This document shows, piece by piece, positions 1 to 64,000 of a stretch of 64,000 nucleotides of DNA. The stretch comes from Bacteroidales bacterium. Lineage in GTDB: Bacteria; Bacteroidota; Bacteroidia; Bacteroidales; UBA932. Each line of letters begins with the position of its first letter. Position 1 is the stretch's first letter. The notes beneath the pieces are model-generated. The model was not told the DNA's origin. It was given only the letters and a program-made list of their open reading frames with translations, and did not search any database. Where the stretch lies: assembly GCA_017415715.1 (NCBI GenBank), contig JAFQFD010000012.1, forward strand, positions 1 to 64,000. Direction: 5' to 3'. The position numbers and the translations under genes were made by a program.

Positions 1-3000
1 CCTGGAGTAAGAGGAGTCTTACGTCTTGTGTCGACTTCCGGGTCATAGCCTGAATATTTAGTGAGGCAGAAGAGGTTGGTACCTGTTACGTATACGCGGA
101 GCTTCTGCATCTTGATCTTCATTGTCCACTTCTGTGGGAGGGTGTATCCGATAGTTGCAGACTGGAGGCGGAGGAACGAGCCGTCCTCGACTGCCCAGTC
201 AGAGAAGATCGCCTTGTTTACACCTGGGTTCCACATTGTAGTGCCTGCATTCACTTCTGCGAGACGGTCAGCATCTGTAATCTCCTCACCTGTTGCCCAA
301 TCGATGTTGGTCCAACGGTTCTCCACGTTCATAGAAGAGAGGAGGTTACGGTTAGAATACTTACGTGAGTGGCTGAACTCGATCTTGTTGGCATTGTAGA
401 TATTGTTGCCGAAGACATAGTTGAAGTTAGCCGAGAAGTCAAATCCGTAGAGGTAACCTGAAAGGTTGAAACCACCTACTCCGAGAGGCTGTGCATTGCC
501 GATGATGGTCTTGTCATCAACAGTGATCTTGCCGTCACCGTTCATGTCCTTGAGCTTCATCGCACCTGGGCGGAAGAACTCCTTGCCAAGAATGTCAGAA
601 GCATCCACGGTACCTTCATTTGCCACCCATGACGAGCCGTCATGAGTAAACTCATCAACAGAGTAGCGTCCGTCAGAAACATATCCGTACATGTCTCCGA
701 GAGGACGACCTACTGTAACTACATAGTCAGGACCGATCTCAGTCGATGCCCACTCTGATGTAGCCTCGATCTTCTCAAGACCTCCAAGGCTTGTGACCTT
801 GTTCTCGTTCAAGCTGATGTTTCCGCCGAGGGTGAGTCCGAAGTTCTTCTTCTCGAAGATCACGAAGTTCACTGAAGCCTCGAAACCGCGGTTCTGAACC
901 GATCCGAGGTTGCGGTACTGGTAGTCATAACCCGAACCTGCAACAGGGAACTGGATGAGGAGGTCGTTTGTAGTGTTATGATAAACCTCGAACGATCCGT
1001 TGATGCGGCTGTTGAGGAATGCATAGTCGAGACCGATGTTGTGAGAAACTGTAGTCTCCCAAGTAAGGTCTGGATTTGGCATGATAGACTTTCCACCTAC
1101 TGTAGTGGTTCCCCACCATGTGTTGCCCATCGAGATCCACTGGGTCTGGTTGGCCTGGAAGAGGAGAGATGACACATTCGAAGGAATGTTGTTGTTACCT
1201 GCAGTACCGTAGCTGTAGCGGAGCTTGAGGTTGTTGAGCCATGTTGCATCCTCGAGGAAGTGCTCGTTGGAGATTGTCCATGATGCAGCGGCTGAAGGGA
1301 AGATGCCCCACTGGTTGCCCTTCTCGAACTTTGACGAACCGTCGGCACGTACTGTTGCAGAAACTGCATATCTGCCGTCGTAGTCATAGTTTGCTCTTCC
1401 GAAGAATGAGAGGAGCTGGTCGTTAGGATTGTAGAAGTTGTTTGAAGCCACCGGAGTACCTGAAGCCATGAAGTTCCAGGCCATCTGTGAATCAAAGAAT
1501 GTAGGGAGTCCCTCTATTGTAGATGAGAGAGTGTTTGACTTGGTAAGAATATACTCCTGACCGAGGAGGATGTCAAGCTTATGCTTGTCATTTGTGAACA
1601 CCTCACCGAAGTTATAGTTTATAGTATTGGTTGTACGATACTTTGTGCGGAACGCATTCTTATACTGAGTTGCAGGCTGACCCTTGATGGTCGCTGTGTT
1701 GCCCACATAGTATGTAGTAAGACCGTAGAAACGGTTGTCTTCCTGTGAGTAGTCATCGATACCTCCCTCTACCTTGAGGTTGAGGTTCTTGATGATATGC
1801 CATGTCACAGCACCGTTGAGAGTCCAGTTCTTACGGATCCTCTTGTTGTCATTGTCTGACACTGAAAGGAGAGGCGGAGCGTTGTCGCCATAGTCCTCAG
1901 CAAGGTCAGAGTCAGTTGCCACACCCGTGATAGGGAACGGAGTATACTGAACCGCATGCTTCAGACGACCGTTGCTAGAAGTCGAACCACCGTCATTCAT
2001 TGAATTGGCACCTGCGCCCATCACCTCTGTGCGCGAGTATCTTGCATTGATATCGACAGTGATCTGCTTGATAGGCTTGTACTGGGTCTTGAAGTTGAGG
2101 TTGTCTCTCTTGTAGTCTGAACCCATCATGATGGCCTTGTCACCTACGTGAGCGTAGCTTGCAGTCCACTTGACCTTGTCGCCCGAACCTGAAACGGAAA
2201 TGTTCTGGTTGAATGTAGTGCCGACGTTGCCGAACACCTTCTTCACCCAGTCATTCTTGTCCACGTTCTTGTAGAGATCCATATCCTCGAATACGCCGAA
2301 GTTAGAGACGAATCTGTCCTCAACCTCGTCACGAAGGACTGCGAGCTCATACTGGTTGCGTACGAAGTCATATGAAGAACCAGTCTCGATCGCATCAGCA
2401 TTAGCCATCTTCTTCTGTCCCCAATAAGCGTTGTAGCTTACTGAGATCTTGCCTGCAGCACCGGACTTTGTAGTAACGAGAACTACACCGTTTGCACCAC
2501 GTGAACCGTAGATCGCTGTCGAGAACGCATCCTTGAGGACGTCGATAGACTGAATGTCGGAAGCAGGGATGTCAGAAATGCTTTCCACTGGGAAACCGTC
2601 CACGATGTAGAGAGGAGAAGCGTCCTGAGTGATGGAACCGCCACCACGGACACGGATTTTGATCTCGGCATCAGGGTCACCCTCAGTAGTGGTAACCTGC
2701 ACACCGGCCATCTTACCTGTGAGGGCCTCGCCTACAGAAGCAACCGGCACCTGCACGAGGGCTTCGCTGCCTACTGAAGTCACTGAACCCATCAGGTCGC
2801 GACGCTTTACTGTTGCATAACCGATGACCACTGTCTCGTCGAGGAAGTTTGCATCCTCTTCGAGGACAACATTGATGGTCGTGTTGTTTCCGATCACGAC
2901 TTCCTTTGTTGCCAGTCCGATCATCGAGAAGACGAGAGTCTTGCCCTTTGCATCAGGGACATTGATGACATAGTCACCGTCAACACCCGTCGAAACACCT

Positions 3001-3152
3001 AAAGTTGTGCCGTCCACGAAAACGGATACGCCTATCAGCGGTTCACCGTTAACGTCTGACACGACACCCCTGATCTCCTGAGCGTTTGCCACAAATGCTG
3101 TGGCAAGCAGTCCTAAGATCAGCAGAGAAATCCTGTAAGTCAGATTTTTCAT
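1..3152 (-). CDS. SusC-like TonB-dependent outer-membrane transporter (3' end cut by window edge)
   Basis: Outer-membrane porin-like receptor that imports oligosaccharides with a SusD lipoprotein, powered by TonB. I translated the minus strand from an ATG at 3152; the frame stays open to base 1. The protein begins MKNLTYRISLLILGLLATAF, a signal peptide ending at ANA-QE, followed by a carboxypeptidase-regulatory-like beta domain (about residues 25-105; IRGVVSDVNGEPLIGVSV) and a plug domain with the SusC hallmarks DPDAEIKIRVRGGGSI and YGSRGANGVVLVTTK. The rest is barrel, reaching the late family motif SGYDPEVDTRRKTPLTPG at the window edge, so only a short C-terminal piece is missing. It follows the pectin genes after 138 bp, which suggests its own promoter or processing; a susD gene is expected just outside the window. 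The substrate, pectic oligosaccharide, is inferred from neighbours. Confidence 0.93.
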   Translation of the reverse strand, partial: MKNLTYRISLLILGLLATAFVANAQEIRGVVSDVNGEPLIGVSVFVDGTTLGVSTGVDGDYVINVPDAKGKTLVFSMIGLATKEVVIGNNTTINVVLEEDANFLDETVVIGYATVKRRDLMGSVTSVGSEALVQVPVASVGEALTGKMAGVQVTTTEGDPDAEIKIRVRGGGSITQDASPLYIVDGFPVESISDIPASDIQSIDVLKDAFSTAIYGSRGANGVVLVTTKSGAAGKISVSYNAYWGQKKMANADAIETGSSYDFVRNQYELAVLRDEVEDRFVSNFGVFEDMDLYKNVDKNDWVKKVFGNVGTTFNQNISVSGSGDKVKWTASYAHVGDKAIMMGSDYKRDNLNFKTQYKPIKQITVDINARYSRTEVMGAGANSMNDGGSTSSNGRLKHAVQYTPFPITGVATDSDLAEDYGDNAPPLLSVSDNDNKRIRKNWTLNGAVTWHIIKNLNLKVEGGIDDYSQEDNRFYGLTTYYVGNTATIKGQPATQYKNAFRTKYRTTNTINYNFGEVFTNDKHKLDILLGQEYILTKSNTLSSTIEGLPTFFDSQMAWNFMASGTPVASNNFYNPNDQLLSFFGRANYDYDGRYAVSATVRADGSSKFEKGNQWGIFPSAAASWTISNEHFLEDATWLNNLKLRYSYGTAGNNNIPSNVSSLLFQANQTQWISMGNTWWGTTTVGGKSIMPNPDLTWETTVSHNIGLDYAFLNSRINGSFEVYHNTTNDLLIQFPVAGSGYDYQYRNLGSVQNRGFEASVNFVIFEKKNFGLTLGGNISLNENKVTSLGGLEKIEATSEWASTEIGPDYVVTVGRPLGDMYGYVSDGRYSVDEFTHDGSSWVANEGTVDASDILGKEFFRPGAMKLKDMNGDGKITVDDKTIIGNAQPLGVGGFNLSGYLYGFDFSANFNYVFGNNIYNANKIEFSHSRKYSNRNLLSSMNVENRWTNIDWATGEEITDADRLAEVNAGTTMWNPGVNKAIFSDWAVEDGSFLRLQSATIGYTLPQKWTMKIKMQKLRVYVTGTNLFCLTKYSGYDPEVDTRRKTPLTP

Positions 3153-3201
3153 AAATGAACTTTTTTGGTTTTTATTAGTTGTTAGTGAATATTCGATATT
3201 G

Positions 3202-3209
3202 CGAATTTA
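3202..3209 (-). promoter_or_regulatory. possible -7 box for the SusC gene
   Basis: The minus strand reads TAAATTCG, one mismatch from the Bacteroidetes -7 consensus TAnnTTTG, 49 bases upstream of the ATG. No clear -33 TTTG is visible. It lies in the 138-bp gap between the pectate lyase and SusC, the largest gap in the cluster. Confidence 0.3.
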
Positions 3210-3290
3210 CCTAATCGTACGCAAGGGGCAAGTGAAATTTTATCGCATTATATGTATTTTTTAACACCACTCACGCACTCAGGCACGCAA

Positions 3291-5141
3291 CTAGGATATT
3301 TTCTTATAGGTTCCACCTGCATTCTGTCCCTCGACGATGTCTTTGACAAGGTAGTGGAGGTACATTTCCAGGTTGGTATATCGTCCATACGAATCCAGGG
3401 ACTTGGCGTTTCCATCGGAAGCGTCAGACTTATTGAGGCCGAACTGATCCTCGAACCAGTCCGGCATTCCGTCTCCGTCCGAGTCCTTGACATTGGCAAT
3501 TTCTGCCGGTGTAGCCTCATATGCAGGCCAGCCGCCGACAGCACTCTGAGTGTCGATGATGCCGTTCTTCGAGCCGTTGCCTCCGTCAGTGAATGTAGCC
3601 TTTCCCGTCTTTGCATCAGTGCATGCACGCTCGTCGACAGAGTCCCTCGAGAGGGACGCTCCTCCATATGCAAGAATACGCTCGAAAGCCGTCTCAGCGG
3701 TATGCGTCGTGGTGTAAACCGTTTCAGATGACGGTCCATATAGCGGCTGTACGGAGGACAGAAGCTTCGACGCATCAGGCGGTGTATTTGTCTTATGGTC
3801 ATGCCAATAGATGCCGATTGAATTGTCCCCGGTTATATCCGAGTGTTTAGTGTGAACATTACCCGACAGGTACAGCATAGGATAACCGTAGTCGGTCTTT
3901 GACGAAGTGTATATTCCGTTGGCGTCAAGGAAATATTTCCTGTCCTTTGATGCAGGACCAGGCTTATAGTAGTTTCCGACCATATTGAACCATGCGCCTT
4001 CGCCGCCGTATGTCGAGTTGTCCCCCCAATTATATACCGCATTATTACGATAGTCCACATGTCCACGATGGGTACTCACATAGTTGCCATATACTTCAGG
4101 ATGATCGAAACGAGGGTTACGGCTTTTGTGATTTGCCAGAAGGTTATGATGGAAAGAAGCATTCTTTCCGCCCCAGATGCCGCCGTAGCCATGGCTGCCC
4201 TTGCCGTGAACAGAATTGCACAGGCTTTCAGTAAGTATGCACCACTGCATGGTGAAGTTCTTGTTGGCGTAGAACGAAGAGCACTCGTCCACAGACCACG
4301 ACATAGAGCAGTGATCGAGAATGATATCCTGGAAATATCTACCCCATATTGCATCACTCTCCTGCTTATTCTCATCTCCCATGCGGAAACGAACGAAACG
4401 GATTATGACATTGTTTGCCTTCATCTGAGTTGAGAATCCCTTGAGGCAGATGCCGTCACCTGGGGCTGTCTGTCCTGCTATGGTGACATCTCCATTGGCG
4501 ATATTGAGCTGAGTCTTGAGTTCTATGAGTCCCGCAACATCAAATACAATGGTCCTCGGGCCAGACTCAGCAAGAGCTGCGCGGAGCGAGCCTTCGCCAC
4601 TGTCTGCAAGCGTCGTGACATGTATCACCTTGCCTCCACGTCCGCCTGTCGTATACATTCCGCCGCCTTCTGCGCCAGGGAATGCAAGCGCCTGTCCATG
4701 CTGGTCTTCCGCTGCAGGGATCTTGAACTGAGCGTAATATTCAGAAGGTGTCGGTGTAGGACCTGGGCCTGGATCGGGACCTGGGGTCGATTCACCCAAG
4801 GTCGTGACAGAAAGGGCCTGTGAATAAGGAGAGTTCACTCCTCCTACAGAAACACGAACCTTGAACTGGTATGCAGTACCGGAAACCAGGTCATCATAAG
4901 TCAGAGAGGTTTCTTTTGTAGTCGTCTGACCTCCTGAAACAAGCGTTCCGTCAGATAGTTCCAGACGTCCCACATAATAGTCAGCATCAGCCGTCTCATC
5001 CCATGTGAATGTCAGGGTCGTATTGCCTGCATATGCTGCCTTGACACCTGTCGGAGCAGACACTTCTGTCGGCGTCACGGGGTCGTCAGGATGACAGGCC
5101 ACAAGGAGGGCCAGAAATAGTATGGGTAGTAATTTCTTCAT
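3291..5141 (-). CDS. FN3 + PL1 pectate lyase lipoprotein
   Basis: Predicted to cleave polygalacturonate by beta-elimination at the cell surface or in the periplasm. The protein has 616 residues. A lipoprotein signal ends in LLVAC (Cys at about 16), then a fibronectin type III domain (about 28-115) and a Pro/Gly/Asp linker (GPDPGPGPTPTP), then a right-handed beta-helix PL1 domain (about 145-600) with the family signatures TTGGRGGKVIHVTTL, DHCSMSWSVDE and RNPRFDHP (near 343). Near the C-terminus DSDGDGMPDWFED looks like a calcium-binding thrombospondin-type repeat. The gene starts one base after the upstream GH105/PL1 stop, so the two are translationally close and co-transcribed. The PL1 domain is clearly paralogous to that of the neighbouring fusion protein, suggesting local duplication. 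Confidence 0.9.
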   Translation of the reverse strand: MKKLLPILFLALLVACHPDDPVTPTEVSAPTGVKAAYAGNTTLTFTWDETADADYYVGRLELSDGTLVSGGQTTTKETSLTYDDLVSGTAYQFKVRVSVGGVNSPYSQALSVTTLGESTPGPDPGPGPTPTPSEYYAQFKIPAAEDQHGQALAFPGAEGGGMYTTGGRGGKVIHVTTLADSGEGSLRAALAESGPRTIVFDVAGLIELKTQLNIANGDVTIAGQTAPGDGICLKGFSTQMKANNVIIRFVRFRMGDENKQESDAIWGRYFQDIILDHCSMSWSVDECSSFYANKNFTMQWCILTESLCNSVHGKGSHGYGGIWGGKNASFHHNLLANHKSRNPRFDHPEVYGNYVSTHRGHVDYRNNAVYNWGDNSTYGGEGAWFNMVGNYYKPGPASKDRKYFLDANGIYTSSKTDYGYPMLYLSGNVHTKHSDITGDNSIGIYWHDHKTNTPPDASKLLSSVQPLYGPSSETVYTTTHTAETAFERILAYGGASLSRDSVDERACTDAKTGKATFTDGGNGSKNGIIDTQSAVGGWPAYEATPAEIANVKDSDGDGMPDWFEDQFGLNKSDASDGNAKSLDSYGRYTNLEMYLHYLVKDIVEGQNAGGTYKKIS

Positions 5142-5142
5142 A

Positions 5143-7506
5143 TTATTTTACGTCGTTTTCTGAATCTATGATGCCTGGGAAGCCTGTGACTGAGCCGCGG
5201 TATGTCGCCTTGCCTTTCTTCACTTCCTTGACGATGCGTCTGTCGACAGCGTCGCGTTTCTTCGAGGCTCCTGCATGCTTGAGGATTTCCTTATATGCAT
5301 ATGGAGCATACTGGGACTTAGTAGATACACTGATAGGGAACGGTCTGGGTTGGCATTTCCAATAATAATGATGACTCATACTGGCTATCTTTGACTTGCT
5401 AGGCTTTCTGCCCTCATATCCGCCTTCTTCCACAGCACTTATATCATATTCATTACCATATGCGCAGAAGTTTCCAGGAGTCATGGAAGTAGTCTCCGAG
5501 GTGCTCATTTCAAGCCATTCTCCGTCAAGATTGCGAGTAGCAGGACCTGGACGGAAATAATTCTTTATCAGGTTGAACCAGCCTTCCTCTCCACCATAAA
5601 TAGCCTTCATGCCCCAGTTATAGACGACATTGTTCACAAAATCGACAGTTCCCCTGTTATGCAGAAGATCCGATCCATGGTAGAGTCGCGGATGATCGAA
5701 ACGAGGGTTGCGGCTGTTGTTATGAGCAAAGAGGTTATGATGGAAAGACACATTCCTGCCGCCCCAGATGCCGCCGTATCCATGCTGGCCTTTATGATGT
5801 ACAGACGAATTCAAGGCCTCAGAAATTATACACCACTGTACGGTCGCATCCCTGAAATTATAGAAAGACGCATTTTCATCGGTCGCCCAGCTGATAGAGC
5901 AGTGATCTATGATCACATTGCTGCAGTGTCTGGCACCCATAGCATCTGCTTCTACACCGTATTTTGTTCCCAATCTGACACGAAGATACCTGATTATGAC
6001 CTGGTCGGCTGTTATGAATACATTATGGTCTCTGAGAGTGATGCCCTTTCCTGGGGCTGTCTCGCCAAGTATGGAGAGATAAGGATTACGGATATTCAGC
6101 GGAGCGGTAAGATGGATGTCTCCGCTCACAGCAAAAGTCACTATTCTTGGTCCTTCGGCCTCGACGGCATGACGGAGAGTACCCTCCGAACCATCATCTG
6201 CAAGAGAAGTCACGACATACTCCTTGCCCCCACGGCCTCCGACGGTATATTTTCCGCAGCCCTCTGCTCCTTCAAAAGCTACAGGAAGATCACGCTCCGG
6301 AAAATAATCGATATTATGCCTTGCCTCCCACTCGAGCGAAGCCCAGATGAACGGGCCGACGCCCTTGCAGTCGTTCTCTATGATCGGCTCGCTGAGATAG
6401 TATTCGAAATCTCCCTTTCGCATCTGCTTACCGCCAAGACCTCCGACTGCGCAACAATCTGTCATAGAGATGGTTCCGTCTTCGTTCTCACGGATGAAGC
6501 GATCAATGAACTTCGGATAAAGACCAAGGATATATTCCTTGTGAGACTGATCTATATATCCCATCCTCAAGCCTTTGAGGAAGGCATATGTGAACATGAT
6601 CGAGCAGGTAGCCTCCTGATAGTTGCCCTCACGTTCCGGACAGTCAAGCACCTGATACCACATGCCAGTCTCCTTGTCTGCCCATTTCGGAAGAACTTCA
6701 AGGAAATAATTGAGCTGATCTATCAGTTCCTGCCTGCCTGGATGCTTTGCAGGAAGATAATCAAGCACTTCTACCAGCGCTACGGCATACCAGCCGTTCG
6801 CGCGTCCCCATGCATGCTCAGAAAGACCGGTCTGAGGATCGCACCAGAACATAGACTTGGACTCGTCCCACGCATGGCGGAAAAGGCCTGTAGCCGGGTC
6901 CAGAGTGTTCTTTGCACCTGCAGTGAACTGATGTACGATGTCTGCAAAGAGAGAGTCCTTCTGCTCTTTCGGAGCATATCTCTTTGTATACTCGGCATAG
7001 AACGGCAGGGCCATGTAGAAGCCGTCCAGCCATACCTGATGCGGATATATCTGCTTGTGCCAGAACTCTCCGGACTGAGTGCGAGGCTGGTCGTCGATCT
7101 GCTCGCGGATCATCCTCGTCACACGGCGATAGCGCTTGTCCTCGTCGCCATACATGTCATGAAGATCGAAGTATATGCGGGCAGGACAGATGTGGTCCAC
7201 ATTATAATTGGACTTCTTGTACTTATATACTTCACCCTTCTCTGTCGCCATGGTGTCAGCCCAGTCGCGGACATAATCCACGACCTCCGGGAGATCATAT
7301 CTCTTGGCCGCGTCAAGGAAGGACTTGAGCTCGAGTCCTGTCGTATAGTTCCACTTCCTTTCGCCGTTCCTGCCGTCCAGATATGTTGCATCTGGATTTC
7401 TCTTCATCTCTGACTCTATCATCCTTACCGAATAAGGAGTCTGTGCCATAAGACTCAACGCAGAAGTCACTGCGAGGAACAGCAATGTCAATTTCCTGTC
7501 AATCAT
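5143..7506 (-). CDS. GH105 unsaturated glucuronyl/galacturonyl hydrolase fused to PL1 pectate lyase
   Basis: A 787-residue two-enzyme protein with a signal peptide (ALSLMA-QT). Residues about 25-395 match GH105 (YteR-type), which removes the 4,5-unsaturated uronate from the non-reducing end of lyase products; HQVWLDGFYM (Asp near 160) and WGRANGW (near 234) are the expected active-site motifs. Residues about 409-787 are a PL1 pectate lyase (VGGRGGKEYVVTSL, DHCSISWATDE, RNPRFDHP). One chain can therefore make the unsaturated oligomer and remove its unsaturated end. The gene lies 5 bp downstream of the regulator gene and 1 bp before the second PL1 gene. Assignment of both domains is firm; exact linkage specificity is inferred. 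Confidence 0.9.
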   Translation of the reverse strand: MIDRKLTLLFLAVTSALSLMAQTPYSVRMIESEMKRNPDATYLDGRNGERKWNYTTGLELKSFLDAAKRYDLPEVVDYVRDWADTMATEKGEVYKYKKSNYNVDHICPARIYFDLHDMYGDEDKRYRRVTRMIREQIDDQPRTQSGEFWHKQIYPHQVWLDGFYMALPFYAEYTKRYAPKEQKDSLFADIVHQFTAGAKNTLDPATGLFRHAWDESKSMFWCDPQTGLSEHAWGRANGWYAVALVEVLDYLPAKHPGRQELIDQLNYFLEVLPKWADKETGMWYQVLDCPEREGNYQEATCSIMFTYAFLKGLRMGYIDQSHKEYILGLYPKFIDRFIRENEDGTISMTDCCAVGGLGGKQMRKGDFEYYLSEPIIENDCKGVGPFIWASLEWEARHNIDYFPERDLPVAFEGAEGCGKYTVGGRGGKEYVVTSLADDGSEGTLRHAVEAEGPRIVTFAVSGDIHLTAPLNIRNPYLSILGETAPGKGITLRDHNVFITADQVIIRYLRVRLGTKYGVEADAMGARHCSNVIIDHCSISWATDENASFYNFRDATVQWCIISEALNSSVHHKGQHGYGGIWGGRNVSFHHNLFAHNNSRNPRFDHPRLYHGSDLLHNRGTVDFVNNVVYNWGMKAIYGGEEGWFNLIKNYFRPGPATRNLDGEWLEMSTSETTSMTPGNFCAYGNEYDISAVEEGGYEGRKPSKSKIASMSHHYYWKCQPRPFPISVSTKSQYAPYAYKEILKHAGASKKRDAVDRRIVKEVKKGKATYRGSVTGFPGIIDSENDVK

Positions 7507-7511
7507 ATAGT

Positions 7512-10500
7512 TTAAGAGTTTTTATTCTGTTTTATGTAGTCTGCCGGAGACATGCCGTAATGCTTCTTGAAGCATCTGCTGAAATATCCAGGATCCGAGA
7601 ATCCCACCTTGTATGATGTCTCAGAAACAGAATATTGTCCGCTCTTGAGATAGAACTTCGCCTTCTCCATCCTGAAGTCCTGGATAAGTTCGACAGGTGA
7701 CTTGCCCGTAAGTCCCTTGATCTTGTTATACATGGAAGTTCGACCCATTCCGACGTATGTCGCAAGCTGCTCTACAGTCACGTCAGGGTCGGCTACGTTC
7801 TCCTCCAGCCATGTCATGACCTTCTTGATGAGTTGCTCGTCCCTGTCTGTGATAACGATCTCCTCAGGCGAGATCTCCACCTTGCCAGGCTTCCTGATGA
7901 CCTCCTTCCTGCGCTCGAAGATGTTGTCTATGCGGGCCTTGAGAAGTTCCATAGAGAAAGGCTTGGCGATATAACCGTCTGCTCCGTATTTCATAGCCCT
8001 TACATGGGTGTCATCTTCATGCTTCGCCGTAATCATCACTATCGGTATGTGACTGGTATTAAAATCATTACGCAACGCCTCAATAAGTTCCATACCATCC
8101 ATCTCTGGCATCATGAGGTCGGTTATCACGATGTCAGGCATCCAGCCTTCCGCGATCACCTGCAGAGCCTCGCGGCCGTTGCCTGCGTCGCGCACATCAT
8201 ACTGCGAACTGAGATTATTATATATGTATACGCGCAGCTCGGCATTGTCCTCTACCACGAGCACCTTCCTTGCATCCACAGGGCAGGTCGACTCGACCTT
8301 GTACTTGCTCACTCCGTATGCCTCGGACTGCTGTTCGCATCCTACCGGCAGACGTACGAAGAACTTCGAACCCACGCCCTTCTCGCTCTCGACATAGATC
8401 TCGCCTCCATGTATTTCGGCGATCTCCTTGCAGAATGACAGACCTATGCCGCTGCTGGCCATACCCCTGAATGCGGTCGTCGATCCCTTTGTAAAAGGTT
8501 CGAATATAGCTTTCTGATTTTCCTTGGCAATACCTATTCCATTGTCCTTCACCATGATGCGAAACTCGTCATCACCCTCTCTATAGAGGACTCCGACCTC
8601 TAGCTTTCCGCCGTCGGAAGTATATTTGAAGGCATTGGAGAGCAGATTATACACAAGAGCCTCAAGACGGATGGAGTCTCCCCATACCATGAGGCTGTCC
8701 ACCGACTTGATGATGCGCATCTCCATCTGCCTCTCCACTGACATATCACGGAAATCGTCATATACTCCCTGAACGAGCTTGACCACATCGAACATGCTGA
8801 CATTCAGTCTCATCTGACCATCAACGAGAGACCTTGTATCAAGCAGCTGATTGACCAGGGTGAGCATCCTCTTGGCATTCTTCTTGACGATGTTCACGCT
8901 GTATTCCTGCTGAGATCCGTCTTCGGTATTCTTGCTGATCTCATCGATGCCCCCGATGATCAAGGTAAGAGGCGTACGGAGCTCGTGCGAGACATTGGTG
9001 AAGAACCTCATCTTGATGTCCGAGAGACCCTGCTCCAGCTTTGCCGCACTTCTGATCTTGAATGAAGTCAGCAGTATGCGCGCCACGACAAGTATCAGCG
9101 CCAATGCAAGAAGCACATAAATTATCCTGGCGTATATCGAATTCCATATCGACGGCTTCACCTGGACCGGAATGCTGACATAGTCCTTCACAATGAAGGT
9201 ATAGTTTCCCGGAGGGATGCGCGAATATGTGACCCTGTTGGTTCCTGCGCTGGAAATCCATGACTTGTCATACCCCTCAAGCATATACATGAACGACTTC
9301 TCTCCCCTTTCGCTGAAGTCAAGCGAAGCGAAGTCTATCCTGAAGAAAGAGCAGTCGTGAGGAATGACTATGACGTCATCGAAAGGAGTACGCTTTCCGT
9401 CGACACTCAGACCGGAAATCACGATGCGGCTGCTGGCGGAGTCACCGGCAAACAGTGCAGGATCAATCCTGTAGACATTGTCATATGTTCCAAACAGGAC
9501 CGTTCCGTCCTCCAGGGCAAGGCATGTAGCCTCGCTGTAAGCGGCAGAACCGACTCCGTCATAAGTATTATAGTTCCTTACTTTCGACGTACGAGGGTCA
9601 TAGGCAGAAAGTCCGGCCTCTGTCGCGATCCATATCACACCTTCCGAGTCTTCGACTGCGGAATGTATGATATTGCTCGCAAGGCCCTCTTCTGTGCTGA
9701 CGATTTCGAAGCGCGGCTCGTCGTTCTCGAAATAGAGTCTGTTGAGTCCTCCTCCGAATGTACAGAGCCATGTGTTGTCCTTGCTGTCTGTGAAAATGTG
9801 GATTATGTCATTGTTGCCGAGGGAGTTCCTGTCACCGGGAATCTTCTGTATCAGATTGAATTCCGTGAGTTCGGGGTTGTCATTAGGAGTAAAGATTATA
9901 AGACCTCCGACCGTCGCGACAAGCATCTGGCCGTCTGGCATGCAATGCAGATATCGGACTCTGTCGCCGACTTCCTGTGGATAGTCAGGGAAATTGTTCC
10001 TTACCGTGATGAACTTGTCTCCGTCAGGATCAGGAAGCATAGAGAGAGCCCCACCATATGTTCCAACCCATATGCGGCCATCCTTGTCCTGTTCTATGGA
10101 ATATATGTTGTTGGAACTCAGGGCATCAGGATTATGGGCATCCCTTGTGAAACGGGTCGTCACATAGTCCTTGCCGTCCGGCTTCATGCGAATGAGGCCG
10201 TCACCCTTGGTGCCGAGCCATATGTTGCCCCTGTCATCTTCGAATATCGAATATATGACACCGACATCACCTGTCTTCGCATCAGGGAATCGCCTGCATG
10301 ACGACAGGTCTGGAGAATATCTGTAGAGTTCGCGGCTCTTGGTCGCAACCCATACATATCCGTTACTGTCCTTTGTCATAGCACGGACCTCTGACGATGA
10401 CATTTCATCGTCAGAACGTGTTGGAGGCACGATCACATCGATCTTCGGCGATATGACGGTCACTCTTTCAAGTCCCCTTCCGACAGTTGACATCCAGAGG

Positions 10501-11705
10501 ACACCCGAGTCGTCAATGTCATAGCAGGCCACGCCGTTCATGAAACGGCAGTCCTTCTGCTCCTTGACATTGTTCAGAGGCACAATCTCGTCGCTGCTCC
10601 TGTCATAGTATCCGAAGCCATAGTTGTTCATCTTGATCCAGAGCCTGCCCCCGCGATCCTCCACACGCGCCAATGTGTCAACATAATAAGACATGACATT
10701 GTTGGAATGCTCATAATGACGGAATGTGTCGGTCGAATCATTGAACGAATAGATTCCAGTACGCTCTGTTGCTATCCAGAGGAGTCCTTCCGGATCCGGG
10801 AAGAGATAGCGGACGCGGCCCATGTCATTCTTATGAAGTGTCAGTCTGAGAGTCTCAGGATCCAGGGTAGCGACAGCATTGTCCTTGAAGCCCACATAAA
10901 TCCAGCCCGACCCTCCAGTCATGACCATGGAAGTGGCCTCGGATACGCCCAGGGAGGCGAAATCGACCTTGACCTGCTCTCTGGTCTCCATGTCCAGGGC
11001 TATGAGATGGTCTGCGCAGGCAAAATAGAGGACTCCGTTCTTCTCTTCGAATGCTACGACGTCCGCATTACGTGAAAGAAGAGACACCTTGCCGTCCCTG
11101 ACCATGGAAATGCCAAGCTCGGACACGACATAGACAGATCCTTCCGAATCTTCATATATCGAAGAAATGTCCTTGCCTATGCTGCTGAAATAGTGCTCAT
11201 ATGAAAGGTCAGGTCTGACCTTCACGAGGCCCGCGCCGTTGATGCTCACCCATACATTGCCGCTAAGGTCGGGCATGATGTCGCTGACCTGCATTCCGGA
11301 CACAGGAAAGTCCTCAAGGTCTCCGGGAACGGATACAAACTCCTCGAGGTTTACATCGAAACGATACAGATGATAGTCATATGTCGTCACCCAGAGATAT
11401 CCCGCCGCATCCTCCTCCACCGACAGGATCCTGTTGTGGGAGAGGTTGGAATAATCTCCAGGCTGCATGGTATAATTCACAAATCCGTTGCCGTCATAGC
11501 GGCTGAGGCCATACCATGTACAGAGCCACAGGTAGCCGCGGCAGTCCTGGTGAATGTCGCAGATGGAGTTGTGAGGCAGGCCGTCATCAGACGAGTAATG
11601 CTCGAAGATGAACTCGAGCGGCTCGGCCTGGGCCTGACGCAGCGACGCAGTCCCCATCAGAGAGAGGACTGCAGCCGCCATGCATATGACCTTTTGAAAT
11701 CTCAT
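7512..11705 (-). CDS. hybrid two-component system sensor/response regulator (HTCS) of the pectin cluster
   Basis: A one-protein sensor and transcription activator that spans the inner membrane. It has 1397 residues: signal peptide; periplasmic two-propeller sensor made of repeats such as GYLWLCTWYGLSRYDG and GNIWLGTKGDGLIRM (about 30-760); Y_Y_Y domain (about 780-845; SRIPPGNYTFIVK); one membrane helix (about 858-882); HisKA with phospho-acceptor His in FFTNVSHELRTPLTLIIGG (near 907); HATPase with DNGIGIAKEN; a receiver domain with phospho-acceptor Asp in VITDLMMPEMDG (near 1195); and a C-terminal AraC-type HTH (about 1300-1395; SYKVGFSDPGYFSRCFKKHY). Such proteins bind an oligosaccharide breakdown product in the periplasm and switch on the cluster. 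Here it sits inside the operon it probably controls, giving positive feedback. Confidence 0.95.
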   Translation of the reverse strand: MRFQKVICMAAAVLSLMGTASLRQAQAEPLEFIFEHYSSDDGLPHNSICDIHQDCRGYLWLCTWYGLSRYDGNGFVNYTMQPGDYSNLSHNRILSVEEDAAGYLWVTTYDYHLYRFDVNLEEFVSVPGDLEDFPVSGMQVSDIMPDLSGNVWVSINGAGLVKVRPDLSYEHYFSSIGKDISSIYEDSEGSVYVVSELGISMVRDGKVSLLSRNADVVAFEEKNGVLYFACADHLIALDMETREQVKVDFASLGVSEATSMVMTGGSGWIYVGFKDNAVATLDPETLRLTLHKNDMGRVRYLFPDPEGLLWIATERTGIYSFNDSTDTFRHYEHSNNVMSYYVDTLARVEDRGGRLWIKMNNYGFGYYDRSSDEIVPLNNVKEQKDCRFMNGVACYDIDDSGVLWMSTVGRGLERVTVISPKIDVIVPPTRSDDEMSSSEVRAMTKDSNGYVWVATKSRELYRYSPDLSSCRRFPDAKTGDVGVIYSIFEDDRGNIWLGTKGDGLIRMKPDGKDYVTTRFTRDAHNPDALSSNNIYSIEQDKDGRIWVGTYGGALSMLPDPDGDKFITVRNNFPDYPQEVGDRVRYLHCMPDGQMLVATVGGLIIFTPNDNPELTEFNLIQKIPGDRNSLGNNDIIHIFTDSKDNTWLCTFGGGLNRLYFENDEPRFEIVSTEEGLASNIIHSAVEDSEGVIWIATEAGLSAYDPRTSKVRNYNTYDGVGSAAYSEATCLALEDGTVLFGTYDNVYRIDPALFAGDSASSRIVISGLSVDGKRTPFDDVIVIPHDCSFFRIDFASLDFSERGEKSFMYMLEGYDKSWISSAGTNRVTYSRIPPGNYTFIVKDYVSIPVQVKPSIWNSIYARIIYVLLALALILVVARILLTSFKIRSAAKLEQGLSDIKMRFFTNVSHELRTPLTLIIGGIDEISKNTEDGSQQEYSVNIVKKNAKRMLTLVNQLLDTRSLVDGQMRLNVSMFDVVKLVQGVYDDFRDMSVERQMEMRIIKSVDSLMVWGDSIRLEALVYNLLSNAFKYTSDGGKLEVGVLYREGDDEFRIMVKDNGIGIAKENQKAIFEPFTKGSTTAFRGMASSGIGLSFCKEIAEIHGGEIYVESEKGVGSKFFVRLPVGCEQQSEAYGVSKYKVESTCPVDARKVLVVEDNAELRVYIYNNLSSQYDVRDAGNGREALQVIAEGWMPDIVITDLMMPEMDGMELIEALRNDFNTSHIPIVMITAKHEDDTHVRAMKYGADGYIAKPFSMELLKARIDNIFERRKEVIRKPGKVEISPEEIVITDRDEQLIKKVMTWLEENVADPDVTVEQLATYVGMGRTSMYNKIKGLTGKSPVELIQDFRMEKAKFYLKSGQYSVSETSYKVGFSDPGYFSRCFKKHYGMSPADYIKQNKNS

Positions 11706-11708
11706 CTT

Positions 11709-13400
11709 TTAGAACACCTTGAAATACCACTCCACCTTCACGTCTACTCCGTGCTTGTCGATCTCGGAACCTGTCTTGAGGACATTTTCTGGTGTATATT
11801 TCTTCACCTCCTTTGCCTTGAGCGTATGGCTCCACTTCACACGGTCCTTCGCCGGAGCGGCTCCCGGACCCTTGCTGCCATACTCGGCATAGAAAGTGGT
11901 CTTCTCTGCATACTTCTTATCCCAATTGTGCCATCCTTCCTTGCGGATGTGGCTGCCGAGCTCGCAATCGATGAAGACAGTCTTTGCAAACGGTCTCCAA
12001 GGACGGCCAAGATACATCTTGTCGGTCTTTTCATCCGCAATCACGCGGCAGTTCTTGAAGACATATCCGAACTCCGCACCCTCAGGAGTCGAGGCTGCAG
12101 TCACGTAACTATTTCTCTTGCAAAGGATTGTACAGTCTTCAAACCAGCAGGTAGAGGCTCCGAAGATAAAGTCTGTGGTACCTTCGATCCAGCAGCCTCT
12201 GTAGTACTGCTTCTTGCCCTTGCCGTAAGTATAGATCGTGTCCTGGTTAGCCACGAAGCGGCAGTTGATGAATGCGACACGGTCACCGTCCACAGTGATG
12301 GCGCACGCCTGGCCAATGGCCTTGCCCTCACCTGACGCATTCTCTATGGTAAGATTCTCTGCGAGGAAATCATCTGCATAAAGGAAGACTGTCGAAGTCG
12401 CCGATGTACCGAGTTCATACCCTGTAGGACCTATCTTCTTTGCATAGTCGCTCCATGTGATGACGGTCTTGTCGGCAGACTGGCCTATCAGATGCAGACG
12501 CTGCTTGTTTGCCGGGATGGTCACCTTCTCCTCATAGACTCCGTCCTTGATGTAGATGGTGGTCTCATCCTGCTTGCAGTAGTCCGGAGCGGCATTCACA
12601 GCCTCCTGGACAGTGAAGAAATCGCCGCTTCCGTCCTTTGCCACCACGAAATCGTAGTCAACCACATGCGAAGCCAGTTCCGGAATGACCTTGACGATCT
12701 CCGGAAGAAGGAGATTCACGATCTGACGAGCTCCGGACACATTTGTATGAGTATTGTCGACCTTACCGTCAGGGTGCTTAGGGTTTGTACCCTTCTCCAC
12801 CCACATGTAGTATTTGCGTGAAGGCTCGTCGCCAAGACTGATGAGCCACTCCTGTGTAACCGTATTGGCGTCGATCAGAGGCAGTCCATATTCCTGCGCG
12901 ATCTGAGTGACAGCTGCAGGGTAATCACCATGACACTCTCTCTTGAGGTTGCCCTCGTCGTCAAACCAGCGACGAGAGACCGGAGTGAAGAGAATCGGCT
13001 TGGCACCGACGCTGAGAGCATGGTCTATGAATATTCTCAGATTGTCCTGATATGCTCCGAAAGGAGCTGCATATCTTGTGGTGTCAGACTCCTTCGAATC
13101 GTTGTGACCGAACTGGATGAAGAGATACTCCCCTGCCTTGAGGTCCTTCTTTACGCGGTCCCAGATGCCAAGAGTCTGGAAACTCTTGGTGCTGCGGCCG
13201 TTCTGCGCATAGTTTGCTATGACCACATTGGTGTCAAGGTGTGACTTGAGCCGCTGGCCCCAGCCACGCTCGGGGTTTTCATACGAGAGGTCCTTGTCCG
13301 CCATTGTGGAATCTCCCATGAGGCGGAGGACTATCTTGTCCTGTGCCACCATGCCGACGCACAGGAACATTGCTGCAATCAATAACGCTATCTTCTTCAT
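11709..13400 (-). CDS. CE12 acetylesterase fused to CE8 pectin methylesterase
   Basis: Removes acetyl and methyl esters from pectin so that lyases and hydrolases can act. The 563-residue secreted protein (signal peptide MKKIALLIAAMFLCVGMVAQ) carries an SGNH/GDSL esterase (about 25-240) with GDSTMADKD, FGHNDSKESD and the C-terminal Asp-His pair in VDNTHTNVSGA, typical of rhamnogalacturonan acetylesterases. It is followed by a pectin methylesterase beta-helix (about 249-545) with catalytic Asp residues in NQDTIYTYGKG (near 387) and TTDFIFGAS (near 411) and the substrate Arg in YLGRPWRPF. The gene begins 2 bp after the GH28 stop and ends 3 bp before the regulator. CE12/CE8 fusions are known in pectinolytic Bacteroidetes. 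Confidence 0.92.
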   Translation of the reverse strand: MKKIALLIAAMFLCVGMVAQDKIVLRLMGDSTMADKDLSYENPERGWGQRLKSHLDTNVVIANYAQNGRSTKSFQTLGIWDRVKKDLKAGEYLFIQFGHNDSKESDTTRYAAPFGAYQDNLRIFIDHALSVGAKPILFTPVSRRWFDDEGNLKRECHGDYPAAVTQIAQEYGLPLIDANTVTQEWLISLGDEPSRKYYMWVEKGTNPKHPDGKVDNTHTNVSGARQIVNLLLPEIVKVIPELASHVVDYDFVVAKDGSGDFFTVQEAVNAAPDYCKQDETTIYIKDGVYEEKVTIPANKQRLHLIGQSADKTVITWSDYAKKIGPTGYELGTSATSTVFLYADDFLAENLTIENASGEGKAIGQACAITVDGDRVAFINCRFVANQDTIYTYGKGKKQYYRGCWIEGTTDFIFGASTCWFEDCTILCKRNSYVTAASTPEGAEFGYVFKNCRVIADEKTDKMYLGRPWRPFAKTVFIDCELGSHIRKEGWHNWDKKYAEKTTFYAEYGSKGPGAAPAKDRVKWSHTLKAKEVKKYTPENVLKTGSEIDKHGVDVKVEWYFKVF

Positions 13401-13402
13401 GA

Positions 13403-15016
13403 CTAGTCGATCTTCACATTTGTAGAATTGTGCTGGAATACATTGAGGGACTCGCTTCCTGACGCATCTGTGCAGTCTTCGATCAGCACATTCCTGCAGT
13501 TTGCAACACTGTATCCCTGGCCCTCAGACTGAGTTATGTTCACATTCTTGAGCTGAACACCGTTTGAATATCTGAGGTCCGCACCCTTTGTGGAAACTAT
13601 TTCGCAATCCTCAACCACAATGTTCTCAATGTTCTTCTCTGGAATTCCGTTGAAATACATGGCCCTTGCCGCACCGCTGCAGACAACATCCTTGATGTAG
13701 ATGTCCCTGAACTGAGGTGTGGTCTCATCAGCTTCAACATATTCAACATCGAATGGAGACGCCCCCTCTGCAGCAGCCTCGACAGCCGACTTTCCGCCGT
13801 AGTGGAGATCGAAGAGGAGAGGCTCTGTAGGTATGTTCATCATCACTATGTCCTCGATGTAGATGTTCTTCACGACACCGCCACGGCCACGGCAGCTCTT
13901 GAAGCGGAGGCCGACGTCTGTGCCGAGGAAACGGCAGTTTGAAACCTTGATGTTCTCAACTCCGCCCGACATCTCGCTGCCGACCACGAATCCGCCGTGT
14001 CCATGGAACACGATGCAGTTGTCGACGATCAGGTTGCGGCAAGGCCTTGCCCTTCTGCGGCCGTCCTCGTCCTTTCCTGACTTGATGCAGATCGCGTCAT
14101 CACCCACGTCAAAACTTGAGTTGATGACGAGGACATTCTCGCATGAGTCCACGTCAAGACCGTCGCCATTCTGTGAATACCAAGGGTTACGTACGGTTAT
14201 GTTATTGATGATCACATTCTTACACATGAGAGGGTGGATATTCCAGCAAGGAGAATTCTGGAAGAGGCAGTCCTCAAGAAGCACATTCTCACAATTCTTT
14301 ATGCCTATGAGCACAGGACGGAGGTATGTCTTCACACTGTTCCATTCCTCTTCCGTAGTCAGGCCCTGAGGCACATTGAATGCATCGCTGACAACCGACC
14401 CCCTGTATGAAGTCGAGTCCGGATACCAGAGGTCTCCCTTGGCATTGGTGAAGCCGCCGCTCTTGAGAAGGGCCTTCCACTGTGAAGGTGAGATCTTGGA
14501 TTTCTTGACCTGACGCCACGAGTCACCGTTTCCGTCTATTGTGCCGCCACCAGTAATCGCGATGTTCTTCGCTCCGTCTGCATTGATAGGAGCAAGGCAG
14601 CGCTTTGTGTCAAGTCCCTCGAACACTGTCTCTACTATCGGATAGAGGTCTCTGTCTGTAGAGAAGAGAAGCACTGCATCCGGACGAATATGCAGGTCGA
14701 TGTTGTCCTTGAGAGTGATAGGGCCTGTGAGCCATACTCCTGTAGGGACGACAAGGCGGCCGCCTCCTGCCTGCGAAAGCACGTCTATCGCCTCGGCGAA
14801 TGCCTCCGTATTGAGGAACACGCCGTCTCCGACTCCGCCGAAGTCTTCTATGTTCACCTGGCGAACCGGGATGTCAGGACGCTGGACCTTGGCCATTTCG
14901 AAAGGAAGGTCCTCGTAGAGATGCCTGAATTCGTAATCTGTACCGCAAGCGAGCAGAGTGAGGCTCGCAACGAATAATGCTGCTGAACGGATCAGTCTCG
15001 TGTTGAATGTGGTCAT
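13403..15016 (-). CDS. GH28 polygalacturonase lipoprotein
   Basis: Hydrolyses alpha-1,4-galacturonic acid links in homogalacturonan or rhamnogalacturonan. The 537-residue protein has a lipoprotein signal (SLTLLACGTD) and a parallel beta-helix with the GH28 catalytic signatures NGDGLDVDSC (near 288), FDVGDDAICIKSG (Asp pair near 306), FHGHGGFVVGSEMSGG (catalytic His, near 338) and GLRFKSCRGRGG. It is the first gene of the pectin operon: a -7 box sits 25 bp upstream (15041-15048), framed by an inverted repeat. Endo- or exo-action cannot be told from sequence alone. Confidence 0.93.
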   Translation of the reverse strand: MTTFNTRLIRSAALFVASLTLLACGTDYEFRHLYEDLPFEMAKVQRPDIPVRQVNIEDFGGVGDGVFLNTEAFAEAIDVLSQAGGGRLVVPTGVWLTGPITLKDNIDLHIRPDAVLLFSTDRDLYPIVETVFEGLDTKRCLAPINADGAKNIAITGGGTIDGNGDSWRQVKKSKISPSQWKALLKSGGFTNAKGDLWYPDSTSYRGSVVSDAFNVPQGLTTEEEWNSVKTYLRPVLIGIKNCENVLLEDCLFQNSPCWNIHPLMCKNVIINNITVRNPWYSQNGDGLDVDSCENVLVINSSFDVGDDAICIKSGKDEDGRRRARPCRNLIVDNCIVFHGHGGFVVGSEMSGGVENIKVSNCRFLGTDVGLRFKSCRGRGGVVKNIYIEDIVMMNIPTEPLLFDLHYGGKSAVEAAAEGASPFDVEYVEADETTPQFRDIYIKDVVCSGAARAMYFNGIPEKNIENIVVEDCEIVSTKGADLRYSNGVQLKNVNITQSEGQGYSVANCRNVLIEDCTDASGSESLNVFQHNSTNVKID

Positions 15017-15020
15017 AAAA

Positions 15021-15063
15021 AAGTCTGTTAGTGATTATTGCAAATATAACCATTAACAGACTT
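15021..15063 (-). promoter_or_regulatory. promoter of the pectin operon with a framing inverted repeat
   Basis: On the minus strand a perfect -7 box TATATTTG lies at 15041-15048, 25 bp before the GH28 ATG. It is enclosed by inverted arms AAGTCTGTTA (15021-15030) and TAACAGACTT (15054-15063); three more base pairs, one a G-T, extend the stem to 13. Because the box is inside the loop, the repeat is more likely a DNA-binding site than an RNA hairpin. The HTCS or another regulator could bind here; this is inferred. Confidence 0.55.
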
Positions 15064-15112
15064 ATATCGTATGATTTTTTGTCACGAAATAATGACAAAT
15101 CATCAAAATCTA

Positions 15113-16219
15113 CTATCTATGATAGTATTTTATTTCGAACTCGCCGGCGAGGATGCCGTAACCGTTTTCTGCAAGAGACTCGAGTTCGTTCTCTCCTGCA
15201 TAAACTTCCACAGGAGCTATAAAGCCGACCTTGTCTATGATGTCAGCGACGATCTGTTTCGAGTTGGCGATTCCGCCGGTCAGTACAATGGCATCCACCT
15301 TGCCGCCGACTACGGTTGCAAGAGAACCGATATACTTGGCTACAGACACTGCAAAGCCCTTCAGGAAGACCTGACATTCCTGGTCGCCTTCATCCGCACG
15401 AGCAGCAACCACACGGAGGTCATTCGTTCCGAAATACGCTACAGCTCCGCCCTTTCCGACAAGTTTCTTCTTGATCTCATCCTTGGTGTACTTTCCACTG
15501 AAACACATCTCCACGAGAGGGAAACCCGGAACAGAGCCCGCTCTCTCCGGACTTATAGGACCGTCACCGCCGAGTGCGTCATTTGTATCGATCACCAGTC
15601 CGTTCCTATGCAGAGAAACCGACGAACCGCCTCCCATATGGGCGACGATCACCGTCACTTCCTTGTTGGTTTTGCCTACGCTGCGAGCATAGCGACGAAC
15701 CATGGCGCGCGAATTGAGCGCATGAAACAGAGTTCTTCTCTCGAACTCAGGGATGCCGCCTACCTTCACTTCCGGAAGCATCTCGTCTGCCATCGGAGGA
15801 TCGGCGATATAGGCACGGCAGACGCCCTCTATGCCCTTTTCAGCCCTGGCCTTGTTGACCTCTACGGCAATATCATCAGCGATGAGCGCGCTCAGATTGC
15901 AGGCATGGACGCCGTCCTTGCCTGACATCAGCGCGTCGCGCATCTCCTGATTGACTTCATACACTCCGGTCTTTATCGGCGTGATAAGACCTCCTCGTGC
16001 CATTGCAATGTCAATAGTCTCCAGTGCTATTCCCTTTTCAGAAAGGAAATCCGTAATGGCATCACGGCGCATTCCGCCCTGATCCATCACGGATTTATAC
16101 TGTGCCACTTCCTCGGCAGAGTGTGTGAGATTCTTCTCAAACAGCAGGTCTCCCGAGTCGTAGAACCCAATCTTAGTCGAGGTGGAGCCGGTATTGACTA
16201 CCAGTATTCTACCTTTCAT
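15113..16219 (-). CDS. buk: butyrate kinase
   Basis: Transfers phosphate from butyryl-phosphate (or branched-chain acyl-phosphate) to ADP, making ATP and the free acid in the cytoplasm. The 368-residue protein matches the acetokinase family in its butyrate kinase branch: N-terminal phosphate loop ILVVNTGSTSTKIGFYD, VIVAHMGGGSSVSLHRNG and a C-terminal VLTGGIANSKQI. It is the third gene of ackA-ptb-buk, 29 bp after ptb. The partner ptb makes the butyryl-phosphate substrate. Isobutyrate or isovalerate could be the true substrate. Confidence 0.92.
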   Translation of the reverse strand: MKGRILVVNTGSTSTKIGFYDSGDLLFEKNLTHSAEEVAQYKSVMDQGGMRRDAITDFLSEKGIALETIDIAMARGGLITPIKTGVYEVNQEMRDALMSGKDGVHACNLSALIADDIAVEVNKARAEKGIEGVCRAYIADPPMADEMLPEVKVGGIPEFERRTLFHALNSRAMVRRYARSVGKTNKEVTVIVAHMGGGSSVSLHRNGLVIDTNDALGGDGPISPERAGSVPGFPLVEMCFSGKYTKDEIKKKLVGKGGAVAYFGTNDLRVVAARADEGDQECQVFLKGFAVSVAKYIGSLATVVGGKVDAIVLTGGIANSKQIVADIIDKVGFIAPVEVYAGENELESLAENGYGILAGEFEIKYYHR

Positions 16220-16248
16220 AATGATATAGTTTTAGTGTTTTTCCAGTG

Positions 16249-17157
16249 TTATTTTACCGACATCGCTGCCATGGCGATGGAGTTAAGTTTAGTATCGATG
16301 CTGTCCGCACGGCTTGAAAGCACGCAAGGAGCCTTGGCACCCACCAGGATACCTGACTGTCTCACACCTGCAACGAGCTTTGAATTTGCCTTGTAGAAGA
16401 CATTTCCGGACTCGATATTAGGGAAAAGAAGGCAGTCTGCATCTCCCGCTACCGGGCTCACGAGACCCTTGATCGCAACAGACTCCTGGTCTATAGCCAC
16501 GTCAAGAGCAAGCGGGCCGTCTGCGATGCAGCCCTTGATCTGGCCACGGTCCGCCATCTTTGAAAGAATGGCAGCCTCTATAGAAGCCGGCTGGCTCGGA
16601 AGAACCTGCTCTGTAGCAGCCAGGATCGCCACCTTTGGTTTTGCGATACCTACAGCCTGGGCTGTCTTCACAAGGCACTCCATGATGATCTGCTTCTGCT
16701 TGAGGTCCGGTGCAGGGATCACTGCAACGTCTCCGACGAAAAGCAGCTTGTGGTAGCTTGGAATCTCAAGTGTAGTGCAATGTGTAAGGGTACCCTTCGG
16801 AGGGAGAAGTCCCGTCTCCTTGTTGAGGATCGCGCGGAGGAACTTGTCTGTCGAGCAGAGTCCCTTCATGAGGAAGTCGCCCTCGCCGTCGCGAACCATG
16901 CGCACCGCCGCCTTGATCGACTCCATTTCGTCTTCATTGTGGACGATCGTGAATGCTGCAATGTCAATTCCTTCGTCCTTGCAGGCCTGTGCAATGAGGT
17001 TTTCATCACCTACGAGGGTTACATCCGCGAGACCGAGCTCTACGGCCTTGCCGGCAGCCGCCACGGTGTGTCCGTCTACACCCCATGCGGCAACCATCCT
17101 CTTTCTGCTGCCTCTGCTGCGAAGCTCGGCATATATCTGTTCAAATGTGGTCAGCAT
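16249..17157 (-). CDS. ptb: phosphate butyryltransferase
   Basis: Converts butyryl-CoA and phosphate to butyryl-phosphate and CoA. The 302-residue protein belongs to the phosphate acetyl/butyryltransferase family: VAAWGVDGHTVAAAGKAVEL near the N-terminus, LMKGLCSTDKFLRAIL mid-protein, and a C-terminal AGVRQSGILVGAKAPCVLSS. Its length (about 300) fits Ptb rather than the longer Pta. It lies 10 bp after ackA and is followed by buk, the classical Ptb-Buk route of butyrate formation. No crotonyl-CoA or butyryl-CoA dehydrogenase genes are in the window, so the source of butyryl-CoA is not shown here. Confidence 0.92.
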   Translation of the reverse strand: MLTTFEQIYAELRSRGSRKRMVAAWGVDGHTVAAAGKAVELGLADVTLVGDENLIAQACKDEGIDIAAFTIVHNEDEMESIKAAVRMVRDGEGDFLMKGLCSTDKFLRAILNKETGLLPPKGTLTHCTTLEIPSYHKLLFVGDVAVIPAPDLKQKQIIMECLVKTAQAVGIAKPKVAILAATEQVLPSQPASIEAAILSKMADRGQIKGCIADGPLALDVAIDQESVAIKGLVSPVAGDADCLLFPNIESGNVFYKANSKLVAGVRQSGILVGAKAPCVLSSRADSIDTKLNSIAMAAMSVK

Positions 17158-17167
17158 ATGTATTGTC

Positions 17168-18382
17168 TTACTCTTCTTCGTTCTGAACGATGTGCATTGT
17201 GTCGCGTGCGATCATCAGTTCCTCGTTTGTTGTGATGAGGGCAGCCTTCACCTGTGAGTCAGGAAGGGTGATGATAGTGTCGACGCCTCTTACTGCATTT
17301 GCATCATAGTCAAACTTGAGACCGAGGAACGCAAGGTTCTCGCAGACTCTGCGGCGGAGACGGCTGTTGTTCTCGCCGATACCTCCTGTGAACACGATGA
17401 GGTCAACTCCGTTCATCGCAGCCGCATAGGCACCGATATACTTGGTGATCTCGTATGTGAGCTTCTTGAGGACGAGCTTTGCCTTCGGATTGCCTTCGTT
17501 TGCGGCATCGTCAAGGTCGCGCGCGTCAGACGACAGGCATGACAGACCGAGGAAACCGCTCTTCTTGTTGAGCACCTTGCTCATCTCTGCAGCCGAGAGG
17601 CCCTCCTTTTCCTGAATGTATGTAACAACCTCAGGGTCAATGCTTCCGCTTCGTGTTCCCATGATGAGTCCCTCAAGCGGTGTGAATCCCATTGTAGTGT
17701 CTACAGACTTGCCGTTGAGGACTGCTGCGATAGAGCTTCCGTTTCCGAGGTGGCAGGTGATGATCTTTGAGTTTTCAAGGTCGAGGCCTGCGAACTTCGC
17801 GCCCTTGGCAGACACATACTTGTGGCTTGTGCCATGGAAGCCGTAGCGGCGGATGCCGTATTTCTCATAATACTCGTATGGAAGGCCATACATGTATGCA
17901 TGCGAAGGCATTGACTGGTGGAATGCCGTGTCGAATACACCTACCTGAGGTACTGTAGGGAGCACTTCCGAAACAGCCTTGATGCCGAGGATGTTGGCCG
18001 GGTTGTGAAGAGGGGCGAACACAGAGCACTTCTCGAGCTGGGCGACAACCTTGTCTGTGATGAGCTGGCTGCACACGAACTCCTCTGCTCCGTGAACCAC
18101 GCGATGTCCCACAGCCTCGATGTCCTCAAGAGTGGTGAGAACGCCATGATCCTTGTCAAGGAGAGCGTCGAGAACGGCCTTGATACCCACCGTGTGGTTC
18201 TCTATAGGCATTTCCTTCTCGAACTTTTCCTTTCCGGCTGCCTGATGCTTGAGGCATCCCACTTCCATTCCGATCCTCTCCACAAGACCTTTGGCGAGAA
18301 GATCGTAAACCTCATCGTTCTTCATATCAAGGAGCTGATACTTAAGTGATGAGCTTCCGCAATTGAGTACTAAAATGATCAT
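17168..18382 (-). CDS. ackA: acetate kinase
   Basis: Makes ATP and acetate from acetyl-phosphate (reversible). The 404-residue protein shows the full family set: MIILVLNCGSSSLKYQLLDM at the N-terminus, GHRVVHGAEEF, VFDTAFHQSMP, RYGFHGTSHKYVS, ITCHLGNGSSIAAV and FTGGIGENNSRLRRRVCENL. It is first in the operon with ptb and buk, and a good promoter lies just upstream (18432-18464). No pta gene is adjacent; pta may be elsewhere, or Ptb may serve both substrates. Confidence 0.96.
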   Translation of the reverse strand: MIILVLNCGSSSLKYQLLDMKNDEVYDLLAKGLVERIGMEVGCLKHQAAGKEKFEKEMPIENHTVGIKAVLDALLDKDHGVLTTLEDIEAVGHRVVHGAEEFVCSQLITDKVVAQLEKCSVFAPLHNPANILGIKAVSEVLPTVPQVGVFDTAFHQSMPSHAYMYGLPYEYYEKYGIRRYGFHGTSHKYVSAKGAKFAGLDLENSKIITCHLGNGSSIAAVLNGKSVDTTMGFTPLEGLIMGTRSGSIDPEVVTYIQEKEGLSAAEMSKVLNKKSGFLGLSCLSSDARDLDDAANEGNPKAKLVLKKLTYEITKYIGAYAAAMNGVDLIVFTGGIGENNSRLRRRVCENLAFLGLKFDYDANAVRGVDTIITLPDSQVKAALITTNEELMIARDTMHIVQNEEE

Positions 18383-18431
18383 TTTATTATGGTTTTGTTA
18401 TATTTTTAAAATTATTTCAAGCACATCTTTG

Positions 18432-18464
18432 CAAAGTTAATAAAATATTCACTACTTTAGCAAA
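18432..18464 (-). promoter_or_regulatory. ackA-ptb-buk promoter
   Basis: Minus-strand TAACTTTG at 18432-18439 matches the Bacteroidetes -7 consensus, with TTTG at 18461-18464 as the -33 box and 21 bp between. The ackA ATG is 49 bp downstream. A weaker divergent box, TACTTTAG (18453-18460), may serve the comEC gene on the other strand. Confidence 0.55.
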
Positions 18465-18477
18465 AATTGACAATGAA

Positions 18478-19587
18478 ATGAAAGCGGAGAGGGATATTGC
18501 GGGGATAGCATTGCCATTCATTGCCGGCGTCGCGGTAAGCGTTTATGCCGGCACCATCTATCCGTGGCAGGCGGTTCTGTCCTGCCTTGCGGTTGCTGCA
18601 TTCACATCAATACTCATGACTCCTTCCGGCAAAGCGCTTGGGAGTCCGTTGCAGTGGGCCGTCATAATTGCCCTGATGGCATTCTGCGGGCATCTCACAG
18701 GATTGACCGACAGGTTTTTATCACTGAGCCGGACCGACGGAGCAGGATGGCTTGAGCAGAAGGCTTTGGACATGTGCATGAGGATGGAGGCTGCCATTGA
18801 CGCCATACCATTTGAGAGAGAGGCGACCGGACAGATAATCAAGGCATTGCTGACCGGAGAGCGTTCAGGAATACCGAAAGAAGTCACAGCGGCCTTCAGG
18901 GAAAGCGGTGCGTCGCATATCCTGGCGCTTTCAGGGCTCCATCTGGGCATCATATATGGAATAATGCGTGTTCTACTTTCAGTCCTTGGTAACTCCGCCA
19001 CAGTCAAGAAGATACGGTCACTTCTCGTTATAGGCATATGTGGCTTCTACACTCTTGCCACAGGGGCCGGAGCCTCGATCGTAAGGGCATTTCTGTTCAT
19101 CGTCATAGGAGAATATGCTTCCATCAGGCACATACGGCTGACTCTGCCCGTCATCCTCATGACTGCGATGAGCATACAGGTCTTCTTCTCGCCGGATTCC
19201 ATAAGGGATGTCGGATTCCAGCTCTCATATGCAGCCATAGCGGGCATTGCATTCATTTTTCCATGGCTGAAAGGCTTCTGGCCGGGAGAGCGCAGGAAAG
19301 ACGATGTCTTGACGAAGGGAGCGCGGTGGATGTGGGACTCGGCAGCCATGTCCATATCATGTCAGATCACGACAGGCCCCATAGCGTATTACTATTTCAG
19401 GTCATTCCCCATGCATTTCATCCTGACCAACATGATAGCCATTCCTTTGACATCGATAATAATCCCTGCAGCGTTGCTCACTCTCGCATCATCATGTCTT
19501 GGCTGGCATCCCACAATGCTGCTGAGGGCCACGGAATGGCTTGTAGCAGCCCTTTCCGAAGCCCTCGGCATCATTGCGGAGATGTAA
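18478..19587 (+). CDS. ComEC/Rec2 competence-domain membrane protein, core only
   Basis: Predicted inner-membrane channel for single-stranded DNA uptake. The 369-residue protein has about nine hydrophobic segments and the Competence-domain signature SHILALSGLHLGIIYGIM (about residues 151-168), followed by TGAGASIVRAFLF and DVGFQLSYAAIAGI. It lacks the N-terminal OB-fold region (DUF4131) in full form and the C-terminal metallo-beta-lactamase domain found in Firmicutes ComEC, so it is much shorter than most family members. It runs divergently from ackA and converges on apbE, whose stop is 6 bp away. Either a minimal channel or a trimmed relic; the frame is intact. Confidence 0.8.
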   Translation: MKAERDIAGIALPFIAGVAVSVYAGTIYPWQAVLSCLAVAAFTSILMTPSGKALGSPLQWAVIIALMAFCGHLTGLTDRFLSLSRTDGAGWLEQKALDMCMRMEAAIDAIPFEREATGQIIKALLTGERSGIPKEVTAAFRESGASHILALSGLHLGIIYGIMRVLLSVLGNSATVKKIRSLLVIGICGFYTLATGAGASIVRAFLFIVIGEYASIRHIRLTLPVILMTAMSIQVFFSPDSIRDVGFQLSYAAIAGIAFIFPWLKGFWPGERRKDDVLTKGARWMWDSAAMSISCQITTGPIAYYYFRSFPMHFILTNMIAIPLTSIIIPAALLTLASSCLGWHPTMLLRATEWLVAALSEALGIIAEM

Positions 19588-19593
19588 AGCGAT

Positions 19594-20637
19594 TTACAGT
19601 TCCGTCAGAACAAATCCCTCGGAGCACCAGGTCATGAATTCCCCATCATGGTCATATATCAGACAGCCTTCAAGATCAGGACGCTGAGAAAGCAACTCCT
19701 TCGACTCCTCAAGTCCGACGACCATGCAATATGTAGCATATGCATCGGCTGTGACTGCATCGTCAGCAACTATGGTGGCGCTCAGCAGACTGTGCGACAC
19801 AGGATATCCGCTCCTCGGATCTATTGTATGTGCATACTTCTTACCATCGCGGACATAAAACTTGCGATAGTTCCCGGAGGTCACAATGCCATGAGGTCCC
19901 GAAGGGGCCTTGAATATGCCCTGGACCTGCGCACCGAGCTCATTGTTACCATCGACTGGGCGGTCTATTCCCACCGTCCATGGCTGGCCGGAAGGATTGA
20001 GACCGTCACAGAATATTTCCCCGATGTTGACCATCATATCCTTAACACCTATAGAATATAGATATTCAGCCACAAGGTCGCAGCTGTATCCCTGCGCTAT
20101 TGCATTATAGTTAAGCTGCGGAGGGACATCGCCTTCAACAAGAAGATCTGTTCCAGCCAATGAAGCTCCTGCTTGAATTTCGGCACAAAGATGCTTCATG
20201 CCTGAATGCGCCAGCACCTTCTGCACCTGATCGTCGGAAGGCATTTCACCGGACTTGAAACCGAATCCCCACAGGTCGAAAAGCGGGGCCGATGCGGCGT
20301 CTACAATCCCTTGAGTTTCATTGTAGATATCATACGCCTTGGCGTACATGTCCACGAACAGCCCGTTCGGAACTATCGTATCACCATGATTGAAGCTGCT
20401 CAGGAGCGAGTTCCTGTTATATCCCGACAACGTGAAATCTATCCTTTGAAGGATCGTCTCTACAGAATCCCGTATTTCTTCCGGCCTGACATCGACGCCA
20501 TCGATATTGAGAGTCACGACATATACGCCTCCCTGGGCGTATCCTTCTATCTTTATATACTTGTCGCGATTCATGGTGCAGGAGAGCACCGACGCCATGA
20601 ATGCGACCACAAAAAACATTCTGATTTTATTTCCCAT
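19594..20637 (-). CDS. apbE: FAD:protein FMN transferase, lipoprotein
   Basis: Attaches FMN to a threonine of target proteins such as NqrB/NqrC or RnfG subunits in the periplasm. The start at 20637 (MGNKIRMFFVVAFMASVLSC) gives a lipoprotein signal with Cys at 20 and lies 28 bp after a perfect -7 box (20665-20672); the more upstream start at 20667 would overlap that box. Family features include DAASAPLFDLWGFG, LNYNAIAQGYSCDLVAEYL, VNIGEIFCDG, and YAHTIDPRSGYPVSHSLLSA with the Mg-binding region SATIVADDAVTADAYATYCM. No flavinylated target gene is adjacent. Confidence 0.92.
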   Translation of the reverse strand: MGNKIRMFFVVAFMASVLSCTMNRDKYIKIEGYAQGGVYVVTLNIDGVDVRPEEIRDSVETILQRIDFTLSGYNRNSLLSSFNHGDTIVPNGLFVDMYAKAYDIYNETQGIVDAASAPLFDLWGFGFKSGEMPSDDQVQKVLAHSGMKHLCAEIQAGASLAGTDLLVEGDVPPQLNYNAIAQGYSCDLVAEYLYSIGVKDMMVNIGEIFCDGLNPSGQPWTVGIDRPVDGNNELGAQVQGIFKAPSGPHGIVTSGNYRKFYVRDGKKYAHTIDPRSGYPVSHSLLSATIVADDAVTADAYATYCMVVGLEESKELLSQRPDLEGCLIYDHDGEFMTWCSEGFVLTEL

Positions 20638-20664
20638 ATCGGTCCGTAAGGCAAAGTATTTGTA

Positions 20665-20672
20665 CAAAGGTA
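20665..20672 (-). promoter_or_regulatory. apbE -7 box
   Basis: Minus-strand TACCTTTG, an exact TAnnTTTG match, 28 bp upstream of the ATG at 20637. It decides the start codon, since a start at 20667 would be upstream of transcription. No clear -33 element. Confidence 0.5.
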
Positions 20673-20734
20673 GCGGTTTTTCAAATTAATTCACGATATT
20701 TGCACGATTATACACCTAAAAACAACGATTGGAA

Positions 20735-21808
20735 ATGAGTTTCAGAAAACTGACATCCATTACATTCATCATAGCGGCCGCGCTTTGTACACTTTCCTGC
20801 AAGGATGACGACGAGACAACCGTACCTCCGTCACTCAGCGGAGCCCTGGATTTCGACCTGCCGCAATATATTCTCCCTGAAACAGTGATCGAGATGGTCC
20901 CTTCAGGAGTCACACATCCTGACGAAGGAGAGCTGGGATACTATTGGAGAGTATCACCTTCTATGAAGAAGTCAGACACCACAAGATTCGAGAACGGACT
21001 GGACAAGAACGGAAATCCGTCTGACGGATCATTCACTCACAAGTTCTCTGACACTCTTCAGACATATACAGTGCAGGGTTATGCCTATGCCAAAGGATAT
21101 TCATATGTATCCAAGACAAGCTACACCACTGTCGTAAAGGGCGGAATCGACGGTTCGATAACCAATCTCTGGTTGAAAGACAGGCCTTTCTTCAAAGAAG
21201 GAGACATAATATATCCATATGTAACAATAGGATCCACTGACTGGCTCTGCCGCAACGTCGCAGATGCGTCTGCCGGGGCCCCATTCGCCAACTGCAAGGC
21301 AATGGGAGATGTATTCGGAAGATATTATTCATATGAAGAGGCACTTGAGGTATGTCCTGAAGGATGGCAGCTGCCTACTGAGGCCGACTGGCTCGAGGCT
21401 GCAGCGGCAGCCGGAGCAGAAGGCGCTCAAGCATATGACACAATCGAAGGTGTAGCTGCTGCGCTCATGGGCAACGGATATTTCAATGAAAGTCTGATGT
21501 GGGAATATTGGCCTCAGGTCGGTGACATCACAAACACCACAGGGCTGTCATTAATCCCTACTGGATATGCGATGCTAGGAGCCAAGGCGGCATCTCCTCA
21601 GGAAAATGCATATCTTGATCAAAGATACCCTCAGGCACAGTTCAAAGGATACAGCGAGTACGCAGCATTCTGGACAGCAGACCTTGTTGAAGGATCAGAG
21701 GGCATGGCATACTACAGATACCTCATCAGCGAGGTGCCAGACCTGATGGTCAGCATGGGAGACACAAAGACATTCGGAGCTGCAGTAAGATGCGTCCGCA
21801 AGAAATAG
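20735..21808 (+). CDS. FISUMP-domain lipoprotein
   Basis: Surface or periplasmic lipoprotein of unknown function. From the ATG at 20735 (a TTG lies two codons earlier) the protein has 357 residues: signal MSFRKLTSITFIIAAALC with lipobox TLSC, an N-terminal beta-rich region (about 25-140) and a C-terminal Fibrobacter succinogenes major paralogous domain (about 150-357). The latter is recognised from GSTDWLCRNVADAS, CPEGWQLPTEADW, FWTADLVEG and the closing TFGAAVRCVRKK. These domains are common in surface proteins of Bacteroidetes and Fibrobacteres and have no assigned reaction. It is divergent from apbE and converges with the lolA-like gene, 11 bp between stops. Confidence 0.82.
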   Translation: MSFRKLTSITFIIAAALCTLSCKDDDETTVPPSLSGALDFDLPQYILPETVIEMVPSGVTHPDEGELGYYWRVSPSMKKSDTTRFENGLDKNGNPSDGSFTHKFSDTLQTYTVQGYAYAKGYSYVSKTSYTTVVKGGIDGSITNLWLKDRPFFKEGDIIYPYVTIGSTDWLCRNVADASAGAPFANCKAMGDVFGRYYSYEEALEVCPEGWQLPTEADWLEAAAAAGAEGAQAYDTIEGVAAALMGNGYFNESLMWEYWPQVGDITNTTGLSLIPTGYAMLGAKAASPQENAYLDQRYPQAQFKGYSEYAAFWTADLVEGSEGMAYYRYLISEVPDLMVSMGDTKTFGAAVRCVRKK

Positions 21809-21819
21809 ACTGAAATAAC

Positions 21820-22431
21820 TTATCTCAGATCTGTCACTATCCAAGCCTCGTCGAAAGACATAGAAGGGCGGAAGAAAGTGACAGATTTCTTTTCCTCCAC
21901 CTTCATAGATCTGACCTTGACATCCATCTTTCCGCCATCGGAAAGCTCGATGATGGCAGAAACTATGGTACCGTCCGGCTTGAGAGTCAGCTCGGCAGAC
22001 TTGATGCCACAATCGTCTACAGCCTCAAGTGTATAGACTTCAACGCTGCCGGAAGTCTTATTATCGGCAACCTTGAAGTACTTGTCCAGATTCTGGAAAA
22101 AGATTGCCGGATCATTCAGCATTTCATTACCTGATGACTGAATATAAGCCTCCTTTATATTCGGATCGACAGTCCACACTGTCTCCCCGTCACTGAAGAC
22201 AAGTACCCCGGTACAATCCACGACATATGCCCTGCCCTGCACCTTGATGTCCGCCTCAGTATTGAAACGTATCTCAGACATATCAAAGCTGTAAGCGCAA
22301 TCCAGACATACGCATGATTGCGAAAGCGCAGAGCACAGCTTGGCCAAAGCTGTACCCTGCGTATTCTGAGCCATCAGGCATGTCATCGAAATGACAACTG
22401 CCGACATGGCTGATATGATTCTTCTAAACAT
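21820..22431 (-). CDS. LolA-like outer-membrane lipoprotein carrier
   Basis: Probably a periplasmic chaperone that moves lipoproteins to the outer membrane. The 203-residue protein has a signal peptide (SMTCLMA-QN) and an open beta-barrel LolA-type fold: DCAYSFDMSEIRFNTEADIKV early, then VLVFSDGETVWTVDPNIKEAYIQ, the typical LolA phrase, and LTLKPDGTIVSAIIELSDGG. It is the last gene of DUF4290-ftsK-lolA, starting 3 bp after the ftsK stop. An ftsK-lolA pairing is also common outside Bacteroidetes, which supports the call. Confidence 0.82.
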   Translation of the reverse strand: MFRRIISAMSAVVISMTCLMAQNTQGTALAKLCSALSQSCVCLDCAYSFDMSEIRFNTEADIKVQGRAYVVDCTGVLVFSDGETVWTVDPNIKEAYIQSSGNEMLNDPAIFFQNLDKYFKVADNKTSGSVEVYTLEAVDDCGIKSAELTLKPDGTIVSAIIELSDGGKMDVKVRSMKVEEKKSVTFFRPSMSFDEAWIVTDLR

Positions 22432-22434
22432 ATT

Positions 22435-24879
22435 CTACTGGTTAAGGAACGGCTCGATCACCTCTGCAAGTTCGTCAAGTGTGGCAACCAGCACCTGGCG
22501 CGGCTTCGAGCCCTCCTGAGGGCCTACGATGCCTGCCGCCTCAAGCTGATCCATCACTCTGCCTGCTCTTGCATATCCCATACCAAGCTTTCTCTGGAGG
22601 TCAGATGTCGATCCCTTCTGGGAGATGACCACAGTCCTTGCGGCCTCCTCGAACATCGAATCTATATTCTGCATGTCAATGTTTCCACCGCCAGGTTCAC
22701 CTTCCTGAGATTCAGGAACAGGGAGGTAATATGGCGTGCTGTAACACTGCTTGTAGCCACCCTGATCACCGATGAACTTGGTTATCTTGTTGATCTCGGC
22801 CATACTTACAAGGGCACACTGGATACGCTCCACCTTGACTCCTGCATAATAGAGCATATCTCCCTTACCGATCAGGTTTTCTGCGCCGACCGCGTCAAGG
22901 ATAGTTCTGGAATCCACTCCGGAAAGGACACGGAAAGCGATTCGAGTCGGGAAGTTTGCCTTGATGAGACCTGTGATGACATTCACCGACGGACGCTGAG
23001 TCGCTATGATCACATGAATGCCGGCCGCACGGCCCTTCTGCGCGAGACGGATGATGTATGCCTCGATATTCTTCGCAGACTTCCTGTCCTCAGGACTTGA
23101 GCCTCCGGCCATGATCAAGTCAGCGTACTCATCAATCACGACAACGAGATATGGGAGGAACTGATGACCGTCTGTAGGAAGGAGATGGCGGTCTTTGTAC
23201 TTCTCATTATAGAGCTTGAAGTCATTGACACCGGCCTTTGCGAGAAGGTCATATCTTGCATCCATCTCTATGCAGAGGGAATGAAGAACCTGCTCCGCCT
23301 GCTTCGCCTTCTTGACGATCGCATTCTTCTTCTCCTCCTCTTCGTCTCCCGCCACAGGAAGGACGGCAAGATAATGCTTGAGGAGAGAATTATATGATGT
23401 GAACTCCACAGCCTTAGGGTCGATGAACACGAACTTGAGCTCCGAAGGATGCTTTGCGTAAAGGAGAGACGATATGATGACGTTCAGTCCTACTGACTTA
23501 CCCTGCTTTGTGGCACCCGCAACGAGAAGATGCGGAGCATCAGAAAGGTCGAATGTCTTTACCTTCTGCGCGAGCGTCGAGTATCCGATTGCTACCGGAA
23601 GCTCTGCCGAGCTGTTGCGGAAGGAGTCGTCATTGAGCATCGACTTGAGAGGAACTATCGAAGGAGTGCTGTTAGGCACCTCGATGCCCACACTGCCCGG
23701 AAGCGTCACTACTCTGACTCCGCCGACCTCAAGGGCCATCGCTATCTCTCTGTGCACCTGCTCTATCGACGCAACCCTCATTCCGGGAGCCAGAACGATC
23801 TTATACAATGTTACCGTAGGGCCGACAACAGCCGTAACCTTCTCTACCTCAATCTTATAGTTCTTAAGAGTATTGCGGATAAGGAGATTGTTCTTGTCGA
23901 GCTCCGCCTGACTCACCTCATGAACACCTTCGGTGTAGTCCTTCAGGAGGTCGAGCGGAGGAAACTCGAATCTCTCGAGCTCTTCCCTGTTGTCTATCCT
24001 TGGAAGGTCTTCGACTACTTCTGTGACGACATCGCCTCTTATCACTTCGAGATTCTGATCTTCAGGATCAGGAACCGGAACATCCTCAACTACTACGACA
24101 GGCTCATCCTCTTTGACCGTAACCGGATCTTCTTCGACTACCGGGACCGTCACTTCGTCTACAACAACAGCAGGTATGTCTTCCGGCTGCGGCTGCGGCA
24201 CGTCAATGATCTCAGGATCCTCCGCCTCATCTGTCTGCTCAGCCGGTTCGTCCTGCGCCACAGGCTTCTTTTCTCCTGTGATGGCAAACCAATGTGCAAA
24301 CCTGCCGCTTGCAAAAAGCAGCCACACCACTACTGCAGCAACAAGCAGGAGGACGGGCACGATCGGCCCTACAAGATTTGCCATCCATGACATCACCGCA
24401 TGTCCGGCATCACCTCCAAGACCTCCGTCAAGAAGCCTTGGCGATCCTATGAGAGACAGGCCCAGAGACAAAAGGAATGCGCCGCTGACTGAAAGGAAGG
24501 TTATCCTCATGAGTCCTATGCTCCTCTGCCAGAAGAACAGCCTGTATGAAAACACAGAAAACAGGAATACGAAAACATAGCTGGCAAGTCCGAACATGCC
24601 GCTGATCAGGAAACGACCCCACATGTAGCCTAGCTTTCCGGCCATGTTATGAGCCTCCACCGACTTATGCATCATATCCGGATTGGAGAACAGGCTCTTG
24701 TCCGGCTGCCATGTGAACATGTATGAGAACATCGCCACAAAGGTGAACACCGTAAACAGGAACACCAGGACGCCGGCACACTTGAGAAGTATCGACTTCA
24801 GCTCGGGGTCCATATCTGCAAAGAAAGAGAAGAACCTCTTCTCCTTCTGTTTAGCTGTCTTTATCTTTTTTCCTGCCAT
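22435..24879 (-). CDS. ftsK: DNA translocase FtsK/SpoIIIE family
   Basis: Pumps chromosomal DNA through the division septum and aids dimer resolution. The 814-residue protein has four membrane helices in residues 30-190, an acidic Pro/Glu/Val-rich linker (about 210-330; repeats of EDPVTVKEDEPVVVVEDVPV type) and the RecA-like motor with Walker A GATKQGKSVGLNVII (near 455) and Walker B VVVIDEYADLIMAGG. The C-terminal gamma winged helix (KLGMGYARAGRVMDQLEAAG) reads KOPS-type polarity sites. Start at 24879 is 1 bp after the DUF4290 stop. The linker is shorter than in E. coli FtsK. Confidence 0.96.
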   Translation of the reverse strand: MAGKKIKTAKQKEKRFFSFFADMDPELKSILLKCAGVLVFLFTVFTFVAMFSYMFTWQPDKSLFSNPDMMHKSVEAHNMAGKLGYMWGRFLISGMFGLASYVFVFLFSVFSYRLFFWQRSIGLMRITFLSVSGAFLLSLGLSLIGSPRLLDGGLGGDAGHAVMSWMANLVGPIVPVLLLVAAVVVWLLFASGRFAHWFAITGEKKPVAQDEPAEQTDEAEDPEIIDVPQPQPEDIPAVVVDEVTVPVVEEDPVTVKEDEPVVVVEDVPVPDPEDQNLEVIRGDVVTEVVEDLPRIDNREELERFEFPPLDLLKDYTEGVHEVSQAELDKNNLLIRNTLKNYKIEVEKVTAVVGPTVTLYKIVLAPGMRVASIEQVHREIAMALEVGGVRVVTLPGSVGIEVPNSTPSIVPLKSMLNDDSFRNSSAELPVAIGYSTLAQKVKTFDLSDAPHLLVAGATKQGKSVGLNVIISSLLYAKHPSELKFVFIDPKAVEFTSYNSLLKHYLAVLPVAGDEEEEKKNAIVKKAKQAEQVLHSLCIEMDARYDLLAKAGVNDFKLYNEKYKDRHLLPTDGHQFLPYLVVVIDEYADLIMAGGSSPEDRKSAKNIEAYIIRLAQKGRAAGIHVIIATQRPSVNVITGLIKANFPTRIAFRVLSGVDSRTILDAVGAENLIGKGDMLYYAGVKVERIQCALVSMAEINKITKFIGDQGGYKQCYSTPYYLPVPESQEGEPGGGNIDMQNIDSMFEEAARTVVISQKGSTSDLQRKLGMGYARAGRVMDQLEAAGIVGPQEGSKPRQVLVATLDELAEVIEPFLNQ

Positions 24880-24880
24880 A

Positions 24881-25534
24881 TTACTTGTTATGCTTTCTCT
24901 TGTTCTGATTGCCTCTCTGCCTCTGGTTCTTGCCCTGCTTCTGTCCCTGTCTCATCACCATCACATCCTGCTTTGCAAGCTGCAATCCTTCCGGAACCTT
25001 GATGCGATAGTCTGACATCCTCTCTATATCCTGGAATATCGTCTGGTCCGAGACAGTGTCTTTGTTCCATATCAGATATTGCTGCCTCATGTATATCGCA
25101 AGCGAACGTATCATGGAAGTCTTCGACTCGCCGTCCTCGACATTTGCGATGAACTCTATCATGTTCTCGATGTTGCGCCCGTAATGCGCAGCCTTCACCG
25201 GCTTGCCGGGATATGGTATCTTGCGAGGCTTCTCATTCAGGCTCTCAGGAGCAGGAGCCGGATATGGAGAATCCACATCCAGATCGAACCCTGAAATAAT
25301 ATGGAGATGATCCCAGAGCTTCTGCTCATAATTGTCCTGAAGATGCACGGCCGGATTGATTATCTCCATGACCTTGATGATGGCCCTGGCCTGCTCATTG
25401 CGCTTCTCTCTGTCCTCAATGGTCTTGAGATAGTCGACCATCTTCTGGACATTTCGTCCATATTCAGGGATATAAAGAGTTACTCTCTCAGTATTATATA
25501 GAAGTTTGTAAGTATCTGTTCCGGTATTTTCCAT
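24881..25534 (-). CDS. DUF4290 family protein
   Basis: A conserved Bacteroidetes protein of unknown function, 217 residues from the ATG at 25534 (a GTG lies three codons earlier). It is soluble and largely helical: LYIPEYGRNVQKMVDYLKTI, then AIIKVMEIINPAV and KLWDHLHIISGFDLDVDSPY, as in DUF4290. The C-terminus is a basic tail (RQGQKQGKNQRQRGNQNKRK) that may bind nucleic acid. It is first in an operon with ftsK and a lolA-like gene, with a -7 box at 25564-25571. The context hints at a role near the chromosome or division, but nothing proves it. Confidence 0.82.
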   Translation of the reverse strand: MENTGTDTYKLLYNTERVTLYIPEYGRNVQKMVDYLKTIEDREKRNEQARAIIKVMEIINPAVHLQDNYEQKLWDHLHIISGFDLDVDSPYPAPAPESLNEKPRKIPYPGKPVKAAHYGRNIENMIEFIANVEDGESKTSMIRSLAIYMRQQYLIWNKDTVSDQTIFQDIERMSDYRIKVPEGLQLAKQDVMVMRQGQKQGKNQRQRGNQNKRKHNK

Positions 25535-25563
25535 ACTATTCACACATAATTCGTTGTAACTTG

Positions 25564-25571
25564 CAAATATA
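25564..25571 (-). promoter_or_regulatory. -7 box of the DUF4290-ftsK-lolA operon
   Basis: Minus-strand TATATTTG, an exact match, 29 bp upstream of the ATG at 25534, in the 48-bp gap after the addA-like gene. Confidence 0.45.
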
Positions 25572-25582
25572 CAAAATAATCT

Positions 25583-28500
25583 TTAGAGAACAGCATACTC
25601 TCCGGTGTGAACATACCATAAAACTGACGAAACATTTTCATAGCCCATACGCTTCCACATATCGGCATACTTGGCAAGCTGCCTCTCGTATGACTTGCGA
25701 TGCTCTCCGAACTTATAGTCTATGACTATTACCTTGTTGCCGTCAATGACTACCCTGTCCGGTCTGAAGACACTGCCGTCCACATCAATCAGGCTGGTTT
25801 CATTCAGCACGCGCGCCGAGTCCGGGAACCAGCCACGGGCCACGCCCTCGGATATTCTCTCAGACAAGAGTCTGCGTATCTCCTCGGCCTCCTCCGGGGT
25901 GACCTCACCGCATGAAAGCGAACGGTCGACAGCCCCGTCAAGGTCCTGAGGGGCCACCACCGAGGCCAGGATATCATGCAGCACAACGCCCCTGATCCTG
26001 TTGGAGGCCGAAATTCCGGCATCGCCATCAGCAGAGAAGAAATCAAGAGAGTCAGCTGAAAACTTCAGGCGTCCACGTTCTCTTACATCCGCTTCGTCGT
26101 CACCAGACTCCGGATTCAACGCGAAGGATGGGTACGCCCCTCCTTCTTCAATCTGAAACGCCAGGACATCCGACTCCTTTTCTTTCCTCAGAGATGCAAA
26201 ATCCACCATTTCTCCCACATCAAACCTGACAAAGCCTTCGCCTCCCGACCTCCTGACATCTTTCATCTTGCCGGAAGCCGCCACAAACCAATACAATATC
26301 TGAGAAAAGTCAGAATATGCATAAGGCGCATTCTCCTTGACGGCATCCAGGCACTTCTGAGCAGGTGTACGGGCGATGACATGCATTCCCAATGCGGCTC
26401 GAGTCATTGCGACATATATGGTGTTGATATTGTCCACCTGCTGCAGGAACCTTTCACTTTTATAATGCTCAGAGAACAAAGAAGACTCAGAAGACTGTGA
26501 CAGATATACATCGTATACTCCTTCTGCGACGCCTTCCAGCGGCGACCCAGCCAGATCCGGCGAGCACCATCTGCTGTCCGCCTTGAAGAGAGTTATGTTT
26601 TCCGCGAAAGGTATGATCACATATGGGAAGTCAAGTCCCTTCGACTTATGGATGGTCATGACTCGCACACTGTCTCCCGACGACGGAGAAGATATTGACG
26701 GATCCTGGTCTTCCCAATACTTCAGGAACCCCCTGAGATTGTTGCCATTATTTGCCACATAATCCTGCAGGTGGTCCATAAACGACTGGACATGAAGGAT
26801 CTCTCCCTCAACCACCCCGTCTGCATCAACGGACTTCAACTCTCTGATGACAGCTTCCGCCATGTCTATCAGCGATGTGTATCCATCAGGAACCTTTATG
26901 TCGAGAACCTCGGCCAGATAACTGCTGACAGTATTTTCAGGATTATCCACAAAGGAAAGCAGAGACACAAGACGGCGCACCGTCACGGCGCTCTTCACCT
27001 TAAGGGAATCATCAGTGATTACGGTTATGCCATTGTCAATAAGATATTCCGCAACACTTTCTCCTGTGGCGTTGCTCCTGACAAGGACGGCTATCTCCGA
27101 AAGGCGGGCACCGGCGGCTATCGCCTCCTGCACGCTTTCCAGCACCTTATGCAGTTCCCCTTCCTTCGGACAGAAGGTGACACTGACACTTCCAGCCGGT
27201 TTGTCCAGCTTGGAAACCTCCTGCTCCACATCGGAATATATATGCGAAATCCTTCCGTCCTTATCTCCGTTAAGATCATCCAGAACCTCCGCAGCAGCCT
27301 TGAAATATTCATTATTGAACTTTACCACATTCTTGAGGCTCCTGTAATTGGTGTCAAGCACCTCGGTCCCCGCATCCGGGAAAGTCGCAGGAACCTCATT
27401 GGCAAGAAGGTTCCAGTCAGACCCTCTCCACCTGTATATGCTCTGCTTGACATCTCCGACAATCAGGTTCTCATTGCCCTGAGAGTCACTGTTCCTGAGA
27501 AGCGGGCTGAAATTGGTCCACTGCACGGACGATGTATCCTGGAACTCATCGAGAAGGAAATGGTCGAAACGGACGCCTATCTTCTCGTAAATGAACGGAG
27601 CGTCAGACTTGTCTATGATGTCTCTTAGAATCACATTGGAGTCGTCAATGCATAGTACATTCTTCTCTTTCATCAACTCCTTGAAGGCTGCGGACAACTC
27701 CCGAGCCACTCCAAGTCCGTATATCTGGCCGTCAAGAATCACGGCTGTCTGATAGACAGAGTATTCCTTTCCCCACAGATTACAGAAGGCAAGCAGCGGT
27801 TCCATCAGACCCGGATACACTTTAGGAAGAAGAGTCTTGGCTTTCGCCGCCGAGAACCACTTATCACTATCCGGAGCCTTTTCCATAAAGGACGCCGTCG
27901 GAGGCGTGACAGGCTCATGTTCTTTCAGTTCCGCATATGCATGCAGAGCCTTCATGAACCCTCTGTTGCTGTCCTTGGCTTCCACCTTGGCATCAGTCAG
28001 CACCGCGACAGCCGCTGCCGCGTTTTCACGGACTGCCTTTCTGAAATCAGCAATGATCTGTCTGCAGGCCTTACGGATATTCCCAAGAGTCTTAGGAGAA
28101 TATGCCGTTTCCTCATCTATGCCTGCCTTATCCAGTTCCTCCTGACGCTGGGCTGACTTCATTCGCAGCGCCAGCTTCATCAGATTTGCATCGGCACTGT
28201 AACGCCCCCCTTGCTCGATCTGTTCCAGCACGTTAGCAGTAAGCCATGACAGGAGGCCGGTATCGGCCTCTGTCAGCGAGTCCAGCACACGGTCAACGCT
28301 CTCGGCTACAAGCGAATTCCTGTCAAGCTCGACCTGATATGATGCGAACTGACCGATTTCACGAGAGAAAGCCTTCAGAGTCTGCTGAAAGAACCTGTCT
28401 ATCGTGCTCACAGCAAAAGCGCTGTAATCATGCAGGATATCCCTGAGGACTCTTGCCGCCTTGGCGCTGATCTCCGCATCAGACGGAAGCAGCGCCGGGA

Positions 28501-28723
28501 CAAAATCGTCGTGATAGTCCGACTTTGCCGGATCGGTGGCCAGGATATGCAGTTCCTTCAATATCCTGCTCTTCATCTCCTCCGTCGCCTTGTTTGTAAA
28601 GGTAACAGCCAGAATATGCCTGTATGCATACCTGTCATCATTCTGGAGAAGCAGCCTTATGTATGTCTTGGCGAGGTTATAGGTCTTTCCCGAACCCGCC
28701 GATGCCTTCATTATTCTGATCAT
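25583..28723 (-). CDS. addA: AddA/RecB-type helicase-nuclease (UvrD superfamily)
   Basis: Helicase and nuclease subunit that processes double-strand ends for RecA-dependent repair. The 1046-residue protein has Walker A KASAGSGKTYNLAKTYIRLL (residues 6-25), FTNKATEEMKSRI, the Walker B/DEFQDT box in FDHFLLDEFQDTSSVQW, DVKQSIYRWRGSDW, VMTIHKSKGLDFPYVIIPF and YVAMTRAALGMHVIART. A C-terminal RecB-type nuclease is seen in VIDGNKVIVIDYKFG...QLAKYADMW (near 1000-1030). It begins 3 bp after the addB-like stop, so the two subunits are co-translated. In Bacteroidetes such pairs are often annotated only as UvrD and PD-(D/E)XK proteins; AddAB is my reading of the gene pair. Confidence 0.9.
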   Translation of the reverse strand: MIRIMKASAGSGKTYNLAKTYIRLLLQNDDRYAYRHILAVTFTNKATEEMKSRILKELHILATDPAKSDYHDDFVPALLPSDAEISAKAARVLRDILHDYSAFAVSTIDRFFQQTLKAFSREIGQFASYQVELDRNSLVAESVDRVLDSLTEADTGLLSWLTANVLEQIEQGGRYSADANLMKLALRMKSAQRQEELDKAGIDEETAYSPKTLGNIRKACRQIIADFRKAVRENAAAAVAVLTDAKVEAKDSNRGFMKALHAYAELKEHEPVTPPTASFMEKAPDSDKWFSAAKAKTLLPKVYPGLMEPLLAFCNLWGKEYSVYQTAVILDGQIYGLGVARELSAAFKELMKEKNVLCIDDSNVILRDIIDKSDAPFIYEKIGVRFDHFLLDEFQDTSSVQWTNFSPLLRNSDSQGNENLIVGDVKQSIYRWRGSDWNLLANEVPATFPDAGTEVLDTNYRSLKNVVKFNNEYFKAAAEVLDDLNGDKDGRISHIYSDVEQEVSKLDKPAGSVSVTFCPKEGELHKVLESVQEAIAAGARLSEIAVLVRSNATGESVAEYLIDNGITVITDDSLKVKSAVTVRRLVSLLSFVDNPENTVSSYLAEVLDIKVPDGYTSLIDMAEAVIRELKSVDADGVVEGEILHVQSFMDHLQDYVANNGNNLRGFLKYWEDQDPSISSPSSGDSVRVMTIHKSKGLDFPYVIIPFAENITLFKADSRWCSPDLAGSPLEGVAEGVYDVYLSQSSESSLFSEHYKSERFLQQVDNINTIYVAMTRAALGMHVIARTPAQKCLDAVKENAPYAYSDFSQILYWFVAASGKMKDVRRSGGEGFVRFDVGEMVDFASLRKEKESDVLAFQIEEGGAYPSFALNPESGDDEADVRERGRLKFSADSLDFFSADGDAGISASNRIRGVVLHDILASVVAPQDLDGAVDRSLSCGEVTPEEAEEIRRLLSERISEGVARGWFPDSARVLNETSLIDVDGSVFRPDRVVIDGNKVIVIDYKFGEHRKSYERQLAKYADMWKRMGYENVSSVLWYVHTGEYAVL

Positions 28724-28726
28724 ATC

Positions 28727-31669
28727 CTATCTTCCGCAAATTGTCTTGAAATCACAATAACCGCAAACACTCTTATCCGTAGTCCTTCTGAAAGGAACTT
28801 CCGGATTGTCTATCTCTGCCATCAGGCGGGCCAGATGTTCCGACGAGGCATTGAAGAATACCGGATGCACAGGGATAGCCTCGGGAAGCTTGCCGAACAG
28901 GCGCGATGTCGAATATACGCAATTGTGCAGCTTTCGACCCTGCACCTCCGGCCTTCCCTGGACAAGCAGATCATATATATAAAACTGAAATGCAATCTTT
29001 GGTCTGTCCTTGATATCAGGAGCAAATATCCTGTCCGCAATGTCAAGGGCATTGTCATCATCTATATATATGTCATCATCGAGTACCCTTCCGGTCTTAT
29101 AATCCACCACGCGCACCTCATCCGGTCCGAAAGCATCAAGCCTGTCTATGAATCCCTTGAATCTGAATCCGAAATGCTCTCCCTTCACACGAAGTTCGCG
29201 TCCGAGAATCTCAAACGATTCCTTGCCGGCATCCTCAAGAAGCTTAAGGTCACTATGCAATGTCTTCTTCACATAACGCACAATGACATCCGCAACGACA
29301 AGGTTTCTTCCCGTAACCTCTATGGCATTCATCTGATGGACAATCAAGGCCTTGACCTTGGCCTTGATATCCTCTTCACGGTCCAGCCAGCTGTTTATAT
29401 AATCTCGTGAAACATGTCTGAGGACATTCTTCAGAGACTTCGCTCCGCCAAGACCGTCAAAGAAGAATTCCGGATCCATCGCTTCCTCTGAAGTATAAAG
29501 AGAACGCATCATCTCGTGGAAGATGTTTCCGAACATTCCGGCATCAAGAGTCTCTGCCACCTCTTCCTCACTCACAAGTCCCTTGACGACAGAATAATAG
29601 AACTTTGCCGGACATGCCAGATAATTCTGTATCGCTGTCGCGGACATTTCCGTACTCTTGATCTTCGCCATATCCTCCGGAGCCTTGGCTATGTCAGGAA
29701 GCTCTGCCGCCTTCATGGTATCCATCATCACCACATATCTTTTCAATGGCAGGCCGAAGTGGTATTCCATCTGTCTGATATATCGGCTTTCCTCCCCCGA
29801 CTTGATGCCTTCTGTCCTGGAATCCACCAGCATCCAGACATTATCCGCGCGTGAGATCATCCTATAGAAGTAATAGGCCCATATGGCATCCTGGAGCTCA
29901 TATGTAGGCAGATCGAACCCTTTTCGAAGCTCAGGCGGAATAAAGGACGAACTTACGCTTCTGCGAGGGAAGACTCCCTCGTTGGATGACATTATTATGA
30001 TGTTGTTGAAGTCCAGTGCCCTGGTCTCCAGCGGTCCCATGATCTGCAAACCCTTGAGAGGTTCGCCTCTGAAAGGGACAGATGACGCTCCCACAGTCTG
30101 AGCGAGAAGTCTTATATAAGTCAAAGGAAGAATCTCCAGGTCATCAGTTTCGCCCACTTCCGACAGACTGTCCTGAAGCATGTTGATGCCCTTGTAGTAT
30201 TCTTTTGCATACTCCAGTTCCAACGCCAGATGCATATCTTCAGCCGCAGACGGCGCCACTGCCACTATCACAGCCTTGAAATATTCGGACATTGCGGCGA
30301 TCTGCGCAAGGTCTCTTGACTTCGGGTCAGTCACAGCCGCCTGGAAAACGGCATCCAGAAGCGGAGTTCCGTTCAACTCTTCCTGAGGGATATAATATTT
30401 GGCTGAAGCCTTCACTTCCTTTACGATCTCCTTCGTCCTCTCGTCCATTGCATTCTTGAACAACGCATTGGAGAAAAGGTCCCATACCTGCTTGTGATAG
30501 AAATTCCAGCTTCCCTTTCGATTTGTTGCATGCAGCTGAATTGCCGCTACGGTCTCCATCATCGTATACAGGATGCTGCCCTTCATCGGCAGTCCCATCG
30601 TCACATTGATATCCTGTATGTGCGGAGGTATCGAATTCAGGACTGGGACAAGAAGGTTCTCATCAGGAAGGACAATGGCGCAATCCTTTCCCTGCGGCAC
30701 CGTCTTGAGAATATCGGGTATCCTCTTGGCCTGACCCACAGAAGAAGAGACGCTTACTACGTTGACCGACGGAACGCTCACACCTTCAGAATCCCATCGG
30801 GCTGCCTGCCCGAACTCCCTGACATTCTCCTCCATGAAAAGTGACGACCTGTTCTGCCTGTCCGTGATCATGTCTCCGCTGTAATCCCAGCAGAATTCCG
30901 CACGGGAGGCCTTCTTCAGCTCGCGAAGGAGGGTCTTTTCACATTCGTTCAACGTGTTGAGACCCACAAACACAAACTTCACATCCGGAGAAAAAGCGTC
31001 CGCAAAGACTGCATCTACAGATGTCGCTTTCAGTCTCTCGGCCAGATCACGATATACCATTCCTTCATATGCCAGTCCCTTTTCGCTCAGCAAGGCACGG
31101 AAATCCTTATATAAAGGATATAATATGTTCCATATCTGAAGGAAACGCTCCTTTACTTTAGGATCGTCGGAATCAAGATCCACCGTCAGCTTGCCGGACC
31201 TGTCACTGAAATGGCTCACGAATGCATCTATTGCATTCCGCTGGACTTCAGTCAGGAAAGAATAGTCCGCCTGGATCTGCTTGAGATCGGCAACATTTGC
31301 AAACAGCTGCTTTGGATCGACCAGATATTTGTCAACATCATTGAAGTCACCGAGAATGACATCACCCCAGAAAACAAATTCATCCAGGGCCTCCGCCTTT
31401 GGATTGAGTTTTCTATAACATTGATATAAATACAGAAGCAGCCTGACCTTGTCGGCCGGCGCCTGGCCGCTGACTTTGAAGAAGAAGTCATTGATCGTAA
31501 GCATCTGCGGTGCGATGAAAGGCACTGCATCAGAAGATGCGGCCACCGCCTCCGAAAGATATTTGCGGAAGAAGGTCATCGAACGTCTGTTCGGAAAGAT
31601 GAAGCATCTGTCCGATATGTTTCCGAGCGAATAGAAATGCTCTGCTACCTGTTTCAGGAAAGGTGTCAT
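28727..31669 (-). CDS. addB: AddB-type PD-(D/E)XK nuclease with Fe-S cluster motif
   Basis: Partner subunit of the AddA-like protein, with inactivated helicase and an active nuclease domain. The 980-residue protein starts DRCFIFPNRRSMTFFRKYLS; no Walker A is present. The C-terminal nuclease carries VRVVDYKTGRVLDDD (near 868) and QFYIYDLLVQG. A cysteine in YLACPAKFYYSVV (near 690) and the final cluster CGYCDFKTICGR (969, 972, 978) are spaced as the four ligands of the 4Fe-4S staple known from AddB and Cas4-like nucleases. A promoter lies 17 bp upstream (31687-31716). Confidence 0.87.
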   Translation of the reverse strand: MTPFLKQVAEHFYSLGNISDRCFIFPNRRSMTFFRKYLSEAVAASSDAVPFIAPQMLTINDFFFKVSGQAPADKVRLLLYLYQCYRKLNPKAEALDEFVFWGDVILGDFNDVDKYLVDPKQLFANVADLKQIQADYSFLTEVQRNAIDAFVSHFSDRSGKLTVDLDSDDPKVKERFLQIWNILYPLYKDFRALLSEKGLAYEGMVYRDLAERLKATSVDAVFADAFSPDVKFVFVGLNTLNECEKTLLRELKKASRAEFCWDYSGDMITDRQNRSSLFMEENVREFGQAARWDSEGVSVPSVNVVSVSSSVGQAKRIPDILKTVPQGKDCAIVLPDENLLVPVLNSIPPHIQDINVTMGLPMKGSILYTMMETVAAIQLHATNRKGSWNFYHKQVWDLFSNALFKNAMDERTKEIVKEVKASAKYYIPQEELNGTPLLDAVFQAAVTDPKSRDLAQIAAMSEYFKAVIVAVAPSAAEDMHLALELEYAKEYYKGINMLQDSLSEVGETDDLEILPLTYIRLLAQTVGASSVPFRGEPLKGLQIMGPLETRALDFNNIIIMSSNEGVFPRRSVSSSFIPPELRKGFDLPTYELQDAIWAYYFYRMISRADNVWMLVDSRTEGIKSGEESRYIRQMEYHFGLPLKRYVVMMDTMKAAELPDIAKAPEDMAKIKSTEMSATAIQNYLACPAKFYYSVVKGLVSEEEVAETLDAGMFGNIFHEMMRSLYTSEEAMDPEFFFDGLGGAKSLKNVLRHVSRDYINSWLDREEDIKAKVKALIVHQMNAIEVTGRNLVVADVIVRYVKKTLHSDLKLLEDAGKESFEILGRELRVKGEHFGFRFKGFIDRLDAFGPDEVRVVDYKTGRVLDDDIYIDDDNALDIADRIFAPDIKDRPKIAFQFYIYDLLVQGRPEVQGRKLHNCVYSTSRLFGKLPEAIPVHPVFFNASSEHLARLMAEIDNPEVPFRRTTDKSVCGYCDFKTICGR

Positions 31670-31686
31670 ATTCTTGTTTTAGTGTT

Positions 31687-31716
31687 CAAATATAGGCCTT
31701 CAAGTTGCCAAAACAA
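31687..31716 (-). promoter_or_regulatory. addB-addA promoter
   Basis: Minus-strand -7 box TATATTTG at 31687-31694, with TTG at 31714-31716 as a -33 element, 19 bp between. The addB ATG is 17 bp downstream of the -7 box. Confidence 0.5.
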
Positions 31717-31775
31717 GGCACAACAATAAAATTACAATATTTTTCAAAAAAATGTTACAAAATATCGAATATAAA

Positions 31776-31806
31776 TTTGGAGATAAAGAAATTTTTCCTA
31801 CCTTTG
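31776..31806 (+). promoter_or_regulatory. rubrerythrin promoter
   Basis: TTTG at 31776-31779 and TACCTTTG at 31799-31806, 19 bp apart, a textbook Bacteroidetes sigma pair. The start codon is at 31869, leaving an AT-rich leader of about 55 bases. Confidence 0.65.
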
Positions 31807-31868
31807 CATTAGAAACAATTTGGAATTATTCAAAATTAGATATTATTAACAATTAAAAGGATAAAGTT

Positions 31869-32420
31869 ATGACAAAGAAATTCAGATGCCTCGTTTGCGG
31901 TTATATTCATGAAGGTGAGAATGCTCCTGAGGAGTGCCCATTGTGCCATGTAGGTGCAGAGAATTTTGAGGAGATCGTTGAGACTGAAGGCGACCTCACA
32001 TGGACAGACGAGCACAGGCTCGGCGTAGCACAGGGAGTTGACCCCGTGATCCTCAAGGGTCTTCGCGACCACTTCGCAGGTGAGTGCTCAGAGGTTGGAA
32101 TGTACCTCGCCATGAGCCGTCAGGCAGACAGAGAGGGATACCCTGAGATTGCCGAGGCATTCAAGAGATATGCATGGGAAGAGGCTGAGCACGCAGCAAA
32201 GTTCGCCGAGCTCCTCGGAGAGTGCGTATGGGACACAAAGACCAACGTAGAGAAGAGAATGCTCGCTGAGCAGGGCGCATGCGAGGACAAGATGCGCATA
32301 GCAAAGCTCGCAAAGCAGCAGAACCTCGACGCAATCCACGACACAGTTCATGAGATGTGCAAGGATGAGGCTCGCCACGGTGCAGGCTTCCAGGGTCTCT
32401 TCAAGAGATATTTCAAGTAA
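31869..32420 (+). CDS. rubrerythrin, rubredoxin domain first (reverse type)
   Basis: Reduces hydrogen peroxide in the cytoplasm, protecting an anaerobe from oxygen. The 183-residue protein has an N-terminal rubredoxin-like iron centre with Cys 7, 10, 23 and 26 (CLVCGY and ECPLCHVG), then a four-helix di-iron domain with the ligand Glu residues in [33 protein letters not shown] and [17 protein letters not shown]. This order, rubredoxin first, is that of reverse rubrerythrins/NADH peroxidases. It has a strong promoter and a perfect terminator, so it is a single-gene unit. Confidence 0.93.
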
Positions 32421-32440
32421 GATAAGATGATGGATAAACG

Positions 32441-32469
32441 AAGGCGACTAAATTTAGTCGCCTTTTTTT
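32441..32469. terminator. bidirectional-looking terminator after rubrerythrin
   Basis: A perfect 24-base palindrome (AAGGCGACTAAA and its complement, 32441-32464) followed by seven T. The T run overlaps the stop codon of the convergent S4-domain gene (32468-32470). Confidence 0.8.
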
Positions 32470-32857
32470 ATTCATCGTAATCAAGATTTTCCCAAAGTTC
32501 TTCCATCTGGCGGCGGTCCTTCTTGGTCGGACGGCCTGTGCCTCTGTCGCGTTTGAGGAAGAATGTCTCCACCGGAGCACGCAGTTTTGCGATTTCTTCC
32601 GGAGGGGTAAGATCCTCGGCGTAATCTGGCACCAGCTTCGCTCCCTGACGCTTGTCTATCAGCTGAAGGACCTTGTAGGTATATAGGACTGCACCTTTAC
32701 GTGCGGTTATGACATCGCCTACCTTGACGCATTTCGAAGGTTTTACGTCATCTCCGTTGACACGGACCTTTCCTCCCTTGCATGCGTCTGTGGCATCAGT
32801 GCGGGTCTTATAGACCCTGATCGCCCAAAGATATTTATCTATCCTTACTTCGTCCAT
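32468..32857 (-). CDS. S4-domain RNA-binding protein, Hsp15-like
   Basis: Predicted to bind stalled 50S subunits or structured RNA through an S4 domain. The 129-residue protein opens with RIDKYLWAIRVYKTRTDATD and KVRVNGDDVKPSKCVKVGDV, the S4 motif (about residues 5-65), followed by a basic C-terminal tail (FLKRDRGTGRPTKKDRRQME). Length and layout fit Hsp15 (HslR). It is the last gene of the long minus-strand run, 1 bp after manA. Confidence 0.85.
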   Translation of the reverse strand: MDEVRIDKYLWAIRVYKTRTDATDACKGGKVRVNGDDVKPSKCVKVGDVITARKGAVLYTYKVLQLIDKRQGAKLVPDYAEDLTPPEEIAKLRAPVETFFLKRDRGTGRPTKKDRRQMEELWENLDYDE

Positions 32858-32858
32858 A

Positions 32859-34202
32859 CTAACTGAAGAAGTTCAACGGAGATGCTCCTGCAGGCCCCAT
32901 AGGCTCGCCATCTGACTCATCCTCGACGCCTTCATAGTCCTCACCCTCAAGGAATGCCTCCGTATCGGGATCAATGTATCCGTCGACTTCCTCAACAGGC
33001 CTGGTCGTACCTTCAAGAAGGAGTGTGGAACGGTCGCGAGGTACAAGGAAGAAGTCCTGCATGTCTGCCGGAACGAGAACAGTCTCACCCTTTGCAAACT
33101 CATAGTTGTCCATGCATGCCTCGCCCTTCTCGTTTACAGAAGGCACCTGGATCGAAGCAGCACCCTCAAGGCATATGTATACAATGAAGCTCTGGAACTT
33201 CTCCGTATAGATATGAAGCGGATCTGAAAGGGCTATCTTCGATACCGTAAACTGCGGTACATCTACAAGGGTCTGGACCATCTGTCCCTCCTGACTTTCC
33301 TGATGGCAGTGGCATTCGTGTCCTTCCTCATGGCAGTGACACTCCCCACCCTCATGACAGCCGCAATCGCAGTCATCATCGCAGCCGCAACCGCACGAGC
33401 ATCCGCTCGGACTGCAGGCCACATATGAAGCCTCATCGCCCCAAAGAGGTCCCTTCCTGTAAAGGCCAGGATCAAAAGCACGGTAGTCGATCACATCGAT
33501 CGCCTCGTCAAGATGAGTCTTGCGCGCTGTCTTAGGGTCGAATTCCCTGCCCCAGTCATATAATCTGAAGGTCATGTCTGAAGACTCCTGGATCTCTGCT
33601 ATGAGAAGTCCTCCGTCAGCAGCGTGGACAGTACCTGGAGTGATATATATGACATCACCCTTTCTTGGCTCGATGACATTGAGGATTTCATCCACAGTAC
33701 CATTCTTGCACCTGTCATAGAACTCCTGGGCAGAAACCTCGCGGGTGAATCCGCAGTACATCTTTGCTCCAGGCTTGGCATCCATCACATACCATATCTC
33801 GGCCTTTCCGAGAGAATCATATCTCTCAGCCGCGACCTCGTCATCAGGATGCACCTGAACCGAAAGCTTGTCGTTGATATCCAGGAACTTGATGAGCAGA
33901 GGGAACTGACGTCCATAATAGTTATAGACATCCTCTCCGACAATTCTCTCAAGATAGGTCTCCATGAGCTCGCTTATGGTATTGCCTGCAAGCCAGCCAT
34001 TTGCGACAACGGAATCTTCAATGCCCATATCGGCAAGCTCCCAGCTTTCGCCGATAAGCACGTCAGGACCGAGAACTGTCTCGTTGCCGTCTTCGTCGAC
34101 CTCTACAAAGTGCTTGCCCATTTCTGTAACAAGGGCGCTTCCTCCCCATGGTCTCCTTGACGGAACGGGAATGAACTTGAAAGGATATAGTTTCTTTTCC
34201 AT
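32859..34202 (-). CDS. manA: class I mannose-6-phosphate isomerase with a Cys/His-rich insertion
   Basis: Interconverts mannose-6-phosphate and fructose-6-phosphate. The 447-residue protein has the type I cupin core with zinc ligands in SVQVHPDDEVA (His 118), GKAEIWYVM (Glu) and ITPGTVHAADGG (His 193), so it should be active. Between the core and the C-terminal cupin half, residues 263-300 carry 12 Cys and 6 His among Gly/Asp/Glu (motifs SGCSCGCGCDDDCDCGCH and ECHCHEEGHECHCH), which reads like a metallothionein-like or zinc-binding insertion and is not part of the normal family. The acidic C-terminus is also unusual. It starts directly after a YbjN-like gene. Confidence 0.9.
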   Translation of the reverse strand: MEKKLYPFKFIPVPSRRPWGGSALVTEMGKHFVEVDEDGNETVLGPDVLIGESWELADMGIEDSVVANGWLAGNTISELMETYLERIVGEDVYNYYGRQFPLLIKFLDINDKLSVQVHPDDEVAAERYDSLGKAEIWYVMDAKPGAKMYCGFTREVSAQEFYDRCKNGTVDEILNVIEPRKGDVIYITPGTVHAADGGLLIAEIQESSDMTFRLYDWGREFDPKTARKTHLDEAIDVIDYRAFDPGLYRKGPLWGDEASYVACSPSGCSCGCGCDDDCDCGCHEGGECHCHEEGHECHCHQESQEGQMVQTLVDVPQFTVSKIALSDPLHIYTEKFQSFIVYICLEGAASIQVPSVNEKGEACMDNYEFAKGETVLVPADMQDFFLVPRDRSTLLLEGTTRPVEEVDGYIDPDTEAFLEGEDYEGVEDESDGEPMGPAGASPLNFFS

Positions 34203-34586
34203 TTACAGATTTCTTATCGTATCATAAAAATTGAGACGGGCACCCTTGAGTATTTTCATCATACGAGGTATCAGGTCCTCAAAATCCGGTGTCTGGTCGA
34301 TGAGGAACTCCGCAACAACCCAGACGTCATCTTTTCTGACAAGCGCCTTCACTACCTTTACATTGTCATTGACCTGATTTGCAGCATAGAGAGCGTCATC
34401 TCTATTGTTATCGTCCACATCGAAAATACCAGGGAGCGTCAGGCTGAGGTATCGAGGGTCATCTGCATCCCAGAAAACATGATAGCTGAGATCCTCAAAA
34501 TTGAAGTGGAAACCGTATGGCTTATCTTCCGGGCGCAGTCCTTCCTTTGAAAGGTACGCACCGAGCTGCTCTTTAATTGTACTCAT
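34203..34586 (-). CDS. YbjN-like small protein A
   Basis: An uncharacterised 127-residue soluble protein. It is paralogous to the 122-residue protein at 40622: both start with a short helix and LRSEGLQP or LSKEGLRP, share LPGI(F/Y)DV(D/N)D(N/E)NRD, an NxxVKV(V/A)KA strand, and a closing LIPRMMKILKGA / LVPRALRILQHA helix. The mixed alpha-beta pattern resembles the YbjN/type III secretion chaperone fold, a tentative match. The gene lies 19 bp after the kinase-AAA+ gene and directly before manA. Chaperone-like folds of this type are often adaptors for AAA+ proteins, which would suit the neighbour. Confidence 0.65.
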   Translation of the reverse strand: MSTIKEQLGAYLSKEGLRPEDKPYGFHFNFEDLSYHVFWDADDPRYLSLTLPGIFDVDDNNRDDALYAANQVNDNVKVVKALVRKDDVWVVAEFLIDQTPDFEDLIPRMMKILKGARLNFYDTIRNL

Positions 34587-34605
34587 AATAAATATGTTTA
34601 ATTGT

Positions 34606-36345
34606 TTAATATCCTATCTTTCTTCTTGCCTGCTGCGGAGAGCCGAGCGACGACTTGTTGCTCTTCACTGAATTGAGAAGATGGCTGTGACCGATCAGTT
34701 CGTCAGCAAGTGCTGCGGTCATGGCGGCCTCATTCACAATGAAAGCAAGGTCTGATGCCGAATAGTTGTCGGTAAGCCGTACAAGTTCGTCATAGTCGAT
34801 ATTCTCATCGAGAGGCCTGTCCTTCAGGTGAAGGGCGAAAATCGCCTTCCTTGTTTCTGGATCCGGAGCAGGGATTTCTATATGAAGGTCCATTCTACCC
34901 TTTCTGAGCACAGCAGGATCGATGAGTTCTATCCTGTTTGTAGTTCCTATCACGAATATGCCTCTCTGCGAGCAGTTGTTCAGCTGAGCGAGGAATTCAT
35001 TGACTTCCTCTCCTCTCTGATTGGCATCCATCGAGCCTCTGGCCGGAACGAATGAGTCAAACTCGTCAAAGCACAGGATCGAAGGAGCCTTCGCCTCAGC
35101 ATCCTTGAACAGGCTTGCAATCTTGCCCTGTGTTCCGTGGAGATATGTACTGCCGAGATCCGATCCGCTGACCATTGAGAAATTGAACTGGGCCTCCTCG
35201 GCGAACTTCTCGGCAAAATATGTCTTGCCGCAGCCCGGAGGGCCGTAAAGAATCATGCCGTTCGGCGGTGTGAGCCTGTATTTCTGAGCCTTTTCCTTAT
35301 CCTTGAGAACCCATATGACTCTCTTGGTCAGTTCCTCCTTGAGTGTCTCCATTCCTGCCACGTCAGCAAATCCGCCACCGCTCTTCTTCTTGATCTGCAC
35401 CGTTGTGGCAACCGCACTCTCGTGAGTTCCCTCCTGAGGTTTTGACTTATGGTCATCGCCATCCTTCCTCGAGAACTGAGGGGCAGACTCTCCTGTCAGA
35501 AACTTGAGCAGGTCCGACACAGTCAGACGCGCACGCGAATCAAAGGCAAGGCCTTCAGTAATCAAGTCAATATCTCGCTTGGACAATCCCTTTCTTTCCA
35601 GTTCACGCACTTCAAGAGGCTGCTTTCTGGCTGCCCTGACAGCCCTCTTCTTTGCAGGATAAGGCATTCCTGCAGTGAGCTCCGCATCCCATGGGGCTAC
35701 GCCTGTAATCATATGATACATGATCGCCATTGCAGAGAACGAATCGCTGGTCTCATCGAAGCATCCGCTGAGAGTCTCCGGCGCGCAATACTGAAGGGCG
35801 AGATCCTCGACAGGGAAAGGCACAGCACCGCTGAAAGGCTGGCTCAGATGTCCCAGGTCAATGATTCTCGGGACATAAGATCCGGCCGATACCTCCTCGA
35901 GGAGTATGTTGCGGGGAGTTATGTCATTATGCGTCATTCCAAGGGCATCGTGAATGTATACGAGTCCTTTCAGGACGCAAGTCATTATGTCCTTTGCCTC
36001 TTCCCAGGTGTATGTATAATATGAGGCAAGGTCTTCCGACAGAAGTTTTCCCCTGAAAAACCTGGTGACTATGTAGCTGTACTCCCTTTCGTCAGACAAT
36101 GTCACACGACCGTCTGCATGATGGGAAATCACATATTCGTTATTGACCTTCCTGGAATATGCTATCTCACGCACCTCTCCGTTCTCCTTCATGGACTCCG
36201 GAGTTGCCTCCAGGTCATACAGCTTCATGAAATATGAGGCTCCGTCCTTGTCAGAGACCCTGTAGGTCGTGTTATAAATGCCTTTCTTGATAAAACATTC
36301 GACAGTGTAACCGTCTACTACATCATTGGGATTGAGTATGATCAT
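34606..36345 (-). CDS. Ser/Thr protein kinase-like domain fused to AAA+ ATPase
   Basis: A 579-residue cytoplasmic fusion. Residues about 10-285 are a eukaryotic-like kinase: a weak glycine loop (IKKGIYNTTYRV), Lys 41 in YFMKLYD, catalytic loop MTHNDITPRN with Asp 141 and Asn 146 (HND in place of HRD), and IIDLGH with Asp 163 (DLG in place of DFG). All phosphotransfer residues are present, so activity is likely. After a charged linker (about 287-325) comes an FtsH/katanin-type AAA+ domain (325-550): Walker A GPPGCGKT (368-375), Walker B LCFDEFD (424-430), sensor GTTNR and the arginine finger region LRKGRMD. Substrates are unknown. It sits between a Ca2+ ATPase and a YbjN-like gene. Confidence 0.85.
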   Translation of the reverse strand: MIILNPNDVVDGYTVECFIKKGIYNTTYRVSDKDGASYFMKLYDLEATPESMKENGEVREIAYSRKVNNEYVISHHADGRVTLSDEREYSYIVTRFFRGKLLSEDLASYYTYTWEEAKDIMTCVLKGLVYIHDALGMTHNDITPRNILLEEVSAGSYVPRIIDLGHLSQPFSGAVPFPVEDLALQYCAPETLSGCFDETSDSFSAMAIMYHMITGVAPWDAELTAGMPYPAKKRAVRAARKQPLEVRELERKGLSKRDIDLITEGLAFDSRARLTVSDLLKFLTGESAPQFSRKDGDDHKSKPQEGTHESAVATTVQIKKKSGGGFADVAGMETLKEELTKRVIWVLKDKEKAQKYRLTPPNGMILYGPPGCGKTYFAEKFAEEAQFNFSMVSGSDLGSTYLHGTQGKIASLFKDAEAKAPSILCFDEFDSFVPARGSMDANQRGEEVNEFLAQLNNCSQRGIFVIGTTNRIELIDPAVLRKGRMDLHIEIPAPDPETRKAIFALHLKDRPLDENIDYDELVRLTDNYSASDLAFIVNEAAMTAALADELIGHSHLLNSVKSNKSSLGSPQQARRKIGY

Positions 36346-36396
36346 AAGAATTTTCCATTAATCCCTCAAATTTATGAAAAATTCTGCAATTACCCG

Positions 36397-39105
36397 CTAC
36401 TTCATGAAAATAGTTTTGACGATACGCTTGACTTCAGGGATCAGCAGCACAACCGAGGTAACTGCAATTATCCTCCACCAGTCACCTGCGGCAAGTGCAG
36501 CCACGTCGAAGAATCTGCCTAAATGATTGACGATAAGGTACTGACCTGCAAGGATGACCAGAACTATCAGATAGAACGCTCCGCTGAAGCTGTTCTTCGA
36601 GAACATCGTGAGGAAGAACGATCCTTCCGTCCTGTAATTCTTCGCATTGAAGATGTTCCAGAACTGCATCATGACGAACGTAGTGAAGAATATGCCCATC
36701 TCATATCTGGTCATTTCTGCCGATGTCGCACCGATGGTGCCGGCAAGACCGCTCTTTATCGTATCCCAACGGAGAAGCTGAGCGACACTCTGCACATCGG
36801 TGTGAAGCATTATCTCCCACAGCAGGATGAGGACAACAAAGAAGAAGATGCCGCCGAACAGTATCCTTTTGAGCATGGACCTGTCTATGATATGGCTATT
36901 GGGATCTCTCGGCTTGTCATCAAAGACTTTCGGATCAGCCGGAAGCGACGACAATGCCATGGCCGCGAATGTATCCATGATCAGGTTGACCCAAAGCATC
37001 TGGGTCACCGTCAGCGGCGAATCGACACCGAGGAAGGCTCCGACCAGGACAAGCAGGCAAGCACACACGTTGATTGTCATCTGGAAGTATATGAACCTCC
37101 TGATATTCAGATACAAAGAACGTCCCCAGAGGATTGCCTTGTTGATACTTACAAACGAATTGTCCAGAATAGTTATGTCGCTGACCTCCTTCGCACGCGC
37201 CGTACCGTCTCCCATAGAAAGACCAACCTGGGCTTTCTTGAGTGCCAATGCGTCATTTGTTCCGTCTCCTGTCACTGCAACGACCTCACCTCGCTTCTGG
37301 AGAAGTCCCACCAGCCTTGACTTGTCCTCAGGACGCGCTCTGGACAGAATTCGCAGATCGCCTATCACCTCCATCGCCTCATCATCGGACATTGCGGCAA
37401 ACTGCTGTCCGGACAACGATCTTGGCGCTTCGCCATCATCAAACAGTCCGATTTCCGCACCTACATGTTCAGCTGTAGCCGCCACATCGCCGGTCACGAC
37501 GATCACCTTCACTCCCGCACGCTTCCTGCAGGTCTCGATAGCCTCTTTCACATCCGGACGGACAGGGTCCGCGATGCCGACTATTCCCGCAAAGCGGAGG
37601 TCGTCATCGACTCCCATATGCTGGACTGCAAACCCCAAGGTCCTCAATGCATTGTGCTGATACTCGGAAAGACGCTCCCTTATCGACGCCGCCTCTTCCG
37701 CTTCATATGAGCCATAACACATGCTCAGAACATATTCAGGGGCACCCTTCACAAATCTGAACCTCTCACCTGTCACGCGATTGACAGCGATGGTCTCCAT
37801 ATATTTGGTCTGAGTCGAAAACGGAACAAGAGACTCCACTTTGTACATGCCACGGATCTGACGATAATCTGCCTTGTATTCATCTGTAATCCATCTCAGA
37901 AGCGCACACTCGGTCGGATTGCCGATCGCCTGAACGCTGCCGTCATCAGCCACGGACAGGTCCGCTGTGGAATTCACGGAGATTCCATGCATTATCATCT
38001 CCTCGTCACATGCGAACTCCTTAGACAGCACGCTCATCCTGTTCATCGTCAGAGTTCCCGTCTTGTCTGTACAGATGACAGTGGTCGCGCCCATGGTCTC
38101 GCAAGCATGAAGCTTGCGTACCAGATTCTTGACCTTCAGCATCTTACGCATGCTGAGAGCCAGACTTATCGTAACGCTCATCGGAAGGCCTTCAGGCACT
38201 GCGACAACAATAAGCGTCACCGCTATCATTATGGAATTAAGCGTATAGTCAAATATCTGCAGAAGGTCCGAATTATTTGCCGGATCACCATCAAATGCGA
38301 AATAATACACAGTCCTTCCTATGACTATCAGAGCTGCCAGGACATAGCTTATCTTTGTGATCAGATTGCCGAGATCGCCAAGTTGCCTGTTGAGAGGAGT
38401 CTCAACCTCTTCATCTTCCATTATCTTCAGTGCACCTTTACCTTCTTCTGTATCGACACCGACAGCCGTAACCCGGTACAGACAGAAGCCTTCGAGCACG
38501 ATGGAACCCCTGAGAAGAAAATCGGCATCATAGGCCGCTTCTTCTTCGGCCTGTGACTTGTCCTCATACTTCATAGCATAAGGTTCCCCGGTAAAGGCTG
38601 ACTCATCCATCCTCAACTGCTCGCAAGAGAGCACGCGTCCGTCGGCCGGCACCTCGTCTCCGCCTTCCAGGCGGACGATGTCGCCGACCGCCACGTCAGA
38701 CTTCTTTATTGTCATAAGACGAGGCTGGGACTTGTCATTCTTCCTGCGCACCACTTTGACAGGTCTGTCATCCTTGACCTGATTCAGCACGTCGAACTCC
38801 TTGTCCGCCTTTGTCTCGAATATGAATCCGATGCCAGTCGACAGGAATATGGCCATGAGGATTCCCGCAGGCTCAAACAGGAGCTGATAATCGTGGGTAT
38901 GATAGAACTCATAAGCCGTCACTACACATGACAGCCCCAATATCACAAGCAATATTATTATAAGGGGATCCTTGAACTTGTCAAGATATCTGAGCCACAG
39001 CGGACGCTTAGGCGGAGCCGGTATCACATTCTTTCCCACCGCGTCCTTGACTCTATGAGAGGACTCAGAAAGACATTCCTTCCATAAATTATAATCTGCT
39101 GACAT
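36397..39105 (-). CDS. PMCA-type calcium-translocating P-type ATPase
   Basis: Exports Ca2+ (or a related divalent ion) across the inner membrane at the cost of ATP. From the ATG at 39105 the protein has 902 residues: a cation ATPase N-terminal domain, actuator motif DESAFTGEP, VAVPEGLPMSVTISLALSM in helix 4, the phosphorylation site CTDKTGTLTMNRM (Asp near 347), VTGDGTNDALALKKAQVGLS, and C-terminal helices with TQMLWVNLIMDTFAAMALSS. The upstream start at 39147 precedes a near-consensus -7 box (GATATTTG, 39128-39135), so 39105 is preferred. It is embedded between a TerB-domain gene and a kinase-AAA+ gene. Confidence 0.92.
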   Translation of the reverse strand: MSADYNLWKECLSESSHRVKDAVGKNVIPAPPKRPLWLRYLDKFKDPLIIILLVILGLSCVVTAYEFYHTHDYQLLFEPAGILMAIFLSTGIGFIFETKADKEFDVLNQVKDDRPVKVVRRKNDKSQPRLMTIKKSDVAVGDIVRLEGGDEVPADGRVLSCEQLRMDESAFTGEPYAMKYEDKSQAEEEAAYDADFLLRGSIVLEGFCLYRVTAVGVDTEEGKGALKIMEDEEVETPLNRQLGDLGNLITKISYVLAALIVIGRTVYYFAFDGDPANNSDLLQIFDYTLNSIMIAVTLIVVAVPEGLPMSVTISLALSMRKMLKVKNLVRKLHACETMGATTVICTDKTGTLTMNRMSVLSKEFACDEEMIMHGISVNSTADLSVADDGSVQAIGNPTECALLRWITDEYKADYRQIRGMYKVESLVPFSTQTKYMETIAVNRVTGERFRFVKGAPEYVLSMCYGSYEAEEAASIRERLSEYQHNALRTLGFAVQHMGVDDDLRFAGIVGIADPVRPDVKEAIETCRKRAGVKVIVVTGDVAATAEHVGAEIGLFDDGEAPRSLSGQQFAAMSDDEAMEVIGDLRILSRARPEDKSRLVGLLQKRGEVVAVTGDGTNDALALKKAQVGLSMGDGTARAKEVSDITILDNSFVSINKAILWGRSLYLNIRRFIYFQMTINVCACLLVLVGAFLGVDSPLTVTQMLWVNLIMDTFAAMALSSLPADPKVFDDKPRDPNSHIIDRSMLKRILFGGIFFFVVLILLWEIMLHTDVQSVAQLLRWDTIKSGLAGTIGATSAEMTRYEMGIFFTTFVMMQFWNIFNAKNYRTEGSFFLTMFSKNSFSGAFYLIVLVILAGQYLIVNHLGRFFDVAALAAGDWWRIIAVTSVVLLIPEVKRIVKTIFMK

Positions 39106-39185
39106 CTGCTTCCGTTTTTGAACAGTGCAAATATCCGCATTAATCATGCAAGACTGCCACGAAATCCAAGCGTTTGGATTTTAAA

Positions 39186-40622
39186 TCAGAGAAGACGTCT
39201 CCACAGGTCTGAAGACGAGAGCATCCCGACTTCCCTGGAAAGATCCGAACATACGCGGAACGAGGCTATGTCCGCGGCGATTCCATAAGATTTGGATTCG
39301 CTGTCAAAGGAAACGCAATAGCGCTCCGGATCGGCAAGCGCCCCGGAATCAGCAAATCCTTTATTTATATAATTCTTCAGAGAACTCCTGTTCCTGAACA
39401 TACTTTCTATATATCCGAGGAACTTCCTGCCTGATGCCTCTTTTGAAGATACAGCGGAATATATCACTACGGCATTATACACAAGCCGGGCAACCTCGGA
39501 AGCTTCCTTTCGCAATGATACCATGAACTCTTCCATGGAGAACGGACCGTCATCAGGAATGCCTCCCAGATAGTTGAGTGCCTGCTCAAACAGTTTCTGG
39601 CTTACGCCTGCAGCACCATATCTGAGAAGAAGGAGATAGAACGAGCGTGCTTGTGGAGACGACTCGAACGTGATACGAGCCATATCCTGCTCCATCAGGC
39701 AGAACTCGTATCGGTCATCAAGGACGATGCGGTTCACCTTCTTTATTGCTCTGCTCATATAATCATACAGGATCTTGTAGCAGCCCTCATATGATATCTC
39801 CTCGGAGTGATTGTCAAACTTTGAGATGAAAGAGTATATCCTTTCCTTTACATTCTCCCGCATGTCGACTACAAAGAAGTCCACACCTTTGCTCAGGTTG
39901 TTGTCATCATCAAGGGAGTAACTGTCCCTGATCTTGAGCAGGAGAAATGACGATGTGCCCAGAGTACTCACATCAATCTTGTATCTAGAGAGCAGGAAAT
40001 AGAAGAACCCATCCGAATTGACTTCAGAAAGTCGGGCTGCCTCTCTCGTGATTCCCGCAGGAACGAGATACCTCATGGCCTCGTCCAGCAGCTCTCTTTT
40101 CTTCTGTTCGCCACGGAGCACATCCGGGAGATAGAAGAACTCAAGCCCGAGGTCATTCAATGACTTTGTGACCAGAAGCTTGTCATATTCGTTATCAAAA
40201 AGCCGATGTACTTCGGCATTAGGGGACGATTCGAGATAAAGTATCTGCTTCAGCGAAGTCTCGTCCATGACTCCGGATGAAGACACGACATTGCACCAGT
40301 CCCTGGTCTGCGGATTAAGCGACATGTAGACAGACGTAAACAATATGTTTTCGTCATAGTCTATGTCATTGTCGACACACATGACCTCGGACAGGATGCC
40401 AAGCACTGCCTCTGCAGAATACGAATCAAGCTCCTTCAGGCTGCTGACAGCCTGTTGGAGCGTGATGTAATGTATTCTGTCAAGATCGTCCTGCGAAAGC
40501 TCAAAGCGCTCACGCAGAGAAGACAATATGCCGACTTCCCCGCCGTGTATCCTGCCGTCAGCCTTTACAAGGTCGACGGCGATACGCAGAACGGCAAGCT
40601 TGTTCAGATATGTCAGATGCAT
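39186..40622 (-). CDS. TerB-domain protein of unknown function
   Basis: A 478-residue soluble, mostly helical protein. The first 120 residues carry two acidic metal-site motifs, VKADGRIHGGEVGIL and MCVDNDIDYDENILF, which match the TerB fold (tellurite-resistance/stress family). The rest (about 130-478) is not recognised; it is helix-rich with a Glu/Asp-heavy centre (YSLDDDNNLSKGVDFFVVD) and no membrane segment. The start codon overlaps the stop of the YbjN-like gene by one base (TAATG), so the two are translationally coupled. TerB proteins are associated with metal sensing, which fits the Ca2+ ATPase downstream; the link is inferred. Confidence 0.65.
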   Translation of the reverse strand: MHLTYLNKLAVLRIAVDLVKADGRIHGGEVGILSSLRERFELSQDDLDRIHYITLQQAVSSLKELDSYSAEAVLGILSEVMCVDNDIDYDENILFTSVYMSLNPQTRDWCNVVSSSGVMDETSLKQILYLESSPNAEVHRLFDNEYDKLLVTKSLNDLGLEFFYLPDVLRGEQKKRELLDEAMRYLVPAGITREAARLSEVNSDGFFYFLLSRYKIDVSTLGTSSFLLLKIRDSYSLDDDNNLSKGVDFFVVDMRENVKERIYSFISKFDNHSEEISYEGCYKILYDYMSRAIKKVNRIVLDDRYEFCLMEQDMARITFESSPQARSFYLLLLRYGAAGVSQKLFEQALNYLGGIPDDGPFSMEEFMVSLRKEASEVARLVYNAVVIYSAVSSKEASGRKFLGYIESMFRNRSSLKNYINKGFADSGALADPERYCVSFDSESKSYGIAADIASFRVCSDLSREVGMLSSSDLWRRLL

Positions 40623-40990
40623 TATTCTCCGAACTGGTTATATGCATGCTGGAGGATACGGAGAGCGCGAGGTACCAGGTCGCTGAACACCGGAGTAGAG
40701 TCGATGAGCATCTCGCAATAGAGCCATACAGACTCGTCGTTCACAAGACTTGCCTTGGCCACCTTGACACCTGCATTCATCTTGTCCATCGCCCTGTAGA
40801 CGAAATCCCTGTTTTCATCATTCACGTCATAGATTCCCGGCATCACAAGCTGGAAGAACTCTGGATCTTCATCATTGTTGAAGTAAACGAAATTCTTCAT
40901 CTGGTAACGGAATGTAATACCGAAAGACTCTTCGGTAGGCTGAAGGCCTTCGCTGCGAAGGTACTCCAGCATCTTTTTAGTGTTGCTCAT
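40622..40990 (-). CDS. YbjN-like small protein B
   Basis: An uncharacterised 122-residue protein, paralogue of the one at 34203 (shared LPG(I)YDVNDENRD-type motif and C-terminal LVPRALRILQHA helix). It opens with MSNTKKMLEYLRSEGLQPTE and has alternating strands NFVYFNND and FFQLVMPGI, again reminiscent of YbjN/secretion-chaperone folds. It is coupled to the TerB-domain gene and starts 24 bp after pgi. Two diverged copies at the two ends of the same gene set suggest distinct partners, for example TerB protein and kinase-AAA+. Confidence 0.65.
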   Translation of the reverse strand: MSNTKKMLEYLRSEGLQPTEESFGITFRYQMKNFVYFNNDEDPEFFQLVMPGIYDVNDENRDFVYRAMDKMNAGVKVAKASLVNDESVWLYCEMLIDSTPVFSDLVPRALRILQHAYNQFGE

Positions 40991-41014
40991 AATCTGAAGT
41001 TTATTGTAGTTATG

Positions 41015-42355
41015 TTAGAGTCTGGCCTTAAGCGCCTCTGCCTGAGCCTCGTATCCAGGCTTGCCAAGAAGGGCGAACATGTTCTTCTTGTATGCCTCCA
41101 CGCCAGGCTGGTCAAACGGATTCACGCCAAGGATGTAGCCGCTGATTCCGCATGCCTTCTCGAAGAAGTAGAAAAGGGCTCCGAGGTTATGCTCGTCGAT
41201 GCACTCGATAGAGAGCGAGAGCTGAGGTACGCCGCCGTCGATGTGAGCGAGCTTTGTTCCGAGTTCTGCCATCGCGTTGCACTCCTCCACGTGCTTTCCT
41301 GCAAGGAAGTTAAGACCGTCGAGATTCTGAGGATCGCTCTCGATGAGCATAGAGCGTCTGCTCTTCTCCACTGTAACAACAGTCTCCATGAGGGTGCGCT
41401 CACCGTCCTGGATGTACTGGCCCATAGAGTGAAGGTCTGTGGTGAAGTTCACTGATGCCGGGAAGATGCCGAGGCCGTCCTTGCCTTCAGACTCTCCGTA
41501 GAGCTGCTTCCACCACTCGCCGAGGTATGTGAGCTTAGGGTTATATGCAACGAGGATCTCGATCTTCTTGCCCTGTGCATAAAGTGCGTTACGCATTGCG
41601 GCATACTGCACTGCAGGGTTGCACTCGCACTTCTTCGCGCAGAGCTCCTCCATCTCGAGGGCTCCCTGGAGCATTGCGTTCATGTCGAATCCTGCGAGAA
41701 CTATAGGGAGGATTCCTACCGGAGTGAGCACTGAGAAGCGTCCTCCTACGTTGTCCTCGATCACGAATGTCTTGTATCCCTCCTGGGTAGAAAGCGACTT
41801 GAGGGCTCCGCGGGCCTTGTCAGTAACAGCCACGATGCGCTCTGCAGCCTCTGCCTTTCCGTATGTATCCTCAAGATATTTCTTCACGAGGCGGAATGCC
41901 ACTGCAGGCTCCGTTGTGGTACCTGACTTCGAGATCACCACGCATGCTGCGTTTCTCTCCTGCACGAGATCCATGAGCTCGCACATATATTCTTCTGAAA
42001 GGTTCTGTCCCGCGAATACGATTTCAGGAGCAGCGCCCTTTGTCTTGAGCTGCTTTGCGAACTGATGCGAAAGAGCCTCGAGAGCGCACTTTGCGCCGAG
42101 ATATGAACCTCCGATGCCGATGACCACGACGAGATCCACGCCCTTTGCCTTCCATGCATCCCTTACCGCCTCGCACTCAGCGACAAGACCGCTTTTGAGA
42201 GTCTCTGAAGGAAGATGCTTCCATCCGAGGAAGTCATTTCCCTTGCCGGTCTCGTTTTCAAGAACTTCAAGAGCTGCGAGAGCCTTCTCTACATATGCCT
42301 GATATTCTGCATCTTTTACAAAGGAGCTGCAACCTCCAAGATTTACCTTTACCAT
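41015..42355 (-). CDS. pgi: glucose-6-phosphate isomerase
   Basis: Interconverts glucose-6-phosphate and fructose-6-phosphate. The 446-residue protein is of the short bacterial type: VVIGIGGSYLGAKCALEAL, VVISKSGTTTEPAVAFRLV, the substrate-site GGRFSVLTPVGILPIVLAGF and the C-terminal LGVNPFDQPGVEAYKKNMFA. It is first in the long minus-strand run that ends with manA and an Hsp15-like gene, so two hexose-phosphate isomerases bracket the kinase-AAA+/TerB set. No exact -7 box was found upstream. Confidence 0.96.
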   Translation of the reverse strand: MVKVNLGGCSSFVKDAEYQAYVEKALAALEVLENETGKGNDFLGWKHLPSETLKSGLVAECEAVRDAWKAKGVDLVVVIGIGGSYLGAKCALEALSHQFAKQLKTKGAAPEIVFAGQNLSEEYMCELMDLVQERNAACVVISKSGTTTEPAVAFRLVKKYLEDTYGKAEAAERIVAVTDKARGALKSLSTQEGYKTFVIEDNVGGRFSVLTPVGILPIVLAGFDMNAMLQGALEMEELCAKKCECNPAVQYAAMRNALYAQGKKIEILVAYNPKLTYLGEWWKQLYGESEGKDGLGIFPASVNFTTDLHSMGQYIQDGERTLMETVVTVEKSRRSMLIESDPQNLDGLNFLAGKHVEECNAMAELGTKLAHIDGGVPQLSLSIECIDEHNLGALFYFFEKACGISGYILGVNPFDQPGVEAYKKNMFALLGKPGYEAQAEALKARL

Positions 42356-42466
42356 AATTCTGCAATTATTACAATTTATACGTTCCTAACCTTAAACAAA
42401 GCCTCCGCCGAGGCACATCAAAGGCAAAGTTAACATTTTTTAAACAAACTCTATTAAATAAATGAC

Positions 42467-42474
42467 TATATTTG
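42467..42474 (+). promoter_or_regulatory. -7 box of the phosphodiesterase gene
   Basis: TATATTTG, 23 bp upstream of the ATG at 42498. It excludes an in-frame start at 42462, which would precede transcription. Confidence 0.5.
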
Positions 42475-42497
42475 CTGTCACTAAGACAATTCAGATT

Positions 42498-43304
42498 ATG
42501 AGAAAGGCAATATTGGTCATTTCAGCACTTGCGGCCCTGCTCTCGATTCCGGCAGAGGCCTATGCACAGAAGCAGACAGGCATCGTAGCACACCGAGGAT
42601 TCTGGAACTGCGATGAAGCGGGACATGCAAAGAACTCCGTAGCAGCTCTCCGCTGCGCGCAGGAGGCCGGCTTCTGGGGCAGCGAGTTCGACGTCAACAT
42701 GACTTCTGACGGTGAGCTCATAGTATATCATGACAGCGATGTAGAAGGCAAGAAGATAGAAGAACACCCATATTCGGAATTCAAGGACTTCAAGATAGCC
42801 AACGGAGAGACCATCCCTACCATAGACCAATACCTCGAGCAGGGTAAGAAATACCCTGAAACCATGCTTGTATACGAGCTCAAGCCTCATTCATGCGGCG
42901 AAGTAGAAGACAGATTCGTGGAAATCACATACAAGAAGCTCGAAGAGCACGGGCTCATGGACCCGGAGAGAGTGATGTTCATATCGTTCAGTCTGCACAT
43001 GTGCGAGAAGATCGCAAAGGAGCATCCGGAATTCACAGTGCAGTTCCTCGGCTCAAGCAAGAATCCGGAAGAGCTCGCAAAAATGGGCATCAACGGAGTA
43101 GACTACAACCACATGGTGTTCACCTTATATAAGAAATGGTACAGGCTCGCCCGCAAGAATGACATGAGCGTGAACGCATGGACCGTGAACAAGGACGGCG
43201 ACATGAGGAGGATGCTCAAGCTCGGAGTCGACCAGCTGACCACGGACAACCCTCTGGAAGCCAGGGCGATAATGAAAGACATGAAAATAACCGAACTCAA
43301 ATAG
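42498..43304 (+). CDS. secreted glycerophosphodiester phosphodiesterase
   Basis: Splits glycerophosphodiesters into alcohol and glycerol-3-phosphate, probably in the periplasm. From 42498 the protein has 268 residues and a signal peptide (MRKAILVISALAALLSIPAE, cleaved near AYA-QK). GDPD motifs are present: VAHRGFWNCDEAGHAKNS, GSEFDVNMTSDGELIVYHDS with the metal ligands Glu and Asp and catalytic His, YELKPHSCGE, VNAWTVNKDGDMRRML and LTTDNP at the end. It is a single gene between pgi and umuC. Confidence 0.93.
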   Translation: MRKAILVISALAALLSIPAEAYAQKQTGIVAHRGFWNCDEAGHAKNSVAALRCAQEAGFWGSEFDVNMTSDGELIVYHDSDVEGKKIEEHPYSEFKDFKIANGETIPTIDQYLEQGKKYPETMLVYELKPHSCGEVEDRFVEITYKKLEEHGLMDPERVMFISFSLHMCEKIAKEHPEFTVQFLGSSKNPEELAKMGINGVDYNHMVFTLYKKWYRLARKNDMSVNAWTVNKDGDMRRMLKLGVDQLTTDNPLEARAIMKDMKITELK

Positions 43305-43328
43305 GTTCATGGAGGTGCGCCGGCGATG

Positions 43329-44594
43329 CTAGCGCACCTCTATTATATCTTCCAGCGAAGTTGTATACAGTCTGGAGCGGAAGTCGCTCCTGATGCCGTC
43401 AGCGAAATGTCCCGGGCGCTGTGAGGCAAGACGCAGCATCGAGGATCCGGCCTGCCCGTTCACGGCATCCATTACCGCCGACAGACGGTCCTGCCTGCTG
43501 CGGAGTTCTTCATCAAAGCCGAATATCGTGCCCTGGATTTCATCCGCCGGCACAATATTGCTCACGATCACGCCGGCTTTCTTATATTGATAGCCTGGTC
43601 TATATATAGTCCTGAGGCACTTCATTGCCGTTCCGACAATCTCCTGCGCGCTGTTTGCCGCCACATCCAGACGTATAGTGGCAGATGGGAAATACTGTTT
43701 CAGGTCGTCACGGAACCTGTTGGTATACATGAACACCGTCACATCATACGCCGCCGACTTTTCCCTGCGCAGCTTGGAAGCACATAAGGCTGCGAAATCC
43801 GACACTCTCAAGGCCAGTTCCTGCACGTCCTCGATCATATCTGCAAAAGACCTCGATGTACATATGGACTTGCGTCTGTCTTCATTCTCCTCCGTCACAC
43901 AGGCATTGCCGTTCAGCTCCTCCCAGATTTTCAGGCCGTTCACTCCAAGATTTGCGGAAACCCATTCGCGAGGGCGCCGAGCGAAGTCCAGAGCCGTGAC
44001 AACACCCCACCCCTGCATCTTAGGCACAAGTCTGCGCCCGACACCCCACACCTCGCCTATCGGGCTCATTTCCAATGCCTTGACGCGCTTGCTGTCATCA
44101 TCCATCATGCACACTCCCTTATATCCCTTATAGGTCTTTGCAAAGTGGCTGGCAAGCTTGGCCAGGGTCTTCGTGGGAGCGACGCCGATGCTAACCGGCA
44201 CACCGACCCACCTGCGCACCTTGGCCACAAGGTCACGACATAACTTCTGCATCTCACAAGGCTTCACTCCTTCCAGATGAAGGAACGCCTCGTCAATGGA
44301 GTATATCTCGATATGCGGGACAGCATCAGAGAGGATTGACATCACACGGGAAGAAAGGTCTCCATACAGAGCATAGTTGGATGAAAACGCATGCAGTCTG
44401 CCCTGCTCCACCAGGTGCTTGACCTGAAAGAACGGAGTGCCCATCTTTATGCCCATAGCCTTGCTTTCGTTGCTGCGCGCGACGACGCAACCGTCATTGT
44501 TGGAAAGCACAACGACAGGTTTTCCGTCCAGGTCGGGCCGGAAGACCCTCTCGCATGAGACGAAGAAGTTATTGCAGTCAACGAGCGCGTACAT
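43329..44594 (-). CDS. umuC: UmuC-type Y-family DNA polymerase
   Basis: Translesion polymerase subunit that copies across damaged DNA. The 421-residue protein has the Y-family start YALVDCNNFFVSCERVFRPD (metal Asp), VVLSNNDGCVVARS, EIYSIDEAFLHLEG with catalytic Asp-Glu, VSIGVAPTKTLAKLASHFAK and a C-terminal little-finger domain. It overlaps the end of umuD by 17 bases, so the two are translated together as in other umuDC operons. Confidence 0.95.
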   Translation of the reverse strand: MYALVDCNNFFVSCERVFRPDLDGKPVVVLSNNDGCVVARSNESKAMGIKMGTPFFQVKHLVEQGRLHAFSSNYALYGDLSSRVMSILSDAVPHIEIYSIDEAFLHLEGVKPCEMQKLCRDLVAKVRRWVGVPVSIGVAPTKTLAKLASHFAKTYKGYKGVCMMDDDSKRVKALEMSPIGEVWGVGRRLVPKMQGWGVVTALDFARRPREWVSANLGVNGLKIWEELNGNACVTEENEDRRKSICTSRSFADMIEDVQELALRVSDFAALCASKLRREKSAAYDVTVFMYTNRFRDDLKQYFPSATIRLDVAANSAQEIVGTAMKCLRTIYRPGYQYKKAGVIVSNIVPADEIQGTIFGFDEELRSRQDRLSAVMDAVNGQAGSSMLRLASQRPGHFADGIRSDFRSRLYTTSLEDIIEVR

Positions 44595-44979
44595 TCTTTA
44601 TTACATAGGTGACAATGCCCCACACCTTGAAATCCGTATCCTCACCGACTTCTATTGAAGGATAGCGGTCGTTTGCGGGCTGAAGGGTGAGGCCGCCCGG
44701 ATGAAAGCGAAGATATTTCAGCGTGAACTCTCCGTCCACAAAGCACACCGCCATATCCCCCTCCTGCGGTTCCAGCGACTTGTCTATCACAAGGATATCT
44801 CCCTCGTCAACACCTGCATCTATCATGGAATCACCCACCACGCGACCATAAAAGGTCGCTGCAGGGTGCCTCACAAGTTCCTTGTTCAGGTCGATTGCCT
44901 GAGTCATATAATCGGTCGCAGGCGAAGGGAAGCCGGCGTGTATCCCCGACTGCGCCATACCGCATTTCACATCATCCAT
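44578..44979 (-). CDS. umuD: UmuD-type self-cleaving peptidase (S24)
   Basis: Accessory subunit of the translesion polymerase, activated by RecA-stimulated self-cleavage. The 133-residue protein has the Ala15-Gly16 cleavage pair in SGIHAGFPSPATDY, catalytic Ser 51 in RVVGDSMIDAGV and Lys 88 in GEFTLKYLRF. There is no HTH domain, which separates it from LexA. A -7 box (TATTTTTG, minus strand, 45000-45007) is 21 bp upstream, in a 69-bp region shared with a divergent gene. Confidence 0.94.
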   Translation of the reverse strand: MDDVKCGMAQSGIHAGFPSPATDYMTQAIDLNKELVRHPAATFYGRVVGDSMIDAGVDEGDILVIDKSLEPQEGDMAVCFVDGEFTLKYLRFHPGGLTLQPANDRYPSIEVGEDTDFKVWGIVTYVIKNVRAR

Positions 44980-44999
44980 ATTGCCTTGTCTTTACTGCA

Positions 45000-45036
45000 C
45001 AAAAATAACAAGAATATCGTATCTTTGTCTGGACAA
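45000..45036. promoter_or_regulatory. divergent promoters and palindrome between umuD and the GNAT-like gene
   Basis: Minus-strand -7 box TATTTTTG (45000-45007) serves umuD; plus-strand TATCTTTG (45020-45027) serves the gene at 45049. An inverted repeat TTGTC-TG-GACAA spans 45025-45036, overlapping the plus -7 box and lying within reach of the umuD promoter. Another TTGTC is at 44986-44990. The palindrome is a candidate SOS or damage-response operator; this is inferred. Confidence 0.5.
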
Positions 45037-45048
45037 GGACATGAAGTT

Positions 45049-45936
45049 ATGAACAATCTATGCCGGGACATATCAGACTTTCTCGAGAGCGAAGGCTTTG
45101 CGAATTCCGTACATGATCTCGATGGAGTTCCCGTCATCAGCGCGAAGAGCGCCAGGGGCGACATTCGCAAAATACTGCCCGTCAGCATATTGTCCGGATC
45201 TATCCAGGACGCGGAAGCACACAGCAATGCACTGGCGGAGTGGATGAAAGGCATCGACGAGAAGTTCATAATCATCACAGAAGACAGATGGAACAGGCAG
45301 CAGGAAATGATGAAGGCCAGGCTGCTCGCCCATCTGGAAAGGTTCACCTCCCTATACGCCCGCAACTGCGAGATCCGGAGGATCGACAAACCGACCGCCG
45401 CAGCCTTTCTTCAGGCATGCCACAGCTACGGCGACGCCTCATGCAGATACCGATACGGAATGTTTCTGAAAAGGCACACAGGACATCTGGCCCGGAGCGG
45501 CGGCCTGCCGCCAGGCACTCTGGTCGCCGTCGCAGAGTTCTCCAACGCCCGCAGATGGATCAAGGACGGACAGGAGATAAGGTCCTATGAATGGACGCGT
45601 TACGCATCGCTCCCCGGAGTCCGCATCAGCGGAGGCATGGGCAGGATGCTCCATCATTTCATCAAGGAGACAGCTCCGGATGACATCATGAGTTATGCGG
45701 ACCTGGAATGGTCAGAAGGCAATGCTTATGAGCAGCTCGGCTTTGTCGCTGAGGGAGTCAAGGAGCCTGTAACGTTTACTGTTGACGCCCTGTGGAGGAG
45801 ATGCCCGGTCAGGCCGGGCATGACGGGAGTGGCCGGGAAGACCGAGAAGGCCGGGATGGCCGACGGGGCGGAGGTTCGGTATTTCAGGAACTTCGGAAGC
45901 CGAAAATACCGTCTCAAACTTACCGACTATAAATAA
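45049..45936 (+). CDS. uncharacterised GNAT-like protein with a repeat-derived insertion
   Basis: A 295-residue protein of unknown function, started at the ATG (45049) that follows the -7 box; the open frame extends further upstream through umuD but that part is not transcribed from this promoter. Residues about 160-250 (TLVAVAEFSNARRWI, SYEWTRYASLPGVRISGGMG, DIMSYADLEWSEGNAYEQLGF) resemble the acyltransferase/Mom-like fold, a tentative match. Near the C-terminus, VRPGMTGVAGKTEKAGMADG is encoded by a GC-rich tandem repeat (45806-45873) that looks inserted in frame before the closing FRNFGSRKYRLKLTDYK. Sharing a damage-type promoter region with umuDC, it may act in DNA stress. Confidence 0.6.
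   Translation: MNNLCRDISDFLESEGFANSVHDLDGVPVISAKSARGDIRKILPVSILSGSIQDAEAHSNALAEWMKGIDEKFIIITEDRWNRQQEMMKARLLAHLERFTSLYARNCEIRRIDKPTAAAFLQACHSYGDASCRYRYGMFLKRHTGHLARSGGLPPGTLVAVAEFSNARRWIKDGQEIRSYEWTRYASLPGVRISGGMGRMLHHFIKETAPDDIMSYADLEWSEGNAYEQLGFVAEGVKEPVTFTVDALWRRCPVRPGMTGVAGKTEKAGMADGAEVRYFRNFGSRKYRLKLTDYK
45806..45873. repeat. GC-rich imperfect tandem repeat inside a coding region
   Basis: Three imperfect units of 18-19 bases beginning GGCCGGG (GGCCGGGCATGACGGGAGT, GGCCGGGAAGACCGAGAA, GGCCGGGATGGCCGAC). They resemble the CGGAATGAC repeats at 63900-63978. The length keeps the reading frame open. Confidence 0.5.
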
Positions 45937-45943
45937 ATTTTCC

Positions 45944-45951
45944 TATCTTTG
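45944..45951 (+). promoter_or_regulatory. purC -7 box
   Basis: TATCTTTG, exact consensus, 39 bp upstream of the purC ATG at 45991. Confidence 0.5.
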
Positions 45952-45990
45952 TGGATTGGGTAATTATGAAATAATTAAACTTAAATACAT

Positions 45991-46935
45991 ATGGAAGCAA
46001 TTGTAAAGACAGATTTCAGTTTTCCCGGCCAGACCGGTCACTATGTAGGCAAGGTTCGCGATGTATACAGCATTGGCAATGAATACCTTGTCATGGTCGT
46101 ATCTGACCGCATTTCAGCATTTGACGTCGTACTTCCGAAGGGAATTCCTTTCAAGGGACAGGTCCTCAACCAGATCGCCGCCAAGTTCCTTGACGCGACT
46201 GCTGACATCCTTCCTAACTGGAAGATCGCGGTTCCGGACCCTATGGTGACCGTAGGACACAAGTGTGAGCCTTTCAAGGTGGAGATGGTCATCCGCGGAT
46301 ACCTTTCAGGACATGCCTGGAGAGAGTACAAGGCAGGAAAGCGCACAATCTGCGGTGTGGAGATGCCTGAGGGAATGGTCGAGAACCAGAAGTTCCCTGA
46401 GCCTATCATCACTCCTACAACCAAGGCTGCAGAAGGCCACGACGAGGACATTTCAAAAGAGGAGATCATCGCCCAGGGCATCGTAAGCAAGGAAGACTAC
46501 GAGCAGCTCGAGGCATACACCCGTGCGATCTTCCAGAGAGGAACAGAGATCGCCGCAAAGATGGGACTCATCCTCGTGGACACCAAATATGAGTTCGGAA
46601 AGAAAGACGGACAGATCTATCTCATGGACGAGATCCACACTCCTGACTCATCACGCTATTTCTATGCAGAGGGCTATCAGGAGCGCCTCGCTGCAGGTCA
46701 GAAGCAGAAGCAGCTCTCAAAGGAGTTCGTACGCGAATGGCTCATGGCCAACGGCTTCCAGGGCCAGGAAGGCCAGCAGGTTCCTGAGATGACGGAAGAG
46801 ATCGTAAACGGCATCACCGACCGTTATGTAGAGCTCTACGAAAACATCACAGGAGAACAGTTCGAGAAGGCGGAAGGCACTGATATCAATGCCCGCATCG
46901 AAAAGAACGTGACAGACTTCCTCGCAACACTCTAA
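45991..46935 (+). CDS. purC: phosphoribosylaminoimidazole-succinocarboxamide synthase
   Basis: Joins aspartate to CAIR in purine biosynthesis, using ATP. The 314-residue protein has [28 protein letters not shown]-type SAICAR synthetase motifs, [36 protein letters not shown] and [19 protein letters not shown]. Length fits the longer Bacteroidetes/yeast-type form. It precedes an esterase and two secreted nucleases, which may be read through from the same promoter (10-bp gap to the next gene). Confidence 0.96.
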
Positions 46936-46945
46936 TTTCAAAGAA

Positions 46946-48391
46946 ATGAAGCGCCTTATAACATCCATAGCTCTGGCCCTCCTGCTTTGTGCAGCATCGG
47001 AGGCGAAGCTCACCGTATCAAGCATCTTCACAGACAGCATGGTCCTTCAGCAGAACACCGAAGCGGCCATCTGGGGAAAAGCTGATGCAGGCTCACAGAT
47101 TACAGTAACGACTTCATGGAACGGAAAGTCATACCGCGCCAAGACAGATTCTGACGGAAGATGGGAAGTGAAAGTAACGACTCCAGCGGGAAGTTACAAG
47201 CCATACAGCGTCACAGTAAAAGGCAACGGAGGTTCAATCACCCTGAACGACGTTCTCATCGGAGAGGTATGGCTCGCATCAGGACAGAGCAACATGGAGA
47301 TGCCGATGAGAGGTTTCTACAATTCTCCTGTCGAGCATGCGCAGGAATACATCTGCGCGCCTGCCGCAAAGGAAAAGGTGAGAATGTTCCATGTGCATGT
47401 AAAGCAGTCTTATGAGCCGCTTGAAGAGGTTGCGGATTCGAAATGGGTCGGAGCCGAGCCGTCGACCGTACAGTGGATGAGCGCCACAGCATACTTCTTT
47501 GCAAACAGACTTAACAGAATGCTTGACATTCCGGTAGGTATTGTCTCTTGCGCATATGGCGGAGCAAGGATCGAGAGCTGGACTCCGAAGGAGATCCTCG
47601 AGACTTATCCGGACGAGGACCTCAGCCGTGAGACCATAGAGGCGATGACACATTATCATCGTCCATATCTGGCATACAATGCAATGCTCTGTCCGGTAAT
47701 GGGATACACCATCAAGGGATTCATCTGGTACCAGGGATGCTCGAATGTCGGAAAGCACGAGCAGTTCTGCGAGAGGATGAGCAACATGGTCAACCATTGG
47801 AGAGAGTGCTGGGATGACACTGAGGCAAAGCTGCCGTTCTACATGGTGGAGATCGCGCCGTACAGATACAAGCCTCAGACCGAGACCAGCTACGCCGCTC
47901 TGCTTCGTCAGGCTCAGCACGAGGCGGCCCGTCAGATCCCGAACAGCGCCATCGTCGTGACCAATGACCTCGTTGAAAGCTTCGAGCAGGACAATATCCA
48001 TCCGATGAAGAAGCTCGAGGTCGGAGACAGACTTGCAAGACTCGCCCTCAACAGAGACTATGGAATGCACGCAGTTGCATGCTACAGCCCTGAAGCGACC
48101 TCATGCAGGCTTGGAGAAAGACCTAACGAACTCGTTGTATATCTTTCACACAGCGAAAACGGACTCAACAGATGGATGGAAATCGAAGGTCTTGAGGTAG
48201 CAGGCAGCGAAGGCATATTCTACCCTGTGACATATGCCTACTTCGTATGGGGAGAGAATGCACTGCTCGTGAGATCGGAATTCGTTCCGGACCCTTGCCA
48301 GGTACGCTATGGCTGGGGAGACTTCAAGCCGGGCAACCTCAAGAACTGCGAAGGCATGCCGGTATCACCATTCTGGCTAAAGGTTGAATAA
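46946..48391 (+). CDS. sialate O-acetylesterase-like SGNH carbohydrate esterase
   Basis: Removes acetyl groups from sialic acid or other sugars in the periplasm. The 481-residue protein has a signal peptide (MKRLITSIALALLLCAASEA), an N-terminal beta domain (about 22-105) and an SGNH esterase with the nucleophile in VWLASGQSNMEMPMRGF, GIVSCAYGGARIESWTP, WYQGCSNVG and the Asp-His pair in QDNIHPMKKLEVGDRLA. The end of the gene overlaps the nuclease start by one base (TAATG), so they are coupled. No sialidase is nearby; xylan or pectin acetyl groups are possible substrates. Confidence 0.88.
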   Translation: MKRLITSIALALLLCAASEAKLTVSSIFTDSMVLQQNTEAAIWGKADAGSQITVTTSWNGKSYRAKTDSDGRWEVKVTTPAGSYKPYSVTVKGNGGSITLNDVLIGEVWLASGQSNMEMPMRGFYNSPVEHAQEYICAPAAKEKVRMFHVHVKQSYEPLEEVADSKWVGAEPSTVQWMSATAYFFANRLNRMLDIPVGIVSCAYGGARIESWTPKEILETYPDEDLSRETIEAMTHYHRPYLAYNAMLCPVMGYTIKGFIWYQGCSNVGKHEQFCERMSNMVNHWRECWDDTEAKLPFYMVEIAPYRYKPQTETSYAALLRQAQHEAARQIPNSAIVVTNDLVESFEQDNIHPMKKLEVGDRLARLALNRDYGMHAVACYSPEATSCRLGERPNELVVYLSHSENGLNRWMEIEGLEVAGSEGIFYPVTYAYFVWGENALLVRSEFVPDPCQVRYGWGDFKPGNLKNCEGMPVSPFWLKVE

Positions 48392-50016
48392 TGACCAAGA
48401 AAATCACATCACTTCTTGTATTGTTCCTCATGCTCACAGCATGTGGACCGGACAGTCCTGTGATTCAGGACCCGGACACAGACGGCACGGAACAGGGTCC
48501 TGTAAATCCAGGACCGGAGGACCCAGATCCTGAGACGCCAGGACCGGAGGATCCTGAAGCACAGTCTGCGTTCTATGTTGAGGTGGCAGAGTCGCTTTCA
48601 GACTGGAGCGGAGATTACCTCATCACATATTCGACAAGCGGTTCCATCCTCGTGTTTGACAGCTGGAACGGAGATACTGCCGGAGGTTCCGAGAATGACA
48701 TCCATGCTTCTCTCACGGCAGATGGCATCCCTGCTGAGAACGGAGACCCATATAAGGCGGTAGTCACAAAATCCGGCAGCGCATATACAGTCTATGTGAC
48801 CGGGATCGGATATATCGGACTTGAGAGCAGCAAAAATGCCCTCAACAAAGCTTCCGGCATACCTTCCGGATCGGAAGACAATTACCTCTGGACATTCTCA
48901 TACAAAGATGGAGGAAGTGTCTGGATGCGAAATGTCGCATACGACGGCAGGAGACTCCAATGGAATGCCGACGCAGAGATGTTCAGATGCTATACAGGAG
49001 GGCAGAAAGATCTTACATTCTATCGCAGAAGCACATCAGCAGGCAGCATTCCTGATCCGGACAAGCCGGACACTCCGGATCCGACTCCGGATCCGACTCC
49101 GGACCCTACGCCCGACCCTGATCCGACACCTGATCCTGGAGACGACGAGGATATTCCAGAGCCTGTCCCAGGAGCCAGCGGTCTGTATGGATGGTATGAG
49201 CTTCCTCAGATAAATTATTCGAAATCAGGTTCATACCTGATCGACAGCAACAATAAGGACCTATATTACGCACACCACATGTGCGCAGGTAACGAGAAGG
49301 GTCCTGGCGGAAAGAAGGCCAGGAACTATACAGTATGCTACAGCGCAGAGCACCACTGCCCTGTCTGGGTTGCCGCACCAAGACACAAGATGTATCAGAG
49401 CGGTGCAAGCAGGACCGATGCATACGGCAAAGACCCGAGCATTCCTTCTGACATACAGTACAATTCAAAGAGCACAGGCGGCGGCTGCAACAAGGGACAT
49501 ATGCTCGGTTCGGCTGAGCGTCTCTCCACCACTGCTACAAACAAGCAGGTGTTCTATTATACCAACATAGCGCCTCAGTACTCGAACTCCTTCAATACCG
49601 GTGGCGGAGGATGGAACACCCTTGAAGACTGGGTGGACAAGCAGGTGTGTTCTGACACGCTGTATGTAGTGATCGGAACATATTTCGAGACATACACTGA
49701 TAAACGAGGTTACACAGACTCTCCGAAAACCATTTCATTCGGAGGCAGGAGCGACGTGACACGCCCGTCCATGTTCTACTACATACTGATGAGGACAAAG
49801 AGCGGAAGCAGCGGCAAGCCTCTGTCTCAGTGCAAGTCATCTGAGATCAAGTGCGCGGCATTCGTCAGAAGTCATGCCACACCAAAAGGCGTTGCTGTCA
49901 GTGCCAAAGACCTCATGTCAGTGAGCGACCTCGAGAAGCTTACGGGATTCACATACTTCCCTAACGTGCCGCAGGCGCCAAAAGATACGTACTCAGCATC
50001 AGACTGGGGTCTATGA
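48391..50016 (+). CDS. secreted DNA/RNA non-specific endonuclease, multidomain lipoprotein
   Basis: Predicted to digest nucleic acid outside the cell. The 541-residue lipoprotein (LMLTACGPD) has an Asp/Pro/Gly-rich spacer, a beta-domain (about 65-210; SGDYLITYSTSGSILVFDSW), a second spacer of repeated PDPT units (about 220-255) and a C-terminal NUC1 domain (about 280-530). The nuclease motif is GCNKGHMLGSAERLS (NKGH where DRGH is usual) with YYTNIAPQYSNSFNTGG. The changed first residues of the motif leave the catalytic His in place. It is followed 10 bp later by a second, shorter nuclease of the same family. Confidence 0.88.
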   Translation: MTKKITSLLVLFLMLTACGPDSPVIQDPDTDGTEQGPVNPGPEDPDPETPGPEDPEAQSAFYVEVAESLSDWSGDYLITYSTSGSILVFDSWNGDTAGGSENDIHASLTADGIPAENGDPYKAVVTKSGSAYTVYVTGIGYIGLESSKNALNKASGIPSGSEDNYLWTFSYKDGGSVWMRNVAYDGRRLQWNADAEMFRCYTGGQKDLTFYRRSTSAGSIPDPDKPDTPDPTPDPTPDPTPDPDPTPDPGDDEDIPEPVPGASGLYGWYELPQINYSKSGSYLIDSNNKDLYYAHHMCAGNEKGPGGKKARNYTVCYSAEHHCPVWVAAPRHKMYQSGASRTDAYGKDPSIPSDIQYNSKSTGGGCNKGHMLGSAERLSTTATNKQVFYYTNIAPQYSNSFNTGGGGWNTLEDWVDKQVCSDTLYVVIGTYFETYTDKRGYTDSPKTISFGGRSDVTRPSMFYYILMRTKSGSSGKPLSQCKSSEIKCAAFVRSHATPKGVAVSAKDLMSVSDLEKLTGFTYFPNVPQAPKDTYSASDWGL

Positions 50017-50026
50017 CCCATCGATC

Positions 50027-50938
50027 ATGCGTAGAACGCTCTTCATATCAGTCCTCATAGTTCTGACAGGCATCACTTGTCTGGCACAAAGGCACCCGTC
50101 TGGCTATCTCAAATGCTTTGAGATGCCGGACATCGACGTGTCAGAAAATACGAGGAAAGGTACTGTAAAAGAAATATACGGCACATCAAACGCACTCACA
50201 TACGACATTTCCACAACTCAAAGGATGGTGATTCATACTTTTGCCGACCGTGGAAAGGTTCAAAGGAACTATTCCTTCCTTTATGACTACACAAAGCGCT
50301 GTCCGCTGTGGGTCGCATACCCGATGAACAAAGGATTCTGCAGCAGCGAGGGCAGCAGGACAAATGCATGGTGCGCAGACCCGGCGGTAAATGAGAACAG
50401 ACAGCCGGCTCTGTACAAATCATACTGCTCAGAAGGGAAGCCATACAACAGGGGGCACCTGCTGTCCTCACATGCAAGGACCGGAAACACAGTCGCAAAC
50501 CAGCAGACATTCTACTTCACCAACATGGTTCCGCAGCTCAGCTCCACATTCAACTGCGGAGGCAGCTGCTGGAACGCACTGGAAGAAGCCGAAGTAGCAG
50601 CAACCCCTTATGGCAGAGACACCTTATATGTAGTGACAGGATGCATCTTTGAAGACGGGCACAAGTCTGTCAGGAACAGGAACGACGGCATTGACTGCGC
50701 TGTCCCGGACAGTTTCTTCAAATGCTACATGAAATGCTCTTTTGACTCATCGGGAACGGTGACAAGTGCGAAAGCAATAGGCTACATAATACCGCACAAC
50801 GCCCCAAAGAACACATACTATTCCCTATATGCAGCAAGCATTGACAAGATCGAGTCCATCACAGGATGGGATTTCTTCGCCAATGTTCCTGAAGCCATAC
50901 AGGAAAAAGCTGAAGCCACAATGACAAAAATACTATAA
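50027..50938 (+). CDS. secreted DNA/RNA non-specific endonuclease
   Basis: A 303-residue periplasmic or secreted nuclease of the NUC1 family, with signal peptide (VLTGITCLA-QR). Catalytic motif PYNRGHLLSSHARTGNT, then FYFTNMVPQLSSTFNCGGSCW, as in the upstream enzyme; Cys pairs in this region suggest disulfides. It lacks the spacer and extra domain of its neighbour. The pair probably scavenges extracellular DNA and RNA, a role consistent with their place after purC, though co-regulation is not shown. Confidence 0.9.
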   Translation: MRRTLFISVLIVLTGITCLAQRHPSGYLKCFEMPDIDVSENTRKGTVKEIYGTSNALTYDISTTQRMVIHTFADRGKVQRNYSFLYDYTKRCPLWVAYPMNKGFCSSEGSRTNAWCADPAVNENRQPALYKSYCSEGKPYNRGHLLSSHARTGNTVANQQTFYFTNMVPQLSSTFNCGGSCWNALEEAEVAATPYGRDTLYVVTGCIFEDGHKSVRNRNDGIDCAVPDSFFKCYMKCSFDSSGTVTSAKAIGYIIPHNAPKNTYYSLYAASIDKIESITGWDFFANVPEAIQEKAEATMTKIL

Positions 50939-50943
50939 TCAAT

Positions 50944-51519
50944 ATGAAAGGCACATACATATTCCTTGCTGACGGTTTCGAGATTTCAGAAGCCCTCACT
51001 ACTGTCAACATGCTCCGCAGAGGCGGAATAAACGTAAAGACCGTATCCATATATGACGACAGGATCGTGACAAGTTCAAACCGCATCCCGGTCGTAGCCG
51101 ACATGGCATTCGGAGAGTTCAGGGCATCGACATCCTTCGGTCCTTGCCTGCCGTCAGACGTGATGATCTTCCCTGGAGGAATGCCAGGCTCCGCAAACCT
51201 CGCTGCATTCAAGAAGCTCATGGACATCATGGTGCAGCACTATGAGGAAGGTGGCACAGTGGCAGCCATCTGCGCTGCTCCAAGCGTAGTCCTCACCCTG
51301 CTTCCTTCAATCGAGGGCAAGAAGATGACATGCTACGACGGATTTGAAGAGGCGTTGGGAGCCAAAGGCGCCGTTTACGTCAAGGAAGGCGTCGTGGTTG
51401 ACGGCAACATGATCACAGGCCGCGGACCGGGCTGGGCGCAGGAGTTCGGACTCACTATCCTCGCCCATGTCAAGGGTCAGGAAGTGGCTGAGAAGGTAAA
51501 GGCAGGCCTGATGCTATAA
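50944..51519 (+). CDS. DJ-1/PfpI family protein
   Basis: Cytoplasmic protein of the DJ-1 family, which includes deglycases, chaperones and oxidative-stress sensors. The 191-residue sequence has YIFLADGFEISEALTTVNML at the N-terminus with the conserved Glu, MIFPGGMPGSANLAAFKKL, and the nucleophile elbow VAAICAAPSVVLTLLPSIEG with Cys near 106. TGRGPGWAQEFGLTIL follows. It begins 5 bp after the nuclease stop, so it may be on the same transcript. Confidence 0.9.
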   Translation: MKGTYIFLADGFEISEALTTVNMLRRGGINVKTVSIYDDRIVTSSNRIPVVADMAFGEFRASTSFGPCLPSDVMIFPGGMPGSANLAAFKKLMDIMVQHYEEGGTVAAICAAPSVVLTLLPSIEGKKMTCYDGFEEALGAKGAVYVKEGVVVDGNMITGRGPGWAQEFGLTILAHVKGQEVAEKVKAGLML

Positions 51520-51546
51520 CAAGACAAAGTACTAAAACCATATATT

Positions 51547-52335
51547 ATGTTGGAATTCAAGAACAAGACCGTCCTGATCACGGGCGGCGGAAGTGGCATC
51601 GGAGAGGCACTCGCATATCAGTATGCCGCAAAGGGAGCCAACGTCATCCTCACAGGAAGGCGCTTGGAAACCCTTGAGAAGGTGCAGAAGAAGTGCATCG
51701 AAATGGGAGTCAAGTCATGGTGCAAGACCGTGGATGTAGAGAAGCCGGAGTCGATTGACGAGCTCGTGGCATGGGTGCATGCGGAAGGTCACCTCATCGA
51801 CTTCCTCCTCCTGAACGCAGGCATCTCACAGAGAGCCCTCACACTCGAGACGGACATCAGCGTGGACCGCAGACTCATGGAGGTCAATTATTTCGGAGGA
51901 ATATATCTGGTGAAATGTCTCAAGGACATGTTCATAGAAAGAGGTGTACACATTGCTGTCGTTTCATCAGTGTCGGGAGTGTTCGGTTTCCCTGTACGCT
52001 CAGCATACTGCGCGTCGAAGCATGCAATCCACGGATTCTATGAGACCATAGCCCTCGAATATCCCCAGATCAAGACCACCATCCTCATACCTGGACGCAT
52101 TCACACTGACGTGTCAAAGAACGCCTTGGACGGAAGCGGAAAGGCGACTGGCATCATGGATCCGGGTCAGGCAAACGGCTACGATGTGAACAAGTGCGCA
52201 AAGATTGCGATCAAGGCCATCGCGCGCTGCAAGCACGAGAAGGTGATAGGAGGATTTGACACCATCATGGTGCCGTTCTACAGATATATCACCCCTCTCT
52301 TCCGCCTTATCGCAAGAAATGTTTCAGCTAGGTAA
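51547..52335 (+). CDS. short-chain dehydrogenase/reductase
   Basis: NAD(P)-dependent oxidoreductase of unknown substrate. The 262-residue protein has the classical SDR cofactor motif LITGGGSGIGEALAYQYAAK, FLLLNAGISQ (NAG), the catalytic Ser in VVSSVSGVFG, and Tyr-Lys in SAYCASKHAIHGFYE. The C-terminus is hydrophobic (FYRYITPLFRLIARNVS) and may touch the membrane, as in DHRS7-type SDRs. It lies 27 bp after the DJ-1 gene and 10 bp before a VOC protein. Confidence 0.9.
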   Translation: MLEFKNKTVLITGGGSGIGEALAYQYAAKGANVILTGRRLETLEKVQKKCIEMGVKSWCKTVDVEKPESIDELVAWVHAEGHLIDFLLLNAGISQRALTLETDISVDRRLMEVNYFGGIYLVKCLKDMFIERGVHIAVVSSVSGVFGFPVRSAYCASKHAIHGFYETIALEYPQIKTTILIPGRIHTDVSKNALDGSGKATGIMDPGQANGYDVNKCAKIAIKAIARCKHEKVIGGFDTIMVPFYRYITPLFRLIARNVSAR

Positions 52336-52345
52336 TCTTATTGAT

Positions 52346-53419
52346 ATGGAAAAAAGAAAAGTGATCTGCGGAGTGCAGCAGGTCGGAATCGGAGTAAGAA
52401 ACGTTGAAGAGTCCTGGGCTTGGTACAAGGACGTATTCGGATTTGATATAAAGCTGTTTGGCGACGTAGGCGTTGCGGAGAGGATGCTGCCATATACAGG
52501 CGGCAAGCCTCAGCCAAGATACGCCATCCTCGTGCTCAATCTTCGCGGAGGCGGCGGATTCGAGGTGTGGGAGCCGCGCGAGCGCGAGCTCAACTACATC
52601 CAGTTCACCCCCGAGTTCGGTGATTATGGAATATTCTGCTGCAAGGTGAAGTCACGCGATGTGCGCGCGGCATACGAGGATATGAAGAAGAAGGGTGTAA
52701 ACATCCTTACAACTCCACAGGCAAACCCTGCAGGAAAGGAACATTTCTTCGTCCTGGACCCATGGGACAACCTTTTCGATATCGAGACAGACGACTATTG
52801 CTTCTACAATGAGGACAAGAACACAGGAGGAAACAATGGAGCCATCCTCGGAGTTTCTGACATGGACAAGTCCATCAAGTTCTACGGAGGCATCATGGAT
52901 TATGACAAGGTCGAATATGACGTGACTGAAGTATTCGAAGACCTCAAAGGTGTCCCTGGCGGACAGTACAAGCTACGCAGGGTGATGCTCACACGCTCGA
53001 AGCCGATAGAAGGCCCGCTCAGCCAGGTGATGGGAACATCACATATCGAGCTGGTTCAGAGAATTGAAGAAGAAGGAGTCCCTGCGCCTCGCAAGCTCTA
53101 TGAAGGACGTCTGTGGGGAGACCCTGGATTCATCCACCTCTGCTTTGACGTCAGGAACATGGAGGAGATCCGCAAGGCCGCAGCAGGATTCGGACACGAA
53201 TTCGTATGCGACGGCGGACGCGACTTCAAGATGGGCGAGGCTAACGGACACTTCACATACATCGAAGATCCGGACGGAACACTCATCGAGTTCGTGGAGA
53301 CTTTCAAGATTCCGATCCTCAAGAAATTCGGCATCTACCTGCATCTCGAGAACAGAGACGACCTCAAGCCACTCCCTGCATGGATCCTCAAATGCCTGAG
53401 ATTCATGAAGAGCAAGTAA
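52346..53419 (+). CDS. two-domain VOC (glyoxalase/dioxygenase superfamily) protein
   Basis: A 357-residue protein with two vicinal-oxygen-chelate domains (about 5-150 and 160-320): QVGIGVRNVEESWAWYKDVF and AILGVSDMDKSIKFYGGIMD open each, and HFTYIEDPDGTLIEFVETFK closes the second with a metal-ligand Glu. The substrate is unknown. The ATG at 52346 is chosen because the upstream frame overlaps the SDR gene and has no domain content. A basic hydrophobic C-terminus follows. It ends 5 bp before a strong terminator. Confidence 0.85.
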   Translation: MEKRKVICGVQQVGIGVRNVEESWAWYKDVFGFDIKLFGDVGVAERMLPYTGGKPQPRYAILVLNLRGGGGFEVWEPRERELNYIQFTPEFGDYGIFCCKVKSRDVRAAYEDMKKKGVNILTTPQANPAGKEHFFVLDPWDNLFDIETDDYCFYNEDKNTGGNNGAILGVSDMDKSIKFYGGIMDYDKVEYDVTEVFEDLKGVPGGQYKLRRVMLTRSKPIEGPLSQVMGTSHIELVQRIEEEGVPAPRKLYEGRLWGDPGFIHLCFDVRNMEEIRKAAAGFGHEFVCDGGRDFKMGEANGHFTYIEDPDGTLIEFVETFKIPILKKFGIYLHLENRDDLKPLPAWILKCLRFMKSK

Positions 53420-53423
53420 CATG

Positions 53424-53454
53424 AAAAGACCTTCCGCGGCGGAAGGTCTTTTTC
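53424..53454. terminator. bidirectional terminator between VOC gene and macro-TIR gene
   Basis: A hairpin with arms AAGACCTTCC and GGAAGGTCTT and a short GC loop (about 53426-53450), followed by T on the plus strand and, through the AAAA before it, by T on the minus strand. It closes both convergent transcripts. Confidence 0.75.
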
Positions 53455-53455
53455 G

Positions 53456-54544
53456 TTATTTCTCATGGATTCTGGCGAATTCTATTCCTGAATATAGTTT
53501 CTGTCTGTCCAACTTCTGAGTTGTGAAATCCAGATAATCACGATAGATCATATTCATATCTATTCTTGTATGGTAAGATGACTTGTCCAGACGGACCGGG
53601 ATGATGTGTTTGTCAAGACTTACAGAATATTCGATTTCCATGGTGACATACTTGGATTTCGCCGAATTCTCCGAAACGACGAACACAACGGAAGATGCCT
53701 TGCGGATTGCTTTTGTTATAACCTCCTGGAAATGCTCACCGCTGTGGATTGACTCTTCGTCTATCCAATATTTTATTCCCTTTTCAGCAAGAGCATCTTT
53801 TATCATCTTGATCTTTCCACTATGACTATCTTCCCTTGCATAGCTGATAAACACTTCATGATCCATCTCATCAGCCGACCTGAAAGGAGTCTGCTCTAAA
53901 TCTGACTCTTGATCATGCTCTTCAGAATAATCGTTGTAATTGGACGATCTGATTTTTGATGCAGCTGCATTGACAGCCAGATTCTCGAATAAGTCAATGT
54001 AGTCCATCTCATTTACCTTGCCGTGCTCTGCATATAAATATAGCTCTACATGAAGTGAACGGTTTGTTGACGAAAGATTAGCTGATATTACTTCCGCCAT
54101 CATACGGCCGACAACCGGCATAGGAATCTCGGCATTTCCAGCACCTATATATGGAAAAGCAATAGAATCAAGTTCGAGGGCGTCGAGTATTCTGAAACAT
54201 TTATCTGCTGAATGCCTGATGACAAATTCCCGAAGGTCCTCTGCCGTCACAAGACCGCTGGGGAGTCTGTGGAAATCCTTTGTCATACAATGAAACACGA
54301 ACTTCTGATGGGGCAGCTTTCCGGATGTCGACACAACGACATCACCTAATTTAGACGGAGTGTGCCTCTGCGCATCGCGCTGAATCTCCTCGCCACCGGC
54401 AAGAAGGATAGCCCGCGAGACACCTCCTCTCATAGAGATATCCGTATCATCTGAACTGACAATGACACTCGCCTTGCTGGTCGTAATGTCTCCGAAGATT
54501 ACGGTCAATGTCGATTTGTTGAAAGTGTAAGTTCTAGAATCCAT
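53456..54544 (-). CDS. macro domain-TIR domain fusion protein
   Basis: A 362-residue cytoplasmic fusion. Residues about 8-172 are a macro domain: FGDITTSKASVIVSSDD, RGGVSRAILLAGGEEI and the phosphate-loop FPYIGAGNAEIPMP, the parts that grip ADP-ribose-like ligands. After an acidic linker (about 195-227) comes a TIR domain (228-350): HEVFISYAREDS, BB-loop region YWIDEESIHSGEHFQE and SKYVTMEIEYSV, where Glu 303 fits the catalytic SxWxxxE-type Glu of NAD-cleaving TIRs with Tyr for Trp. In type II Thoeris, separate TIR and macro proteins make and sense a signal; here both are in one chain. It is the last gene of a tight operon. Defence function is inferred. Confidence 0.88.
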   Translation of the reverse strand: MDSRTYTFNKSTLTVIFGDITTSKASVIVSSDDTDISMRGGVSRAILLAGGEEIQRDAQRHTPSKLGDVVVSTSGKLPHQKFVFHCMTKDFHRLPSGLVTAEDLREFVIRHSADKCFRILDALELDSIAFPYIGAGNAEIPMPVVGRMMAEVISANLSSTNRSLHVELYLYAEHGKVNEMDYIDLFENLAVNAAASKIRSSNYNDYSEEHDQESDLEQTPFRSADEMDHEVFISYAREDSHSGKIKMIKDALAEKGIKYWIDEESIHSGEHFQEVITKAIRKASSVVFVVSENSAKSKYVTMEIEYSVSLDKHIIPVRLDKSSYHTRIDMNMIYRDYLDFTTQKLDRQKLYSGIEFARIHEK

Positions 54545-54547
54545 ATG

Positions 54548-55807
54548 TTATCCATTATTGTTTCTATTCATGAGAGCTTCCAAGGCTTCAGATTGTGTGA
54601 GTCTTGGGTTTTTGAAGGCCAGGCTCAGCAGATATTCCTGACACTCCTTGATCATTGGTCCTGGCGTAAGGCCCAACTCATTTATTATATCTTTCCCTGA
54701 AACCGGAAGCTTGTAGCCATACATTGCCGTTCCGTCTTCGGTCATGGCTGACGATCGGTGCTTGATTTCAATAATCTTTGCTTCCCCGTCGGACAATGAT
54801 GCAGCAAGAAGAAGAACCTCTTTGAATCTGTCAGCGGTGACGCACTTATGCTGCATTTCTCTTATCCTGGAGTCCTCGACAGTTTCCCATTGCAAGACTT
54901 CCGAACAGCATTGGATCAGGCAGGTGATGTCTGAGACTTCAGCGATAGAAAGTCTAAGTCTGTCCATGATGTCGCGAGCTCTCTGACTATCATAAAGCAA
55001 AGCAGCAAGCCTGAGACGCATATCGGCTGTCTCCAATGACAGTGTCCTCAAAGCCCTTATGGCAGCATTTGATGGCATTTCCTGCAAGACATATTCAACA
55101 GCCCCTATGGTGCAGAGCAGTTCGACTGCCATTGCCGGCCTGTCGTCCTGAAGCATTTTCAGGAACTCCTCGCTGATTCTCGCCGGAGTCAGTATAGACA
55201 TTCTCGGCACCATTGCCTTCATCGCTGCGAGAGTCTCTTTTTCTATCTCCCAGCCGAAGCGGGCGGCGAAGCGGACGCATCGCAGGATGCGGAGCGGGTC
55301 CTCGTCGTATGTGCGATATGGGTCTGCCGGTGTACGGATTATATGATCATGTATATCCTCCAGGCCTTTGCCTGTGATATCTACGATTTCTCCAGTTGAA
55401 ACATTCTGATATAAAGCATTCACAGTCAAGTCTCTGCGCATGCAATCTTCCTCGTGAGTGCCATATGATGTCACAGGATTGCGACTCTCCCTGTCAGGAT
55501 ATGACTCCTTACGGGTCTGGACTGACTCCAGTTCTATTTCAGGGTATTCAGCAAGACGGAACTTGGCGGTATGATAATCATGAAAGACAGAGGGTTCAGA
55601 AACTGTATGACCTTCTGCATGAAGCCACTGTGCCAGTCTGATGCCTCCGTCTGGAAGCGCCACCGATATGTCTATGTCCTTGATCTCGCATCCCATGATG
55701 TCATCACGGCAGCATCCACCCACAAAAAAGACCCTGTTCTCGAACTCTGTGTCCGAGATCAGCGTCTTCAGACGGTCTCTTATCTCTATGTATATAGATT
55801 TGTCCAA
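54548..55807 (-). CDS. CCA-type tRNA nucleotidyltransferase/poly(A) polymerase family protein
   Basis: Adds CCA or single nucleotides to RNA 3' ends. The 419-residue protein has the class II nucleotidyltransferase head: VFFVGGCCRDDIMGCEIKDI with DxD at Asp 44/46 (IKDIDISV), then MRRDLTVNALYQ and DPLRILRCVRFAARFGW. The C-terminal half ends LPVSGKDIINELGLTPGPMI, typical of CCA enzymes. The place where many family members have an HD phosphohydrolase reads LRLAALLYDSQRA, without the HD pair. It is 3 bp before the macro-TIR gene and starts at the phosphatase stop. It may be the cell's CCA enzyme or a specialised copy; the window cannot tell. Confidence 0.85.
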   Translation of the reverse strand: MDKSIYIEIRDRLKTLISDTEFENRVFFVGGCCRDDIMGCEIKDIDISVALPDGGIRLAQWLHAEGHTVSEPSVFHDYHTAKFRLAEYPEIELESVQTRKESYPDRESRNPVTSYGTHEEDCMRRDLTVNALYQNVSTGEIVDITGKGLEDIHDHIIRTPADPYRTYDEDPLRILRCVRFAARFGWEIEKETLAAMKAMVPRMSILTPARISEEFLKMLQDDRPAMAVELLCTIGAVEYVLQEMPSNAAIRALRTLSLETADMRLRLAALLYDSQRARDIMDRLRLSIAEVSDITCLIQCCSEVLQWETVEDSRIREMQHKCVTADRFKEVLLLAASLSDGEAKIIEIKHRSSAMTEDGTAMYGYKLPVSGKDIINELGLTPGPMIKECQEYLLSLAFKNPRLTQSEALEALMNRNNNG

Positions 55808-56314
55808 CTATTGGAGTCCTTCTTTTATCTCGTCAAACAGATTCTTACATGCATCCTCCAGAAGGTCCAGGACCATTCCGAAGCCCTCGCTTCCCATATA
55901 ATAAGGGTCAGGAATATATGTCATCCTGCTGTTTTTCAGATAGCTGGCCATCCTCTTGATCTTGTGCGTGGCTTCCACTGAAGGGGCAAGATGCATAAGG
56001 TCCTCATAATTCCTGTCGTCCATAGCTATGATCAGGTCAAAATCAAGAAAGTCCAGGGACGATACAGGTCTGGAGCGATGCGTCAGGGCGAAGCCGCGGT
56101 AGAGCGCAGCCGTACGCATGCGACGGTCCGGCAGCTCGCCTCTGTGACCGCCATATGTACCCGCAGAGTCCGCCTCAATCCTGTCCTCCATCCCGTTCTC
56201 TCGCACAAAATGCTCTAATATACCCTGAGCCGCCGGAGAACGGCATATATTCCCAAGGCACACGAAAAGGACTTTGTATTTGTTATTGATATTCAAATCG
56301 TTATGATTATTCAT
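55808..56314 (-). CDS. low molecular weight protein tyrosine phosphatase
   Basis: Removes phosphate from protein tyrosines (or arginine/small phosphoesters) in the cytoplasm. The 168-residue form from the ATG at 56314 is chosen because a perfect -7 box lies at 56375-56382; the longer frame starting at 56416 would precede it. The catalytic P-loop VLFVCLGNICRSPAAQ (CX5R, Cys 19 and Arg 25) and the general-acid Asp in MTYIPDPYYMGSEGF are present. It is the first gene of a three-gene operon with the CCA-type enzyme and the macro-TIR fusion, with no space between genes. Confidence 0.9.
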   Translation of the reverse strand: MNNHNDLNINNKYKVLFVCLGNICRSPAAQGILEHFVRENGMEDRIEADSAGTYGGHRGELPDRRMRTAALYRGFALTHRSRPVSSLDFLDFDLIIAMDDRNYEDLMHLAPSVEATHKIKRMASYLKNSRMTYIPDPYYMGSEGFGMVLDLLEDACKNLFDEIKEGLQ

Positions 56315-56374
56315 ATTTTTATGGTTTACACTACGGTTTACAATATCTTCTATTGTATTTTCTGTAAGTCTCTG

Positions 56375-56382
56375 CAAAGATA
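56375..56382 (-). promoter_or_regulatory. -7 box of the phosphatase-nucleotidyltransferase-macro-TIR operon
   Basis: Minus-strand TATCTTTG, exact consensus, 60 bp upstream of the phosphatase ATG. No other promoter-like site is possible within the tightly packed operon, so all three genes probably depend on it. Confidence 0.5.
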
Positions 56383-56562
56383 AGTAAAGTTTTTCTTTTT
56401 CGTCTGCTGTTTTCAAGGGGGAGTTCCCCTCGCCAGACGGTATTGTCTACCCCGCTTAAAGTTAATCTAATCGCCGAGATTGACAGATAGTTTTACTCGG
56501 CAAATTCACGAAAACAATTCACGAAATCACTCTATTACCGAGGTGTATTAAATATAAATCAC

Positions 56563-56570
56563 TACATTTG
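56563..56570 (+). promoter_or_regulatory. -7 box of the orphan lipoprotein gene
   Basis: TACATTTG, exact consensus, 26 bp upstream of the ATG at 56597. Confidence 0.5.
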
Positions 56571-56596
56571 TGTACCTCATATAAACTAATCTGCTT

Positions 56597-57352
56597 ATGA
56601 AAAAGCTTCTATTTTTATTTCTCGTCATTGCTCTTGCATCTTGCAATAGTGTCGGTAACGCCCCTACCGTAATAGATGAGAAATTCGACCCGACATTAGA
56701 TTCATTATATATCCAATGTAAAGACTTAAAAGGCATTGGAGAACTTCGTATAGGAAAAGTCACGTATCGACAAGTCAAGAAAGATAAAGGCATTACTCTT
56801 TCTCCTATCTTATTCGACACATACACCAATTTTTATAATGGCTTTTGGGGTGAATCCAGTAGTATGGAGTTAGCAAACTACATTGAAGATAACGCGACTA
56901 AAATTAAGCAATTTCACGTTGGTAAGTATAAAGTTGGCGAACTGACTATTGACGATGTTGACCTTGCTTTCTATCGCGACACATTGGTTGCAATCTCATT
57001 CGACTGTTCCGATAAACTGCTGGAACATTACAAATCAAAGTATGGAAACGGCAAGGGGAGCAACTACCGTTACACATATTCTCGTGGTGAATATGGTGAA
57101 AAGGGATATGTGTTTGAATGCAAGGAAAAAGAAGACAGAATGTGGGCAAATGAACGTGTCACGATGAAATATGAGCATTACTGGGACCAACGTACGGCTA
57201 CGGACGAAAGACAAAGGGTATATGGTTCAACATCGTGCGTAATTTCATCTAACGATAGATACGACGATTTTCTTAATGAGTTAAATAAACATAAGAAAGC
57301 ATATAAGGAACTGAAAGAAGCAAAAACCCAAGCTTCATATGACAGTCTTTAA
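56597..57352 (+). CDS. orphan AT-rich lipoprotein
   Basis: Not recognised. A 251-residue lipoprotein (signal MKKLLFLFLVIALASCNS, lipid Cys at 16) with a mixed alpha-beta body: ELRIGKVTYRQVKKDKGITL, AFYRDTLVAISFDCSDKLLE, YGEKGYVFECKEKEDRMWAN, and a charged coiled-coil-like C-terminal helix (FLNELNKHKKAYKELKEAKT). Two Cys at about 138 and 177 could pair. The gene is visibly AT-richer than its neighbours and uses AT-ending codons, a sign of recent transfer. It sits between the macro-TIR operon and alr. Function unknown. Confidence 0.75.
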   Translation: MKKLLFLFLVIALASCNSVGNAPTVIDEKFDPTLDSLYIQCKDLKGIGELRIGKVTYRQVKKDKGITLSPILFDTYTNFYNGFWGESSSMELANYIEDNATKIKQFHVGKYKVGELTIDDVDLAFYRDTLVAISFDCSDKLLEHYKSKYGNGKGSNYRYTYSRGEYGEKGYVFECKEKEDRMWANERVTMKYEHYWDQRTATDERQRVYGSTSCVISSNDRYDDFLNELNKHKKAYKELKEAKTQASYDSL

Positions 57353-57405
57353 TGTATTCAAAAATCAAGTGTATTCAGAAAAATCGAGAGTCTGTCAGAG
57401 AAAAG

Positions 57406-57434
57406 AAAAAGGCATTCAGCGAGGGCTGAATGCC
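57406..57434 (-). terminator. terminator of alr (minus strand)
   Basis: Stem GGCATTCAGC (57411-57420) and GCTGAATGCC (57425-57434) with a 4-base loop. On the minus strand it is followed by TTTTTCTTTTC, a good U tract, so it ends the alr transcript after a 3' tail of about 190 bases that contains two palindromic repeats. On the plus strand it may also end the lipoprotein message. Confidence 0.65.
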
Positions 57435-57507
57435 TTATCCGTTGAAGCATCCGTTGAAGTTGCATTCCCTGTATAGTAGCTAAAGAACCTATTATCGCCT
57501 TGTCCAA

Positions 57508-57617
57508 GCGTCCATCATCAAAACACTCGAAAACCTGTCGGACGGTACCTGAAATCGGGTAATTCTCACAAATTCCGGCACCGTCCATCATCAAAATGCC
57601 CGAAATAATGTCGGACG
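57508..57617. repeat. pair of imperfect palindromic repeats
   Basis: Two copies of a 37-39 base element, 57508-57546 and 57581-57617. Each starts CGTCCATCATCAAAA and ends TGTCGGACG, so CGTCC and GGACG ends can pair; the middle varies. The copies are 73 bases apart start to start with a 34-base spacer. The same element in the same spacing occurs at 62717-62827. Confidence 0.7.
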
Positions 57618-57624
57618 CTTCCGT

Positions 57625-58734
57625 TTATTTCACGACTATGCGTTCTATGCGGCGCGGAACCGAGGTCAGGATTTCATATGGTATGGTACCCAGTCTCTCC
57701 GCCAGTTCCGTGATTGTCGGGTCTTCGCCGAATATTGTCACTGTGTCACCGACCTTTACATCAAGTCCTGTGACATCAAGCATGCACATGTCCATGCATA
57801 TGTTTCCTATTGTCGGAACTCTGTGGCCGTTTACCGAAAAGAAACCCTTGCCGCAACTCAGATGACGGTCTACACCGTCGGCATATCCTACTGGAATGGT
57901 TGCGACCACTGTGCCTTCCGGTGCTATGATTCCACGACGGCCATATCCTACTGTTCCATCTTCGGGTTTGAGAGTCTTCACCTGAAGGACCTTGCACTTG
58001 AACGATGCCACCGGAGCCAGCTTCCTGCCAGGAATCGCGCTCACGCCATAGATGCCGATGCCGAGACGGACCATGTCGAACTGATATTCAGGAAACCTCT
58101 CGATTCCTGCAGAATTCAGTATATGATATAACGGCTTGTAGCCTAATGATGCAGTCAATGCGTCTGCATTCTCATTGAAAAGTCTGATCTGCTCCAATGT
58201 GAATTCATCACAGGCAGGATCGTCAGATGCAGCAAGATGCGAATATACCGACTTGACTTTCACCGCCTTGCAGGTCTTGAGGAAGTCCATAAGTTCAGGT
58301 AGTTCGTCGGTCATGAAACCGAGCCTGTGCATTCCTGTATCAAGCTTTATATGTATAGGATAGTCTGTCACTCCCCTCTCATCGAGTACGTCGCAGAGGA
58401 CGCGGAGGGCATACATGTTCGGAATCCCCGGCTCAAGCCCATAGCTGACGATGCCTCCGAAGGAGTCCGTTCCTGCAGTCAGCACCATTATAGGAGACTT
58501 TATGCCTGCCTGGCGCAGTTCCATTCCCTCCACAGGATAAGCCACTGCAAGATAGTTTGCTCCAGCCTTCTCCATCAGCGAAGCGAACTGCACTGCTCCG
58601 TGGCCATATGCATTGGCCTTCACCAGCACCAGAAGCCTGGTCGACTCCTTGAGCATAGACCTGAAATATTTATAATTCTCAAGACATCCTTCAAGGTCAA
58701 TCTCCAGTCTTGAGAAATCACTGCTTATATACAT
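57625..58734 (-). CDS. alr: alanine racemase
   Basis: PLP enzyme that makes D-alanine for peptidoglycan. The 369-residue protein has the PLP Lys 39 in LVLVKANAYGHGAVQFASLM, HIKLDTGMHRLGFMTDELPE, RLGIGIYGVSA, and the second catalytic Tyr in GTVGYGRRGIIAPEG, then IPVGYADGVDRHLSCG and GNICMDMCMLDVT. A -7 box lies at 58762-58769. It is a single gene; the usual partner ddl or murF is not adjacent. Confidence 0.95.
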   Translation of the reverse strand: MYISSDFSRLEIDLEGCLENYKYFRSMLKESTRLLVLVKANAYGHGAVQFASLMEKAGANYLAVAYPVEGMELRQAGIKSPIMVLTAGTDSFGGIVSYGLEPGIPNMYALRVLCDVLDERGVTDYPIHIKLDTGMHRLGFMTDELPELMDFLKTCKAVKVKSVYSHLAASDDPACDEFTLEQIRLFNENADALTASLGYKPLYHILNSAGIERFPEYQFDMVRLGIGIYGVSAIPGRKLAPVASFKCKVLQVKTLKPEDGTVGYGRRGIIAPEGTVVATIPVGYADGVDRHLSCGKGFFSVNGHRVPTIGNICMDMCMLDVTGLDVKVGDTVTIFGEDPTITELAERLGTIPYEILTSVPRRIERIVVK

Positions 58735-58761
58735 GACGTTTCTTATCTTATAAGACTGACA

Positions 58762-58769
58762 AAATTACG
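58762..58769 (-). promoter_or_regulatory. alr -7 box
   Basis: Minus-strand TAATTTTG, exact consensus, 27 bp upstream of the alr ATG. Confidence 0.45.
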
Positions 58770-58791
58770 AAATTATCTGATAAATATGCTA

Positions 58792-58901
58792 TTTTTGTGA
58801 GTGGTCTGCTTTTTGCTCATAAAGCAGCCGCCATGACCCGGCTATAGCTATGCCCGGTTACGGACAAAATGTCAGTTTAACTTTTAATCAGATATAGAAT
58901 C
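58792..58901 (+). promoter_or_regulatory. promoter and about 100-base leader of the zinc peptidase gene
   Basis: A -7 box TATTTTTG lies at 58792-58799, but the ATG is at 58902, leaving a leader of about 95 bases. The leader can form a hairpin CTGCTTT-AAAGCAG (about 58808-58829) and a second GC-rich one (CCGG near 58854 with CCGG near 58856-58870 region). Whether it regulates is unknown; no known riboswitch was recognised. Confidence 0.35.
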
Positions 58902-59573
58902 ATGAACATCTGGATCATTATGATCGTCATCATGGGTCTGAGCATGCTGGTTCAGTTCATGCTCCAGAACCGTTTCAACAAGTATTCACAGGTAGGTCTT
59001 CCTAACGGCATGACGGGAGCGGACGTAGCCCGCAAGATGCTGCAGGACAACGGCATCTATGACGTACAGGTCGTTCCTACCAGAGGAATGCTTACAGACC
59101 ACTATAACCCGCAGACCAAGACCGTCGCTCTGAGCGAAGGCGTATATGCCAGCAGGAGCGTCGCTGCTGCGGCCGTGGCGGCGCACGAGTGCGGCCACGC
59201 AGTGCAGCACGCGCACGGCTACGCGGCGCTCCGCCTCCGCTCTGCGCTCGTTCCGGTAGTGAACTTCGCGTCCAACATAGTGCAGTGGGTGCTGCTGGCT
59301 GGACTGATATTCATCAATGTATTCCCTGGACTTCTCTGGATCGGAATCATATTGTTTGCCTCAACCACATTATTCAGTTTCGTGACCCTTCCTGTCGAGA
59401 TCAACGCCAGCAGCAGGGCCATCGGATGGCTTACACAGACCGGCATCACACAAGGCGAGACACGCACAATGGCCATTGACGCCCTCAAATGGGCTGCATA
59501 CACATATGTGATCGCTGCGCTCGGATCGCTTGCCACACTGCTTTATTACATCGGCCTCGCAAGAAGAGACTAA
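58902..59573 (+). CDS. membrane zinc metallopeptidase, YugP family
   Basis: Predicted inner-membrane neutral zinc peptidase of unknown substrate. The 223-residue protein has an N-terminal membrane helix (2-21), the zinc site AAVAAHECGHAVQHAHGYAA (HExxH, His 95, Glu 96, His 99), and two or three further hydrophobic helices (VVNFASNIVQWVLLAGLIFI; LWIGIILFASTTLFSFVTLP; C-terminal AAYTYVIAALGSLATLLYYI). The motif VEINASSRAI is a family hallmark supplying the third ligand region. The M16 peptidase gene follows 16 bp later. Confidence 0.9.
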   Translation: MNIWIIMIVIMGLSMLVQFMLQNRFNKYSQVGLPNGMTGADVARKMLQDNGIYDVQVVPTRGMLTDHYNPQTKTVALSEGVYASRSVAAAAVAAHECGHAVQHAHGYAALRLRSALVPVVNFASNIVQWVLLAGLIFINVFPGLLWIGIILFASTTLFSFVTLPVEINASSRAIGWLTQTGITQGETRTMAIDALKWAAYTYVIAALGSLATLLYYIGLARRD

Positions 59574-59589
59574 TTCAATCCCCATTCAT

Positions 59590-62487
59590 ATGAAAAGAAC
59601 CGCAATCCTGGTCGCAGCAGCTATCAGCCTGTTCCTGACCGCCTGCTCACAGTACAAGTATGAGACTGTGGCAAATGACCCGCTTGAGACAAAGATGTAT
59701 ACCCTGGACAATGGACTCAAGGTATACATGAGCGTCAACAAGGAGACACCGCGCATCCAGACCTACATCGCAGTGAAGGTCGGAGGCAAGAACGACCCTT
59801 CAGAGACCACAGGTCTCGCCCACTACTTCGAGCACCTCATGTTCAAGGGCTCGCAGCAGTTCGGAACTTCAGACTATGCTGCCGAGAAACCGCTTCTGGA
59901 CGAGATAGAAGCGCTTTTTGAGGTATATAGAAACACAACCGACGAGGCAGAAAGGGCAAAGCTGTATCATCAGATCGACTCTGTCAGCTACCTCGCATCG
60001 GACTACTTCATTCCTAACGAATATGACAAGCTGATGTCAATCATCGGAGCGCAGGGAACCAACGCATACACATCGACTGACATGACAGTGTATGTGGAGG
60101 ACATTCCTTCAAACCAGATCGAAAACTGGGCGCGCATCGAGGCTGACCGCTTCATGAATCCTGTAATCCGCGGATTCCACACAGAACTTGAGACCGTATA
60201 TGAGGAGAAGAACATGTCGCTCACACGCGACTTCCGCAAGGCTCTCGAGACTATGGACGGAATGCTCTTCCCGGACCATCCGTACGGCACCCAGACTGTC
60301 CTTGGAACACAGGAACACCTGAAGAATCCTTCAATCACAAACATCAAGAACTACCACAAGACTTATTATGTACCTAACAATATGGCAATCTGTCTGAGCG
60401 GTGACTTCGACCCTGACGAGATGCTTGCCATCATTGAGAAGTACTTCGGTCAGATGGAGCCAAACAAGGACCTCCCTGAGCTCAAGTTCGAGACTGCCAG
60501 TGTAATCGAGTCGCCTATGTCAAAGGACGTTTACGGACTTGATGCTGAGAACGTCATGATCGGATGGAAATATCCTGGAGCCGGCACGCATGAGGCCATG
60601 GTTGCAGATGTCGTTTCATACATCCTTTCAAACGGTTCTGCCGGTCTTATCGACCTCAACCTCAACCAGCAGCAGAAGGTGCTGGGAGCGCAGGCGATGT
60701 CATACACACGCCCTGACGCCGGAGAATTCATCATCATGGCAAATCCTAAGCATGGACAGTCTCTTGAAGAGGTCAAGGATCTCGTTCTTGCAGAGATCGC
60801 AAAGCTCCGCAACGGCGAGTTTGACGAAAGCCTTCTTACTGGAACAATCAACAACCTCAAGCTCAACATGATGGAGGTGATGGAGGAGAACTCCGGAAGA
60901 GCCGACATGTATGTACAGTCATTTATCAACGGCACAGACTGGGCTGACGAGGTTGCTTGGCTTGACAACCTCAGCAAGGTTACGAAGCAGGACGTGATTG
61001 ACTGGGCTTCAAAATATCTCGCTGACAACAACTACGCTGTCGTTTACAAGCGTCAGGGCGAGGATACAACAGTACAGAAGGTTACCGCTCCGAAGATCAC
61101 CCCTATCAAGTCCAACAGAGATGCCCAGAGCGCATTCCTTGCAGAAATCCAGGCGACTGAAGTAAAGCCTATAGAGCCTGTATACGCAGACTACAGCAAG
61201 GACATGAGCGTCCTCGACGTAAAAGGGATTGAGGTTCTTTATGCGCAGAACAAGCTCAATGATATAGCTGGCATCTCATTCGTGTACGAAACAGGAACTG
61301 AAGCAGACCCTGCTCTCAATCTTGCATTCACATACCTCAGCTACCTCGGCACTCCGACAAGAAGCGCGGAGGAAATTGCGCAGCAGATGTATCAGCTCGC
61401 ATGCAACTTCGGTCTGAGCGCAGGAAGCAACCGTACATATATTTATGTCAACGGTCTTGCCGAAAACATGCCTGAGGCTATTGCCATCGTCGAAGACCTG
61501 GTATACAATGCAGTTGCTGACGAAACCATCCTTGCAAACCTCAAGGCAGACATGCTCAAGTCGCGCGCAGATGCAAAGCTCAACCAGAGCGCATGCTTCG
61601 GACAGCTTCAGGAGTACATTTTCTACGGACCTGAGTTCATCAGGAAGACAACCATGACTGACGAGCTGATCAAGAACATCACTTCCGAGGAACTCCTTGC
61701 CAAGGTTCGCGATCTTCTAGGATGTCAGCATGAGATCCGCTACATAGGCCCGGCATCTGAAACAGAGGCTGCGAGGTTCATAGAAGAGAACCACCTCATT
61801 GCAGAGGACCTCAAGCCGCTTGAGAAGAAGCGTGCTGCGTATCTTCCTGTAGATGCAAGCAAGGTATATCTCGTTCAGTATGACGCAAAGCAGATCTACT
61901 ATCTGCAGTACTCCAACAGAGGCGAGAAGCTCGACCTCAAGGCTGACCCATATGTAGCTCTCTACAATGAATATTTCGGTGGCGGAATGAACGCCATCGT
62001 GTTCCAGGAGATGCGTGAGGCGCGCGGTCTTGCATACTCTTCAAGCGCAAGACTCTATCAGCCGTCACACAAGGACGATTCATATATGTATTATGCCTTC
62101 ATCGCGACACAGAACGATAAGATGAAGACCGCTATCGAGGCGTTTGACGAGATCATCAACCAGATGCCGGAGTCCGAGGCTGCATTCAACATCGCCAAGG
62201 AAGCGCTCATCAGCGGCATCAGGACCGACAGGACTACAAGCAGGAACATCCTGAACAAGTACCTGTCTGACCGCGAGCTTGGAGTGACAGAGCCACGCAA
62301 CAAGCAGATATTCGAAGTTGCGCAGACACTCACTCTCGAAGACGTGAAGGCAGCGCAGGAGCAGTGGGTGAAGGATCGCACATATGTCTACGGCATCCTC
62401 GGCGACATCAAGGACCTTGACACAGACTACCTCAAGACTCTGGGGCCTGTCCAGACACTCACCCTGACAGACATCTTCGGATATTAA
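59590..62487 (+). CDS. M16 family zinc peptidase, lipoprotein
   Basis: Two-half pitrilysin-type peptidase, likely in the periplasm or at the outer membrane, degrading short peptides. From the ATG at 59590 (965 residues) the signal ends LFLTAC (Cys 19). The N-terminal half has the inverted zinc motif LAHYFEHLMFKGS (HxxEH, His 78, Glu 81, His 82) and the distal Glu in ELETVYEEKNMS. The C-terminal half is the inactive repeat with FGGGMNAIVFQEMREARGLAYS, the R/Y pair region that closes on substrate. It follows the YugP-like peptidase and is ended by a 19-bp inverted repeat. Confidence 0.93.
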   Translation: MKRTAILVAAAISLFLTACSQYKYETVANDPLETKMYTLDNGLKVYMSVNKETPRIQTYIAVKVGGKNDPSETTGLAHYFEHLMFKGSQQFGTSDYAAEKPLLDEIEALFEVYRNTTDEAERAKLYHQIDSVSYLASDYFIPNEYDKLMSIIGAQGTNAYTSTDMTVYVEDIPSNQIENWARIEADRFMNPVIRGFHTELETVYEEKNMSLTRDFRKALETMDGMLFPDHPYGTQTVLGTQEHLKNPSITNIKNYHKTYYVPNNMAICLSGDFDPDEMLAIIEKYFGQMEPNKDLPELKFETASVIESPMSKDVYGLDAENVMIGWKYPGAGTHEAMVADVVSYILSNGSAGLIDLNLNQQQKVLGAQAMSYTRPDAGEFIIMANPKHGQSLEEVKDLVLAEIAKLRNGEFDESLLTGTINNLKLNMMEVMEENSGRADMYVQSFINGTDWADEVAWLDNLSKVTKQDVIDWASKYLADNNYAVVYKRQGEDTTVQKVTAPKITPIKSNRDAQSAFLAEIQATEVKPIEPVYADYSKDMSVLDVKGIEVLYAQNKLNDIAGISFVYETGTEADPALNLAFTYLSYLGTPTRSAEEIAQQMYQLACNFGLSAGSNRTYIYVNGLAENMPEAIAIVEDLVYNAVADETILANLKADMLKSRADAKLNQSACFGQLQEYIFYGPEFIRKTTMTDELIKNITSEELLAKVRDLLGCQHEIRYIGPASETEAARFIEENHLIAEDLKPLEKKRAAYLPVDASKVYLVQYDAKQIYYLQYSNRGEKLDLKADPYVALYNEYFGGGMNAIVFQEMREARGLAYSSSARLYQPSHKDDSYMYYAFIATQNDKMKTAIEAFDEIINQMPESEAAFNIAKEALISGIRTDRTTSRNILNKYLSDRELGVTEPRNKQIFEVAQTLTLEDVKAAQEQWVKDRTYVYGILGDIKDLDTDYLKTLGPVQTLTLTDIFGY

Positions 62488-62563
62488 TACATTGACAGCA
62501 TAGTGGCAGAGTCCATGGCTGTCCTTCCCGATGTCCGGAGGATGACATAGTAAAACTTCTGAT

Positions 62564-62609
62564 AAGAAAGCCGGCGATATGTATGTCTCAACATATCGCC
62601 GGCTTTCTT
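62564..62609 (+). terminator. 19-bp perfect inverted repeat, probable terminator of the M16 gene
   Basis: Arms at 62564-62582 and 62591-62609 (AAGAAAGCCGGCGATATGT and its exact complement) with an 8-base loop. It lies 77 bases after the M16 stop. The T run is short (CTTTCTTG), but the stem is very strong. Confidence 0.6.
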
Positions 62610-62680
62610 GTAAATGTCAGGATACTGTTCGGCCCGTTTCTGATAGAAACGCATGTTTTCAGGCAAAGCTGCACCCTTTC

Positions 62681-62827
62681 CCGTCAAAAACAGCTCCAGT
62701 CTTGCCGTTGTCGGAAGCGTCCATCATTAAAATGGCCAGAAAGATGTCGGACGGTGTCGAAAACAGAGCAAAAAAAGCATAATTCACTACCGTCCATCAC
62801 AAAAACAGCCTTTTTTCTGTCGGACGA
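62681..62827. repeat. pair of imperfect palindromic repeats plus a decayed copy
   Basis: Two copies at 62717-62755 and 62790-62827, start-to-start 73 bases with a 34-base spacer, as in the pair at 57508-57617. Each starts CGTCCATCA and ends TGTCGGACG. A decayed third unit (CCGTCAAAAACAG...TTGTCGGA, about 62681-62716) is directly before them. The strings between are unlike each other, so this is not a CRISPR array. Confidence 0.65.
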
Positions 62828-62850
62828 TCCACCAACATGCATTTCCCAAG

Positions 62851-63282
62851 CAGCGAAGCGGACGTGGCGGTACCAAGATGCGCTTCACGGATGAAATTTG
62901 CAGACATTCAGAACTACAGCGGCAGCGAAGCGGACGAGAAGGGTTACTGGTGGGCTTCGCGGATGGGAAAGGTCAGATTTAACGATTTTCCTGACAGCGA
63001 AGCGGACGGGAAGGAGACATGATGGGCTTCGCAGACGGAAAAGGCAAGGGGTCTGGGGCTTCATGACAGCGAAGCGGACGAGAAGGGTTACAGGTAGGCT
63101 TCGCGGATAGGAAAGGTCAGATTTCACGATTTTCATGACAGCGAAGCGGACGGGAGGGAGACATGATGGGCTTCGCAGACGGAAAAGGAAAGGGGTCTGG
63201 GGCTTCTTGGCAGCGAAGAGGACGGGAACGGTTCCTGGTGGGCTTCGCGGAATGGCGAGGCCCGCTATCTGGTTGAAGATAG
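62851..63282. repeat. 72-bp tandem repeat array, six units
   Basis: Units start at 62851, 62923, 62995, 63067, 63139 and 63211, exactly 72 bp apart, each opening CAGCGAAGCGGACG (one change in the last). Within each, GCGAAGC (unit positions 3-9) and GCTTCGC (32-38) can pair over a 22-base loop; the first unit has one mismatch (CACGG). Units 2 and 4 share one second half (GGTCAGATTTNACGATTTT), units 3 and 5 another (AAGGGGTCTGGGGCTTC), so the array grew by 144-bp steps. Outer units are more diverged. Confidence 0.85.
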
Positions 63283-63397
63283 CGGGGCTTGTCGATATTG
63301 CACACTGGAGATTGTCAGCTGGTGGGATAGCATGCTGAAGATAGTCAGCATGGACAGTATGCCGGGGCGTCTGAATGCAGACACCGAAGTCAGCCGA

Positions 63398-63856
63398 CTA
63401 CTCTGCTACAGGAATGTTGTCCACGCGGATAAACTGCTGCGTGAATGAAGGGTCGTCTGTCGCCACCCAGAGCATTTCCTTTTCAGTGAGGCTCTTGATT
63501 GCGTAGCGATGCGCCCATTCGCCTCCATCGTGGTCGTAGTTTCCACGGATGATGGCTCCGAGTTCCTCATCAGTATAGAGGAAGTATGAGCCGGTGAGGA
63601 CGTGAGGGACGTCGATGAAGCTGTCCATGTTCTGATACATGGTGAATGTCTTGTCATTGCGGACAATGTCAAGGTATACATATGTACCCTCAGCGAGTTC
63701 TTCACCGTTCCACTCCTTCAGTTGCCACTGTCCTGAAATGGTGTGGGCATTTACTTCGAGCTGAACCGGCTGCGGCTCTGAAAGGTCTTTCTTGTCACAT
63801 GAAATCACTGCAGCAGAAAGTGCAATGACTGCGATCAGACTGATTATTCTTTTCAT
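63398..63856 (-). CDS. lipocalin-like lipoprotein
   Basis: A 152-residue small lipoprotein (signal MKRIISLIAVIALSAAVISC, lipid Cys 20). The body is a beta-barrel-like sequence: ISGQWQLKEWNGEELAEGTY, FTMYQNMDSFIDVPHVLTGS, AIKSLTEKEMLWVATDDPSF. This pattern is that of lipocalin-like domains common in Bacteroidetes small lipoproteins, whose ligands are unknown. It is flanked by repeat-rich DNA on both sides and has no obvious operon partner. Confidence 0.75.
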   Translation of the reverse strand: MKRIISLIAVIALSAAVISCDKKDLSEPQPVQLEVNAHTISGQWQLKEWNGEELAEGTYVYLDIVRNDKTFTMYQNMDSFIDVPHVLTGSYFLYTDEELGAIIRGNYDHDGGEWAHRYAIKSLTEKEMLWVATDDPSFTQQFIRVDNIPVAE

Positions 63857-63899
63857 ATTGTTGTTTTAACTTTGTTATTATTTAGATTCCTCGACTTCG

Positions 63900-63978
63900 C
63901 TCGGAATGACAGGTAGGGAGCTCGGAATGACATCCGGGGAGTTCGGAATGACATCCGGAGAGCTCGGAATGACAACGG
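63900..63978. repeat. 21-bp tandem repeat
   Basis: Four units with CTCGGAATGACA or TTCGGAATGACA starting at 63900, 63921, 63942 and 63963, exactly 21 bp apart; the flanks GGGGAG/ATCCGG are also repeated. It lies upstream of the lipocalin-like gene and runs close to the window edge. Confidence 0.75.
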
Positions 63979-64000
63979 TTATGGTTGACTTGGATGGCGG

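Follow-up and report, generated by a model that had tools for sequence, protein, structure and literature searches.

Introduction

To our knowledge, TIR proteins of bacterial immunity either make a signal for another protein or are themselves switched on by sensors that respond to cyclic nucleotides, to guides or to phage proteins. Type II Thoeris combines a TIR protein (ThsB) with a transmembrane macro-domain protein (ThsA). Excerpts of the respective papers describe Cat1 as joining a CARF sensor to an NAD+-depleting TIR domain (PMC12162218), TIR NADases as being switched on when other domains bring the TIRs together, for example in STING-TIR and SAVED-TIR proteins (PMC12847820), and the macro domains of ThsA as oligomerising upon ligand binding (PMC11204291).

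Here, we describe a gene from a 64,000-nucleotide stretch of DNA of a gut bacterium of the Bacteroidales (the window) that encodes a macro domain and a TIR domain in one apparently soluble chain. Type II Thoeris likewise brings TIR and macro together in ADP-ribose (ADPR)-type signalling; however, it consists of two or more proteins and has a membrane effector. A macro-TIR fusion is not named in the titles and abstract beginnings of the open-access literature searched, although it may be described elsewhere, nor is it described in the excerpts of PMC9503650, PMC8195603, PMC7159879 and PMC7824862. We read the protein, with middling confidence, as a ligand-gated NADase of bacterial immunity that combines sensor and effector in one chain.

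Results

The window encodes a macro-TIR fusion protein

The gene lies on the minus strand at positions 53456-54544, starts with an ATG at 54544 and encodes 362 amino acids; the plus-strand reading of the same interval contains 16 stops. Both domains were found by Pfam in the order given by a preliminary description of this DNA, Macro (PF01661) at residues 33-145 (48.1 bits, E 1.3e-12, cut-off 22) and TIR_2 (PF13676) at residues 231-343 (79.5 bits, E 3.8e-22, cut-off 28). The related models PF01582 (41 bits) and PF08937 (31.9 bits) also scored above their cut-offs. Taken together with an alignment to solved structures (residues 13-173), the macro domain covers about residues 10-175 (54020-54517, minus strand), and the TIR domain, delimited by Pfam and by a TIR alignment of seven copies, about residues 228-345 (53510-53863, minus strand). 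The motifs FGDITT (17-22), GGVSRAI (40-46) and IGAGNAEIP (133-141) and the candidate catalytic Glu 303 (codon 53636-53638, minus strand) are located where they had been placed, and the glycine loops are present in the window copy.

The domains are separated by residues 176-227 (53864-54019, minus strand; from alignment and composition). The acidic linker described earlier is found in residues 191-228, which are variable and contain 10 D/E against 3 K/R, but the region also holds a conserved stretch, residues 180-190 (MDYIDLFENLA), in which Y182, E187 and A190 are invariant among the six intact copies. Hydropathy averaged over 19 residues peaks at 1.13 in the window protein; hence a membrane helix is not indicated, in line with what had been noted before. 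No NCBIfam model reached its cut-off (best 60.7 bits against 278), no PADLOC match to the window protein spanned both domains, and Pfam matched no CARF or SAVED domain at E 1 and no APAZ or delivery domain. A terminator-like inverted repeat (53424-53452, minus strand, also readable on the other strand) follows just 3' of the gene; five such sites were found in the region, with 2.7 expected. The genome contains one PF01661 match and two TIR_2 matches. The second TIR_2 protein, on contig C34 (L036, 8640-9734), has an N-terminal TIR domain followed by a SEC-C-like motif assigned by eye.

Macro-TIR proteins are rare and patchily distributed in Bacteroidales

Full-length relatives were found in 2 of 299 genomes of the family (the own genome and G208), 3 of 393 of the order (own, G604 and G607) and 1 of 395 of the phylum (own only), in sets that overlap partly and count the own genome each time; altogether the searches comprised 1993 genome look-ups, overlapping in part. 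By these surveys, the fusion is rare and its occurrence patchy. A pattern scan of genome contigs with the single protein was unproductive, whereas two peptide patterns run on GTDB r220 contigs yielded six loci that represent five distinct copies, two of them the G604 and G208 copies again (same motif sequence). The named GTDB records are Bacteroidales assemblies whose titles refer to water deer rectum, sheep rectum, yak rumen and goat abomasum, in addition to SIG149, for which the title gives no host. Thus, seven distinct copies are known, all in Bacteroidales: the window copy, L034 (G208), L095 (G604), L096 (G607), L177, L179 and L180. Seven is a lower bound, since the contig scans rest on few peptide patterns. 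The L096 copy carries an in-frame stop between the macro and TIR domains. In G208, the gene is present in inverted copies equidistant from both ends of contig C24 (L034 and L035; 91,946 bases), either a real inverted repeat or an assembly artefact.

Because full-length relatives with the same domain order occur in other families of the order, the fusion is not a chance joining; it is a real, rare and conserved domain fusion. An origin from phages or plasmids was considered and rejected: neither the 50,697 phage records (at E 1e-5) nor the IMG/VR scans contained a match, and in the two of 72,556 plasmid records that matched, the best place was the TIR part only.

The macro domain resembles a reader and the TIR glutamate is invariant

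In all seven copies VSSD replaces VNAAN, and the Asp of GGGVDG is changed to Ser or Ala. Standalone macro domains from Bacteroidota retain NAAN, both the 17 (of 17) that share a tree with the seven copies and six others that were inspected. NAAN and the Asp of GGGVDG are catalytic in MacroD-type hydrolases. The macro-TIR proteins lack this motif set in 7/7 copies, and a MacroD-type eraser was therefore rejected; with NAAN replaced throughout, the macro domain looks like a reader rather than an eraser. Six copies retain the first glycine loop (GGVS in the window protein). L179 has lost it; there the second loop is changed too and the TIR Glu is retained. Macro binding is therefore probably absent or changed in L179, a copy which shows that decay of the macro loops is compatible with a retained TIR Glu.

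Phylogenetically, the seven macro domains form one clade, lying on one side of a branch with 100/100 support. A macro-only profile, run at E 1e-17 against 237 genomes of the class, detected the own gene and a single further match in a 206-aa open frame (L188). Synonymous sites are saturated in most pairs of copies. Selection was read from the one close pair, L034-L180. For this pair, dN was 0.17 and dS 1.73 in the macro domain, dN 0.32 and dS 1.29 in the linker, and dN 0.13 with saturated dS in the TIR domain, revealing purifying selection in that pair. The simplest reading would be a single fusion event followed by selection on both domains.

Aligning the TIR domains of the seven copies leaves Glu 303 as the sole Glu common to all of them; its catalytic role we presume from likeness to known TIR NADases. 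Among solved structures, TIR-APAZ chains from short Argonaute systems are nearest to the TIR domain by profile; in PADLOC, the TIR parts of SAVED-TIR and TIR-Argonaute proteins match it best. The seven TIR domains are not monophyletic in the best tree, but monophyly is not rejected (p-AU 0.464). In its remarks on what would speak against it, the preliminary description had listed homologues without the Glu or without pocket residues. The Glu is kept in 7/7 copies; NAAN is replaced in 7/7, and L179 has lost its loops.

The same description had proposed a signal maker and sensor in one protein, which is possible. Here, ADPR or one of its derivatives would be produced by the TIR domain and bound by a macro domain, either of that chain or of a neighbouring one, resulting in amplification (ignition) or in shut-off of the TIR. 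Pfam domains and the TIR Glu make both activities plausible in one chain, and known TIRs release ADPR while ThsA macro domains bind it (excerpts of PMC12847820 and PMC11204291). We nevertheless consider such product feedback unlikely, given the changed NAAN in 7/7 copies and the loss of the glycine loops in L179 with the TIR Glu kept. In ThsA, the Asn N114 contacts the distal ribose (PMC11204291, in an excerpt); together with the VSSD motif, this suggests that the ligand of macro-TIR may not be plain ADPR.

Neighbourhoods of the other copies differ

In L034, one strand carries an AAA_14/DUF4143 gene, macro-TIR, TssD (Hcp, PF17642), two small genes without Pfam matches and a gene for a 1190-aa nSTAND1 protein. 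By eye, the start of the latter resembles DUF4062, which is absent from its Pfam matches; DUF4062 proteins are described as TIR-like NADases in an excerpt of PMC13174449. An ADP-ribosylglycohydrolase gene (PF03747; L034, 9369-10568, plus strand) is located about 3 kb from macro-TIR on the opposite strand. In L180, the surrounding genes encode an FGE-sulfatase, a BACON protein, a PrsW protease, a TIR-FGE protein, a 904-aa TIR_2 protein and a microbial PARG. The BACON gene ends 3 nt before macro-TIR, and the run from FGE-sulfatase to PARG (5508-16984) is on one strand.

The neighbours of L095, L096, L177 and L179 look like housekeeping genes by eye, a judgement to be read with the fact that many neighbour names were assigned without profile search and that the L095 contig ends about 560 bases away on one side. 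In L179 (7165-9077), macro-TIR begins 11-20 nt after a MazG-like gene (by eye). Conflict-type genes (other TIR, nSTAND1 or PARG) thus adjoin two of the seven copies, L034 and L180; with four of seven among apparent housekeeping genes, a place in a defence island is not a general rule. Consistent placement in non-defence housekeeping loci had been named beforehand as speaking against the earlier proposal, and the position of these four copies in part bears this out. The closely related L034 and L180 have unlike surroundings; hence the gene appears to move as a unit.

These neighbourhoods bear on two further explanations. The protein could be a scaffold or a metabolic regulator of NAD+ or ADP-ribose without a defence role, rather than an immune NADase. 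Such a function would suit the four copies in housekeeping surroundings (by eye) and the lost macro loops of L179, yet the gene is absent from nearly all sampled relatives, the TIR Glu is invariant, and two copies adjoin other TIR, nSTAND1 or PARG genes, so that we regard it as distinctly unlikely. Alternatively, macro-TIR could act against other bacteria as an effector that a type VI system delivers, as the TssD gene next to it in L034 might suggest. Neither inspection by eye nor the Pfam scans made revealed a TssD gene in the other six loci, the protein itself lacks a delivery domain, and this explanation is scarcely credible.

A phage-type tRNA nucleotidyltransferase adjoins the window copy

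Upstream of macro-TIR lies a gene on which the preliminary description is silent. It encodes a 419-aa accessory tRNA nucleotidyltransferase of phage type (54548-55807, minus strand, TTG start; identified by Pfam, phage search and trees). Macro-TIR begins 3 nt after it, and it directly follows the stop of a low-molecular-weight protein phosphatase (LMWPc) gene (55808-56416, minus strand; Pfam and synteny), a flank common to sister genomes. When 61 genomes of the genus were searched with PF01743, two matches occurred in the own genome, one in each of 56 others and none in four; the nucleotidyltransferase is therefore an extra one. It is without the HD part of the housekeeping enzyme (by eye on the alignment) and retains the GG-RD, DxD, RRD and DPLR motifs.

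Its nearest kin are found in Lak phages of Prevotella. The best 15 of 391 matching phage records are all Lak megaphages, which share 35-37% of residues with it across 98% of its length (E 3e-86 to 1e-84). The Lak-C1 protein is 37% identical, full-length and colinear. In a listing of 14 phage matches chosen for spread, all except the Lak row were at 4e-22 or weaker. Within 295 genomes of the order, the best non-self match was 1.7e-41 over about half the length, and a profile of the window and Lak enzymes detected nothing at 1e-55 in 248 other genomes of the family. A scan of IMG/VR with the single enzyme as query was unproductive. A first tree had very long branches. In a tree of 16 sequences, the window enzyme grouped with Lak and two IMG/VR enzymes (85/75) apart from 11 bacterial ones (100/99), subject to a long-branch warning that includes the placement of the window row with Lak; the twelfth bacterial row, L145, is very long. 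The window enzyme is closer to the phage enzymes than to the housekeeping copy of its host. A recent duplication of the host's own gene was rejected, the housekeeping copy on contig C44 being a separate lineage. Two other genomes of the order (G408 on C14, G588 on C73) have two nucleotidyltransferase matches each, one of those in G408 (L145) being very divergent.

The Lak enzyme thus resembles the window enzyme over its full, colinear length, but the latter is chromosomal and stands beside macro-TIR. Searches for macro-TIR in the Lak locus gave only chance-level matches, and the nucleotidyltransferase partner is absent beside the other six macro-TIR copies. The pairing hints at an RNA theme, in which ADP-ribosylated protein, tRNA or DNA, arising from a phage ADP-ribosyltransferase or during RNA repair, would be the macromolecule onto which the macro domain docks the TIR. 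The nearest solved structures to the window macro domain, those of PARP14 macro domains, favour this idea, as does an excerpt of PMC7824862 according to which CCA-adding enzymes, KptA and macro domains serve RNA repair in jumbo phages. Docking is very improbable in our view, the pairing being confined to one of seven copies.

Macro-TIR and the nucleotidyltransferase form an accessory islet

Of 60 other genomes of the genus, 11 contain a close LMWPc orthologue (62-84% identity). None of seven syntenic loci in the genus (L170-L176) contained a nucleotidyltransferase or macro-TIR match at E 1e-4, L175 being a locus that ends 1.2 kb beyond LMWPc. The nearest genome, G1097, shares AlaR, SDR, DJ-1 and Zn-peptidase-like proteins at 97-98% identity (names by eye except DJ-1 and SDR), LMWPc at 85% and a glyoxalase at 87%, and has a TonB receptor gene between the last two. 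The stretch of the window that does not align with G1097 extends approximately from 53420 to 55832 (genome alignment). In G1103, the SDR gene adjoins LMWPc. Macro-TIR has a G+C content of 43.4% and the nucleotidyltransferase one of 48.7%; the window as a whole has 50.2%, and the glyoxalase and SDR genes about 52%. Sister loci without both genes, together with the G+C figures, therefore indicate that the two constitute a two-gene accessory islet. A chimeric contig was rejected, as the genes on either side of the insert follow the order of G1097.

A plus-strand gene at 56597-57352, between LMWPc and AlaR, encodes a 251-aa protein with a G+C content of 37.8% and a weak lipoprotein signal below cut-off. 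LMWPc and AlaR are directly adjacent in G1097, and this gene is therefore a second accessory piece at the spot. Elsewhere in the window, two adjacent plus-strand genes (48391-50016 and 50027-50938) encode DNA/RNA non-specific endonucleases (PF01223).

Discussion

From these sequences we infer ligand binding, oligomerisation, NADase activity and an anti-phage role of macro-TIR. As a ligand-gated NADase, the protein would use its N-terminal macro domain, which is not of the MacroD hydrolase type, to read an ADP-ribose-type ligand. This ligand would be a free ADPR derivative or an ADP-ribosylated target, most likely from outside the chain. Binding would bring chains together, the TIR domains would assemble and cleave NAD+, and the loss of NAD+ would make the cell stop or die before the phage completes its cycle. 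Because the plan of a sensor joined to a TIR is established by CARF-TIR, SAVED-TIR and STING-TIR proteins, and the TIR domain has affinity to TIR-APAZ chains, we prefer a ligand-gated enzyme, still with middling confidence, to an unlikely self-gating one. Several observations speak against the preferred reading. The NAAN Asn positions are changed, which may mean another ligand or a loss of binding; L179 has lost its glycine loops and retains its TIR Glu; four of the seven copies have no recognisable defence gene next to them; the L096 copy is broken; and the TIRs are not monophyletic in the best tree, although monophyly is not rejected.

A wider proposal, which we regard as doubtful, holds that the TIR NADase is gated by an ADP-ribose reader in its own chain. 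What the enzyme itself produces, or a target ADP-ribosylated in the course of infection, would assemble and ignite it as a one-gene, all-or-none NAD+ switch, which in this genome would share a two-gene islet with a megaphage-type tRNA repair enzyme. If true, no separate signal enzyme would be needed for the switch, and a macro sensor in the same chain would link NAD+ destruction directly to ADP-ribose chemistry. Macro-TIR would make TIR switching by the enzyme's own product testable, and a small, single-gene, apparently soluble protein would make the test simple.

Membership in type II Thoeris was rejected. The window protein has no match to PF20016, the ThsA-type macro model, at E 1 (two relatives have matches below cut-off), nor is a membrane helix indicated or a second gene of the system found beside it. 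No separate TIR gene of the ThsB kind lies beside macro-TIR, whose neighbours are the nucleotidyltransferase and LMWPc; the other TIR_2 gene is on contig C34. Among solved structures, SPARTA, in which TIR-APAZ acts with a short Argonaute, has the closest TIR by profile, but macro-TIR is without APAZ and no Argonaute is among the adjoining genes examined. In plan, macro-TIR resembles Cat1 (CARF-TIR, type III CRISPR) and the TIR-SAVED and TIR-STING proteins of CBASS, which hold a nucleotide sensor and a TIR in one chain and in which ligand-driven assembly precedes NAD+ depletion, the logic we propose for macro-TIR. It differs from them in that the sensor is a macro domain and no cyclic-nucleotide synthase is recognised beside the gene. 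What is new would thus be a macro sensor placed on the known plan of a sensor-TIR effector.
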